From contig OZ024872.1 of assembly GCA_964017185.1 (NCBI GenBank), positions 63,047,817 through 63,111,816 on the forward strand: DNA of 64,000 nt. Direction: 5' to 3'. The notes beneath the pieces were generated by a model. The model did no database searches, had not been told where the DNA came from, and worked only from the letters and a program-made list of their open reading frames with translations. Shown in pieces: positions 1 to 64,000 of the stretch. The position numbers and the translations under genes were made by a program. Every line of letters begins with the position of its first letter. Within the stretch, counting starts at the first letter, position 1. Origin of the DNA: Rugalucina vietnamica. Taxonomy: Eukaryota; Mollusca; Bivalvia; Lucinida; Lucinidae.

Positions 1-597
1 GTTCATGCAATATGCATAAGAAACTGTTTATTGCAAGTGGGCCACATTACAGGAAACCTAAATGCACCCGAATGAGATGTTGCTAGTAAAATCACTGCGT
101 GACAACGGAGACTAGCGCGTATTTTAGCATATTGTACAATTTGCTGGCTGCCGCTACCAGTCTCTATTAATTAAGGCTTAATTACCTTGCACTACGAATT
201 TAGAATAGTTTATCTGGGTTTGGTTTCTTATGTTCGTTGTTTTATTTTGTCTTAGCAGTTGTCATGGAAAGGATATGTGGCAAAGCTTTATTTGTTTATG
301 TAGGACCTACATCTGGGAAAGTTCTATTTGTTATATTTTAGAAAGAAGAAAAAATTTTAGCCGAGTCCTAAAATGATATAAATGTATATGTCTACTCCTA
401 TTTAATTAGTGTTCTAATCAAAGTTGAATAATTTTGATTCCGTCGGTTTAAAACGCGTTCTTCGAAGTTCTCAGTAAATCATGAACAGCATGGTAACAAG
501 GAGGAACCGTTTCCAACAAACAGACATGAACGTTTGGAAAAATCATATATGACGGATATTTTTATGATCATTTTCCTGAAGACGCAATATCGGTGTC
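1..597. other. upstream flank of gene 1, no gene seen
   Basis: AT-rich flank 5' of the proposed start codon of the EGF/TSP1 gene. I see no exon, RNA gene or repeat that I can support. It should contain the promoter and 5' UTR of gene 1 if the start at 598 is right, but no convincing TATA box or initiator was identified by eye. Confidence 0.4.
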
Positions 598-3500
598 ATG
601 TTAATATTATGGTCGTTGATGATTTTATTGCTCAGCTTGATCAGATCTCAGAAGTTGGATAAACCAAGAGGACGTAAGTATCATTTGTCATTTTTAAAAA
701 TTATTGACGTTGTTGAAACTTGACGTTATGTACAACCATAAATCATAAAAATAATGCTTTAAAATATGAGCCACCTCATGGGGAAACCAACAATCTACAT
801 AGGCGAAAACAAAGGCACAGATCAGCTTCGCGGTAACCGCGAAGCTGATAAGCGCCTTTGTTTTCGCTACTCGGATAGTACGAGGGGGGTTCAGAAAGTT
901 CTGTCACAGGTGTTATAACTTTGTTAATAGACATAATAGGTTGCTGTATTATACCTTGATTGAAAGGGCTACATTTCTCCTTTATAATGATACCAAAACA
1001 ATGCACGAAAAGAAATAAATACTTCGAAATAGACGCCTTGAAAGACACCAGGGGTAAACCACTGGCACGTTTTCTTAAATTTGTGAATATTATTTAAAGA
1101 AAATCGACTTCGAAAAAATATAATCCATGTAATATATTTTTGAAACATAGATGAATATATCCTGCAAAAATCAAAATCATTCAGCTGAATTTAATTGAGT
1201 TATAGTAAAATGAAATATTGAAATTGGCTTGCTGTACATACATTAAAAATACAGTTTAAATTCAAATGGCATTTATTGACATCTACACGTAGTCCAGTGA
1301 ACTTAAAATGCATTTAACCATTTAATTGTTTCATCCTAGCGTGCTCTATAGTAAACTTATAAAAAAGCAAACACATATAATGGTGCAGCGGTGCCAGAAA
1401 CGCTATAGGGGTACGTATTTTAATGACGTCATATACATTGCTTTATTATAAAGTCAGCATAGCATCGATAACGGCAATTTTTGTCACATTGCTTTTCTAA
1501 ATATATTATTACTTATAACTGTAAAGTTGGAGAAAATTTGATCGGAAGTTATAAAGATATAACGCATGAAACGCACACAATAATATTCACAAATTCAAGA
1601 AAACGTGCCAGTGGTTTTACCCCAGGTGTCTTTCAAGGCATGTATTTCGAAGTATTTATTTCGTTCGTGCATTGTTTTGGTATCATTATAAAGAAGAAAT
1701 GTAGCCCTTTCAATCAAGTTATAATACAGCAACCTATCATGTATATTAACAAAGTTATAACACCTGTGACAAAACTTTCTGAACCCCCCTCGTACAATTC
1801 CTCTTCTACTTAAATCCGAAATTTCAAGCTTCTAGCTCTTTTCTGTGCTTGTACAGGCAGGTTTGTGTCGGACCTGTTCGGAAACCACATTGTTGGTTTT
1901 CCCACGAGGCGGCTCATATGTACATGGCACTACGATGTATTGTAATACATTTGGTATTTAATTACCATGTAGTCTTATTAAGGATACAAGTTTATGAGTA
2001 TAGCTATTCCAGAGCCATGAATTTTGCAAATCATCTTGATTTTAGTTTGGCACTCGGATGGCCGAGGAATAAGGTTCAAATAAGAAAAAAAAAGTTCGTT
2101 TAATAGAGAGCATTGCCCATTACACTTGTACATGTACCAAATATGCTGTGACTTGAATGTTTTTACAACCATACATTGTGTTCTTAGCTTCATAAAAGAG
2201 CGTAGCCAAAAGCAAAAAATCTGCTTAGAGATTGACGTAGGCATAACAATGAGACCTTTACAGTCGTCACACGAAACTGTTCGCAAAATAATAAAAAGAA
2301 TAAAAAATATTGATAGTATATTTACAATATGAGCCACTGCATAAGAAAACCAACAAAATGCTTGGGCGAAAACAAAGGCGCAGATGCAGATCAGCGCCTT
2401 TGTTTTCGCTACACGGATAGTAGAATCCCTCTTCTACTTAAATTCAAATTTTCAAGCTTCTAGCCTGCTTCTGTGACTGTACAGCCCGGTTTGTGTCAGA
2501 CCTGGTCGATGGTTTTCTCACGCACATGCTCATATCATCTTATTTTTCAAAACATTTTCAGCATGGCGGTTGGCGTATAGGGTTTATAACGGTAGCCTGT
2601 ACACCTGGAACTCTGTGACGCTGTATGGCCACAATTCTCTGTGGGACTTGTTCCTTTCCACGGACAGTCACTATCCCTCGGACCCATCATCTTACGAACC
2701 GTTCAAGTCGAGCGTCATCCAAGACTGGGCAGATAACAAGATCAGCGTCCAGGCTGTAAGTAGACTTCATTGAAAATACCCGTATTCGTTCTAATTAGCG
2801 CACATGCTCCAATAAGCGCACACCCTGGTCGTTTCCGAAAAACATGTGCATAAGCGCACACTACTCGACGAGCATATTGATATTTTTCAGCAATTTTACA
2901 CTTATATATTGCATTAAAACTTAATTTTAGCTGATCAAACACCATTTTGAAACGATTGGAACACATATTAAATGCCATCATCATTGTTAATTTCAACAGT
3001 TTACGTGTTATTTACGTTTCCTAGTGTGCGCTTATTAGAATGATATTTTGTTACCTTAACTTTGAGTTAAGCGCACTCCCAGATAGCACGTATACATTGG
3101 CCCTCCATTGGCCCATCGGACGCCGCACGATTGGCCCATGGTTGTAAATCTTGAATGGGCCAACGTAGCGTTTGCTCATCGGCCCATCTTTGGCCCATAA
3201 CACTGGTTCTACATTGGGCCAATCATGGCTAAGGTTTTGCATTTTTTGTTGGCCCATCACTGTTTGAATGTGCTCATTACAAGCTATCGACGATGTATTT
3301 CTATCGCATATGGTCCACTCGGTACAGTTTCTTGATCTGCAGCACCATGTTGACAGTCGAGCTTGGTCTTTTGTCTTTGGAGAAGGTAAACTCTTCATTT
3401 TTCGTTTTCTCTGTGCTGGAATACTTTGACGACTGGTCTTCTGAAAACAAACGAATAAATACAGCACCATGACAAAAACATAAACTAGCCTCATTTATGC

Positions 3501-6500
3501 AACATTTTAACGCATGTATTTTAGCTCATAAAGGAATAGCTGTTAAGGAAATACATGTTAAAACTAAAACCTCTTTGTTGCAACGAAGTATATAAAACAA
3601 TGAAGTATATAATATGAAATCAATTATATTTCTGCCTTTAATAAGATGGAGAAACGAGCTTAATAAGTAATGCAAAATAATAAATAAAACTTACCTTCTA
3701 AACCTCTGTTTCTTAACATGCAAAACTGACTTCTCTAAAATTTCACGCGAAACACCTGTTAATAATTCTCAAATGCCTGAGAAATTTTCTCGTTGCTATG
3801 ACAACTGATCGATGTACTCTTGTACTCTGGCTGGAGCAGCGAAGCAAATAATAAGCCACAATGTTATGATGTTACAGTGAAAAAGGTGTTAACTTTAATT
3901 TTGCTCCCATTGCTTACTAAATATTTACAGAATAGATATACAGTAAATTTAAATGGCCTGGTCAAGTAAGTGCTATTTAAGATAATGGTTTTAAAATCAT
4001 TGATGTTGATTTACATATAAATCATAATAATTATTTTATAATAGATATATAAATTGAAACTATGAGGAGACCGGACTGTTTATTAAGTCTCTTTATTGAA
4101 TAAGATTTAAAGCCAATTAATCGATTACAAATTAACACCAGTCAGTATTTAATCATATACGAATCGGCCAATGATATGCCAACCATCGGCCAACGGAAAG
4201 TGTACACGACAAGTTTTTATTTATTTTCTAAGGCCCCTTTGTATGAGCCTTGTCATACAAGCTCACTACAGTTAACACTTCCCTTATATATATGTCAATT
4301 CGAACTTAAACTATTATGCATCAATGTCATCTAAACTACTAAACTTAAAAAAAAAATCCTATTTCTTTCCCAGCAGGCACACAAAATCAACAAACATTGT
4401 ACAACATCAACTTTTATTACAGTGGCTAACAAATATTGGGTCACTCTTGTTTCTGTGAAAGAAAATCACTTTCATGATCCATTGCAGTAACAGATCGTTT
4501 GCCAAAATTGGGCCAACATCGGCAAATTTTGCATGTAAATGCACTACTACACCAACATTGGCCCAATCATGTACATGCGACCGCAACCAAACGCCAATTA
4601 CCCAATCAATATGCAATGTTGGCCCAATGATATTTGCTATCTGGGCTGTGCACTAATTAGAACGAATGCAATTGCGATCCCGATTCCGTATGGATTGGGC
4701 TGTTGATGGGACGCAAAACTCTTAATTCCACTTTCCTCTATTACCGAAGTGAAACACTTTAATGATGATTGATGATAGTGACATTTTAAACAGAAAAATA
4801 ATGAAGGACAAGATCACTCGTAGAACAGAGATCAGAGATCACAGTACGTTGGTATTGAAACATTCTCTATTTCTCTGTTGTTTTACTACTTCAATTTTTC
4901 TAACAACGGGGTTCTCTTCCAGATCAAACTGTCATTCATCAAGAACAACGCCGAGGAAGCTTTCATAGTATTCAATGGGTTTGGTAGGACGAAATCTACA
5001 TGGTTCAGCTGTGATAATATCCTCTATTCAACTTACACCGACCTACCTAACGCCTACATTGCTGACCAAGTCGATTGCCCCGGAACGTAAGATGAGCCGT
5101 CTCGTGTGAAAACCAGCAATGTTATTTCCGAGCAGGTCCGACACAAACCGGGCTGTACAGTCACAGAAGATGGTTAGAGGTTGGAAATTCTGGATTTAGA
5201 AAGTAGAGGAATTGTAGTATCCGTGTAGCGAAAACAAAGGCGCTGATCAGCTTCGCAGTTACTGCGAAGCTGATCTGCGCCTTTGTTTTCGCCTATGCAG
5301 AGTGTTGGTTTTCCCATGCGGCGGCTTTTTGTATGTTCTCTTTTTATTGTACGCAGCCTATCAGCCACGTTTACGTCAGCTCATGCGTTTACATGAACGA
5401 CATTCCAGTTTGGTTTAAATGTCGCGTTAGTAATATCCGTATGGTTGAAAGTCCAAATGCCTTATTGAAGTACAGGACTACCAAGAATGCTGGAGCCACC
5501 GGTTTAGCACTTTAACAGGAAGAAGAAGAAGAAGAAGAAGAAGAAGAAGAAGAATATAACCTGAGCTGCACCTCCTACATATTTTTTCAGTCCTCTAAAA
5601 AGTGAAATGTAATCAGTCATTTATGCATTATAATCCTTTCGACGTCACAATCAGTATTCTATCTATTTTACAGGACAAATACAGGCTTTCCCTTCAGCAT
5701 CCAGAACAGGACGTTTCTGGATGGCCATTGCTGGGAGACCACCGGCTGGACGGTAGTGGGTGACACCGATCTGACCTGGAGTGTGTGTTCACAGTATGCT
5801 CCACACGATGGCGTAGAACCATACTTCAAGTATTCCAGATTAACATCAGTAGCAAACCTTACCACAGGTACACTTAGGGCAATTATTTTAAGTAAATCTT
5901 ACTACAAGTACACATAAACTGTACATTATACTTTCAAGCAAATCTTACTGCTAGAACACTAAATCTAATAACATGTATTTAAAGCAAAGTTTACTACACG
6001 TATACGTTTGTTGTAACTAATGCTGTCAGAACTTGTGGCCCAACCAATTTGTCTTTCATATAACAATAATATATATATTAACTATGTTCTGCTCAGCAAA
6101 TCTTATTAAAAGTACACTTAGTTTAATTACATGAAGACACTTAGTTTTACTTTTTTAGCAAGTCCTACTATAAGTCACTCAGTTAATTGTTTTTAGCAAA
6201 TTTAGATTAAATATTTTAAGAACTTTTTACTACAAGTACGCAAAGTCTAATTTTAAGCATTTTTAAGGACATCAATAATGATTCCCTTTAATTTCGATGA
6301 AATTTAAAGAAGCAAAGACTAAAACGCAAATGTACTGTTGGTTGTTTAAGTCTTTTATTTTTAAATATCTTGGTATTATAGCCACCCTGCTAATAAGTGC
6401 TGTACGTGGTGGGCATAATCCGCTGCTTTGTTGATGTAACCATACATGTAGTTATTTGAGCCGCCTCATGGGAAAACCAACAATCTGCATAGGCGAAAAC

Positions 6501-9500
6501 AAAGACGCAGATCAGCTTTGCGGTAACCGCGAAGCTGATCATCAGCGCCTTTGTTTTCGCTACTCGGATAGTACAATTCCTCCTCTACTTAAATCCGAAA
6601 TTTCAAGCTTCTAGCTCTTTTCTGAGACTGCACAGACCGGTTTGTGTCGGACCTGGTCGGAAACCATATTGTTGGTTTTTCCCACGAGGTGGCTCAATTT
6701 TGTTTTTCAGAATTAGACACAGCAGAAAGATTAGAAATATATCTCCAAGGTATAAAGTTCTTTTTAAAAATCTCGAATTTTAGGAGGCGATAATAAAATG
6801 CGTATTATAAATGCAAGTTTCTGGCGTGAACTGTTTAAAAAAACAGAGTATTCACCATTTTTGCATTACCTACTGATTCCCAGCTCACCAAAATCAGTAT
6901 TGGAAATACAGGTAACCAAAACCACCCTGACCTCAAGGTCAGGGTGGTTTTGGTTACCTGTTTTTCCAGTATCGATTATTTGTAAGCTGGAAACCAGCCG
7001 AAAATGCAAAATTGATGAATTATTTTCCATTCATTATATTTCCAAAGAATCTCCTTTGCAGAGATCACACTTTCTGGCATTTTGGAGGTTAAATCACATC
7101 TACCGTTATCTCTCTTGAACCGACTCTATTGTAACGAACAGCCGAGCCAAGCCACAGCAAACCCCGTCGATGGAAAAGCATGCTCATCCACCAAGGGTGG
7201 TTTACTGCGCTATATACCTAACACTTACTCTAATCACAAAGTTTCGAGTTTCTAATTTGCATATTACTACCCGCTAATATGCCGCTAATACGTTGCACCA
7301 ACGTATTCTACAAGGGAGACTATCCCGTTACATTACTTCCCCCTCCGAGAAGACTCGCCTCGAGTCTTGGCCTGGGGATTACATGGGTAAGGCAACTCCG
7401 TTCTGGCAGTTGTCATCATCCCACCGCTGCCACCAAATGTAACGAACAGCCGAGCCAAGCCACAGAAAACCCCGTCGGTGGAAAAGCATGCTCATCCACC
7501 AAGGGTGGTTTACTGCGCTATATACCTAACACTTACTCTAATCACAAAGTTTCGAGTTTCTAATTTGCATATTACTACCCGCTAATATGCCGCTAATACG
7601 TTGCACCAACGTATTCTACAAGGGAGACTATCCCGTTACACTATAAACATCCGCCGTCTGGTTTTCAAGTAATCTTATCAAAGGAGCTCTTTTTCAGTAG
7701 TTTGTTTTTGTTTCAGTATGGGACATGGTGTTCAAGGGCATAGATGGGATCAAACCTTCAAATCCTGCTGTCAAGAACCTTACTGATCTGTGGTTGTCAG
7801 ACGCAGCTGAAAACGAGAATGATGCAAGTGTCCTAACATTAACATACTCTCCAGTAAAGATGTTTAAATCAGGCGTCATCAACAGTTGGGGAGCCTATTA
7901 CATCGACACGGTAAGAATGGCGCAGATCAGCTTCGCATATACATCGACACGTTAAGAATGGCGCTGATCAGCTTCGCATATTACATCGACACGGTAAGAA
8001 AGGATCAGCGCCTTTGTTTTCGCTACACGGATAATACAATTCCTCCACTTTCTAAATCCAAAATTTCCAGCCTCCTGCCATCTTCTGTACAATGTAACAT
8101 GTACAGCTCGGTTTGTGTTGGACCTGTTCGTAAACCACGTTGTTTGTTTTCTCATGAGGCAGCCAAGATGTCTATAAAACACTGCAATTCCAGACACTAT
8201 CTGTAACATTGCTAAGGAACACTTATTCTTCAATCAGATGTAGATCTATGCCATTAAATTTATATAAAAAGAAAGAAAGAAAAAAAAATGAAAATAAGGC
8301 ATTTTTAATAACAATACCAGCGTAATAGCATTTTTTCCAGAGCGATACCAGACACGAAAAGCTTTCCTCTTTTTTGTGGTTCAAGTTAATTAAGAAAACC
8401 CGTTGATATCTCTTCTTCAGGTGAAGTATTCTATGTTTGACGGCGGGACAGAGAAGGCGTATGTTGTATTTGATGGGCGAGGATCAGACATTGTATCCTG
8501 GTTTGCTGAGGACAACATTATATATACCAACTATGATATTGATGCTCATAAACCATTGGATGTTTGCTCAATTGACGGGTAACAAAAGTGTTAATAATAT
8601 ATACCAACTATGATAACTATTGGATGTTTGCTCAATTGACGGGTAACAAATAATGTTTTCAATAATACGAGTTAATAGGCAATAATAAGGAATCGAAATA
8701 AATGAACTTTGCAATAGTTTATAAACGCATGGATATTAACAGATTAAAATTGCCACTTTGATGTTAACGTTTACACTAGCCAAAGGACAAAATCTCTCTC
8801 AGGTGTGTCTAAATAGCTGTTAATCGAATATTTATAATCACGGAAATGTGGGATAGAACACATAAGTTTTATACTGAGCCTTGTTTCAGTTGTCAGTGAT
8901 TTACATAATTTGATTTATTCTGAATTCAGAGATTTAAGTAGGCATTGGCAGATCCAGAAAGCAGCAGACCCAGCAGGATGTACAGATACTGATCAGCTGG
9001 GTTGGATGTTGATAAAGGAACCAAGAAATAATGGCACGTGTTCTTGGGATACCAAGCAGGGAAAAGTTAAACCATACTTCCTGTACAATACACAGACAGC
9101 ACCAGCTAACCCAGGTATATATACAATAGGTTTCTTCACATTTGAGCCTGTGCATGAGAAGCTTTTTGACCAATAATTTGGATTTCCGACCAGGTCCGAC
9201 ACAAACCGGGATGTACAGTCACAGAAGATGGATAGAGGCTGGAAATTTTGGATTTAGAAAGTAGAGGAATTGTACTATCCCTGTAGCAAAATCAAAGGCG
9301 CTGATCAGCTTCGCAGTTACTGCGAAGCTGATCTGCGCCTTTGTTTTCGCCAATGCAGATTGATTGTTTTCCCATGCGGCGGCTCATTTTATGAGTCTCT
9401 TTGTCCAGCTATAAAAAGGCCCTAAATAAGGTATGGAAAACAGAATAACAGGAGAATGCTAATTTTATAATACAGCATCAACAAATTCCATGGCTATTTT

Positions 9501-11016
9501 GCAATACATTTATAGGTTTGGTTTGTTGTATAGCAAATAGATCAATAAAATTTCAGAATAAAGACGTCATTTAATGAATGAAGAATAAATATTTAATCAG
9601 GTTTGATACTGATGCTATCAAAAATCAAAAGAAGTTTATGACCATTTGCTTGGAAACACCCAATATGAGCAGTAATTGTGTCTTAAGGTCAGATAGACGT
9701 GATCAATATTTATATCCTTAGTTGCATAAACAATTAAAAAAGAGCTTAAAATTCGGTTCGTAATGTTAGAGTGTCTTGAATTTTAAAATTTCAACTATTG
9801 TTTTTTTTTTCTTTCCTCTGCAGAAAATTTTCAAGTTGCCGAAGTGATGTCGATATTTGTTCATGGTAAGTAGACAAAATGAACAGAGTAAAAACAAAGC
9901 AAATGGCATATACTGATATAATTATAACACCCCTTGTCTACAAAACCAGAATAAGAAATTCTCTATATTGTTTTCTTTCTTTCTTATTTATTTTCTGCAT
10001 AATAATTTTCTGTCTAACTTAACCGAAGGTGGAAAATAAGCGATATCTAAGCCGGTCTCAGCCATCCCTGGTCAATTTATCCTTACTTTTCATAATCAGT
10101 TGAATCATCTATCTAAATACACCCGGTTATTGGATAATGTAAAGCCTTAAATCTATAGTGTCATCATCGCAGTTTCTGTTATATCCACGAGAGTCATTTT
10201 TCGCATGTAGAACTGGTTTGTAAGGGTGACTCTCGTGGATAATCTCAACAGGATGGCGCTTAGCTTTAAAAGTCAGTGCTCAAGGTTCAGTGTCACCTAA
10301 GTCCAGTATATACAATCTGTGGATAGAGAATGGAACATTAAATGAAGATGTCAACGAAGCGAAAAGCCTCCAGGCCGGTACTATGAGTTATAAAGCTGGT
10401 GTGGTGGATATTTGGGACAGTTTGGTTGTCAGAGCGGTAAGGTTTTAGTCACAACGTATACCTATCTTTGACAATTACTTTAAGATTTGGGCTCGTTTAG
10501 AAATACATTTTGTTTCTTTTCAGTTTCATTTCCGTGTTTAAGGTGGTTAATATTGTATCTTCAGTTTGATAACATGTACAATTATAAATTCTTTAAGGCA
10601 TTGAAACTGTTATCATGCAGGTAGAATATAAAAATAAGTAAAAAGAGACAGCTATGTGTCTCACAGAAAGTGAAAGATGGGTGTGGAATGGGCATTGTAT
10701 CTCTAACTTCAAAACTGAAATGTCTGATGCTTAATAAATCGATAGTATAAAGTATTCCGATAATTATAGAAAATAGATAATGCAATATTTTAAATCTTTA
10801 CAGGTTAAAGTAGCTGCCTACAAGAACGGTGTAGAGGATTTCCACATAGTATTTGATGCTCTGGGTAAAACAAGAACCAGTTGGTTTGACTGCTCAAGAA
10901 TTTTATATACGTCAGTCACAGGGCTGGATAGGAGTTCAATAGCCAGCTACACCTGCAGCATTTATGAGTAATTCTAGTTTTATTTTACATATGTTTTTAG
11001 TTTTAAATACAAATAT

Positions 11017-11063
<47 letters not shown>

Positions 11064-14000
11064 ATTACGCATAAAATGCTAAAGAAGTGCACCAATATCT
11101 ATAAAGGTTTCCGGTGAAATGAGACAACCAACTTAATTTTAGTACTGTTGTTTTTATTTCCAGTGCATAATTTCCCCAGTAATGCTATTGTGTTGTATAG
11201 GTACAAGTAGGCAATTGTCAGGAAATGGCACTCCAAACGCCGAGGTTGGAAAAAACTAAATTGACAATTACAGTAGGTACTTATACTAAGAAAATATATC
11301 GTAAACCGAGTAAGCAACTATTTCCCAACAGGTGGCCACTCAGTTACCCACACCTAACTAAAATATGAAAACGCACATAAGGTGCAAACAGCACAAAAAT
11401 TCAACACCAAGACATAAGACAATAAGAACCACAACAGAAGCATCTCCTTGGAACGATCAGTAATATAAAATTACTGGAGGGCTTAAACTAGTTTTACATT
11501 GCCATAACCTCACCCTCAGCTTCTGCAGTGGTTCACTGCAACATTCAGTTAGTTTTTCGGTGCTCGTGGTGAATTTCTTACTAGTCAATGAATCATCAAG
11601 GACAAACAAATAAATCATGATAACCACCATGATGATTTAAAAACGAGGACTAACAGATTCAGTAAGCTGCCCGACGATGGAGATCCCTGGGCGCCCAATA
11701 ACTTACTGAAAATCCGGAGCAAAAGAAAAACACCAGTTGAACCCCGGTGGGCCAAGCAACAGACAAGAAACATCTCTTTGAATGAAATGATGCCTTTAAT
11801 AAAGCCCGCAACAATATAACCTGGAGAGGTATTCATGTTTGCATTATTTTAATCTTTTAATGTTCGCTTTTCAGTTCAGTATCATCTATAAGTTTCCTTA
11901 TTGGAAGAGACCCAACGTGTATACCAATGTCTGCTATAGGCGTGTTTGGTGTGATTGACACGGATAATCCTTGTAGTGCCAGAGTAGACCAACCGCAGTT
12001 TGCTTATTCTGCACAGTACGATGCTTCTATATCAGGTGATGATTGTCTTTCTACATTATGAGGTGTTGTTTTCTCCGAATATTAATTTGATTAACTCTAA
12101 CCACGATAGCTTGTTTTTCTCAATATATTCAACAAAGTTCTATATAATATACCAGGTACACTTGTAGTTTGCGAGGAGGGATTTGATATTGTTTATATCT
12201 TGATCATCTTCTTTTACAGATGTGCCTGCAGGTGGTGTTCAGCTGGCTGATACATTTGCAATCTTCCTTGGTAAGTGAACAATTTTTGAGAAACCTACCA
12301 TTAGATGTTCATGCAGTCGCTTTTCACCCATATATGACAAAGGGTTAACTACTGCGTAGTTTGAAGAATGATAGAAATGTAAAGTACGTACAAACTTTCC
12401 ACATGATTCCAAATTGACAATTTTATAAAACACAATATTTTCTTTGCAGATATGGAGAATTGTTGGGATGGGCTGTGCCATAATGGAGCCACGTGTGATG
12501 ATCGTGCTGGCTACTTCACTTGTTTCTGTGCAGGACTGTATTATGGAGAAACATGCCTAAATAGTAAGAATAACAAAGTTATGAATAGATGACTTGCAGA
12601 TAAAATTAAAATGGCCCAGGTTATGGCAATACATCATAATTAAAATATACGTTTTTTTTCTATTAAAAGACTCATACAATACGCTCATGTATACTGATGT
12701 GCACTTATTACTAGCAATAATGTAAAGAAGTAAACAAACCAGACAATGCTGCAACACTGCGCAAGCAGAGCCCAATTCCCGCCCCAAGTTAACGGTGTGC
12801 TAACACAAAGCTGACACAAAGAGAACAACCCGGTTTATACCTATGCGAAAACAAAGACGCAGATCAGCTGTGCAGTAACTGCACAGCTGATCAGCACATT
12901 TGTTTTCGCTTCTCGGATAGTACATCCCTCTTCTTCTTATATCCAAAATTTGAAGCTTCTAGTCTTCTTCTCTGACTGCAAAGACCGGTTTGTGTCAGAC
13001 CTGTTCGAAAACCCCGAAGACCGTTTTTCTCACGTTGCGGCTCATTTATCTTCTGAGTATGGAGCTCTTTCCCAGGGTATCAAAATGTTTTAATAAAACA
13101 TGTCAGTCCATTAATGAAAAGGTATAAGCAGGCAACTATCAGGAAAAGGCGCAATCAGAAAAAGATTCCCACTCCAAAAACCGAGGCGGGAAAAAACCAA
13201 ACTAACCATAAGGTACTTATTCCATGAATACATTTCGTAAGCCGAATGAGCAGCTATTTTCCCAATAGGTGGCCACTCAGTTACCTAAACTTAACTAAAA
13301 ATATGATAACATACATAAGGCGCCAACAGCACACAAAATTTAAACACCAAGACAAAACAATAAGAACCACCTTGGAACGATCAGTAATATAAAATTAATG
13401 GCGAGCTTAAACCGATTTAACAGGACCCTAACCTCGCTCTCAGCTTCTGCAGTGGTTCATTTATACACAGATATAAACAAGAAACAAGGTAAATCATGTT
13501 AAGAAAAAAAAAACATAATATATGTACCAACATGTAACATGTATAACGGAAAGCTGGGCGAGCAGCTTTTGGACAGAACAAGTAAAATGCAGAGGGCTAA
13601 GAGAACAGCCAAATTATATTCGGGTGGTCACAAAGTCATGCAACATGAAACTCGTAATTTGGATAAATGTGAACCACAACAGCAGTACCGCCTTGGAATG
13701 GTCAGTTATAAATAACTGGGGGGGGGGGGCTTAAACCGGTTTTACAGGATCCTAACTTCACCCTAAGCTTCTGCAGTGGTTCATAACATTTAGTTACTTG
13801 TTCGGTCTTCGTAGTGAATCTCTAACTAGTGATCTAGTGATTGAATCATCATGGACAAACAAATAAATCATGATAAATTCCATGATGAATCAAAAACGAG
13901 GACTCACAGAATGAGTAAGCTGCCTGACGATGGAGATCCCTGGGCGCCCAATAACTTACTAACTCTGGAACAAAAAAACACCAGTTCAACCCCGGTGGGC

Positions 14001-17000
14001 CAAGCAACAGGCAAGAAGCTCCGGCCCCAACCAACTAAAATGAATAGCTTTATGTCGGGGCCATCATAGAGTCTGACGTCTGACCCACCGGCGTGCAATT
14101 AAAGAAGGCAGCATAGTTATCAACCGTGATTGGGTTAAAAAGTAAGCATGCAGACTGTCGCATAACATTTAAGTTATATCCTATACGTCAGTTTTAAACG
14201 CGTAATGATTTTTCTGAATTGAAAAGAAAAATCATTCCTTCCTATAAGTTTCTTAAATTTGTAAACCAAGTCACCATAAAATTCTGGTTCCGAAAGGCCC
14301 TCACGTAAAAGGGTCTGTAGCCCAACATTAAATTTGGAAATCAAGTTATAGTGTCTGCGATAAAATTTAGAAAATGTTTTTCGAAGTTTATTTTACCGAT
14401 AGCCCTGATGGAGAAGTTTGGCTGTTAAACATTTATTTCGTGCATTGAAGTCCGCAAACCTAATAAGTTGTGAAATGTATACGCCATAAAAGCACGGCGA
14501 GGAATGTCACTATCCAAAAACGGAAAGTTTACTATATCAAAATCAAAGTCATCGCGTTTATCATAAATTTTAGAGAGAATTATTAGAAAGTACGTTTAAT
14601 AATTGCATATTTCAGTGGATGGGACCTATGGTGAATGGACGTCTTGGTCTCAATGTACAGTAACTTGTGCTGGAGGTACTAGCACCAGGACCAGGGAGTG
14701 TGTGGGTGTGGTAGGGGACGGGCAGTGCTATGGTGCCAGCTCGGAATCGATAGTCTGCAACACTGACCCATGTCCCAGTAAGTGCTACTTTTTAAGCAGA
14801 TATATATTGTTGTGTTAAAATACTTTGTAACGAGTGTTACTTTTAAAGCTGACGCATAATAAACTTGCAGCAAGTGTTAGTTTTAAGGTTTTAAAATTAC
14901 TCGTGATTGTTGTTCAAAAGAAACTTGCATCGTGTATAATTTTAAAGCAGATGCATATTATTGTATCCAAACAAGTTTACATAAACGGAGGTTAGTGTGT
15001 ATAAAGTACTAATAAGAAAACATAACTGGCTCGTACTTTGGAGAAGCAGGAAGGCATACCAGTCCAGGATGATTAATTGACAAATAAATTTTGTACTTCA
15101 AGTCGATGGTGGATTTTCTGAGTGGACAATCTGGAGTTCATGTTCAGAGGAATGTGGAACAGGAAGCAGGAGTAGGTCACGTGATTGTAATAACCCCGAA
15201 CCACAGTATGGTGGAGCTGATTGTGTTGGTAACAGTACTCAGGAAGAACTATGCAACACCCACTACTGTCCAAGTATGTTCATTTAATTCTCATACGAGT
15301 GCCAGGTTAATACCTAGCAGAGGTATTACTAGCAGAATAAGCATCGCATACAATATTGTAAATGCAAAAGCTCTCTACCGAATACATTTTTGTTTGTGTT
15401 ACTGTTATTCCAAGATACTTATAAATTCTGCCTAATTCAATAGTTTTACAGTATGAAAATGTTCATAAACGATAGTATAACACCACAAAATCACATTGAC
15501 AACGTCTAATGAAAAAGTAATTGATATTTGCTACTCCCACACCATGTTGATTTAATGGCAAATAGAAATAATAAATCCAGCCTTGGAAACAATGAATACC
15601 TCTTTTGATTTTAGTTGATGGCGTGTGGGGTGAATGGACATCTTGGTCCGCATGCCCTGTCTCGTGCAGTGGAGGACAATTTACAAGGACCCGTTTTTGT
15701 GAAAATCCCGCCCCTCAATATGGTGGACAAGACTGTTCTGGGAATAGTTCTGAAACTGAAAGCTGTAATACCGAAGTTTGTCCGCCAGGTTGGTTTGATT
15801 TAGTTAATTTATTTAAGATCAGTGTATCGTCATGTTTTGCTACTAGCAGTTCTTTTAAAGACTGAACCAGAAGGAGCACCAAAACGTTTAGTGGTTATAT
15901 CAATGAGTTAAAAAGGGAACTTAACGCATTTTCTTTCATACAAATAATACATGCGGTTTTACAATATTTACCCCAATGAAGTATGATCATGTCAGAATCT
16001 TTCAATTGTTCAACACATAAAGTACTTGAATATTGTACTTATATCTATTGTGCCACCAGAACGTTCAGCAAGTTCAGACTTCTTCAAAGCTAATATATTG
16101 TAATCTACACCATAAACTGTTCATGGCTAATTGTTTACGTCATAGTTCACGGAGGCTGGTCTGACTGGACCAGTTGGACAGAATGTCCTGTATCGTGTGG
16201 TAAGAAAGAGGGTCAGCAGTCCAGAAACCGAACTTGTGATAACCCTGTACCGGAGTGGGGAGGGGACGATTGTGTTGGAGATGCTGAGGAGGTCCAGTAT
16301 TGTAATGATTTCTGTTGCCCAGGTTAGTTTACATGTATCACTTTTATTGAAGATGCTAAAATGCAGTGCAATGAAATGACCATGCATAATACATTATACA
16401 TTAGTTTTTAAAATACATCATGAGGAAAGGCTTTTTTTTTTAAATTCAGTTTTACGTCCCTTTCAAGATTATTTTAGCTCATATGAGACGGGCCAATCAG
16501 TAGGTGGGGCGAAAACGGGAGAACCCCGAGAAAAAACACATGGCATACCCGCAAGCAGAACTTGGCTCGTCTCACATGTGGCCAGAGCGGGGCTCGAACC
16601 CACACCAGACACAGCGGTGAGATGATCGAGTGATTAAGAAACAGCGCTCTTAACTGCTTGGCCACGGGGGCCGCCGAGGAAAAGCTTGGATTTTGCGAAC
16701 TGAATTGAGGTTGGTTTTCTCAGTATCTCACGCAGACACAACGTTTGGGGTAATCATTGCTTTTCGGTTTTAAAAACATTGGTTATAAACAGTTACTTTG
16801 GTTTAACATCTTTTATTCGTATCCATACTGGACATACTGGTACAAATATTTACATGAATATTGACATCTGAAACATGTTTTGTAGTCGACGGCGGTTGGG
16901 ACGACTGGGGAGCTTGGTCTACTTGCTATGATTTAGATAACGCTATATGTGGTAATGGGTTGACAGTTCGGACTAGAACGTGTGGAAACCCACCAGCACA

Positions 17001-18464
17001 GTACGGCGGTCAACCATGTACTGGAGATTCTGCAGAGATTCAAATATGTTTAGAGCAGTGTAGGTATAAATTGTATGATCGGTCAAGCATTGTTCATACA
17101 AATATGTTTAGAGCAGTGTAAGTATGTATTGTATAATCGGTCAAGCATTGTTCATAAACTATGTTAATAGCAGTGTATATATGAATTGTATAATCGGTCA
17201 AGAATTGTTCATAAAAATATGTTTAGAGCAATGTATGTACGAATTGTATAATCGGCCAAGCAGTGTTAATAAAAATATGTTTAGAGCAGTGTATGTATGA
17301 CTTGTATAATCGGTCAAGCATTGTTCATACAAATATGTTTAAAGCAGTGTATGTATGAATTGTATTATCGGTCAAGAATTGTTCATACAAATATGTTTAA
17401 AGCAGTGCATGTATGAATTGTATAATCGGTCAAGCATTGTTTATTTGTTAAGTTTAGAGCAGTGTCTGTACAAATTGTATCGTTGGCCAAGCATCGTTCA
17501 TGAAAATAATTTGCTAATAGCAAGTATCGAGCAGAAATCCATTCACAGATGATTTCCTGATTTACAAACATTTTTTTCTGAACACTGACAATTCTGACAA
17601 GATCATTGCATAAACTTGCACATGCAATGAACAAAGATATTTTCATGATTTCAATATTTGTATACAAAACATTGATTGTGGATACACGTTAGAACCACTT
17701 GTTCTAATGTTTTTTTTTTATCAAAAATAAGAAAAAATGGAATACCCCTGTAAATAAAAATAAAACTGAGATCCTTTAAGAGCAGCGAACATATTGAAGA
17801 GAAAGTGGAGCCCTGTTTTACTATATAATGGTTTAAAGAATACGTTTTGCATGGCCGTATTAGCGTGATGTAATGACAAAACTGTATCAAAACATACATG
17901 TACATCTACTAATATTAGGTTATGATTATGTAATCATTCATAAATGTCTAATAATTCTCTGAATTCAATATCTTATTATTTCATTTAATTTTTCACTGTT
18001 TTAATAGGTGCATATTTAGAATGCGATCCAGATAACCCATCAGTGTGTGAAATGACATTTCCAAATTCTGGTAAGTATAACAGCATAGAGCAGCTTTGAA
18101 ACCTGGATTGTTTACTGAATGCTCTGCAATATGAGGCGCTTCGTGAGAAAACCAACAATTTGCATTGGTGAAAACAAAGACGCATATCAGCTTCGCAGTA
18201 AATGATCAGCGACTGTTTTCCCTACACGGATAGTACAATTCCTCTACTTTCTAAATCCATAATTTCCAGTCTCTAGCCATCTTCTGTGACTGTACAGCTC
18301 GGTTTGGGTCAGACCTGTACCACATTACTATAGTTAAGTGCTTCTATTTACAACGATCTTATTATGAACCTGCTTCTAAATAGAAGATGAGAAAATAACT
18401 AATGGTCAATATAGACATATTGTATTAAGAATATACAGCTATTCGATTGATAATCTCACTCCGC

Positions 18465-18502
<38 letters not shown>

Positions 18503-18874
18503 TATATAATCGATTGTTATTGCAATTAAAGATGCATCTCATGTTGTTATATGATATGTATAACCCGAGAAACAGAACAAACTTGGAAACTGGGAACTTG
18601 GAAGTGTGCGTCTTACATGTCTAGCCTTTTACCGATAAATGGAGTGCTACAAGAAAGCACTGAAAAGGGAATAAATGTGGAGATAGTATTAGTGGGTGCC
18701 CAGTTGTATTTTCTGGTGTCTCTTATTTTGTAGGGCTTCTTATTTTGCAGGCAAAAATAATTCATATCGATTTCTCTGATTGCAGGTGTTTCGACTTTCA
18801 AGAAGACATACACCATCACCGTTTTGTTGACCATGCTGGTCCTACTTATTTTCAGAAGAGAAATCATGAACTGA
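598..18874 (+). CDS. Gene 1: modular extracellular protein with EGF-like and five TSP1 domains, single-pass membrane anchor
   Basis: Twenty exons: 598-673, 2562-2755, 4923-5086, 5674-5867, 7717-7910, 8421-8578, 8930-9114, 9824-9865, 10291-10436, 10804-10967, 11875-12035, 12220-12270, 12450-12563, 14616-14777, 15103-15273, 15615-15788, 16146-16322, 16886-17059, 18008-18070, 18786-18874. All junctions are AG/GT and the phases close to 2853 nt (950 residues). Exon 1 gives a hydrophobic start (MLILWSLMILLLSLIRS), a plausible signal peptide. Residues 26-559 are three copies of an unrecognised module, 577-614 an EGF-like domain and about 615-900 five TSP1 repeats. The last exon encodes a hydrophobic stretch (about 929-943) followed by RREIMN, so the protein is probably a type I membrane protein with almost no cytosolic tail. 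TSP1 and EGF domains suggest cell-surface or matrix adhesion; the ligand is unknown. Exon 1 and the weak acceptor at 10291 are the least certain parts. Confidence 0.82.
767..1916. mobile_element. Family A foldback MITE, copy 1, split by a nested insertion
   Basis: The left half lies at 767-881 and the right half at 1792-1916. The ends are TGAGCC and GGCTCA with TA on both outer sides. The left half carries the family's long palindrome (GCGAAAACAAAGG, GATCAGCTTCGC, then its mirror). The halves join perfectly with intact copies (for example the one at 6457-6696) once the insert 882-1791 is removed. Confidence 0.85.
882..1791. mobile_element. Foldback element with about 210 bp terminal inverted repeats nested in a MITE
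   Basis: The element starts GAGGGGGGTTCAG and ends with the mirror CTGAACCCCCCTC. The arms 882-1090 and 1583-1791 are inverted copies of each other with few mismatches. GTAC flanks both sides (878-881 and 1792-1795) and occurs once at the same point in uninterrupted family A copies, so it is a 4 bp target-site duplication. I see no transposase; the open frames in the arms are mirror images of one another. It is probably a non-autonomous DNA transposon. Confidence 0.85.
2330..2532. mobile_element. Family A foldback MITE, copy 2
   Basis: Ends TGAGCC and a degenerate TGCTCA with TA on both sides. The internal palindrome is shortened, but the GCGAAAACAAAGG arm and its mirror remain. It ends 29 bp before exon 2 of gene 1 at 2562. 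Confidence 0.8.
2784..4668. mobile_element. Composite inverted-repeat element in gene 1 intron 2
   Basis: Near-perfect 20 bp inverted ends: ATTCGTTCTAATTAGCGCAC at 2784-2803 and its reverse complement, with one mismatch, at 4649-4668. Inside, the words AAGCGCAC and TTATTAG recur. A second pair of inverted ends, CCCAGATAGCA (from 3077) and TGCTATCTGGG (to 4645), encloses short TTGGCCCAAT-type repeats near both ends, so it looks like one element inserted into another. No transposase is visible. Confidence 0.6.
3077..4645. mobile_element. Inner element with CCCAGATAGCA ends and TTGGCCCA subrepeats
   Basis: Terminal inverted repeat of 11 bp. The first about 200 bp (3095-3270) and last about 150 bp (4500-4640) carry many copies of TTGGCCCAT/TTGGCCCAA in inverse arrangement. 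The 147-codon open frame on the minus strand here is made largely of translated subrepeats and is not a gene. Confidence 0.55.
5093..5326. mobile_element. Family A foldback MITE, copy 3
   Basis: Starts TGAGCC only six bases past the splice donor of gene 1 exon 3 (GT at 5087-5088). The palindromic core lies at about 5229-5291. The orientation is the reverse of copy 1. The right end is degraded (GGCTTTT). Confidence 0.8.
5517..5553 (+). repeat. (AAG)n microsatellite
   Basis: About twelve AAG/GAA triplets in the intron between gene 1 exons 3 and 4. Confidence 0.95.
6457..6696. mobile_element. Family A foldback MITE, copy 4 (nearly full length)
   Basis: About 240 bp, TGAGCCGCCTCATGGGAAAA at the left and the mirrored CCCACGAGGTGGCTCA at the right. 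The large palindrome sits in the left half, and a unique spacer (ATTTCAAGCTTCTAGC) and the CGGTTTGTGTCGGACC block in the right half. This is a good reference copy for the family. Confidence 0.88.
6870..6995. repeat. Long palindrome with perfect 25 bp arms
   Basis: The core 6909-6960 is CAGGTAACCAAAACCACC... and its exact mirror, 25 bp arms with a 2 bp centre. Weaker mirrored sequence extends to CCAGCT at the left (about 6878) and AGCTGG at the right (about 6990). It is probably a small foldback transposon in the intron before gene 1 exon 5. Confidence 0.8.
7130..7640 (-). mobile_element. TRIM (miniature LTR retrotransposon) with two 203 bp LTRs
   Basis: Two almost identical 203 bp direct repeats, 7130-7332 and 7438-7640, each beginning TGTAACG and ending CGTTACA (TG...CA). 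They enclose a 105 bp internal segment. Read on the minus strand, the segment begins TTTGGTGGCAGCGGTGGGA, in the position of a primer binding site, and ends with a purine run (GGAGGGGGAAG) next to the other LTR, like a polypurine tract. CTAT flanks the element on both sides (7126-7129 and 7641-7644), a 4 bp target duplication. It has no coding capacity. The near identity of the LTRs suggests recent insertion. Confidence 0.88.
7911..8165. mobile_element. Family A MITE, copy 5, rearranged against a splice donor
   Basis: The right part (from about 8003, GATCAGCGCCTTTG, to 8165) is a clear family A copy. The left part has been replaced by two extra copies of the end of gene 1 exon 5 with its donor, each followed by the MITE arm GATCAGCTTCGC. 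The true exon end is at 7910. Confidence 0.75.
8595..8651 (+). repeat. Partial duplicate of gene 1 exon 6 end, including the splice donor
   Basis: Repeats the last about 65 nt of exon 6 (ATATATACCAACTATGATA ... TTTGCTCAATTGACGGGTAA) directly downstream, with a 12-15 nt internal gap. A second GGGTAACAAA donor is thereby created 70 bp into the intron. Confidence 0.85.
9180..9386. mobile_element. Family A foldback MITE, copy 6 (left end truncated)
   Basis: Starts within TTTCCGACCAGGTCCGACAC 66 bp after the exon 7 donor, contains the palindrome at 9290-9352 and ends GGCTCA at 9386. Confidence 0.82.
10183..10240. repeat. Inverted repeat (14 bp arms)
   Basis: ATCCACGAGAGTCA at 10183-10196 and its exact mirror at 10227-10240, separated by 30 bp, in the intron just before gene 1 exon 9. 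Function unknown. Confidence 0.75.
11018..11055 (+). repeat. Poly(T) tract of 38
   Basis: Uninterrupted T run in gene 1 intron 10. It could be the poly(A) tail of a minus-strand retrocopy, but no body was recognised between it and the family B copy at 11202. Confidence 0.9.
11202..11835 (-). mobile_element. Family B retroelement 3' end, copy 1
   Basis: Shares a colinear block with 13121-14600, 20692-20822, 44965-45325 and 59945-60345: words such as GGTGGCCACTCAGTTACC, AAAATTCAACACCAAGACAT, CTCACCCTCAGCTTCTG and GATGGAGATCCCTGGGCGCC. Read on the minus strand, the high-coordinate part translates to a SKLLGAQGSPSSGSLL-like peptide shared with copies 2 and 5. All copies end near the same low-coordinate sequence (the element's 3' end) and differ in their 5' extent, as in 5'-truncated retrotransposons. 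Confidence 0.72.
12450..12563 (+). other. Gene 1 exon 13: EGF-like domain
   Basis: One exon encodes a complete EGF-like domain with six cysteines in EGF spacing: C-WDGL-C-HNGAT-C, then a C-x-C pair, then a final Cys after YYGET. It links the N-terminal modules to the TSP1 array. No strong calcium-binding EGF signature is visible at its start. Confidence 0.88.
12803..13044. mobile_element. Family A foldback MITE, copy 7
   Basis: Palindromic core GATCAGCTGTGCAG and its mirror (about 12856-12910), spacer, CGGTTTGTGTCAGACC block and a GGCTCA end at 13044. The left terminus is eroded. Confidence 0.82.
13121..14600 (-). mobile_element. Family B retroelement 3' end, copy 2 (longest), with decayed ORF
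   Basis: The 3' untranslated block is at 13121-13900. Upstream on the minus strand (about 13905-14600) a broken reading frame is visible, with peptides KIYDKRDDFDFDIVNFPF and GLSEPEFYGDLVYKF. I associate these with the C-terminal part of a retroelement polyprotein widespread in bivalve genomes (recognition from memory, not checked). Several stops and frameshifts make it a dead copy. It fills most of the 2 kb intron between the EGF-like exon and the first TSP1 exon of gene 1. Confidence 0.7.
14616..17059 (+). other. Gene 1 exons 14-18: five thrombospondin type 1 repeats, one per exon
   Basis: Each of five exons (162, 171, 174, 177, 174 nt) encodes one TSP1 repeat, all in phase 1. Each starts with a (V/I/M)-(D/H)-G lead and a Trp-x-x-Trp core such as EWTSWSQC, EWTIWSSC, EWTSWSAC, DWTSWTEC and DWGAWSTC. 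An Arg-rich strand follows (for example STRTREC, SRSRDC), then P-x-x-x-GG-x-x-C in repeats 2-5, and a CNT-x-x-CP-type end. The W-x-x-W motif is the usual C-mannosylation site and the Trp/Arg ladder is the family hallmark. Repeat 5 is divergent, with YDLDNAIC inserted in its second Cys region, and its last Cys codon is completed by exon 19. Confidence 0.92.
16434..16675 (-). mobile_element. tRNA-derived SINE with target-site duplications
   Basis: On the minus strand the element starts with a tRNA-like head: GGCCCCCGTGGCCAAGCAGT (A box region), an extended variable region, and a B box GTGGGTTCGAGCCCCGCTC. The head is followed by a central body and an A-rich 3' end (poly T on the plus strand near 16434). 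GAGGAAAGGCTT at 16422-16433 and GAGGAAAAGCTT at 16676-16687 form a 12 bp target duplication with one mismatch. The long variable arm suggests a Leu- or Ser-type tRNA ancestor. It is not a functional tRNA gene. Confidence 0.88.
17035..17510 (+). repeat. 57-58 bp minisatellite seeded by a coding exon end
   Basis: About eight tandem copies of a 57-58 bp unit containing ATATGTTTAGAGCAGTGTA and GAATTGTATAATCGGTCAAG. The first copy begins inside gene 1 exon 18, so the array repeats the last about 20 coding bases plus the donor (CAG-T-GTAGGTAT in the exon; GTAAGTATG or GTATGTATG in later copies). Confidence 0.92.
18132..18325. mobile_element. Family A foldback MITE, copy 8 (right end truncated)
   Basis: Begins ATGAGGCGCTTCGTGAGAAA 61 bp after the donor of gene 1 exon 19. 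The right palindrome arm is partly deleted, and the homology stops in the GGTCAGACCTG block. Confidence 0.78.
18469..18500 (+). repeat. (CT)n microsatellite
   Basis: Sixteen CT dinucleotides in the last intron of gene 1. Confidence 0.95.
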
Positions 18875-20161
18875 CAAACATTTAAATTTGGTAACAAACA
18901 TCCCTCAGAAATGACGAGACCTGAAGAGTTTGAAGAGTTTGTTCCAATGATAAACATGAATCAGTGATAGACAGAATATGTTTATATTTTAACACAGCTG
19001 TATCTTCTTTAATCTGCTCAAATTATTTTGTTTGCATTGTTTTGTGTGATATTTTTAAATTAATAATTATTGATTGTTACTGAGAATAGCAACATCATTA
19101 ATCCAGACATAATTTCATTGACAGCTTCCCCTGAGCCACAATGTGTCCCGTCTTCTTGAATTATCAGTTATTCCTTATGTCATCTTTCCAGCCTGCTGCC
19201 AATTCTGAGAAACTCTTTGAATGACTGGCTTCTTGTGTGCTGCTGAAAATTTAAGAAAAACTGTTCTGAGCTCATTACATAAGTTGAAATATGTGTTGTA
19301 TTGCATACATATAGTAAGTCATATTAGGAGAAATTACATTTTTTTTGAAACTTTTAATCAGGAATTTCCTAAAATGAGGTGTAATCGATTCCAATCATTG
19401 ATACATGATGTTCAACGATGCTTTTAAAATCATTATCATTGCAGAATCAGGAAGTTTTAGCTAAGACAGTTTTGCAATAGATGTAAAAATATATACCTTG
19501 AACTTGTGTTATGAGAAAGAATATGAAGTTGTGCTATGAGAGCTTTCAATTCTTTTAGGGTATTGTCTAAACTTTCTGGTCTTTTGTCGTTTTCAGCTGA
19601 AAGTAAAATCACCGCAAACATAATTCATGTACGCCCCAAGGGCTTAAACAAATTGGTTATATGCATTTAGAATCTGCTTAGTTTTTCACAGGGACACATT
19701 AGATTGAGATTTCTAAACCATGTCAGTACATACTATAATTGTGTTTAAATAGGGTATTTAAAACGTGGATTTTTTGTATATGGATAGACATAATTATCGA
19801 ATATACTGTTCTGTTTAAAAACGAAAGATGTACCTGTTTGTTCTGTTGTTTTGGGATTGCTTTTACTGGCATCTTTATTTGATTGGCCTGCATAAGAATA
19901 ATATTACAGTCACGTTTTATTTTCAGGTGCATGTATGACTGTAAACACTATGTATAGAATCAATGTGTTAATGTAAAATTATATTTTGATAAAATTGAAA
20001 CTGGGCGTGGCCATAATCCAGCAGTATGCACAATATTATGCAATAAAATTATCAGTGACGAAACATACACTGAAGATACTTAAGGCTAGGAATATTGCAT
20101 ATAATCTATGGAACCATAAATATGGTTTTGGTGCCAAACTTATTTGGATGAAAGAAGCAAA
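18875..20161. other. Convergent spacer between genes 1 and 2 (3' UTRs)
   Basis: The stop codons of gene 1 (+) and gene 2 (-) lie 1.29 kb apart. The spacer is AT-rich with no open exon structure. On the minus strand AATAAA occurs near 19876 and 19916 and could serve gene 2. On the plus strand AATAAA occurs near 20041 and could serve gene 1; if so the two 3' UTRs would overlap in antisense. No repeat family was recognised here. Confidence 0.5.
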
Positions 20162-21907
20162 CTAACCTGGCCAGCTGCCATCCCAGTTCATTGCTTGTGA
20201 TGCAGACTGACCAAAGCTTCCAAAACCGCCTACCGACTGATCACTTTTCCTTTCAGGATTCGATGAATTCTCATTCTTTTGCTGACTGATTGCTGCAAAT
20301 GAAAACCAGTGACAAGCACTTATTACGCACATGTAACAATTAGCATTGGGATATTCCAAATGTTATCTCTGCAGCAAAATAATACGCCTACCATTGCCAA
20401 ACTTAAAATATTGTTTGTGAAAGATTATGGAAGGTGTCTTGTAGGCACTAGCGTTTCAAAGTATGACTATATACATGTAAATGTTTAGGAATACATACTT
20501 GGCCAGTTTTCAGACCAATCACCACTCCAGTTTTGGTCTTTACTTGAAACGTGTGTCCCATTAGACGTTTTACCTACAAAGATACTAAATCCTGAGAATG
20601 CCATTTTGACCAATATAATGAATTGGGGCACAGAAAGTAATTGTCGTTTTGGTTAATAAGAAATACTGATTAAGATCAGGTACATGTACTTACACTGAGA
20701 GAACATATCGTAAGCCAAATGAGCAGCTATTTCCCAATAGGCGGCCACTCAGTTACCCGAACTTAACTAAAACTATAAAAACGTACATAATGTGCAAACA
20801 GCATAAACATTCAACATTAAACGTGTTTTAAAACATTTTACCTGGCCAATCACCATTCCAGTTGCTAACTTTTGTTTGCTGCACTGCGCCCATTCCGTAT
20901 GATGACATTCCTGAAACAGCTACTGGTATTGGCTGCAAACCAAGCCCTTGACTATCGGTGTTTGACCCATCCACAGTAGTGTTTTCAACTACACCACCGA
21001 ACATCCGTATATTCTCATTGTTAGGCACACTGGGACCTGCACCTAACCCCAGAATTCCAGGAATACTATTATAAATTGACTGAGAACCGTTTGAAGTATT
21101 ATAGTTAATCGCATGTCCATAATTAGTTTGCTTGAGTGCTGATACTTGTGGTAGCTGTGCTATGTCTAGTGTACTTATACTACCCTGTGTCTGCGATCCC
21201 ACGCCTTCCATACCTGGCAAACCACTGTAACTTGCATCAGGTAGGTTTGTTTCAGTTAGATTGTCTATCAATGGGTTAATAAACGGTTCTGTTAATGTTG
21301 GAACGGCCATTGTCTGTGGTATGATTTGAGTTTGAGATCCAGTCCCTAACATTCCCGGTTTACCACTGTAGACAGCATGTGAATATAATCTGGTATTGTT
21401 AAGAACATTTTGATAAAGATCCGTCATCATTCCTTGGTTAAAGTACGATTCGACAGAACCTGGCTGAGTGGCTTCTGTTTTCACAGCGGTGGATGATGCG
21501 TTTACCGTGTCATTGGTACCACTACCTTCTAGGTTGGCGATCATGTTTGGTCCAAAATTTAGATAAGATGGACTGAATGCTCCAACCGATGATGGAACCA
21601 CTGGGAATGGTTGGAAATTCACACCTGAATAACGAGTATGACAATAGCATGTTAAATTTATAAAGACGCAAACGCTTCCAGGATACATTGAATGCGTCGA
21701 CAAATTCCACAATAAAGAGCAAAATCAAAAGAAGAATCTAAACGAGTGGCGTATCGAAGGCGAGAAAAGAAAACACTGTGATTGATATTTGTGCGAGCTA
21801 AATGAAACTTCCCTATCCAATCTTACCCGCATAAGTGTAGGAATATTCATCCGGATTGTATCCTGGTGTATCTACACCATTGCCTTTGGTGAACTTCTTA
21901 TTGTTTC
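20162..21907 (-). other. Gene 2 exons 17-20: C-terminal region with PG-M-G-x-GSQTQ and NW-x-G-x-WP motifs
   Basis: Exon 18 (21624-20842, 260 codons) contains three spaced motifs, YSGKPGMLGTGSQTQ, YSGLPGMEGVGSQTQ and YNSIPGILGLGAG, and many N-x-S/T sequons. Exons 18, 19 and 20 each finish with a Trp-rich motif: NWNGDWPG, NWSGDWSENWP and NWDGSWPG followed by TAG. The repetition of this ending shows that the last exons arose by duplication. The region follows a furin-like RLRR site encoded at the start of exon 16. Confidence 0.75.
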
Positions 21908-24900
21908 CTGAAATTCATGTTTAAAGTAACTTATAATGGCATCATGAGCAAATATAGATCCATGTTGATAAATAACAGATTCAAATAAAAATATATAGTA
22001 CGTCTACATACATCCATTTCTTTTTAAACTAAGTTGACAGCAGTTATGCCAATATCCGTTCAAGGAATATAAAAAGTAAGATGCATTTTAATTCTTCAGA
22101 CTTTATGACCTCTAATTCAAAGTTAACGTGATATGCGTATCGATCTGAATCTGAATATGAATCTGAATGTTTTACTGGTGACACGCCAAATTGACAATAC
22201 CTCACCGGGGGGGGGGGGGTGCGCCAGGAGGGAAATTAGTCCCTGGCTCTCACAAGAGATGCGAACTTGGACACATCAGACATTTCAGCAGAGGAGATAA
22301 GAGAATCAGGGAGGTCATTCCAGTCCCTGATAGTCTGTGGAAAGAAACTACTTTTGTACGCTTTTTTGCTAGCTGAAGGTATCTGAAAAGCCAAAGAGTG
22401 TTGATTTCTACAACGCCTATTCTTTGGGATAAGGTCATCTGTGGGTATACTGGCTTTACCCTTTAGACATTTGTATAGCGATGTAAGTCTACTATCCTTC
22501 CTCCTTTTCTTAAGAGATTCCCATTATCTAAAATGCCAGTCATGCTCCCAGTTTCAAAAACATAATTTCCCGTCACAAACCTTGCCGCACGATTTTGGAC
22601 CTTTTCTAGTTCTTCCTGGAGGCCAAGAGTGTGAGGGTCCCAAACTGAGCTTCCATATTCCAAGACCGGTCGCACCAGTCCTTTATAAGCTGCTTCTTTC
22701 ACATCTGGGGGACAAGAATACAAATTTCTCCTCAAGAATCCGAGAGTTCTGTTTGCCTTTGTACAAACATTGGAAATATGAGTATTCAATGTCAAATCAT
22801 ATGTGATAGTTACACCGAGGTATTTTATGCTTTCGACGTTTTCTAGTATAGTGCCCTCAAGGGTGTAGTTAGCCTATATCTTACTAGACCGTTTATTTGT
22901 CAGCTGCATCATGTTACATTTGACGGGTTGAAATCTCATTTCCATTTCCTAGCCCAAATGCCTAAACGATCAATGTCTCTCTGAAGTTTCAATATATCCT
23001 CTTCATTCTTGATTTCACGATAGCAAACACAATCATCAGCAAAGAGTCTTATTTCAGACTCAATGTCTGCTGAGATGTCATTTATATACGTGGAAAACAG
23101 CGAGGGGCCGAGAACGGTGCCCTGAGGGACACCCGACACAACTGGAGCCCAATCGGATTTAATACCATTAACCACTACCCTTTGTTGTCTGAAACAAAGG
23201 AAAGCATTTATCCAATTCAGTGTTGTTCCACCTATTCCATTTCAGTGTTGTTCCACCTATTCCATAGCTAAACAATTTGCTTTTAAGGAGTTCATGGGGA
23301 GGAGTATCGAAAGCCTTTTCAAAATCGAGTATAAAAGTGTCGACCTGGCCTTTTTTGTCTAAGATTTTTGCCCAGTCATTTATCACTGTAGTCAACTGAG
23401 TTTCACAGCTATGCCATTTCCTAAATGCGTGCTGCCTGTCCGACAAGAGTTCATATTCATCAAGATGGGCCATAATATTTGAGCATACAATATGTTCAAG
23501 AAGCTTACAAGGAATGCATGTCAAAGAAACAGGGCGGTAATTGCGGGCAAGTGACCTGTCGCCCTTCTTAAACAGAGGACAAATATTAGTAAGAGACCAT
23601 TCTTTAGGAATTTCACCTGTATCAATGATGGGCGAATACCGGACCTAATTCCATAGCCAGTTCTTTTAGGACTCTGGGATGAAGCTCATCAGGCCCTAAG
23701 GCTTTAGACGGGTTTAGGGTTTAAACCTTTGAGAAGTTTGGTCACCCCTTCCTTTGTGACCACAATATCATGCATGAATGGGGCAGATCTATCCATAAGA
23801 GGGACCTGTTTGTATTCACTTTTAGTGAAAACATCCGAGAACTGACCATTAAATTCTTCCGCCTTCTCAAATTCGGATTGTGCAATTCCACTTCCATTTC
23901 TCTTTTTCAACGGGGGATACCGATCACTAAACGTCTAAACAATCATAAAATTATATAAACGTATATATACAACACCTATTATCAGAAAATGGCATTGTTC
24001 TTCCTATTGACATAATTATTTCGGACATTCTGTGAAAAACCTAGAGTGATTAAGAAAATATGGAGATCTAAACACTCTTACGTCGCCAACAGATATACTC
24101 GGCCTGGATCAAACAGCACGTTATGACCCCATAAAATCGCCTGCTGCAAAATAGTTTTACAAAAAATTCTATCACGATGTACCAAATCGGAGAGGTGGAT
24201 ATCGAACAAATCGTAATACGTCTTTTCGACCGCACATAATGACCCCAAAAGTGCCAGTTGGCAATCAGATGTCAGAATCTGTAGATAATTTTAATTTCGC
24301 CATAAGGGGTGATGAACGTAATAACGCAACTGGAATCCAAAAAGTCCTTGACAGTTTTATTCGAAAAACAATTATATATTTCACACAACAACATGAATCC
24401 GACCAAATTATTTGCGTAAACCTTGGAATATGAAACCCATTGGATCCATTGGGTTGTACGCCTGTCCAGTAGCTGTGTTGATGAAATTTCCATGACGCCA
24501 GTTCAACTGTGGTGTGTCCCGTCGTAACCGATCTGAAAGGCAGGAAAAAAGGTCAGATGCAATGTTCTGTACGTTTATCACACTGATTGATTTAATGAAA
24601 TTGATGACTAAAAGACAAAGAAAACATCTCTTTTTATATCGATACTATTTATTTCTAAGGCCTACGCTGTATGATCAGTCTGTATTTAAAAATAAAATTA
24701 TTAATATTATTTTTGGAGGGGGGTTTAAAACATGATATCATTAAGGGCTGTATTGAGTAAATCATACTATAGGCAAAAAGAGTAGTATGATCTCATTTTC
24801 TTACCTGTACCGACAATTGGTACTGATCGGCCACCTGTAAAGCATCCAAAAAGTATTAGTAAAAATGTCCTGCACGAGTCCAGCTTAGACATTTTGAAAA

Positions 24901-27900
24901 GACAGAACAATATTGCATTCAAAAATTATCTTTCAGTACATGATAAATAATCACATTGTTCTTATTGCTTCTTTCACCTGCCTCAGATAACCACCCTGCA
25001 CTTATATCTTCTTAAAATTATCGATTAACGAACTAACGTGACCCTTTTGTACCGAGTATGAATGGAACAGTTATTTTGAATATAGCATAATGTTGTTCAA
25101 ACTGGAAAGACGGTTTGAAATTCATTAATTAAATAAAACAACCACGTATGAGACTAACATTTATATGGGATATAAAGATCTACTTACTTGGGTTAAACAT
25201 ATTGGTCATAGAACCAGTCAGACCACCACCTAAAGAATGATTATAACTGATCATCACAGTTAAAAGTTGTTTAATTGTAGAAAAAAGACAAAGAAATCCT
25301 TTGTCATTAAATTTTATTTCTTTATTAAATTTTCCATTCTTAAATATGTACATTTAGTACATACGTACGTACTAATGACAACGAAAACTGTAATTATGCA
25401 ATCAGAACTGAACCAATAAAACTGAAGATGACACATCAAGATCACTGTTGTACATATGTGGGCTAGATAAGACTTAAATAGTTTACCTATGTTTCCCAGT
25501 TGAATCTTATACTGTAACACTTACCGTTCATGAATCCCATTGGGTCAATTAAGTTTGCACCACCAGAGAAGTTCCTTGCATTACCTTGAAACAAAAGAAT
25601 AAAACCAATAAATCAGAAAGTCAAGAACACGACAAAGACGTAAATTCATTAAGTGAATTCGAACGTTTCATACATAATTCTTTGGGCACTGAAACACTTC
25701 TGTTAAAAGCGCATACCTTGTTACTGCTTTCTTCTGTGGAAAAAATCTGAATGATTGAACAAAATTAAATGAAAACCAAAACATTTTGAGGTAGATGAAT
25801 TTATTGCCACTTAAATAATATAGCAAGGGAATAAGCAAATGTCAGTTCAGAAATAGGTCATCTACCTGACATGGCTCCCATAGGATCCAAAATACTACTG
25901 CCTGCAAAAACAAACAACACAAACTTTTCATATTGGTGCAATAATGATTTTTATATAGAATGATGGGTTTGAAATGACGTAATAAGCAATACGGCGTTGC
26001 ATGTTTTGAAGGAAAACTAAGAATTTAATAGTCCTTCGTAGACAACATGTCGTTTGAATATAATGATGACGATAACGACGCATCTTGCATGGATGAACTT
26101 GCTTTTATTTGACGACAAGTGTAGATTCTGATGTTCTTAATGCCATAAAAAGGTTTATGGTTGCATGATATTAATAGTCATTAAAATAACGTGGATCTGA
26201 TGAAATGAAACTACAATGTCTTATCATTCTACCTGAGCCCGAGTTTCTGCTCCCGCTCGATGATCCCGACCCTGTCATTGATGCTCCTGGATTCATTGGG
26301 TTCATGCTGCCACCACCTGGACTCATAGGATTCATGTTACCCCCAGGGCTCATAGGGTTAATAGATCCACCTGTAGAATTGGTAAAATAATCAGAGATGA
26401 TTGGGTGGAAAGGTTTGAATAAGGATTAATGTGAATTCGATCTGTCATCACTTTTTCGCATCATCGTTTTTACTCGTATTTCAAATGTTTGGCGTCTAGC
26501 GACACTTAGTACAGAGTTCTAAGTGTGCGTCTATCTTACTTTATAAATTATTATTTGACATATTCCGTGTTTAAATAAAAGATATGTTTCCAGATAAAAC
26601 ACGCCTCACCTCCCATCATCGCGTTAGGATTAAACATGCTCATTCCTCCACTGCTGCCACCAGAGGTTGTTCCGCTCCCTCCGCTAGAGCTCCCTCCCAT
26701 CATAGCACTGGGGTTAAACATACTCATACCACCACTACTGCTACCACCTGAGGTAGATGACCCGGAGCTAGTCCCACTACCACTGCCACCACCCATCATC
26801 TGGTTCGGGTCGAAGTTGAACCCACTACTTGTACGAAATGCCAAAATCTCAGTAACTTTATAATAACTTGAAAGCAGATACACGAAAGTGAAAAGACATA
26901 GCTGCACATCTTACATTTGAGCAGAACATGCATACAGACCAAAAGTAAAAAAGGTAAATACAAATCTTGGCACCGAAGATGCTTTTTGAAGGTTTATATT
27001 ATACGTGTGCTCCAAAAATCAACTAGATCTAGTTATCTGTCATGTAATTACAATGTGTAGCACTCTGGCTCTGTCATTTATGTATTTTCGCTTTCATTTA
27101 TGTATTTTTGATCCGAAGATCACCTTACGTATATTTCCATCTTGCATGCCTCGTCAATAAAATCTTACCTTGAGCCAGACCCACTTGATCCGCCAGTCTG
27201 CCCGAAGCCACCTCCAGATCCGCCACCAGTCTGTCCGAAGCCACTCCCTGACCCACCAGACCCGCCTGTCTGACCGCCACCACTCAGCATGGCATTACCA
27301 CCTCCCAGGACTGAACTAGAGCCTGCCATCATGCCCTGAGCTCCACCCATTAGAGAAGAGGCATCCATTTTACTGGAATCAGTTTTTCCACCAGCACCTA
27401 GAAGATAGTAGCGTCGACGACATAGGCACTTAGAAAATCATATTTTTGCACGCAAATGAAGAGACTTACAAACAAGTACCTCATCTGAATACTCTAAAGG
27501 GCTTTAACCGAACTCGTAACATACGTATGGGTTCATAATCAAATTTAAAAGAAGTCAACAAGTGTAGTATAAACTGGAAACAACCGATTATACCATCTTC
27601 GTTAGTTTTAATGCTATTCTGTAAAATATCTGAAGTGTCGTTTAGATCGCAGACTGTGGCTACTGAGTAGGTGTTTTGTATCCAAGGAAGCAATATATGA
27701 ATACTATTTACCTCCAAACATGTTCAAACTCATGCCTTGAGTTCCCATCTGGGTGTTCACTGCACCAGGATCAAAGTTACCAGGCCCCTTTGCTCCTATA
27801 TTTTAAGATAAAAAAACACAAGTAGTTTAACTGATGAGTAAGATATGCTCGCAAAAAGAAAAAGCTGTATGATCGTTGTAATGGCTATTAAACATTTAAA

Positions 27901-30900
27901 TAGGAGGACATCTCAATTTAAACATTCTTATGGCATTAAAACATTCTAACAGCGTGAATATCCATAACAAAATAAGGGTTTATTTTTATTAGTCACTGAC
28001 AAAAAGAAGTACGAGTATTACCTGTCTGAGATTGGGGTCCCATCAGTTGGTTCATGTCTTTTCCTATATTGTATTAAAATTAAAAAGAAAACTTGGACAG
28101 AAACTGGATAATGTGATCAACTCAAGGTTTGCTGTATACTGAGGATGTATAAAAGTGGCGAAAAACAAAAGTAAAAACCAGCCTTGAAATTATATTTACC
28201 ATGCTGAACTTATATACTTTAACATAACTAGAACATTTAAACGACTATTTGATTTTCATTCAGAGAAAAGTTCAGACTTTTCAGACTCACGTCATCTACA
28301 CTTTATAATACAGACAGTCGACTTTCTCCACTTTCAGAGGTACTTATCTAGAGCTCTACACTTCCTCTGCAAGATTGTTTTGATAAACTGGTATGAACTC
28401 CGCAGTGCTTTGTTTATGTGTAACTATATGACAGTTAAAGAGTGATGTTAAAAGCAGCAGAGTGGCTGTAGCACTACCTGTAGGTTTAAACTGAAGCTAA
28501 TTTAACTGCAAGAGCTGTTATCTAAAATCTGGGATTTGAGAACCCCAAAATTAGGGGAGACTGGTAGAGAAAGTCGCCTGTCTGAAAGTGGCATTACAAT
28601 AATAGTTATCCTAACACGTATTAAGGGCCTCGTAAATGTGAAAATCTGCACTTTTAAAACAATTTTGTTGGTATCAGAACTATTTCAGAATCAAAACATA
28701 TGCTGGAAAAAGTCGCAACGAGTTAACTCACCAAGCATTGGGTTAAGCGGATTAAACCCAGAGGTGGCCATAGAGTTAGTTTTGATTGGATCAAATGTAC
28801 CAGTATTTCCACCGGAGCTACCACCAGTCTGGCTTGCACCCGAAGACGAACTTCCACTTCCGCTCTGAGACTGGGTCTGACTTCCAGTCTGAGACTGAGA
28901 ACCAGAAGCGCTTCCAAATGATGCTGCACTTGATCCACCAGAGCCAGTAGAACTTCCAAAAGACGATGCGCTTGAGCCTGAAGGGCTGCCAAAGGACGAC
29001 GCGGCGGACCCGCCTGTAGAGCTACCGAATGAGGATGCTGGGCTAGAACCTGACGAAGAAGAACCTCCTGAACCACTACTACCCATCTTGTTTGGGTCGA
29101 ATGTTCCAGAACCTATTACACATGCAAAAATTATCTAAATGATTTGATAAAGAATATCGGAGCTCCGATCAACGATTTCAAACTGCGATCACGTACATAT
29201 CGGTACTAAACTTAAAGTAAAACATAAGATATAAAATATTGTGTTCTAGGATACCTGCTGATCCAGAGCTTTGAGAACCAGCGCCTGACCCTCCTGAGCC
29301 CGGGGCCGCACTTCCGGACCCTGATCCGGACCCAGTCCAGTTTGAAGCGCCTGGCGATAACTGTTGCTGGGCGTTCATCCCCATACCGTTAGTGAAAGAG
29401 GGAGATGATCCACCGCTTGAAGCTGCTCCCATACCAGAGTTGGCGGCGTTGGGGTCATATTTGCCGCCGGTATTGATCACATTATTAGGATCATAGTGGG
29501 GTAATGAACCACCAGAGGGAGATCCACTGCCTGTACGAGAACAATATAATGAGATATATTGTGGCGTATAGGTAAACAGTTAAACTCACTGCATGTTAAT
29601 TTTGTAGGCCCTAAAGCATACGTTTTATGTGCATAAAACATTGTGTCAAAGATGAAATGTGACAATTTGTTGGAAGTACCTTCTACATCTTGTTAAAGTA
29701 ATAAAAAATTGTCCAGGAATTGCTGGGACGGAACGACAGCTGCAAATGAATTCTAAATCAACAGAATACCACAAAATGACCAGTAAAAGACCTATTACAA
29801 ATCAAATTAACGTTCTGGTAAATCATTCTGGCAGTTGTTCGAAGACCCACACCAAATAAATACTAGTATCTTACTTGTTGCGCTAGATGATGCACCACCG
29901 GATTGAGTGGAACCACCGGACTGAGATTGACTAGAGGTACCTCCGCCCATCATGGCAGCTGGATTAAACATAGATCCCGTACCTGAGGTAAAATAATGCT
30001 GATATTTCAAGGGTGATTTAATAAGTTACTCATGTGATACAGAAAACATCGTCATGGACATCATATTGTATGGCGTTATTATTATTATTATTATTGTTAT
30101 TAGTAGTAGTAGTAGTAGTAGTAGTTGTAGTAGTACATGTATGTTATATTAGTATAATTAGTGTTGTTGTTTGCTGATGCTTTATTTGCCAGCTCTTTTG
30201 TTGCAATTTTTTACCTGAGCCACTCCCACCTCCCATCATGGCGTTAGGGTTGAACATTGACATTCCGCCGGTTGACGTGCTGCCACTGCCGCCATTGAAC
30301 GCATTAGGATTATAACTCTGGCCAACCTGGGAGTTGAATTTGTTTGGATCAAAGTTTCCGAACATGTTGTCTCTCTTATGGTGACGTCTACCTAATAAAT
30401 AATGAAACAACGACTGAAGATGGTGCACATTGTACCAAAGGTATGTTACATCAAATCAGTTTCTTGTGTACGTGTTGTAGAATTTAGTAGGTTTATAATA
30501 ATCGTCAAATTTGTTGCAAGTCTCAAAACATTACCAGTTCCAATTATACCTAAATTAAGGGAATGTCAGAAAAAGCATTTGAAGAAATAAAACTTGCCTT
30601 CGAACGACAACGGGTTTCTGTTCATTTGCTTCATGCGCGTTAATACAGGATGGATATGGGCGTCAGCAAAGTGTAATGGAAATGATGCCTTTTGAATATG
30701 GAACACATCTAAAACTGTCGGATCATGATCATCTGAAACAATCATAAAACTTTATATTGTTACGGTAACCTTGCTCTGCTAGTGATGATAATGTTGGTCA
30801 GGAAAAAGTGATACCCTTAAAAGTTAGTGTTTACCATCAACTTGTAAACGCTAAAGTCCAGACACAGGCAGCAGTCATTGGTGTTGAAACTATAATAATA

Positions 30901-31072
30901 TAAATGTGCGAGGCAAAGAGAGAAACTTGATAATGTACATAATTTACAAATATAACTGACGCTAAACTACATATAAAAAGATGAACTTACCAATGAAGCC
31001 ATTTTGAAAGTTATTCAGCGCCTGGCCTTGAATGGTTGCCCACAAAGCTACAAAAACAATTCTCGAGACCAT
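20162..31072 (-). CDS. Gene 2: secreted Gly/Ser/Asn/Met-rich repetitive precursor protein
   Basis: Twenty exons on the minus strand: 31072-30991, 30732-30598, 30391-30215, 29982-29875, 29530-29255, 29112-28732, 28063-28022, 27795-27712, 27397-27169, 26824-26610, 26370-26233, 25901-25866, 25584-25525, 25229-25188, 24834-24805, 24532-24422, 21907-21827, 21624-20842, 20573-20499, 20292-20162. The phases close to 3216 nt (1071 residues). MVSRIVFVALWATIQGQA is a signal peptide. After a pro-region comes RRHHKR (74-79), then low-complexity sequence built on a degenerate [FYLI]-[ND]-P repeat (MFNPNAMMGG, FDPN, MNPMSPGG), then RLRR (680-683) and a less repetitive C-terminal third. No conserved enzymatic domain is visible. 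The composition and secretion fit structural matrix proteins such as shell-matrix, byssal or mucous proteins, which is inference. All but two junctions are phase 1. Intron 2 is GC-AG. The least certain donor is GTTTAC after 24422. Confidence 0.82.
20692..20822 (-). mobile_element. Family B retroelement fragment, copy 3
   Basis: Short copy (GAGCAGCTATTTCCCAATAG, CACTCAGTTACC, AACTTAACTAAAA, CATAATGTGCAAACAGCA) in the intron between gene 2 exons 18 and 19. Confidence 0.7.
22190..23960 (-). mobile_element. Decayed non-LTR retrotransposon (LINE) reverse transcriptase
   Basis: On the minus strand, broken frames cover much of a reverse transcriptase. About 23704-23910 is an N-terminal segment. About 23168-23524 contains the LLEHIVCSNIMAHLDEY and LDFEKAFDTPPHELL regions (palm domain, D-F-x-K-A-F-D). 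About 22936-23175 contains SGVPQGTVLGPSLFSTYIND and the catalytic box FADD (usually YADD). About 22463-22795 is the thumb/C-terminal part. The order and motifs fit a Jockey/CR1-like LINE. Frameshifts and stops make it non-functional. It sits in the 2.5 kb intron between gene 2 exons 16 and 17. The 3' end may be marked by (GAATCT)n-like sequence at 22142-22168 and by a 13 bp G run at 22207-22219. Confidence 0.85.
24422..30391 (-). other. Gene 2 exons 3-16: low-complexity [FYL]-[ND]-P repeat region
   Basis: Fourteen exons (30 to 381 nt) encode about 640 residues dominated by Gly, Ser, Met, Asn, Pro and Gln. Recurrent motifs are NFDPNKF, MFNPNAMMGG (exons 3 and 10), MFNPAAMMGG, KYDPNAANS, GFNPLNPM, INPMSPGG, LDPMGAM, IDPMGFM, MFNPS and AYNPMDPMG. 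Exon 6 has Ser-Phe-Gly-Ser blocks (SSFGSSTG), and exon 9 has GFGQTGG blocks. Charged residues are rare. Exons vary in length but are almost all phase 1-1, so single exons can be gained or lost without a frameshift. Confidence 0.75.
30075..30136 (+). repeat. (ATT)n/(AGT)n compound microsatellite
   Basis: Six or more ATT/TTA triplets followed by about twelve AGT triplets in the intron between gene 2 exons 3 and 4. Confidence 0.92.
30596..30597 (-). other. Non-canonical GC splice donor of gene 2 intron 2
   Basis: The junction reads GAAG|GCAAGT, the usual context of the minor GC-AG class. The alternative GT a few bases further on would break the frame into exon 3, whose acceptor (TTTATTAG|GT) needs phase 1. 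Confidence 0.7.
30598..31072 (-). other. Gene 2 exons 1-2: signal peptide and pro-region
   Basis: Exon 1 (31072-30991) starts at ATG and encodes the signal peptide and QALNNFQNGFIG. Exon 2 (30732-30598) encodes a non-repetitive acidic/His-containing stretch (DDHDPTVLDVFHIQKASF ... FADAHIHPVLTRMKQMN). This region differs in composition from the rest and is followed by RRHHKR, a likely dibasic processing site, so it may be a removable propeptide. Confidence 0.75.
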
Positions 31073-32631
31073 TTTACCAGCCAGTCAATACGACAGCTCT
31101 GAAAAAAAAATTCTGGTGATGCTCCGAGTTCCAACAGGCGACATGTCAGGTTTGGTGCACTGGGATGAAGCTTTAGTATACTCATGACAAAACCCATTTT
31201 TTTGGACTTAGAACAGATCAAAGGCTATTTTGTCGCCCAGAATGAAGAAATGTTATGTGATTTGACATGAAATTGTAAGAGGTCAATCTAAAGAGCTTAA
31301 CAATAAAACAGTGCTGAATATCGTGTGCTTTATTCGACTATGAATAAAACGGATGTTCCTGTGGTTAGACTTGCCTTTTGGGCGATAATTGCTGATAACC
31401 TTTATGGCATTGACATTACTATTACTTTTGAAAACATCTGGTTCGGCTAAGAGCATGTCAAAAATTAGATCGTTAGTCGGTTTCTCTTTCTACATCCTAA
31501 TTTACGACATAAATCACGTAAAGACTACTCATCTAGAAATTGAACATAAACTGATATGCAAATGTTTAATGTTGTTCTCTTGTTGTTCAGATAATAGTTT
31601 GTCGTGCAATCCAAGTATACAGTGCATATATGTACCTTGCGATTGTTACATTAATTCCTATATGTGGATCCACCTGAGTATAAAACTCACTTTTCGTGAT
31701 ACAATATGAAAAAGGAGCGAGTGTGACCTCACGGTTCCTGTAGTAAATTAGGCCAAGTTTTGATTAAGATAACACATTTTATGTCAAACTTCTTGTAGGA
31801 CAAGACCATGATAATAATGCCGAATAAGACACTTTAGTATTTGGCCATTTTGACACCATAACCTACAAGTTCTTATATATACAATAAGCATTGCTTTCCT
31901 GGCTATCAAACGAATAGTCTTAGATAAAACATGGTTCGTGTGCATGTCTCAACAAGAAGTTAGTGCATTATCGCATACACGAGTGCACGAACCATGTTTT
32001 CCATTCTAGCAATGTTAGTCACTCCGGTCCAGAATGTGTGATTAAGTTGATAGTTTGGCTTTATTTTGTTTCCATTTACGCTTATCAAAATAAAATACTA
32101 CAACAAACATAATAAAAAAACAAATGAAATCATTCGTGACTTTGGGCAATATCAAGTTTAATAAATTGTTTTAGAGGCAAAGAAAAAAAAAAAGAAAAAA
32201 TAAACAAAATAGCTAATAATATTTCAATGGTACTGCAAAATGATTATGGTGCTGCATGTAGAACGAAGACGTCTTCTTTGTACCACATTGTATATAAAAT
32301 CAACCTGATCAGACCACTACTAAAATACCTAACAGTGGCGAAGTGGCTAAATAAATAAATATGATTTCTGACAATCGCGATTGGTGTCGACCTATATTTT
32401 ATGTGAAAGGTCATTGAATTGAAATTGGATTTACGATATTTGATATTGAGAAAGTCTTTACACCTGACACAAATCTGACACGTTGAATAGTAAACCCAAC
32501 CATGCAACCTCTGATTCCATTGTTCAAAGGCATGAAACTGTTTTTTGTTTATACTCTGTGGTTATAGCGCACATGACTGGTAAAAATGGCGTGATCTAAC
32601 AGCAGTAAGGATTCCAGAATGAAAAGTGAAA
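31073..32631. promoter_or_regulatory. Divergent intergenic region between genes 2 and 3
   Basis: The start codons of gene 2 (minus) and gene 3 (plus) face away from each other across 1.56 kb, so both promoters must lie here or in unrecognised 5' UTR exons. The sequence is AT-rich. The only clear structure is an inverted repeat at 31926-32000. No TATA box, CpG island or binding site could be assigned with confidence. Confidence 0.45.
31926..32000. repeat. Inverted repeat in the divergent promoter region
   Basis: AAAACATGGTTCGTGTGCA at 31926-31944 is mirrored by TGCACGAACCATGTTTT at 31984-32000 (17 of 19 positions), with a 39 bp loop. It is a possible small foldback element or cruciform between two divergent genes. 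Confidence 0.8.
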
Positions 32632-35600
32632 ATGAAATATCTAGTCGGACATTGGTTGCTATTTTTCCGTTTGATCTGCAGTGTTAAAGGTGAGTAAAAT
32701 TAGGTATTTCATCCTCGGTGATTATCGCTGATTATAGCACTCCTGGCTTTGTTCCGAATATTGGATTCTAGCATCCAAAGTATCCGCCGTACAATTCGTT
32801 GCAGTCAGAGTTTGACTTATCGTCGTTTTTAGTCAGCAATAAAAATTTTATCTGAAGGCTGAATGAAGAGAGTCTGCTATTATAGCCTTATATTGCAGTG
32901 CAGTTACTCCAGATATGCACCCAGCAGTTTAGTGTCTCAATCGCACTTTTTATTATAATACTGGAAGCTTTTGCAAAGACAAGCTAGATGCAAAATGACA
33001 TTAGATTTAAGAGTAAAATATTAAGATTAAATGTTTATGATTAATTGATGTTTTAGGTGTTATTTATATTCAATATTTCAGGCCAGTGTGTTGACGACAT
33101 ATCATTTGAATATCCCAGTGCATACAGTTACACCGATGGTGGTGTTAACACTGAAGCAAGTCAGTTTTAGTTAGCCTTTTCTTATAAAATTATTTGAAAA
33201 TAATATTTCTAGCTGCAATTTTGCTTTAAAGTTTCTTTAAAAATGATGGCTCTTAAAATTTGCATAGTTCACAAGTTCTCTGGACGGAGCAGAAACAAAG
33301 GAATAAAAGTCCTATATGTCAGATTAACTTTTCAGATTTAGCTTTTTCGATAGCTTGTCATTTTTCCATCATGCATTGATAATGCATACCCATTAAATAT
33401 TTAAAGTGATATGACATTTACGCATATGTCGGGTTTCTTTAATGATTACCTATCCCACAGCTGCTACTGGCTACCTGTTAGAGCCATCTGACTACCACGT
33501 GCCAGACAGTTGCACGTGCGGTCTATTAAAACAATGGCAGTTCCATGCCGGTGGTGCTGGTGCCATCCAATTACAGGTGTGGAAGAGGCAGGCGTCAAAC
33601 TCTTACTTACTGATGGGAGAAAATTACTACACAGTTCCAGGTAATTTTAGTGTTACATTAAATGTGATCATCTACGACGTCTAATTAGCGATCGGCTAAA
33701 TAGTATCTGTGCTGTTAAATTTAACGAGTATTTGTGTTTATAATTGCCACCACCTATTATTTCAATTGCTACACAAAATCATTGTGACTAACCTCGATAA
33801 GCTGAAAATCAGACATTCTTTGACTAGGCCATTTCATATAGTATTAAACTGCAATAAATTGTTCTTGCAGTCATAAAACCAATATAGAATCATGTAGCCG
33901 AATAAAAAATGAAATGTGTTCATTTTCTTGTTCAAGCGAAAGATGCATGAGACACAACCCCATTTACCTGGTTTACAATCTGTATTTACAGCGTCGGCGA
34001 CCGGTAGACTGATAGAGTTCTTGGTACCGGCGAAAGACAGAATAACGGTCAGGAATGGCGATTTACTTGGATGGTATGATACATATACATAGACCTTGCA
34101 ACCGACTCGCGACCACTTCGCGACAAGGAATCTCTGATATCGCGAAAAGGCTGCATAGGTCAGGGTTTCTTGCCGCCGACTGAAATCAGTCGCGGGCAGT
34201 CTTTTGAACATGCTCAAAAGACTGACTGGGAATGAATTTAATCGTGATGCCAAAGAATGGCGATTTACTTGGATGGCATGATATACCTATTGCATCTTTC
34301 TTTAAGAATAATAATCAGTGTAATATTTGTCTACATGTCCTATCAACATTCATGAGTAACATTCCCCTACGGGATTTTCCCCTGTAGACACAACACTCGC
34401 GTATTTCTTAGCCTATGGCCATGGGAAAAAGAGAAAGTTACAAACAGAAATTGCTCCAAACACGTACTAGCTAAAGTAATGCTGATTGTAAAAATGATAA
34501 ATCGCCCGTGAGAATTTCAGAAATTACCGCAGGCATTTGTAAATGTATCACAGGGGTCTATGTGGGGTTGTGCACAGTTATGGCAAAGTTTGAGGCTGAG
34601 TGGTTGGATACGCTAGTATATGTACTTTAGTGCTGTCATTACATTTATGTTTTCATTTCATTTCATGTCTGTTATGATCTTATACGTGTTGGATTATTTG
34701 CAGATTAAATTTTGAATCTTTGAATCTTTTGTATTTCAAAACTTTCCATGGGGATTTCTACTACAGATAAATATTTTCTTGGCATAGGATACTCTCAAAA
34801 GCTCAAATATTATTTACACCAAGTGCATCAAGTGATTTGACGCCTCTTAGTGTTTTGTTTTAGAAATACAATGCGAATTTGCTAAATACCAGATTACCAA
34901 ATTCCATTTAGTTGTTTGTTATTTCATGTTGCGCGTTCAAAATGAACGTAATAATAACCGCACAAGCCTTTATAGATTATACAGTGTACAACTGAACATT
35001 CACTGTATAAATTTCTAAAAGCGGTGTTTAGTTTTTTGAAATGGCTTTTATGATAGTATGAAACCCAGAATGACGAACGTACGTAAGAACGTATCAATAA
35101 TACGCAATATGGAACTTACTTGTTATTTTTCACCATTTTCTTTCATTCTTCTAGGTATACAGGGGCAGGCGTGAACATTGTTTCATTCTCTCAGGGACCC
35201 CAGAACCAGGTCAGCTCGCCCCAGGACCACTACCCGGACGGTATAAAGATTCAAACCGCGATGTCAGACAGCACAGTCGGGGAGACGTTTGATTGGAACT
35301 CGGGGTCCGTCACCATCCTTGAAGATACAATATACGCCTTTGGTGCAACTGTGGTTTCAAGTGAGTCGTTTATCTACTACATACACCCGCAGTTGTTACT
35401 GACGGTATCTAGGAAATAGCTCTACAATAGAAAATTTCTTCATATATTCAAATTCTAAAATCAGAATTTGAACGTAAACATCTTTACATTTCATATTTTA
35501 TGTAAATATTGTTTTAGCAGTTTGCATTATTGCAAATTATAGAAACTGCAATCACTGGAATGAACGTCTAGATGATGACACGCTTTCTTGCAGACATGTA

Positions 35601-38600
35601 CATGTACGTACACGCTTAATACATATTGTTTAGACACAGCCCCAGAGTTCACCAACCTAGACCACAAAGTGATAATCTACAGTTCGTGGGTAGCGGGTGC
35701 TGTTCTTTACACGGTGTCAGCAGATGACAAAGATAGCTATGATGTTGACTCGCTGGAAATTACCATGGATGATGATATCTCCGGATACTACATGTTTGAT
35801 CTGTCTTCATGTGAGTGGCATAATTTTCGACTGATGATGAAAACATCTTTTCTAACTTGCATACTTTTATTATCTTCAATGTACATTGATTCTTATACGG
35901 AGAAGGCAATTATAGGCATGCCTACGCCTAATCCGAGTCACATATATATTCTTCCATGTTATCATATAAATGCTTGTAACTATGTCTGTAAATACGTTGA
36001 CTAAAATTTCGGAATAAATAAATAAATAAATAAAATGTACAGTCTGATACAAGTATTTTCATGAAATAAAGATATAATGAATAAATAAAAAGAAAGTAAG
36101 ATAAAGCAGTGATGAGGAACCATTATATCCAGAACAAAAGCATACTCTCAAAACAAAATTGGATAAATAGCTAACCTGACTAATTTGGATTGAAATAAGA
36201 AAAGTTGATTGTTTCGTAGTTACTGTAGTAGAAATATTAGCAGTTGTAGTAGGCGATTAACTGTGTTACTTAATTTCATAAGCCTCCCTGTCCTGTTATG
36301 ATTTTTTTTTTTACTTTTTACTTACAAAAAATCTGGTTTCAGATGAAGTGACTCTCATAACGTCATTTCCACCAGAAAACCCGTCAACGATTCTGACATT
36401 TACAGTAACCGACCAGTGCGGCAATTCCAACACAGGGCAGCTTGAAATAATTGTCAAAAACCAGGTATTTTTGAAACCGTATCTTTAATTCATAGATATC
36501 TGGACATGCGATGCTCACTGCTAACCCAGACGATATTGAAACTTTTAAAAGCAAACAATGAAGCTACTTAAGGGATCTTAGATTTATTTTCATTTGTCAT
36601 CACAATGATCACATCATTCTTTCTGTGCCATCGAAAACGGTCGTACCGAAAGGAAAACGATACCAACTGACCATTTTGTGAAAAGCCAAATTGTCCAGAA
36701 TATAACACGGTCATTTTATATTGGTCATTTTAAGTCGGTTGAATCACTTCAGAGACAAAAGCATCTGGTATCATTTCATTTAAATGCATCATGATTCTAA
36801 TTTTAAATTCCAAACTATCATCCTTTCTGCTTCATTAGTTTTGTAGATTCACATATTACATGAACTTTATACTATCAGTTTCCAGTTGTTTCCAATCTCC
36901 CCAAAGCCATCTCTATAGCAGAGGAGACGACCACAGAAGTTTTGCTCGCCACTTTAACTATAACTGACGCGGATGACTCTATATTCACATCGGAAAACTT
37001 TAACATCGACCCTAATCCATCATCGATAGAGATACGCTCCGAAGGATCAAATAGTATGTGGATCTCATGGTGTCAGTCACCTTCAGATAGGCATTAACAA
37101 AATTTTTTCTTGCAGCTAGGGCCACGAAAAAAGGCTAAAACATTAACTAATTTGCAAGACACGAAACAGCTAACATCAGTCTGCTTTGCCTTTGGAAGAT
37201 TATGTATTTTGTCGTTGCTCCGGAGTTCCTTCAGAGGAGATGGCAATAATTTTGGTATCCTTACCATAAAGATTTTAATTTTGATAGAGTTCCAACCTTG
37301 ATTTGCGATTCCTATTCTTGCAGCAAGAAGCATATATTCCACAGCCGGTGCTAACTACGACTATACCAGCCAACAGATATACATCATGGACTTCAGTGTA
37401 AATGATGGAACGGATGTTTCAAACACAGGCTATGCACTACTCTACATCACAAAGAATGACCCGCCGAAAATAACCAATTTAGGACGTAAGTGAAATCAAA
37501 TACGAAATTAGTAAATGACTCTTTTACAAGAAATATGTATTGCTTGAGAAATAAATGCTTAAAATTTTATAAATCATTTGTTGATTCTGATTCATGTTGT
37601 CTGGTGTCCAGAATTTTCATTACAGGTCTTATTATGGTTATTTTTGTTTTATTAATTTTATAAACGTGCACGTATATATCCATGAATCAATAGCAGCCAT
37701 GATGGACAATATGTCCATATTCGCAGAAAAGAAACGCCAAAACTAAAATCAGGCAGTATCAAACAACCTGCATGTAAAACTTAGGTTATAGTTTTTTATG
37801 GCTTCATATTATTTTGCTTTCTAGAGGCGGCCTACATGAACACATCCTTTGTGTCAACAGTTAACGGAGAAACCTTGTTCACAATAGAAACATCGGATAC
37901 AGAATCTGACGCTTTAACATATACAATCACATGTGATCCTAGCGCTTGTCCAATAGACAAAACTCCAAAAGGTATGAGTCCAAATATACTGTCCAAATAT
38001 ACTATAGCGCATCTACAGAAAATCCAAGGAGCAGAAATATAGTTTAGGTAATAGTAAGTTTTTTTGGCCACCGGTACTACAATATATCAGCCGTTAAAAA
38101 GAGAAACAAAGCTATGCAACATAATGTGAACTTCATTCGTTCATAAATATTAGTTAGCACACGATTTCTGTAGTACGTAAATCTCCTACATGTATATGTA
38201 CCTGTCGATTACTCTACTACCTGGAATACCATTGCTAGTATTTGCATTTATGTTACAAGTTTTAAAAAACGACAACCAAACACATTATTAATGAACATTT
38301 GGACAACTCAGAACCAGCAGCGTTTATATAATACATGTATATAAAACTGTTTTCAGACGGAGTAATCAAGACAACATCAGATTTTCAAGGTCTATACGAG
38401 CCAGGCTATGATCTGACAATAACTATTGAGGATCCCACAACTGCACTCGCGGATACAAAGGCTTTCACTATCCTTGTTCAAGGTATGTATTTCTTAAGTG
38501 TAGATTAATAATCAAATCAAATATATTCGTTAGGCAATATTAAATCCAAACAATTGTTAGTTCACTTAACAAGTACTTTTTGTTAGGATTCGAAATCACA

Positions 38601-41600
38601 CCGTACGTCTTTTAGGTACAATGTATCTGTTGTAGAAGACGTGTATTATCCGTGTTTTATTCATTACCATCGTTTGGTACATCTTGTGGCAGCATAAAAA
38701 GGTCACTGCAATTAACAGGTTCAATCTCAAGAATATTTTATATTGCTCGCTTGCGGATGTTATTGTAAATAAAACTAGAAGGAGTTTTCAGAGGAAAACA
38801 TATGTCCCCCCTTTCTGCCCCAAACAACTTTTAATTTTGTAAAGTTTTACATATAACCCTGAAAAATATATACCAACATACATTTTAAATTAAAACCAAT
38901 ATATACCAACAGACATTTTAAAATATCACATGTTTCAGTTTTCCATATTTATAAAGTTTGACTGTTATTTAGTTGTTTTGACCACCTCGGCCCCAACCTT
39001 AAATTTTTACAAAAATGCAATTTTGAACATAAATCAAGGGCCATAACTGTAAGGTCGTTTCACGAAATTTACCCATCTACAATCCCAAACCAATCCTTGC
39101 CGGTATCAACTTATATGCAAAGTTTGAACAAAATCGGTAATAAACTACTGAAGTTAGAGAACGGAAATGAAAAAAAAGCAATTTTTAACACCTCAACCAA
39201 GGGCCATAACTCTAAGGTCATTTGACCAAATTTACCCATCTACAATCCCAAACCACTCCTTGCCGGTATCAACTCATATGCAAAGTTTGAATAAAATCGG
39301 TCAAAAACTGCTCAAGTTAGAGAGCGGAAACGAACAAAATGCAATTTTTAACATCAATCAAGGGTCATAACTCTGAGGTCGTTTGACGAAATATACCCAT
39401 CTACAATCCCAAACCACTCCTTGTCGGTATCAACTTATATGCAAAGTTTGAACAAAATCGGTCAAAAATTACTCAAGTTAGAGAGCGGAAACCAACAAAA
39501 TGCAATTTTTAACAAAGGCCATAACTCTCGGGTCGTTTGACGAAATTTACCCATCTACAATCCCAAACCACTCCTTGTCGGTATTAACTCATATGCAAAG
39601 TTTGAAGAAAATCGGTCAAAAACTACTCAAGTTAGAGAGCGGAAACGAACAAAATGCAATTTTTAACCTCGATCAAGGGCCATAACTCTAAGGTCGTTTG
39701 ACGAAATTTACCCATCTACAATCCCAAACCACTCCTTGCCGGTATCAACTAATATGCAAAGTTTGAAGAAAATCGGTCAAAACTACTCAAGTTAGAGAGC
39801 GGAAACGAATGGAGACACCTGGATTTTCAAACAGTTAATTGACCTTTGTGACCTTGAAAATTAGGTCAAGGTCACCGAAATCTAATCACTCCATTCGGCT
39901 GTCCCAATGAAGTTTCTGTGCCAGTTTGGTCTAAATCCATTTAGTGGTTCAGGAGATATCGTGCAGACAAAAAGCTACGCCGCCGACGCCGACGGGATCC
40001 ACACCAAAAACAATATGTCCCCCCACCCCTTCGGAGGGGGGACATAATAAAACTGAGATCCTTTAAGAGCAGTGAGCATATTAATGAGAATAGGGATGGG
40101 CCATACCGCAGTTTCGGCCACTCAACCCTCTTCAGTGACCCTTTACATCTGGCAACATGGAGCCAAAGAGAATTACAGAAAATTTGGTAGTCAATACAAA
40201 GACTTGAATTATCCAAATGGGGCTAAATTTATTAAATGTTGGTTAGAAAATGAATCTAAACCGATAATAAATTTCTGATTTCTCAAAATACTCTGGCTGA
40301 TCTCGAAGGACCAAAAGGAAAATATAATCTGCACTATGAATGATGTATGGGGAGACATTTAGGGCCGCCACATAGCACGACAGCAGCTGCAGTAATAGCA
40401 AATAAAATAAACACAGATCTTTTAAGAGCAGTTCGAAGCATATTAATGAGAAAGGGGATGGGCCATACTACGCCTGTTTCCATTGATGTAACAATTTTGC
40501 AGGTGGTGTCATAAGTACGCCCAATAATGCTTTCAATTATTGTAACACTTCCTGATAAAGGTCAGTTCACAAAATGCTAACGTGTTTTTTTTAAATTTTA
40601 GAAATTACATACAGACCACAAATTACCAACCTACCGCTGGTAGACCCTGTGTTGATATCCGAGGGTACTCCCCTGGACACTATTGTGTACACGTTGAGTT
40701 ACATTGATCTAGACAAGAGTGAGACTCACACTATATATGCTGAACTTGACCCTGGATGGGCGTGGAATTACTTCGCATTGAATTCTACAAGTAGGTATTA
40801 TACTTTGAAAGATCAAGTAGTAGTCAGTTTTAATAATAAGCAAAAACGACAAAAGAACTAAAGAAAGTTTCATCACACGAAAGAGAAGTTTATTCGTAAG
40901 CTCTGGTCCCGAGGTTATGAAACTTGTTTCATGCTCAGCTGAGACTAAAATTTATCCTGCTAATAAATGTTAAAATGCCAACAATTAACATTTATAAGCA
41001 GGATAAATTACTAGTCTTTGAGTTTTAAACCTGAATTTTAAACCTGAATTTTCCACTAATTTGAACTATTTCAACATTTATGAGCAGTTGAAATTTCATG
41101 CTCAGCTGAGTCACAATTTACAAGGCATAACAATCATCTTAAAAAGAGAGAATCAAAATATGGTGAAAACATATACCCACTGCTGGACGCTTGTTTCCAT
41201 CGATGTACATGTAACAATTTTGCAGGTGGTGTCATAAGTACAGCCAATAATGTGATAGACTACGAGTTTCTTGATTCCTACACAGCAAATTTAACCATAG
41301 TTGTGACTGATAGCTTTGGACCAACATCCGCAACAGTCAGTATTGAATTTGGTGACATCGATGAGGCGCCATACTTCAGCCAAACCAAGTATACGCTAGT
41401 GCCAGCGGGAAACGGAACAGTATGCATTTTGTTATAATAATCTTTTAATTTAATTCGAAAAAAAAAATACTTATATTATCCTGGTGCTTGATCCGATGCC
41501 ACTTTCTTGTCGTTGTATAATCTGTTTGTTTGTCTATCTATCTCTCGAGAGTACCAAGGAAGATTTACTCTGCTTATTGGGGCACCTCGTTCAATAAAGT

Positions 41601-41609
41601 GTTTATTTG

Positions 41610-41645
<36 letters not shown>

Positions 41646-43911
41646 ACTTACTTTCATGGGATGGTTATTATAGTGAGAGACCACCATTGGAAAACATGCT
41701 CCCTTTGATCACGAATTGTTTCCATTTCTGCTTCGAACTTTGACAAAAGATTTTGTTTTGTATTTTCAAGCTCCTTCTCCCTCTTCACATATTTCAATGT
41801 AACAATTTCACCCATTCTAATTACGAAGCACATATCTACCTACTTTTTTCGAGTCAATATGTTTTAGGGTGGAACTTCAGCTGGCGATCCTCAGTTTGAG
41901 ATTTATGACCCGGATGCTGGTGATACACATTACTATACATGGGAATGTAATGACACGTACTCACGCTACTTCGTTCTGGATAAAACGACCGGCGCCATTT
42001 CATACGCAACAGACTTTGACCTTGACGACCTCGATATCACCGTGCCGTTCACGTGCACAGTCACTGTCACTGACTCCGGGGGCCTCACCGGAACCACAGA
42101 GCTTGAGATGGACATACAAGATATAAACAATAATGATCCGGTCTTCTCACAAAACCGGACAGATTACATAATATATGCTGAGCCAACGCTTACATCGGGA
42201 AAATTTGTCGGACAGGTGATTATATGTTCTTTTCTAAGATCAATAGAAAATGATAATGATGATTAGAATAAAACTTACAAAAACAGCATTCGATATCAGA
42301 AAATCATCTCTCCTGATTGACGAAAGTGCCTAGTCAGTCAGGACATATATATAGTATATTTAAACTAACAACAAAGTATGTATTTCCAGGTATCTGCGAC
42401 AGATGATGACTATTCGCCAACCAACAATGCTATACATTACAGCATAGATGATTTCAATAATATCTTCAATGACAACTTCATTTACATAAACGACTTCGGC
42501 AACATCTTTGTGAATGTTTCGTGGACGAATCCACCGTTTGATTATGGCGATGTCATCGTATTTCGCGTCATTGCCCTGAACACTGTAGATTCAAACAGCA
42601 CTCACACCACTCGAAGGTCGGCGACGACCACCGTCAGTCTGGTCATGACAGCAGTAAGTTTTAAAATCAGTACAAGATTCGGCATTTTGTTTTAAATGTT
42701 CCATGACATTAAATACTCCGTTTTCGAATACATGTATATCTTAAGAACACCATTGCCTGGACTTAACTAACCTCGTCACTCTCAAAACGCTTTCATATGT
42801 CACGAAAACTGAATCGACCGTTTTTAATTTGATATAATATACGCCTACAATGCTGATTAGTTATATATTAACTCATATAAGCCTGGCGTCCCTTTTGTGG
42901 GACATAGGCAAACAGTATAGCCCCAGATGTGACGCCGCAGAACGCGGCGTCCCATCTGGGGCTATTCTGTTTGTATAGAGAAATTTCATCGAAAAATGAG
43001 ATAAAACGTAAAAATCACTCCTAACACCCCTAAAAATGAATGTGGACTCATCCACTTGATAACGATGGGAGAATCCATTCGTCAAATATGGGTTAACATT
43101 GTCAACTCTTTCAGACAACCACGGTTGTAACAACTACCACGGACAGGCCGGTAGATTTTATTGCAGATCCGCGAAATGTCGCCTGGATGTCCATAGCTGT
43201 GACGCTGGCGGCAGTTTTTGTTATTATGTTGTGTTTGTTGACCCTTGTCTACACTATGTCTACCAAGAAGTATCGGTGGTGCTGTCCTGCGTGTAGACGA
43301 CATCTGCTAGGACTTACCAAAGTTATAAAACAGTACGTATGACAAATTTCATAAAAATCACCTCTTCAAATGATGGTGGGGTATATTGTATAGTACCTTT
43401 AAGTAATGCTTCAATACTGTAGAAAGAGGAGCAATATCGTCACCATTTATAATATTCACTTCCCTTGCACGTAAAGCAATGCATACTTATTTAACCACTG
43501 TATGGCAATGAAAACAATATTTACAAGCTTACAAGATGTTGCAAGTTATCATCTTTCTTTACAAGTTTCTCGATATCTTGAGCTTGGCGAAAGTCTTTTT
43601 TGTTTTAAACAGAAAAATCCTGATCATGCATACATCCACTCATTCCTGGCCACTGCTTAACTTCAACTTATCCTTGTAGGAAAAAGATAGAGCGCTATAA
43701 GGAGATCCTGAGACGAGAGGAGGAAGGTGAGAGCAGCAGTAGTAGCTATGAAAGTAGCAGCTCCTCCTCAGACAGCAGTAGCAGTGACTCAGAGGCCGAC
43801 ACCCAACCATCTGCCAAGAGAATTAGGTTCAAACCCTGGGAAAGGAACAATAATGTCTCGAGTGCAGACTCAAAAAAGTTCAAGCCTTGGACTAGAAGTG
43901 AAAGACTATAA
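32632..43911 (+). CDS. Gene 3: cadherin-repeat type I membrane protein
   Basis: Seventeen exons: 32632-32689, 33082-33159, 33461-33640, 33992-34073, 35155-35360, 35634-35810, 36343-36464, 36879-37053, 37324-37485, 37825-37971, 38357-38482, 40602-40790, 41226-41419, 41868-42215, 42390-42653, 43115-43332, 43680-43911. The phases close to 2958 nt (985 residues). Residues 1-19 are a signal peptide (MKYLVGHWLLFFRLICSV). About 20-200 is a Cys-containing domain ending in GDLLGW-type sequence. About 201-835 holds six or so cadherin-like repeats, clearest in exons 13-15 (DEAPYF, DFDLDD, DINNNDPVF). About 860-883 is the membrane segment, and the last 100 residues are cytosolic. Calcium-dependent adhesion is the expected role of the family. 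No catenin-binding tail is recognised, so it is not a classical cadherin. Exon 2 uses the unusual donor GTCAGT. Confidence 0.88.
33082..35360 (+). other. Gene 3 exons 2-5: N-terminal extracellular domain
   Basis: Encodes about 180 residues after the signal peptide: CTCG followed by W-x-F, IQLQVWKRQ, a strand ending YYTVP, RITVRNGDLLGW and VNIVSFS. The pattern of a VW-R strand, a later GD-x-(L/I)-GW and short beta strands suggests a beta-sandwich, binding-type domain found in invertebrate surface proteins. I cannot name the family. Confidence 0.5.
34043..34285 (+). repeat. Duplicated end of gene 3 exon 4 around an inserted segment
   Basis: AATGGCGATTTACTTGGATG followed by GTATGATA at the true exon end (34053-34081) recurs as AATGGCGATTTACTTGGATG followed by GCATGATA at 34256-34284. 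The donor GT is changed to GC in the second copy. About 170 bp of unrelated sequence with short mirrored words (CAAAAGACTG, CAGTCTTTTG) separates them. Confidence 0.85.
36013..36035 (+). repeat. (AAAT)n microsatellite
   Basis: Short AAAT/AATA repeat in the intron between gene 3 exons 6 and 7. Confidence 0.9.
38790..40046. mobile_element. Element with about five 160 bp tandem repeats and a terminal GC-rich hairpin
   Basis: Five tandem units with starts near 39038, 39201, 39362, 39516 and 39677 (GGGCCATAACTCTAAGGTCG ... AGAGCGGAAACGAACAAAAT), spacing about 154-163 bp. Upstream is ATGTCCCCCCTTTCTGCCCC (from 38802). Downstream is a perfect hairpin at 40015-40045 (ATGTCCCCCC, loop, GGGGGGACAT). 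The design, tandem core repeats bounded by conserved ends with a terminal hairpin, matches non-autonomous Helitron/Helentron-type elements described in bivalves (pearl-like). The assignment is by architecture only. Confidence 0.72.
40050..40450. repeat. Family C repeat copy (reverse orientation to the 377 bp array)
   Basis: AATATAATCTGCACTATGAA, GATGTATGGGGAGACATTTA and GGGCCGCCACATAGCACGAC match, on the opposite strand, the unit of the tandem array at 46711-48013. ACTGAGATCCTTTAAGAGCA at 40051 also recurs at 17765 and, in variant form, at 40411. Confidence 0.7.
40465..40548 (+). pseudogene. Duplicate of gene 3 exon 13 start with its acceptor (pseudo-exon)
   Basis: CAATTTTGCAGGTGGTGTCA followed by TAAGTACGCCCAATAATG matches the intron/exon 13 boundary at 41215-41255 (TAAGTACAGCCAATAATG), including the AG acceptor and about 30 coding bases; the match then stops. 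It lies in the intron before exon 12. Splicing to it would not continue in a long open frame. Confidence 0.85.
41610..41652 (+). repeat. (ACTT)n microsatellite
   Basis: About ten CTTA/ACTT units in the intron between gene 3 exons 13 and 14. Confidence 0.95.
42910..42972. repeat. Near-perfect palindrome in gene 3 intron 15
   Basis: AACAGTATAGCCCCAGATG...ACGCCGC and the mirrored GCGGCGT...CATCTGGGGCTATTCTGTT form arms of about 29 bp with a 5 bp loop. It is a probable foldback element remnant. Confidence 0.82.
43115..43911 (+). other. Gene 3 exons 16-17: transmembrane segment and cytoplasmic tail
   Basis: A Thr-rich stalk (TTTVVTTTTDRP) precedes WMSIAVTLAAVFVIMLCLLT, a membrane helix, followed by a juxtamembrane CCPAC motif that could be palmitoylated. 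The tail has a basic stretch (KKIERYKEILRREEE), a Ser/acidic run rich in potential CK2 sites, and two copies of a short motif, RFKPWERN and KFKPWTRS, just before the TAA stop. The tail differs from classical cadherins. Confidence 0.85.
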
Positions 43912-44304
43912 CATGTTTTTTTTTCTTGTAAAAAGTTATTTATTTGTTTGCTTGTTGCTTCAAACTGTTGCTACACAACATCTTCCATGCTTACTTATTA
44001 GTCATTGTTGATTATTTTGACACATAACGCGACTCATCACTTTGACGTGCAAAACCCCTTTGCAAAGGAATGGCTACATGCATTTTTGCATTTGTAAATG
44101 CATGGGTACATGTATTTCGTTCTTCATTTGTTTTCATCGTGATAAAATTAATTACGGTGGTTGACTCTCTATGCGCTTCACAAATTCGGCATTATTTCGG
44201 CACTTTGATGGACTTGCGCATCGTAGATGTCTTTTCCTCCTCCTTATGAAACGAAGAAGGCGGAAAAGTAAGATATTGTGGGGTGACAAAACCGTGATTC
44301 GTTT
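43912..44304. other. Convergent spacer between genes 3 and 4
   Basis: Only 393 bp separate the TAA of gene 3 (43909-43911) and the TAA of gene 4 (44307-44305). On the minus strand AATAAA occurs at 43944-43939, in position to end gene 4 transcripts inside the 3' UTR of gene 3. An AATTAATTACGG stretch lies near 44147. Overlapping antisense 3' UTRs are likely. Confidence 0.5.
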
Positions 44305-47300
44305 TTATCTGAATGCAATCTTGTATGTTTTGATTTCCATTGGTGGAATGTCAATGTCACTGTCGATATTTATTTCTTGAAGTTCTTGGACGCCACTGAT
44401 GGTCATTTCCTTCACTGATATAATGTCCATGAAGGATAGAAGTTTTTTGATCGATACCATATTCTGAAAGAATAAGACATAGACCAATAGTCAGCTGCTT
44501 CTTAGTAAAACAGCATTAAGCATGTACAAATGTAAATGATATAGTCTCTGAGTCCAAAAATTCAACTTGGCTACTTACATTGTCTGAATAGGCTAATTTT
44601 GCCAATCCTGATCGGGAACAGAGAAGCAGACGTTTTGCAGACTTGTCCCTTATTGAGCCACTTCACGCATATGGTGGCTGGGATTTTGAAAATGGCTCAT
44701 TGTTGAATGATGTGATCCATTTTATTTATTTGTGCATAGCTTTTCAAAGTGTGGATACTTTAATTTATTATATTTATTCACTTATTTATTTATTAAAGGT
44801 TGTTCTTTATCTCATGGCATTATACCATGTTCTCTGTTATTTGAGAAAATAATGACTGCGAAACAACCATTCTTTTTAATTGGTGAAGAGAGGACAGTCT
44901 TAACTGCACTTAGTTTATCGTTTGTCGTGCATACATTTTAACATAATTCATAAGAAAAAAAATGAAAGAAGGCAATGCTCAGAAAATGGCGCAATCAGAA
45001 AAAAATTCCCACTCCAAAAACCGAGATGGGAAAAAGCTAAATCAACAATTAGGTACTCTATTGTAAGCCGAATGGGCAGCCATTAGGTGGCCACTCAGTT
45101 ACCCAAACTTAACTAAAAATATGAACACATACATAAGTTGCTAACAGCACAAAAATTCAACACCAAGACATAAAACAATAAGAACAACAACAAATGTATC
45201 GTCTTGGAACGATCAGTAATATAAAATTACTGGCGGGCTTAAAACGATTTTACATGGCTATAACCTCACCCTCAGCTTCTGCAGTGGTTCACAACATTTA
45301 GTTAGTTGTTCGGTGAATCTCTAAGGAAAAACACTTACACAAGTTCAATAAGAAAGAAAATACCATGTAAATATGGTAAAGACCTTGAATTTTGAATGCC
45401 CGCGTTTGCCTTGGCCCAATGTTATTTAAATGACAATTTTAGCCTTTACTTTAAGGAAATGTAAGTTAGTAACTTATCTTGTTACAATAACTTACCCAAA
45501 CGCAACCCATGTCCATTTTTGAAACTGAACAATCAGTGGCTGCTCTGTGTAGAACCAATAGGGCTTCCTTGTATGGCTGACCATCATGGACTTTCATTAT
45601 TCTCAGATTCACCACATCAAAATAACAGGGTAGGTTTGACACCTTTGGCATGTACACCGAGGGTGGTTTTGAAATTGCCATGATGAAAGTATCTGGCGGG
45701 TAGTTGAAGGATCTTGCTACTGCTGTAGCACGAGCAGATAAATAACATGTGGACGTACCTTCGTTCTGTGAAAAAATAATAAACCATCCATTCCATGACA
45801 AAACAAATAATACAAATTTATCCTTTCAATCTACCTGTGATTCAGGACTTTCTTGTCACCTACCATTTCGATCAGATTATTTTTCTTGCGTTGTCACTGC
45901 TTCCGTTGAATAAAGAGAAATATCATGGATAGTTAAAGAAGCGTCATAATAAGGAGTTTTCTTCAACAGAATATTAAAAGCCAAATGTATCAATCATTTT
46001 CATATTACTTTATTCTTTAAAGTACATTGCAAATAAAAATATCTTTATTCCATAAGCAGTCATAGAGTATATTGTACAATATGCAGTATGACTAAATTTC
46101 CATCCAACGCCAAACTTGAGCACCAACATATTGTCCAAACACCATGAAATAGATACATGCCTAATTACCTAGAAAGTGCTCAAAACATGGAATGATATCA
46201 AATATGACTGAGCATGAACTCAACGAAGTGACTCAAAAGTAAAACAGCTGTGGTTATATCGGGACGTTCCTCCATTATATGGGACATACCTGTTCATTTA
46301 TACATACCTGTATATGGTGTTTTCTTTCAAAAAGCAGGAAGAAGCTACTCTGTGTGGGTCTGTTGTCGGTGACACCTTCACTAAGCCCTCTCCAGTCATC
46401 CTGCATTAATCGTCTGTCCAGCACAATCTCAAACATTCCTAAATGATCAAAGGCCTAGGGTGTTTAAGGTCTGCTTTTAGCCTCAGGTTTTGCTAAAAAC
46501 TGATTTTTAGAATTTAGGTGACAAAACTATTCCTAAAACACCCATATGTCTCCTCTTTTAAAAACCAGAACAAGTACTTCATTTATCCCATAAGCGTTGC
46601 CATGGTAGCGCACAGAAGAACCATAGATAGAGCACATTTTGCACTTTTTGGTCTATTTTTGACCATTTCTGAACACGCTTTTTAATTTTTAAGTGCCGGC
46701 CCACCCGACTTGATTTAGACTACACAGGTGTAAATTCTTGAAATTGCAGCAAAAAAATATCTGGCTTTCGCTGCCAGTTTTGTAAAGTGTCACTGATGAA
46801 GGTTCATTACCCGAAATTGTACAATATGACCCATCTTCTTGCTTTGAATGTTTTACTGCTTCCAAAGGATCTAACAATTTTTTTTATTTGCTATTACTGA
46901 AGCTGGTGTTGTGCCGCGTGGCGGCCCTAAAAAGTCTCCCCGTACATCATCCATAGTGCAGATTATATTTTTCTTTTGATCTTTGTGATCAGTGAATATA
47001 TTTGGAGTATTTCGAATATATTGTACGTTAAGACTCATTTTCTTAACAGTATTTTGATTATTTGGCCCCTTTGAGAATATGAGTGTTTGATTTAGACTAC
47101 ACAGATGTAAATTCTTGAAATTGCAGCAAAAAAATCTGGCTTTCGCTGCCAGTTTTGTAAAGGGTCACTGTTGAAGGTTCGTTACCCGAAATTGTACAAT
47201 ATGACCCATCTTCTTGCTTTGAATGTTGTGTTTGCTTCCAAAGGATATAACATTGATTTTTATTTGCTATTACTGCAGCTGATTTTGTGCCGTGTGGCGG

Positions 47301-48451
47301 CCCTAAAAAGTCTCCCCGTACATCATCCATAGTGCAGATTATATTTTTCTTTTGAACCTTTGGGATCAGTGAATATGTTTGGAGTATTTCGAATATATTG
47401 TACGTTAAGACTCATTTTCTTAACAGTATTTTGATTATTTGGCCCCTTTGGGAATATGAGTGTTTGATTTAGACTACACAGATGTAAATTCTTGAAATTG
47501 CAGCAAAAAAATCTGGCTTTCGCTGCCAGTTTTGTAAAGGGCCACTGATGAAGGTTCATTACCCGAAATTGTACAATATGACCCATCTTCTTGCTCTGAA
47601 TGTTTTACTGCTTCCGAAGGATCTAACAATTATTTTTATTTGCTATTACTGAAGCTGGTGTTGTGCCGTGTGGCGGCCCTAAAAAGTCGCCCCGTACATC
47701 ATCTATTGTGCAGATTATATTTTTCTTTTGATCCTTTGGGATCAGTGAATATATTTGGAGTATTTCGAATATATTGTATGTTAAGACTCATTTTCTTAAC
47801 AGTTTTTTGATTATTTGGCCCCTTTGGGAATATGAGTGTTTGATTTAGACTACACAGATGTAAATTCTTGAAATTGCAGCAAAAATATCTGGCTTTCGAT
47901 GCCAGTTTTGTAAAGGGTCACTGATGAAGGTCCATTACCCGAAATTGTACAATATGACCCATCTTCTTGCTTTAAATGTTTTACTGCTTCCAAAGGATCT
48001 AACAATTATTTTTATTTCCTATATTTAAACGTATTTTTATTTGCATACAATATCTCTGGATGATACTTCATAATTATTTCATGTTAAGAAGTTGTTCATC
48101 GCGTGGGCCGGTAGTTGAAAATGATGTTGAATAGTGCAAAATAGACCCAAAATTGCAAAACATGGTATTTCGATGTTTTTCGGGGCGTTGTCATGGCAGC
48201 ATGTGTAATTTGAATGTTATAGTTGTGTTAGAATTTATAAGCAGGGACCTTTACCTGCTATTCGCAATACTTTTCTCCTCAAAATTTCAAAATTCATTTT
48301 TTTACCAACGTATGAAGTCGAAATGGTGTTATATCAAAACAGCGTAAGGGGTAATTATCTTAGCTCATCAGAACGGCGCAAACTATGCTCATCGATACAG
48401 CGCAACATAATTGGGCAATTATCCTACTGTTATCATAATCACTAGTGATTT

Positions 48452-48539
<88 letters not shown>

Positions 48540-51500
48540 CATGTATCTATCTCGAGAACGGATTGACAGAATCTGATCAAATTTTGTATGCACATCAACA
48601 TTGACAAGATCTAGCTTGGAATTGTTGCCCATCATTTTTCGTCAAATTTTGACGGAGTTATGGCCCTTGACTGATGTCAGAATTTCGTTTCCGCTCAATA
48701 TCTTGAGAACAAATTGACAAAATCTGATCAAATTTTGTATGCACATCAACATTGACAAGATCTAGCTTGCGATTGTTGCTTGTAAAATTTCGCAAAATTT
48801 TGACGAAGTTATGGCCCTTGATTGAAGTCAGAATTTTGTTTCCGCTCAACATCTCCAGAATGAATTGATAGAATCTGACCAAATTTTGTATGCTCATCAA
48901 CATTGACAAGATCTAGCGTGGGATTGTTGCCCGTCATTTTTCGTCAAATTTTGACAGAGTTATGGCCCTTGATTGACGTCAGAATTTCGTTTCCGCTCAA
49001 TATCTCGAGAACAAATTGACAGAATCTGATCAAACTTTGTATGCACATCAACATTGACAAGATCTAGCTTGGGATTGTTGCCCGTAAAATTTCGCAAAAT
49101 TTTGACGGAGTGATGGCCCTTGATTGAAGTCAGAATTTCGTTTCCGCTCAATATCTCCAGAATGAATTAACAGAACCTGACCAAATTTTGTATGCTCATC
49201 AACATTAACAAGATCTAGCTTGGGATTGTTGCCCGTCTTTTTTCGTCAACTTTTGACGGAGTTATGGTCCTTGATTTATCATTGACGTCAGAATTTGCCA
49301 AAATTTGACAGAGTTAAGGCTCTTGATTGTTGTCAGAACTTAGTTTCCGCTCAATATCTTGAGAACGAATTGGGGAATCTTACCATTTTTTTTTACCTGC
49401 ATCAACATTAACAAAATCTAGCTTGGGATTGTTACCTGTCATTGTTTTTCTTACTCTGTAAAAAAGCTCAGAAGCGGGGCTATAGTCAGATCCTCTGACA
49501 ATTCTAGTTTTATCTTAAATACCTGAGACAAGACTTGCCACGCCATGTGCTTCAGTGGTCAGTATCGTTAATCTCTTGTCACGGTCTTCTAGGAAAACGC
49601 TCGTTGTGACAGGATAAAAATTTCCCTGTAAACCTAATTTTCGCCGTGTGGTACGCCTTTGCATCTGGTATATGAAAATGGAAAATTCGGTTGTATTAAA
49701 ATTAAAAAAAAACCCATAAAACAAAACATTATTAAACGTAAAATTACAACTGAGAAAAAACGTCGAAAGAAGAGACGAACAATATAGATAATTGGCGTAC
49801 ATCTTTAAGTAAACATTTGCCAAATCACCATCTACTGAAAGAGTTTGTTTCCACTAGAACCAATTGAGTATACTGTTTTCTGCTCCTTTGTACAGAACGA
49901 TGCAATTTTGAATGAAGTTCTGCCGGGAAGTTTAGCATGAACCTATTTGTCGTTATTGACGAGTTGTAAATTCAGCCTAGACCTTCATACTTGTATTTTC
50001 CTGGATAAATAAATTTTCGACTTTTTGTCAGAGTCAGTCCCTTACAACAACTTACTTGAAATCCATTACTGTCTGTACAGAACTGATGTTCAGCAGCTAT
50101 TATGTCTGTTTCCAGCCGCAATACCAACTCTTTATTATCCCAACGACTATTTCCTATATTGACTAGATTTTCAAGAGAAATCCCAGATCCATCGGAACCT
50201 GAAGTAAAATGTGTCGTTGTGTCTTACAAAATCGTCTCATATGAAGAAACTGATTAAGTTTGACAAGTGTGTACATGTCGTTGATTTTGATAATCGGATA
50301 AACATTCATTAGAACTCGAATTTTTGAATTTGGTGAAATCAAACAGTGGAGCAAACAGAAGACAGGAAAACATGCATTGACGTCTACAATGACAACAAGA
50401 CCTACCAGATATATTGAAGACTGTTATAAGATGAGTAACGTCATTATAAACTGTCCGGACTTGGTTATACAAGTTTCCACTGATCTTCATGACAGCTGTT
50501 GGATTTGCAGTCCATTCCTGGAAAGAGCACCATAAAGGAATTAGTACATTTACATGTAAATCTTGGTTTAAACTTTTATTTCTGTATATACATGCACATA
50601 TAATAATACAAACAAAGCATTTTATACAACCGTTGCATATACATGTATAACAAGGGATTCAGAAGAAAGTCGAAACGACTTTTTCAGAATCTGTATCCAA
50701 TACTATATAAACAAGACAATATTCATTACATGATTCGAGAGAATTCCAAAACTATGTTGATAAAAACTAAATGTAAATCTTAAAATCACAATCAGTTGAT
50801 TTGTAACACTGATTAAGACAAATCCCAATCATACGTGTATAACCTGTACAGAAATTTGGAAAAAAGGATTGGAATAGAAGCTAAAAGTTTATTTAATTTT
50901 TCTCGTTGAGCATTTGTTAATGGAAAAAAAACTGTGAAAAAAATACCAAAACTTACTTTTGCTGGACCATCGGGCAGAAATATATAGGCCCCGCTTTTGT
51001 CCCTTAGAGGATTGTACGTGGTCCCTGTTGTGTACACAACAAAGTGGGCGTCTGTCTTGTAAACATAGCCAGACTGACGAACGTACTAAAACACATGGCA
51101 GAAATCGATCAGTTTTGTTTAAAATTTTAATTTATCACTGGCCCTTTAATAATTTAAAAAATCAGGTTTGTATAAATGGATTACAAAGTGACATGTAAAG
51201 ATGCTTGAAGAAATATAGTTTGCTTTGAAAAATACATTATGTCCATATCTGTATATCAGCGTTATGTGATGACAAAATATTTTAACAAACTGTAGACGAA
51301 TTTTGGCTGAGCTAATAATGTTTAAAAAAAATAGAGCTTATTTGTAAATTTCGGGATACGTAAAACCATATAAGTATACCTTTAACATCCCGTCACAAAC
51401 AGAAACATGTGCCGTGATGTTGTTGTTGCTCAGAATAATTTCTTCCTCAGTAGGTAAAGAAACTTTAAACGGTCCTAAATTGCGAAACCTACAAACAATA

Positions 51501-54500
51501 TTATGACAGTGAATAGAGGTAATTCTAATAAATTCATATTTTATTTTTCTATGGAGGAAGATCAATGTCGTGTATATTTCTGATAAAATGCACACTATAA
51601 TATACATAATCATACTCTTGCAACTACTATACAGCTGTAATAATGTTATTCGCTAGGAGAGGAAAGCGTGTTTAATTCATGTTTAATTCTGCACTTGATA
51701 ATTCGTACTTCATATGTGCTTTGGGCTTGGGGTTGAATCACTTTTATATGGCACATAAACAAATTGTATCTTTCAAAGTGTACCAATGATCCATAAATAG
51801 AAGAAAAAATCACTATGTACCAATTACTGTCTTGTCTCCTGTACACTATCACAGTCGCAAGACTAGATTTATCTATGGACTCTGATGGTTTCAATTCATA
51901 TACAACTGTAGACATCGGTGGTAAATCGACTTCAAGGGACAGCTATAAAGTGAAAAAAAATGGAAAAAAGTAAAACGTTATACATGTAATACATAATACA
52001 GTAATACACTATATTTATTGTTTACTACAACATTTAACTATCTAGGCAGTACGTATGCATAATCAAATGGCAAGTAGCAAACTAGCAACCAATTTAAAAA
52101 AAAGAAGAAGCTGAGACATTTTCCCAACATTTCCAGCGACTAGTGGCTCTTTTGCGGGCCTATATCGATGTACCAAATAATTAAGAAGTCAGTACAGACT
52201 CGCTTAAGATAAATGGGTTTAATAAAATATGTTTAACTTACAACAAACTCTTGTTCTTTAACAATATTGTTATCATCAAAAACTGGAGCAATTTGTATTC
52301 TAACTGGCTTTCCACTTGTAGATACTGTAACGTAGACACTGTTGACATGTATACTGACGACTTTATGACTCGAATGAAAGAGTGGGTTGTGCACAATAAG
52401 ATACCTGCAAATAAGAGTCAGAGTAAAAACATAAGAAATTATAGTGATCGATTGTTCAACTACCACAGAATGTTTTAAAAATATTAAGCATGTAACAGAA
52501 ATAAGCAACTACGCCAAATTTATGATGGCTGCTTGGGTGTGTATATTATTTCAGTTGAGGTAGCTGAGAAGCCACCCTTATGACCTTCTTATTTCGTTTG
52601 TTCTCTTTGTCAGCTCCATTTGGCATAGATCAGCTGGCTAACCTTCACTCCGTTCCACTTCGGTACATGTACCTCGTCCCACTTTCATGAGAGAGGCATC
52701 ACGGACCTCTGTCTACATTTGGCATAGAGAATTTTATTGTTAAAATATGGTTAAATGTGTAGCATACCCTTCAAATTTGATAATACTATAAAACTTACTT
52801 TGTATGTTTTACATCAATGACACGTTTTCCAGGTGGGTCGTTGACATTCAGCCACACGTCTGTCTAGAAACAGTATAAAACGTTAAGAGTACGAGTATTC
52901 ATGTCAACACATGAGGAACAGGGGTATGTTGACAATTTAGTCCCAGCCTTGGGTGGCATTCAAAGATTGTTTTTAATCATATTGATTGTTTTAATTGAAA
53001 GTCGGTTGCATGAAACTTGCTTATACAAAAAGGATAATACGCATATGTTTCTGCAAGGCGCTCATTATCTATAATGCCATGTGGTATGATAGTCTATAAT
53101 CACACTTACTGCTTCCACTGTTGCCCCCGTTAACTGGTTGACCGACAAAGTGGTTTTCAAAAGATCCGTTTGTATACGGTGAAGCTGTAGCAAGGCTTTG
53201 TGCATTCTGTAGAAAAGAATAGCAACGTTTATAGGTATCTTGCTCTTGATTAGTCACCAGTTTGTGAATGATCATTGACGAGACTTTAAAATTACCTAAA
53301 ATTGCGCAATATGGTCTGCCCTATTCTAAACATTGCCAATGATTCTAAAGGATCATAACATTATATTTTTTATCAGTACTCAGTGTATAATACTCAGGAA
53401 CAAGTCGTAATCTAATTATTATTTAAGTATCAGCTGATACAGAATGTTGGGCGAAAAACAAAGGAAGAACCACAAACATAGAAACAATCTGTTCATGTGC
53501 CCAGGATGATGTGGCTCTATCTTAACATGGGAGATAAACTGTTGTCAGTAACTTAAACATCAACTAAAATAACAAATGAGCCGCAGCATGGGAGAACCAA
53601 CAATCTGCGTTGGCGAAAACAAAGGCGCAGATCAGCTTTGCAGTAAATACGAAGCTGATCAGCGCCGTTGTTTTCGCTCCACGGATAGTACAATTCCTCC
53701 TCTACTTGTACCCGAAATTTCAAGCTTCTAGCCTGCTTCTGTGACTGTACAGCCCGGTTTGTGTCGGACCTGGTCAGAACCCAAATTGTTTGTTTTCTCA
53801 CGCACAGGCTCAAATCAAAGCACTCACATGTTTGCATAATCCGTGACTACATGTTTCTTACTAGTTCCAGTGATGGCATCATGGTGTTGAAACAAAGCCA
53901 GAGATCTTCGTACAGATGTTATATTTAGGTACAACATCGTTGTATTCTGAATAGACAGAGAATTCCGTGCTTGAGACAATGTAAACATTATTTCTGTCGA
54001 CCTGAAATACAAACAAAACTTATGAATGAAACTCTTAGGGGGATATTGGTGGGAATATGTACAAAATTAGTGCATGGTTCATGGGTCATTTTAAAATGAG
54101 AACTGTACATCTTGCCCATTGGTGGCAGAAAAACTTGGCTACCAACTGACAATGTAAAACATTTCCAAGTACCACCTACTTGGCATATTCAAGCTGCATA
54201 TTAAGACATTCGCCAATGATTCGAACATAAACTTTATATATTTACATTATCATTTTCATCTAAAAATATCATCATCAATACTTAATCACGTATAGATGCA
54301 TGACCTTATGCATTTGAAAAGGTTAGGCAATAGACCATGTGTACCTGCAACTTTTTAACATGTATCATAATTGTTGAATTACGTACAGCCAGCGTATATT
54401 TGTTGTTTTTTTTTTCTGATAAACAACACGACTTTCTAACAATTTGAACTTATCAATTTCTTTTGTGTTTTAATATCAATATGATGTGATTTATAACACA

Positions 54501-57500
54501 ATTATTCGAACTTTCCGAACGACCCTCGTAAATCATTATCCTGGTCACGACGCCAGAAAGGAGGTTTGTAACAGGTATGATACTCTGGTCACTTTACAAA
54601 TATATTTTTTTGTGTTCACTTCTAACAACAAACTATAAAGCCGGTCACTCCAAAAAGTAAGATAATAAATTGTTCGTATTAATGTTAGCAAAAATCATAA
54701 GTAAAACAAAATGTTTCCCAGCTTCAAAACTGATTCTTGATCCGTTCACATTAAAAATACTACTTAGCTTTCAAGAAAATGTGCTTTCAACGTTTTCGTT
54801 TACATTAAGAAAATCATCGGTATTGATACCTACCTTAGTTTACTCTGAAGAATCCTAGCTAATCGTTTATGGAATGGTCTGGATGTGTAATGGCCGCTCC
54901 AATACTGGTCTGCGCGATCAGAATACGGAAAGAAATCGCCACTGAGTGAGGGATACTTTTGATACCTAGGTCCAGTTCTACTTCTGTGAATTTTGTTGAA
55001 ATAATCTGAGAGAGTCCCATACTCGATCTGAAAACATGTTGCTGTTTTAATTTAGAATTTGTATATTGACATTAATCATCGACTATTTAGCATTATACAA
55101 GTCGAATGGATATTTCATAGCATGTGTGCGCCATAAGAAACACTATTATCAGTTTTCTTAGTTAACTAAAGTATAGATGTTTGAACCCGACGGCATGCAT
55201 TTATATATTGACAAGAAACAATACATTAGCAAGTAACAATACCCGAGCAGACAAGCAAGAAGAACACAGCGATTCAAAGACGATAGATTCATTATAGATG
55301 ATAATAAGTGCGCTGAAAGCAGAATACATTTGAGCCGCATCGTGAGAAAACCGGATTTTTGCCTATGCGAAAACAAAGGCGCAGATCAGCTTCGCGGTAA
55401 CCGCGAAGCTGATCAGCGCCTTTGTTTTCGCTACTCGGATAGTACAATTCCTCTTCTACTTAAATCAGAAATTTCAAGCTTCTAGCTCTTTTCTGAGCTT
55501 GTACAGGCCGGTTTATGTCAGACCTGGTCGGAAACCCCGAAGACCGGTTTTCTCACGATGCGACTCATTTATTTCAGCCATATTTTAGTAATCGCAGCAC
55601 TGGCTGTAGATACCACAATCACTACTGAGAATTGTATACTTACAAACCGATAAATGATCGGTAACACACACTGCATTTGAGAACGAAGTTGAGGTTAGAT
55701 TTTCGAGTTTTCTCCTACAGCGTTTCTTCTACCGACTGATAGATAGGTGCAATCAATGCAGAAATTGAATATTTATTGAAAGAAAGTAACATAAGAAATC
55801 CCGGTTATTTCTTTTTCGCGAACACTTCAATGTTATTGTGTTGGCAGTACTATACGTTCATGGGGCGGAAGTCTATGCGAAAAAGAAATAACCTGGATTC
55901 CTTATGTTACTTTCATTCAATAAATGTTTAATTTCTGCATTGATTGTACCTATCTATCAGTCAATAGAGTAAAAGCTATAGGAGAAAAACTCGAATTTCT
56001 CATCTCTACTTCGGACAGAATTTCATTGTGCGTCACCCATTCCGAGCCACGTGTTTCTCAGCTGTGACCATGGCTAAGAGTAGACAAACCCATGCCACTT
56101 ACTTATAAAGTATGCTGCCATAGAATAACTTACCATACGCTTAGCGTGAACAATTCTGTGGATAATCAAAATGTATTTTTGCAGATACAAACTTCATCAT
56201 CGAACAAAGACGACTTTCAATACATCATGTAGAAATAACGCCAAGTTAATGACTACTGTCTGAACATCATCTTTCAGAAATTGCCTTTTTCGAAATCTCA
56301 CTTTTCTGTAAGACCTCGAGGAAATATGAGCATGTCACCATTTTGCATTCCAAAAGTCTTAAAAAGTGCCACAAAAATTTTGAAAATCGGTTAACAAATA
56401 AAAAATTTATGCAAGAAAATATTTTTGAATAGGGCTTTTTCCATTGTATAATTGCCAGCAAGGGCAGTAACTATTTTCCCGGAAAAAATCTAAATTGATT
56501 TTTTTTTTTCATCTAAAATGCATCAAACCAAAACAAAATTGTTTTATAGCATAGCTGAGCGCCAAACTCTTAAAATTATTCCACAGATTTGCTTGATTTT
56601 CAGTTTTAAGGTGTTTGGATTACCTCCCTTGCACATGCAAAATGCCTATTCAAAATGATTTTTGGGCATAATTATCTTATTAGTGGACAGATTTTCAAAC
56701 TTTTTGTGGCACTTTTTAGGATCTCGTGAGTTGCAAAAAGATGACATGGTCATATTTTTCTTGTGGTGTTTCATAAAAATGAAAAATGCAGTTTCTGAAA
56801 GATGGTGTTCAGACAGTAGATGACACGTGTGATTTGTTAGAGTTATTTCTATAATAAGCAAGTAATAGATAATTACGCAGGAGATATCAGTTATTCTGTA
56901 GATATTCATTAAAATCTTAACTTCTAAACTCTAAACATTTTCTTCTACATGGTAGATCATTATGTCTCGTTACTGAGCTTATTATGTTGTTATATTGATA
57001 CACTTAGTAACTCGTTAGATGTATCTAGATATTGTTTAGTTCTTAATCAGTTAATCATTTGTATTATTCAGTTATCATCCTACTTTGCCTCCTGCATTTT
57101 AGTAGTTATCTTATAGTTTTTCGTTGGTTATCATAACTTAATAATTATCGTGACAACCTTATGGACCTTGGGGCAATATGTTTATTTGGGGTACGATGTG
57201 TTTACATGTAAAAGTAAGCAATGACCAGGAACTGTTGCAATCAGAACCAACGTCGCACCATAAACACCCAGGTGAAAAAAAAGATTATTGTAATGGGGAT
57301 GTGAATTGACGTCTTCAATTTTGGTCCAAAGTTTGGTTTGACTATACCAGTTATATCAATGTAAATACCTTCATATTCATATCTGGTCTGTCGTTAATAT
57401 AATCCATAAGTTTATCTAGATTGTTGAACTGGTCATTCCATTCACTCTCAGTGTTGTATCTGAAGTCATCACCGTGTGGCATCAACACTACATCACTCTG

Positions 57501-58488
57501 ATATAGCTCAGACTTCTTCCGCAGCTGGCTCCATAAATCGTTAGCTCTGTTTAACACATGTACGTATGTTGACATTGACATACCTCACCATATTCGTTTT
57601 GAAAATAGAGCTATGTAAATTCAATTGATATGCATTCATGTTTTCTTACGAATGGTGTATGCAGTTGGTTGGCTAATTTGTGATTTTAATGTTTTGAAGA
57701 AAAGACATTTTAAGATGTTTCATTGAAAATCCAGGATATGTTTTAATATAGAGATTGCCTGAAAGCAAAAATATGCTATAGAACATTATGATAGGCCATA
57801 TCTCAGTTTTATATAATGTTTTAATAGAAACTTTAAAAGCATTCTGTAGGCAAAAGAAGATAAGTTCTTACAGCTTTGGTAAATTTTCCGCTGTTATTTT
57901 CACTGGCGCCACCTTTTTCTTGCCTTTAAAGCAGTGTGATTTGTGGAAGTCAAACTGGCAACACACGTGTCTGTCCGGACCACAGGAGTGAGGGATACTG
58001 TACAGTAGGAATGGCATCATGTGACAGAATATCGACCTGTCATCTGAAAAAGAAAACATCGAATAGGAAAGTGCTTTCATTATGTTTTGTTATAGATAAA
58101 ATGACAATCATTCCAGAAAGCAGCCATTAAGAGAACAGAATTAGCCTGTTTTCTAGTAGTGTAATTTGTCATAATACGAGCTACGTCGGTATTATCAGAA
58201 TGCCTACTATATGCTTAAGGGGCCCTCTGCTTTGGGTGAATTTAGTTTTAGTTATGTTTGTTTTTAACTGATTGCATGAAAAACCTTCAAACTACAGATA
58301 CAAAACTTAGTTACTCCAAGACTGTTTCCAGAAGAACTCTAAGTACTTGTTCTTGGCAAAATGTCTTTTAACAGCAAAGTGTGTCCTCTGAATTAACATA
58401 TTCTTTATTCCGGCCTCTCTGTTCAGATATGCCAGAGTTGAAGAATGACCAAACGGGTCTATTGCCCAGCTAGTGTTCACATTTAAAC
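44305..58488 (-). CDS. MAN2A: Gene 4: Golgi alpha-mannosidase II (GH38), C-terminal 843 residues; 5' exons outside the window
   Basis: Seventeen exons on the minus strand: 58488-58315, 58043-57872, 57546-57369, 55027-54834, 54001-53828, 53206-53110, 52863-52799, 52404-52242, 51942-51821, 51488-51380, 51085-50957, 50517-50406, 50198-50056, 49664-49523, 46438-46308, 45765-45496, 44463-44305. The phases join throughout. The enzyme trims two mannoses from GlcNAc-Man5-GlcNAc2 in the medial Golgi. Recognisable blocks are [11 protein letters not shown] (catalytic Asp in family members), HMMPF with CGPD and [78 protein letters not shown] and a PPMEI-xx-YKIAFR end. These are typical of MAN2A rather than lysosomal MAN2B. 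The short N-terminal tail, membrane anchor, stem and first catalytic blocks (including HNDPGW) should lie beyond 64000. The exon at 51942-51821 uses a weak GTACAT donor. Confidence 0.93.
44965..45325 (-). mobile_element. Family B retroelement 3' end, copy 4
   Basis: Same colinear words as the copies at 11202 and 13121 (AAAAATTCCCACTCCAAAAA, GGTGGCCACTCAGTTACC, CTTGGAACGATCAGTAATAT, CTCACCCTCAGCTTCTGCAG). In the last intron of gene 4. Confidence 0.75.
46711..48013. repeat. 377 bp tandem array, about 3.5 copies (family C)
   Basis: Unit boundaries at TTTGATTTAGACTACACAG near 46711, 47088, 47464 and 47841 (period 376-377 bp). Copies are highly similar. Each contains TGTACAATATGACCCATCTT, GGCGGCCCTAAAAAGTC and GTACATCATCCATAGTGCAG. 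Open frames on the minus strand recur with the period but contain stops; no protein family was recognised. Located in the 3.1 kb intron between gene 4 exons at 49523 and 46438. Confidence 0.92.
48452..48540 (+). repeat. (TATC)n microsatellite, about 22 units
   Basis: Long uninterrupted CTAT/TATC run directly in front of the 151 bp tandem array; probably part of the same mobile element. Confidence 0.97.
48541..49440. mobile_element. 151 bp tandem repeat array attached to a (TATC)n tract (pearl/Helentron-like)
   Basis: Units with starts near 48661, 48812, 48963, 49113 and 49264 (ATGGCCCTTGATTGACGTCA, GAATTTCGTTTCCGCTCAAT, TATGCACATCAACATTGACA), period 150-151 bp. Microsatellite plus about 150-160 bp core repeats is the described layout of bivalve pearl and other Helentron-associated elements. 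The reverse complement shares CGGAAACGAA and TCAAGGGCCATAACTC with the 160 bp repeats at 39.0-39.8 kb. Confidence 0.75.
53577..53812. mobile_element. Family A foldback MITE, copy 9
   Basis: TGAGCCGCAGCATGGGAGAA to GCACAGGCTCA with the palindrome at about 53611-53677; ends 16 bp from the gene 4 exon at 53828-54001. Confidence 0.85.
55331..55567. mobile_element. Family A foldback MITE, copy 10
   Basis: TGAGCCGCATCGTGAGAAAA to CACGATGCGACTCA, with a near-perfect palindrome at about 55366-55433 (GCGGTAACCGC centre). Confidence 0.88.
55683..56015. mobile_element. Foldback element with about 130 bp arms
   Basis: Left arm 55683-55820 (GTTTTCTCCTAC, GACTGATAGATAGG, TGCAATCAATGCAGAAATTG, AAAGTAACATAAG) is mirrored by right arm 55877-56015, with a loop of about 55 bp. 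No coding capacity. Gene 4 intron. Confidence 0.85.
56230..56853. mobile_element. Long inverted-repeat MITE (about 600 bp)
   Basis: CTACTGTCTGAACATCATCT at 56253 is mirrored by GATGGTGTTCAGACAGTAG ending 56819. The mirror similarity continues inward (AAAAAGTGCCACAAAAA and TTTTTGTGGCACTTTTT) and outward more weakly to AGAAATAAC / GTTATTTCT. No transposase seen. Confidence 0.8.
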
Positions 58489-59944
58489 CTGAAATTAAAC
58501 ACATTGTAGTCATGAATATTATTATTTTTATTATTAGATGCAGTCTGTCTGTCCAGGATGCCTTTGTAAAATAAAGGTGCACACTCGTGAAAATTATTAT
58601 GTTGTCAACTCACGAGATGAAATATATTTGGTATTCACCGAAAAAAAGCAAATTTTCTTTTTATTTTATACAATGCACAGGCATTTTCCAATGCACAAGG
58701 TAGGCGGTGAAAATGCAAAAACAAAAAATTTTTGAAAACACGAATAATTTTGGTACCACATTGTTCCTTATGTTCTAACTAAGAAAATGAATACCCGCAC
58801 TTTATGTTTTCGTTCATAAATAACGGAGTTATAGGCGTTTGAATTTCTGAGGTGAGACACATTTAATGACGTCAAGTAAATGGAAACGTCAGAAGTAATC
58901 CAAAAAATCTGACGTCATTACAGTGACGATATAGGCTGATATCAGTCACTAGTGACTTTTGATATCAGTGAGATTTGATATCAGTGAAATTTCATATCAA
59001 TGAAAATACCAATTTTATCAAGTTTTGATATACATTGGGTTTCACTGTAAAGTATAAAGACCCATCGCTGATGGATGGAGCAAATAAAGCACACAAACTT
59101 AATAAAGATATTTTTGATGTATTTTAATGCATTAAATACAAAAAAGTTCAAAAACTTTAGAGAATAACATTAAAATAAACAAGAATAGTCAATATATTAA
59201 TTTTGTAGGAAATATTATAAAAAAGGTAACGTATGTAACAGTTAGGAACGTCTTGAGGGTATCAAAATTATATAAATGGAGTTAGCGGTTCTAATCCATA
59301 TAATTTATTAACAAATCATCAACAGCTATTGATTGTATGTATGATCAGACCCAAAATATGTGAGTTTACCAAAAATATGTGAGTTTACAATGTTAAGTGA
59401 TCAAGAGTGAACCTGGATTTATGTGATAAAAGACCTGAGGCTGACCACCAAATGCAGATAAACGACCCAAAGAAGCTTTATCAAGACGCTACTCAAGTCT
59501 TTAAAGGAACACTTTGCATAAACACTTCAGAAACCACAAATAGTCAATATTTTCATTTCTCGCAAGTAACATTAATATAGTAACGTATGTAACGCATGAG
59601 AACATCAAAACTGGGTTAATTCAACTAAATATGCAAAAGCATATGTTGAGTTTATAGAAAATCTACACTGAAAGCATTTAAATGTAACAAAATCTAAAAT
59701 GAAAACGCTTTTTACTCAAGCCTGTATAAATCCTAATTTGGGCGGCCATCTTGGATGGCGGCCATTTTGAAGACTTTCGCCGGCCTAAATTTTTATACAC
59801 GGACCTGTTTCATAGACTACTATCATATATCTTTCAAAAAAAGCCATCAAACCTTAAGGCCAAGATCGTGTAGGGTTAACCAAAAATTTGGACCTTGGAT
59901 CTCGGACTATTATACAGAGTTTTAGTTCCACTTCAAAATCCGTG

Positions 59945-60345
59945 GGAAAAACTAAGAAAAAATATCGTAAGGCGAGTGTCAGAGCAGCCATTTCCAATAG
60001 GCAGCCACTCAGTTAGCCAAACTTAACTAAAAGTATGAAAAACATAAGGTGCAAACAGCACAAAAATTAAACACCAAAACATAAAACAATTAGAACCACC
60101 ACAGATGTATTGCCTCGGAGTGATCAGTAATATAAAATTACTGGCGGGCTTAAACAAGTTTCACAGGATCCTAACCTCACCCTCAGCTTCTGGTGAATCC
60201 CTAACTATTCAATAAATTATGAAGGACAAACAAATAAATCCATGATATCCACCATGATGAATAAAAAACAAGGACTCACAGATACAGTAAGCTGCCTCGG
60301 GATGGAGAGCCCTGGGCGCCAAACAACATTACTGAAAATCTTAAG
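59945..60345 (-). mobile_element. Family B retroelement 3' end, copy 5
   Basis: Matches copies 1, 2 and 4 (GTGCAAACAGCACAAAAATT, GATCAGTAATATAAAATTAC, GATGGAGAGCCCTGGGCGCC), same orientation. Confidence 0.72.
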
Positions 60346-60901
60346 TTATAAGATGTCATATGTCTAAAATATATTGAGAAAAGATTTTGGACATTATGGG
60401 TACTTGGGTAGTGCGCATTGTCAGTGTGAAAAAAGATGCCAAGTGTTTTTAAGTTATAGGAATGTGTATATTCAGTCAAGACTTGCATAATAAACTGACT
60501 ATATGATGGGTTACAAAATGGTGCAAAATAATCTTATTCCATTAAACAGTGTTCATACACCTCGTAAATTTAAAAATAGTAAACAATTGTCTATTTCATT
60601 GAGATTTTACATTTTCCAGTATACAGACAGTACCTTTGTTTACAATAACATTTTTCCATGTCTCTGCATCATGTCACCTTCATGAAACAAGTGTTAAAAG
60701 GTAGAGGAAAGATACTTGTTTAAAATGATACCAAACATGTATTGGTTTGCCATTCATTTACTGAAATAATGGGCCACGCTACGTACTTTCCAACTGCCCC
60801 TCGTAAGCAGCCTACCAAACCAAAATAATAACTATACTATACTACTTGTGACATTAGAATCATTCTTCAGGACCTTGTGAATTTGAATTCTATATGTTGC
60901 T

Positions 60902-61332
60902 ATTTAAGAAATGAATTTCATTTTTCTGGTGTTCATGGAGCTATGAACCGCAGTGGGTCGCGTGCAAAGTGAATGAACCCCGAAGGGGTTCATGTAATCT
61001 TTGCTAGCGACCCACTGCGGTTCATACCTCCATGAACAACAGAAAAATTAAACTCATTGCTTATATTTACATTCATTTCTCTCTATTGCTTGTTGAAAAA
61101 TCACCAAGGCGGTCACATTTACCAGCAAACAGAGAATCTACACACAGCGTGTGTTCAAACAGCGGAACGGCGTCGACGTTCACAACGTCCAATTAGATTG
61201 GCGAGATTCATGTTTTTTGACGTCAAGTTTGGATTACGTCACGTCGCGTGACACAATGTTGTTCATGGAAGTATGAACACAGATGAAAATCTAATGGTTC
61301 ATCTAAGGAGGTTTTAGAAAAATGTAAATATT
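60902..61332. mobile_element. Foldback element, tandem copy 1
   Basis: TTTCTGGTGTTCATGGAGCT ... GACCCACTGCGG forms a palindrome of about 55 bp per arm centred on CCCCGAAGGGG. Downstream are GCGGAACGGCGTCGACGTTC and GACGTCAAGTTTGG. Repeated 509 bp further on. Confidence 0.88.
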
Positions 61333-61410
61333 CTGTTGTAAAAATCTAACACAATAACAATTTTGATCTGTTTTTGTAATACTCACAGTATTATTACATG
61401 TATCTTAATT

Positions 61411-61844
61411 ATTTAAGAAATGAATTTCATTTTTCTGGTGTTCATGGAGCTATGAACCGCAGTGGGTCGCGTGCAAAGTGAATGAACCCCGAAGGGGTTC
61501 ATGTAAACTTTGCTAGCGACCCACTGCGGTTCATAGCTCCATGAACATCAGAAAAATTAAACTCATTGCTTATATTTATATTCATTTCACTCTATCGCTT
61601 GTTGAAAAAACATCAAGGCGATCACATTTACAAGCAAATAGATAATTTACACACAGTGTGTATTCAAACAGCGGAACGGCGTCGACGTTTACAACGTCCA
61701 ATCAGATTGGCAAAATCATTGTATTTTGACGTCAAGTTTGACGTCATGTGACGTCGCGTGACACGATGTTGTTCATGGAAGTATGAACACAGATGAACAT
61801 CTAATGGTTCATCTAAGCAGGTTTTAGAAAAATGTAAATATTTG
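61411..61844. mobile_element. Foldback element, tandem copy 2
   Basis: Copy of 60902-61332, with near-identical palindrome (CCCCGAAGGGG centre at about 61490) and tail; offset 509 bp. Differences are mostly substitutions in the 3' part. Confidence 0.88.
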
Positions 61845-62607
61845 CCATTGAAAGAAAGTTGAATAAATAGAAAGCAGTTATCCTTTCCTTTTTGCTCAAA
61901 CACTTCATTTGTATACTCCTCCTAAAAAAATCTGGTCACCCAATTGTTTGTCTACCACCCAACAAATAAACATAGTTATTTTCTGCTTTTAGTCAGTTTA
62001 TGATCCTTGATAAAATCAAGTTCATAAACTGTATAGTGTATATGCATCCAGTGTACATCTATTGCTCAGTTTCGAAGGCCGATATTCTATGGAAAGTAGG
62101 GTACAACTGGGTGAGGTATCTAGTACCAATTCCATTCTAACGACCCGTCCATGTTTGCTCCCTCCGGATACAAATGCAGTGTAGACGCATCTGTGTTGTA
62201 AGCAGAAAGCCACTCGCTTTGTATTCAGAAATTGTGGATTTAATCCAGAGCCTCTACAGACTTCCGGGTGAGAGTTCCAGTATGCTATATCTCAATATGA
62301 CATTATCTGTTTGTATTATGTAATTCCCTAACAAAGCAACATTAATTGCAGATTTGACTTTGGAATGGAGTTTTGAAGGGTGTGACCACAGTAAGCAAAT
62401 TAATACAAAAATATTAATGATGCTAACACGTGTTACAATTCTTATAACTTTAGGTGACCGGATTTTTTGCGGAGTATATTATTTGATGATTAACTTCAAC
62501 AATAAATGGCTTAGAACATGCCTGGATGGTAAGTTATGCTAATCACATTGACACTAGGCAAGCCTCCATGGGGCAGATTACTAGACTTAATATGCACCAG
62601 TCCTGTA

Positions 62608-62844
62608 CGAGCCGCGACGCGAGAAAACCGGTCTTCGGGGTTTCCGACCAGGTCTGACACAAACCGGGCTGTACAGCTACAGAAGCAGGCTAGAAGCTTG
62701 AAATTTCGGATTTGAGAAGAAGAGAAATTGTACTATCCGTGTAGCGAAAATAAAGGCGCTGATCAGCTTCGCAGTTACTGCGAAGCTGATCTGCGCCTTT
62801 GTTTTCGCATAGGTAATAATCCCGTTTTCTCATGACGCGGCTCG
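62608..62844. mobile_element. Family A foldback MITE, copy 11
   Basis: CGAGCCGCGACGCGAGAAAA to TCATGACGCGGCTCG, flanked by TA on both sides; palindrome at about 62747-62812; orientation reversed relative to copy 4. Confidence 0.88.
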
Positions 62845-63194
62845 TACATGATTGTGATAACCACGGCACTCATTATGAAAACACGCCATGCAATAAACAG
62901 GGATTCTTTGTTTCATTGGTAAAAATTGAAAATTTCATTTTACCCCTGTATGCCCCAGTTTTGCTATATTAAAGTTGGGTATAAGGGGGTATATATTACA
63001 TGGACGTGTTCTCATGGTACTAGGTCGGCTCAACCATTTGTACAGAATTCCTCTTTTACGAACATGACGTTCCTGGTCATTCTGTACTAACAGAACACAC
63101 GAACTGGCGGGGTTATCATGATACTGGATGCTATACACCAGCCAGCTCCTTGGAAACCGTAAAATAAACCAGCCATCTCTGCCATTCGACAATT

Positions 63195-63300
63195 CAAAGC
63201 AGTGACCGACATGGAAACCAGAAAACAGTACAACAACTGCCACCTGTCAAAGCTCCAGGTGCAGACGGAAGTTCTGCCGAAGCCTATAAGACTGGAGGGT
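63195..63300 (+). mobile_element. Possible reverse-transcriptase fragment of a LINE
   Basis: The plus strand encodes LPPVKAPGADGSSAEAYKT, resembling the GKAPGxDGxxxE start of LINE reverse transcriptases. The frame is short and stops soon after, so it is at most a relic. Confidence 0.4.
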
Positions 63301-63349
63301 TACGTATGACAGAGAAACATGGATAAAAGAGTTATCTTGGGGGCACAAA

Positions 63350-63467
63350 TGAGCCGTCTCGTGAGAAAACAATGTGGTTTCCGAACAGGTTGGACACAAA
63401 CCGAGCTGTGCAAGCACGGAAGCTGGCTAGAAGCTTGAAATTTCGGATTTAAGTAGAAGAGGAACTG
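63350..63467. mobile_element. Family A MITE, copy 12 (half element)
   Basis: TGAGCCGTCTCGTGAGAAAA through the CGGACACAAACC-like block and GCTAGAAGCTTGAAATTTCG; breaks off before the palindrome. Confidence 0.78.
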
Positions 63468-64000
63468 GTTTTGCTGTTTGAACACGGCTTTCGACCAATC
63501 GAAAACTGCTTCAAACAGCTATGCGCATAGATATCTATGCAAGAACAATGGTTTAAGCAATGACAATCAGTAGTGCAATAAAATCCACCCATTTACAAAT
63601 TCCAGTAGTATAGTTTGTCAATTAATCGTAAAATCAAATGATTTTGACGGCCATCTTGAAAATTGGGTTAACCACCTTGAAAATGGAAAAATTTGAGATG
63701 GCTAACGAGAAAATATTTATAAGAAAGGATCTCAAAGACCTCATACTTGTATCCGGAAGTGCAGGATTGTCTCAAAAATCCTGACGTTTCCATCTCCACT
63801 ACTATCAAATAAACATAGTCCGGCACAGAAACCTAAAATATCAGCCAAAGCGTGCAATACCGTCTATAGAAAATGTTTTTGCATTTTTGAAAGAGGATAT
63901 ATAGTGCATTACAAAACCAAGTGATGCCACTCTGACATCCTTGGGCAACTCGCTGAAATCAAGATGGCGTCCAAGATGGCGGCCAAACGTATTATTTATA

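Follow-up and report, generated by a model that had tools for sequence, protein, structure and literature searches.

Among the material proteins of molluscs, the DOPA-type byssal adhesives are rich in Tyr, and the silk-like proteins have so far been known mostly as transcriptome fragments. Silk-like proteins can be recognised by the SilkSlider rule, which requires a signal peptide, the absence of membrane segments and at least 25% Gly in 80 residues after signal removal; silk-like structural proteins are described as mostly confined to one lineage (PMC4944945). In Pinctada, Met-rich regions occur in most of the identified insoluble proteins of nacre, prism and ligament, and the Met-rich proteins of the ligament are described as having no acidic stretch (PMC7591529). 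Abductin, from the scallop hinge ligament, is described as having conserved Cys, a GGFGGMGGGX repeat and very low Pro (PMC13052691). Cleavage of a shell matrix precursor is exemplified by Pif, which is cut into two products (PMC5379566). For the short turn-forming motifs that are of interest here, NPNA units are reported to adopt type I beta-turns in crystals, turns that are also populated in solution (PMC5715787).

The locus described here lies in a window of 64,000 nucleotides from the lucinid bivalve Rugalucina vietnamica (contig OZ024872.1), and positions given below as plain ranges are those of this window. We propose, with a probability of about 0.6, that it encodes a secreted structural polymer, which would be released by cleavage, would carry sticker units separated by spacers and would assemble into an extracellular matrix. 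The gene comprises 20 exons on the minus strand, running from 31072 to a stop codon ending at 20162, and their joined frame gives 1,072 residues with zero internal stops. Its features, with their state in a second copy of the gene (copy 2) where this is of note, are as follows.

30991..31072, minus strand: exon 1 (residues 1-27), with the start codon and a stretch resembling a signal peptide, kept in copy 2
30598..30732, minus strand: exon 2, propeptide, with a GC donor; copy 2 agrees at all 44 residues
30215..30391, minus strand: exon 3, end of the propeptide, Lys-Arg site and the first three motifs
30372..30377, minus strand: Lys-Arg (residues 78-79), likely propeptide cleavage site
30228..30257, minus strand: one MFNPNAMMGG unit
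29875..29982, minus strand: exon 4
29255..29530, minus strand: exon 5
28732..29112, minus strand: exon 6
28022..28063, minus strand: exon 7 (42 nt)
27712..27795, minus strand: exon 8
27169..27397, minus strand: exon 9, ending in phase 2, the sole intron of this phase
26610..26827, minus strand: exon 10, with FDPNQMMGG, MFNPSAMMGG and MFNPNAMMGG
26233..26370, minus strand: exon 11, with INPMSP, MNPMSP and MNPMNP units
25866..25901, minus strand: exon 12 (36 nt)
25525..25584, minus strand: exon 13
25188..25229, minus strand: exon 14 (42 nt)
24805..24834, minus strand: exon 15 (30 nt)
24408..24532, minus strand: exon 16 as last exon, ending FIFQGLRK-stop (720-residue form); stop kept in copy 2
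24422..24532, minus strand: exon 16 as internal exon, donor GTTTAC (20-exon form), weakest of the 19 donors
24519..24530, minus strand: RLRR (residues 681-684), putative furin-type cleavage site closing the repeat core, same in copy 2
24356..24361, minus strand: AATAAA 3' of the short-form stop, also in copy 2
22146..23917, minus strand: retroelement, with a reverse transcriptase piece, inserted into intron 16 and outside the gene product; copy 2 is without it
21827..21907, minus strand: exon 17
20842..21624, minus strand: exon 18 (783 nt), tail region in which most N-x-S/T sites lie
20499..20573, minus strand: exon 19
20162..20292, minus strand: exon 20, ending NWDGSWPG-stop; stop kept in copy 2
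19916..19921, minus strand: AATAAA 3' of the long-form stop, also in copy 2

The exon chain is regular in its joints. Phase 1 is found in 18 of the 19 introns, the exception being the phase-2 intron between exons 9 and 10; GT is the donor in 18 cases and GC in the remaining one, behind exon 2, and all 19 acceptors are AG. The smallest exons measure 30, 36, 42 and 42 nt. The original prediction of about 20 phase-1 exons, some as short as 30-42 nt, is therefore upheld, and the joining of these exons is separately borne out by copy 2, which has the same 20. The further suggestion of that prediction, that repeat units can be shuffled freely, stands only as far as the equal phases permit shuffling; none is seen, as the set and order of exons are the same in both copies. 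Near 25730, a candidate exon of 17 nt was set aside, as it breaks the frame when judged by eye.

The first 18 or so residues have the look of a signal peptide, both on visual inspection and by hydropathy: the highest 19-residue hydropathy of the whole protein (1.32) starts at residue 1, and no later 19-residue segment (after residue 25) lies above 0.88. A propeptide then extends up to Lys-Arg 78-79, followed by the repeat core (residues 80-680), RLRR (681-684) and the tail. The core of 601 residues lies exactly between Lys-Arg and RLRR, two likely convertase sites picked out by eye. The Lys-Arg site is dibasic and no strict furin site, and in copy 2 the KR itself is kept whilst its surroundings differ (RHHKR versus HQHKR). 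Gly makes up 25.8% of the core, Ser 24.3%, Met 7.7%, Asn 7.5% and Pro 5.5%; charged residues number 25 (14 Asp/Glu, 11 Lys/Arg), there are three Tyr and zero Cys, and the GRAVY of -0.46 indicates that the core is hydrophilic on average. In the whole chain, Tyr amounts to 1.7%. The core contains 16 instances of the motif [FYL][ND]P, whereas 2,000 shuffles of its residues contain 0.2 on average and never more than 4. The wider form [FYLIM][ND]P occurs 21 times (shuffle mean 0.52, maximum 5) and MFNP.AMMGG four times (shuffle mean 0.0). At least one motif is carried by 10 of the 13 exons from 3 to 15, exons 7, 9 and 15 having none; some are also found in exons 16, 17 and 18, and the motif is largely limited to the core and exons 16-17. 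Two classes of variants can be told apart, one aromatic (FDPNKM, YNPNAF, FNPNAMM) and the other aliphatic (INPMSP, LDPMGAM). The expectation of a secreted-looking precursor with a repeat in its middle 600 or so residues, poor in charge and rich in Gly, Ser, Met and Asn, agrees with these results in nearly every respect.

The 388-residue tail is of a different kind. It has two [FYL][ND]P motifs, an unremarkable number that is reached in 186 of 2,000 shuffles, and ten N-x-S/T sites; the core has just two such sites. NW-x-G-x-W words stand at the end of exon 18, at the end of exon 19 and at the C-terminus, the one of exon 19 reading TW in copy 2. An AlphaFold model of exon 18, built with two sequences, gave a mean pLDDT of 31.6, with none of 260 residues at 50 or above. 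Such values fit disorder and, with two sequences as input, neither support nor exclude a fold.

No known family was recovered with any part of the protein that was searched. The 720-residue form gave zero Pfam families at E 0.01, and the frames of exons 2, 6 and 18 gave zero at E 10; the first 145 residues gave zero matches among PDB chains at E 1, and nine peptides of the core or tail gave zero matches in open papers. For exon 18, 14 pattern matches in prokaryote genome contigs and 13 in viral contigs yielded zero confirmed relatives. The statement that no named family shares the motif holds across these comparisons. The description of the protein as undescribed-looking needs to be narrowed: a new family is plausible on its sequence, as compared with Pfam, PDB, open papers and prokaryote and viral contigs, but it would belong to a kind already described, the silk-like structural proteins.

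The 3' region offers two possible ends. In both copies, a stop lies in frame in exon 16, 14 bases past the donor required for the 20-exon chain, and AATAAA starts 47 bases after this stop. The donor at the joint of exons 16 and 17, GTTTAC, scores -2.23, against 0.94 to 8.92 for the other 18 donors, from which the matrix was built, so that self-inclusion favours their scores. Because of this stop, the AATAAA and the weakness of the donor, a 16-exon form of 720 residues is likely, and exons 17-20 would constitute a less certain, alternative end. Exon 15 could also be spliced straight to exon 17, skipping exon 16, since both are in phase 1. Intron 16 measures 2,514 nt in copy 1, which holds the insert, and 733 nt in copy 2, where the site is empty and the flanks overlap by 8 bases.

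Copy 2 is located at G000:C4:63154134-63136183 (minus strand), about 75 kb from copy 1 on the same contig and in the same orientation. It retains all 20 exons in order, together with the splice sites (the GC donor included) and the phase-2 intron, and both stops, that of exon 16 and that of exon 20, are preserved. Over exons 1-16, 689 of 718 aligned residues agree between the copies, with dN 0.020, dS 0.198 and dN/dS 0.10; over exons 17-20 the values are 0.029, 0.080 and 0.36. The excess of silent changes gives a Fisher p of about 1e-32 for exons 1-16 and 0.0013 for exons 17-20, on rounded Nei-Gojobori counts. Divergence is uneven along the gene, with dS at 0.09 in exons 1-2, 0.26 in exons 3-10, 0.04 in exons 11-16 and 0.08 in exons 17-20. 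Intron identity (14 of introns 1-15 aligned) varies similarly, from 0.51 in intron 9 and 0.63 in intron 6 up to 0.98 in intron 15, and introns 11-15 are 95-98% identical; intron 10, which differs in length between the copies (239 versus 7,966 nt), was left out of this alignment. This unevenness suggests a tandem duplication with gene conversion. Judged from these substitution patterns, the gene is under purifying selection in both copies, over exons 3-10 and as a whole. The 3' part, exons 11-16, says little on selection by itself because the copies are nearly identical there (just four silent and two replacement changes).

Copies were sought in the assembly (1.09 Gb, 47 contigs). Querying with the first 145 residues produced eight matches: three exons were hit in each copy and exon 4 additionally in copy 1, and the remaining match lay on contig C12 with an E of 7 and an internal stop. 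A query of 210 residues taken from exons 16-18 produced six matches, three per copy. No genome copy beyond these two was confirmed with either query. At G000:C4:63254889, NPM words also occur in an open frame of 1,259 residues; this frame is charged and looks unrelated. The assembly also contains a mitochondrial contig of 30,680 bases, in which COX1 was identified by Pfam and, with it, 12 protein genes could be picked out by eye, all on one strand, together with three tRNA-Met; the gene order, also read by eye, differs from the blocks published for ark shells (PMC5031957). A myosin peptide joined from the genome matched eight PDB chains, from squid and scallop, most closely, with E values of 6.9e-85 to 1.3e-84, the next chain following at 5.5e-74; in the three alignments inspected, the peptide and the chain were not identical. 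Both the myosin matches and the mitochondrial contig support a mollusc, probably a bivalve.

In the mechanism that we propose, the propeptide of about 60 residues would keep the chain soluble inside the cell, and cuts at KR and RLRR during export would free the core. The [FYLIM]-[ND]-P-x-x-M units would then serve as stickers, in each of which aromatic and Met side chains would border an Asx-Pro turn, and flexible Gly/Ser linkers would space them; the turn reading of these units is proposed by analogy to another protein. Since the core has zero Cys and three Tyr in 601 residues, disulfide, dityrosine and DOPA links are unlikely, and contacts between Met and aromatic residues should dominate as a consequence. 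Outside the cell, the freed core would assemble into an insoluble, nearly uncharged matrix, and the two alternative 3' ends would provide two products, one short and the other bearing a glycosylation-rich tail. As a first guess, this would take place in the organic framework of the shell or in the hinge ligament. The original prediction had also favoured a structural material, and here its support comes from the type of sequence itself: the best 80-residue segment contains 43.75% Gly, and 290 of 974 such segments contain at least 25%, which fits the glycine rule of silk-like proteins.

Several other explanations of the locus have to be weighed against this reading. Gly/Ser-rich DNA easily opens frames on both strands, and such frames were listed on the plus strand too, so that one might suspect low-complexity frames joined by chance, or else a decayed gene; since both copies retain the 20 exons and the 19 splice-site pairs and differ by an excess of silent changes, this is highly improbable, and we hold with very high confidence, from these signs of conservation, that the gene is real and selectively maintained. 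A second doubt concerns copy 2, which could be a second haplotype that the assembly failed to merge, and no paralogue. The open frames in window positions 55161-58368 are 100% identical to their counterparts, and the low dS of exons 11-16 points the same way, but the dS of exons 3-10, the presence of both copies on one contig in the same orientation and the unequal lengths of intron 10 all speak against it, and the mosaic of divergence fits tandem duplication with gene conversion. We consider the haplotype explanation improbable, and the argument for selection holds under either. It is also conceivable that two genes are present, exons 1-16 ending at 24408 and exons 17-20 representing another gene, the first exons of which went unnoticed. 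The stop and AATAAA of exon 16 in both copies, the weak donor at the joint and the shift in composition and dN/dS at the exon 16/17 border would be accounted for in this way. Exon 17, however, opens in phase 1 like the preceding exons, and the gap in copy 2 is just 733 nt, within which a scan for the phase-1 first exon of a separate gene found no convincing candidate, the best having a weak donor or none. We therefore regard a division into two genes as unlikely, and retain a single gene with alternative ends.

A further question is what kind of material the protein would form. The core and the N-glycosylation-rich tail might produce a hydrated, sticky layer with no firm matrix, as in a gel, an adhesive or an egg coat, and both the average hydrophilicity of the core and the ten N-x-S/T sites of the tail are in line with this. 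The core itself, however, has very few such sites and very little charge, its regular Met and aromatic motifs suit cohesion, and its Tyr is too scarce for a DOPA adhesive. A hydrated layer of this kind is thus a minor possibility, somewhat less improbable than a division into two genes, and a cohesive structural matrix remains our preferred reading. Being devoid of Cys and nearly devoid of Tyr and charge, the core would isolate an assembly mode based on Met and aromatic residues plus turns. It is doubtful, though conceivable, that this amounts to a new assembly principle for animal materials, in which isolated NPNA-like turns would present paired aromatic and Met stickers on an uncharged, Cys-free Gly/Ser chain, release would take place by two cleavages, and alternative 3' exons would set the tail. 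Should the protein be found in the ligament or the shell framework, it would help to explain the Met richness of insoluble mollusc matrices.

Compared with the known systems, some can be set aside. With the Tyr content given above, the protein is not a DOPA-type byssal adhesive, and its longest G-x-y run of three triplets is not that of a collagen-like protein. Abductin resembles the core in being rich in Gly and Met and in its expected disorder, but FGGMGG, GGMGGG and Cys are each found zero times here, and the core Pro content departs from the very low level of abductin (PMC13052691). Pif and BMSP are likewise made as secreted precursors, and here too separate matrix products would be expected to arise by cleavage (PMC5379566), but their VWA and chitin-binding domains are absent from the Pfam results for the 720-residue form and the exon 18 frame. 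The Pinctada fucata proteins NU-5 and LMP are alike in having low-complexity stretches rich in Met, and the Pinctada ligament proteins in having no acidic stretch (the longest Asp/Glu run here is 2); NU-5, on the other hand, has Glu-rich regions, whereas the core has 14 acidic residues in 601 (PMC7591529). The Plasmodium circumsporozoite protein shares the NPNA tetrapeptide, a physical analogy for which no homology is claimed; its NPNA units are in tandem, and those of the present protein are isolated amid Met and aromatic residues and Gly/Ser spacers (PMC5715787). The protein resembles the silk-like proteins in being repetitive, in its Gly-rich segments and, as far as hydropathy indicates, in looking secreted and seeming to lack a membrane segment; the [FYLIM][ND]P-x-x-M unit and the KR and RLRR borders do not feature in the sections of the source that were consulted (PMC4944945). 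To the silk-like proteins of molluscs, the locus adds a precursor with exact exon and putative cleavage-site borders and a natural comparison between two copies.

A large part of window 1-58600 is duplicated on the same contig, at G000:C4:63116949-63194729, and the identity between the two duplicates forms a mosaic across this interval: the open frames at window 55161-58368 are 100% identical to their counterparts, and some other duplicated stretches fall below 80%. Other features of this region are listed here.

Window 4824-9173, plus strand: open frames with repeated wording, kept in the second copy
Window 22146-23917, minus strand: retroelement insert in intron 16 of the gene copy inside the window
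Window 33415-43339, plus strand: cadherin-like frames (judged by eye), kept in the second copy
Window 758-881 and many other places, both strands: repeat of about 120 bp, dispersed over the region

The insert in intron 16, which lies between exons 16 and 17, includes part of a reverse transcriptase (Pfam RVT_1, E 4.4e-11) and is limited to the window's gene copy, the second copy having an empty site at the same place. The dispersed repeat is probably a short mobile element.

Among the frames retained in both copies, those nearer the window start share the recurring words VF[ND]G.G ... SWF..DNI.Y[ST].Y and may represent exons encoding a repeated secreted protein. Two of the cadherin-like frames were scanned with Pfam, and neither gave a cadherin match; the same stretch also has a possible membrane exon at window 43097, likewise kept in the second copy.

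The mitochondrial contig of the same genome (G000:C47) comprises 30,680 bases, with three tRNA-Met and two tandem arrays, one holding 13.7 copies of a 214 bp unit and the other 21.5 copies of a 181 bp unit.
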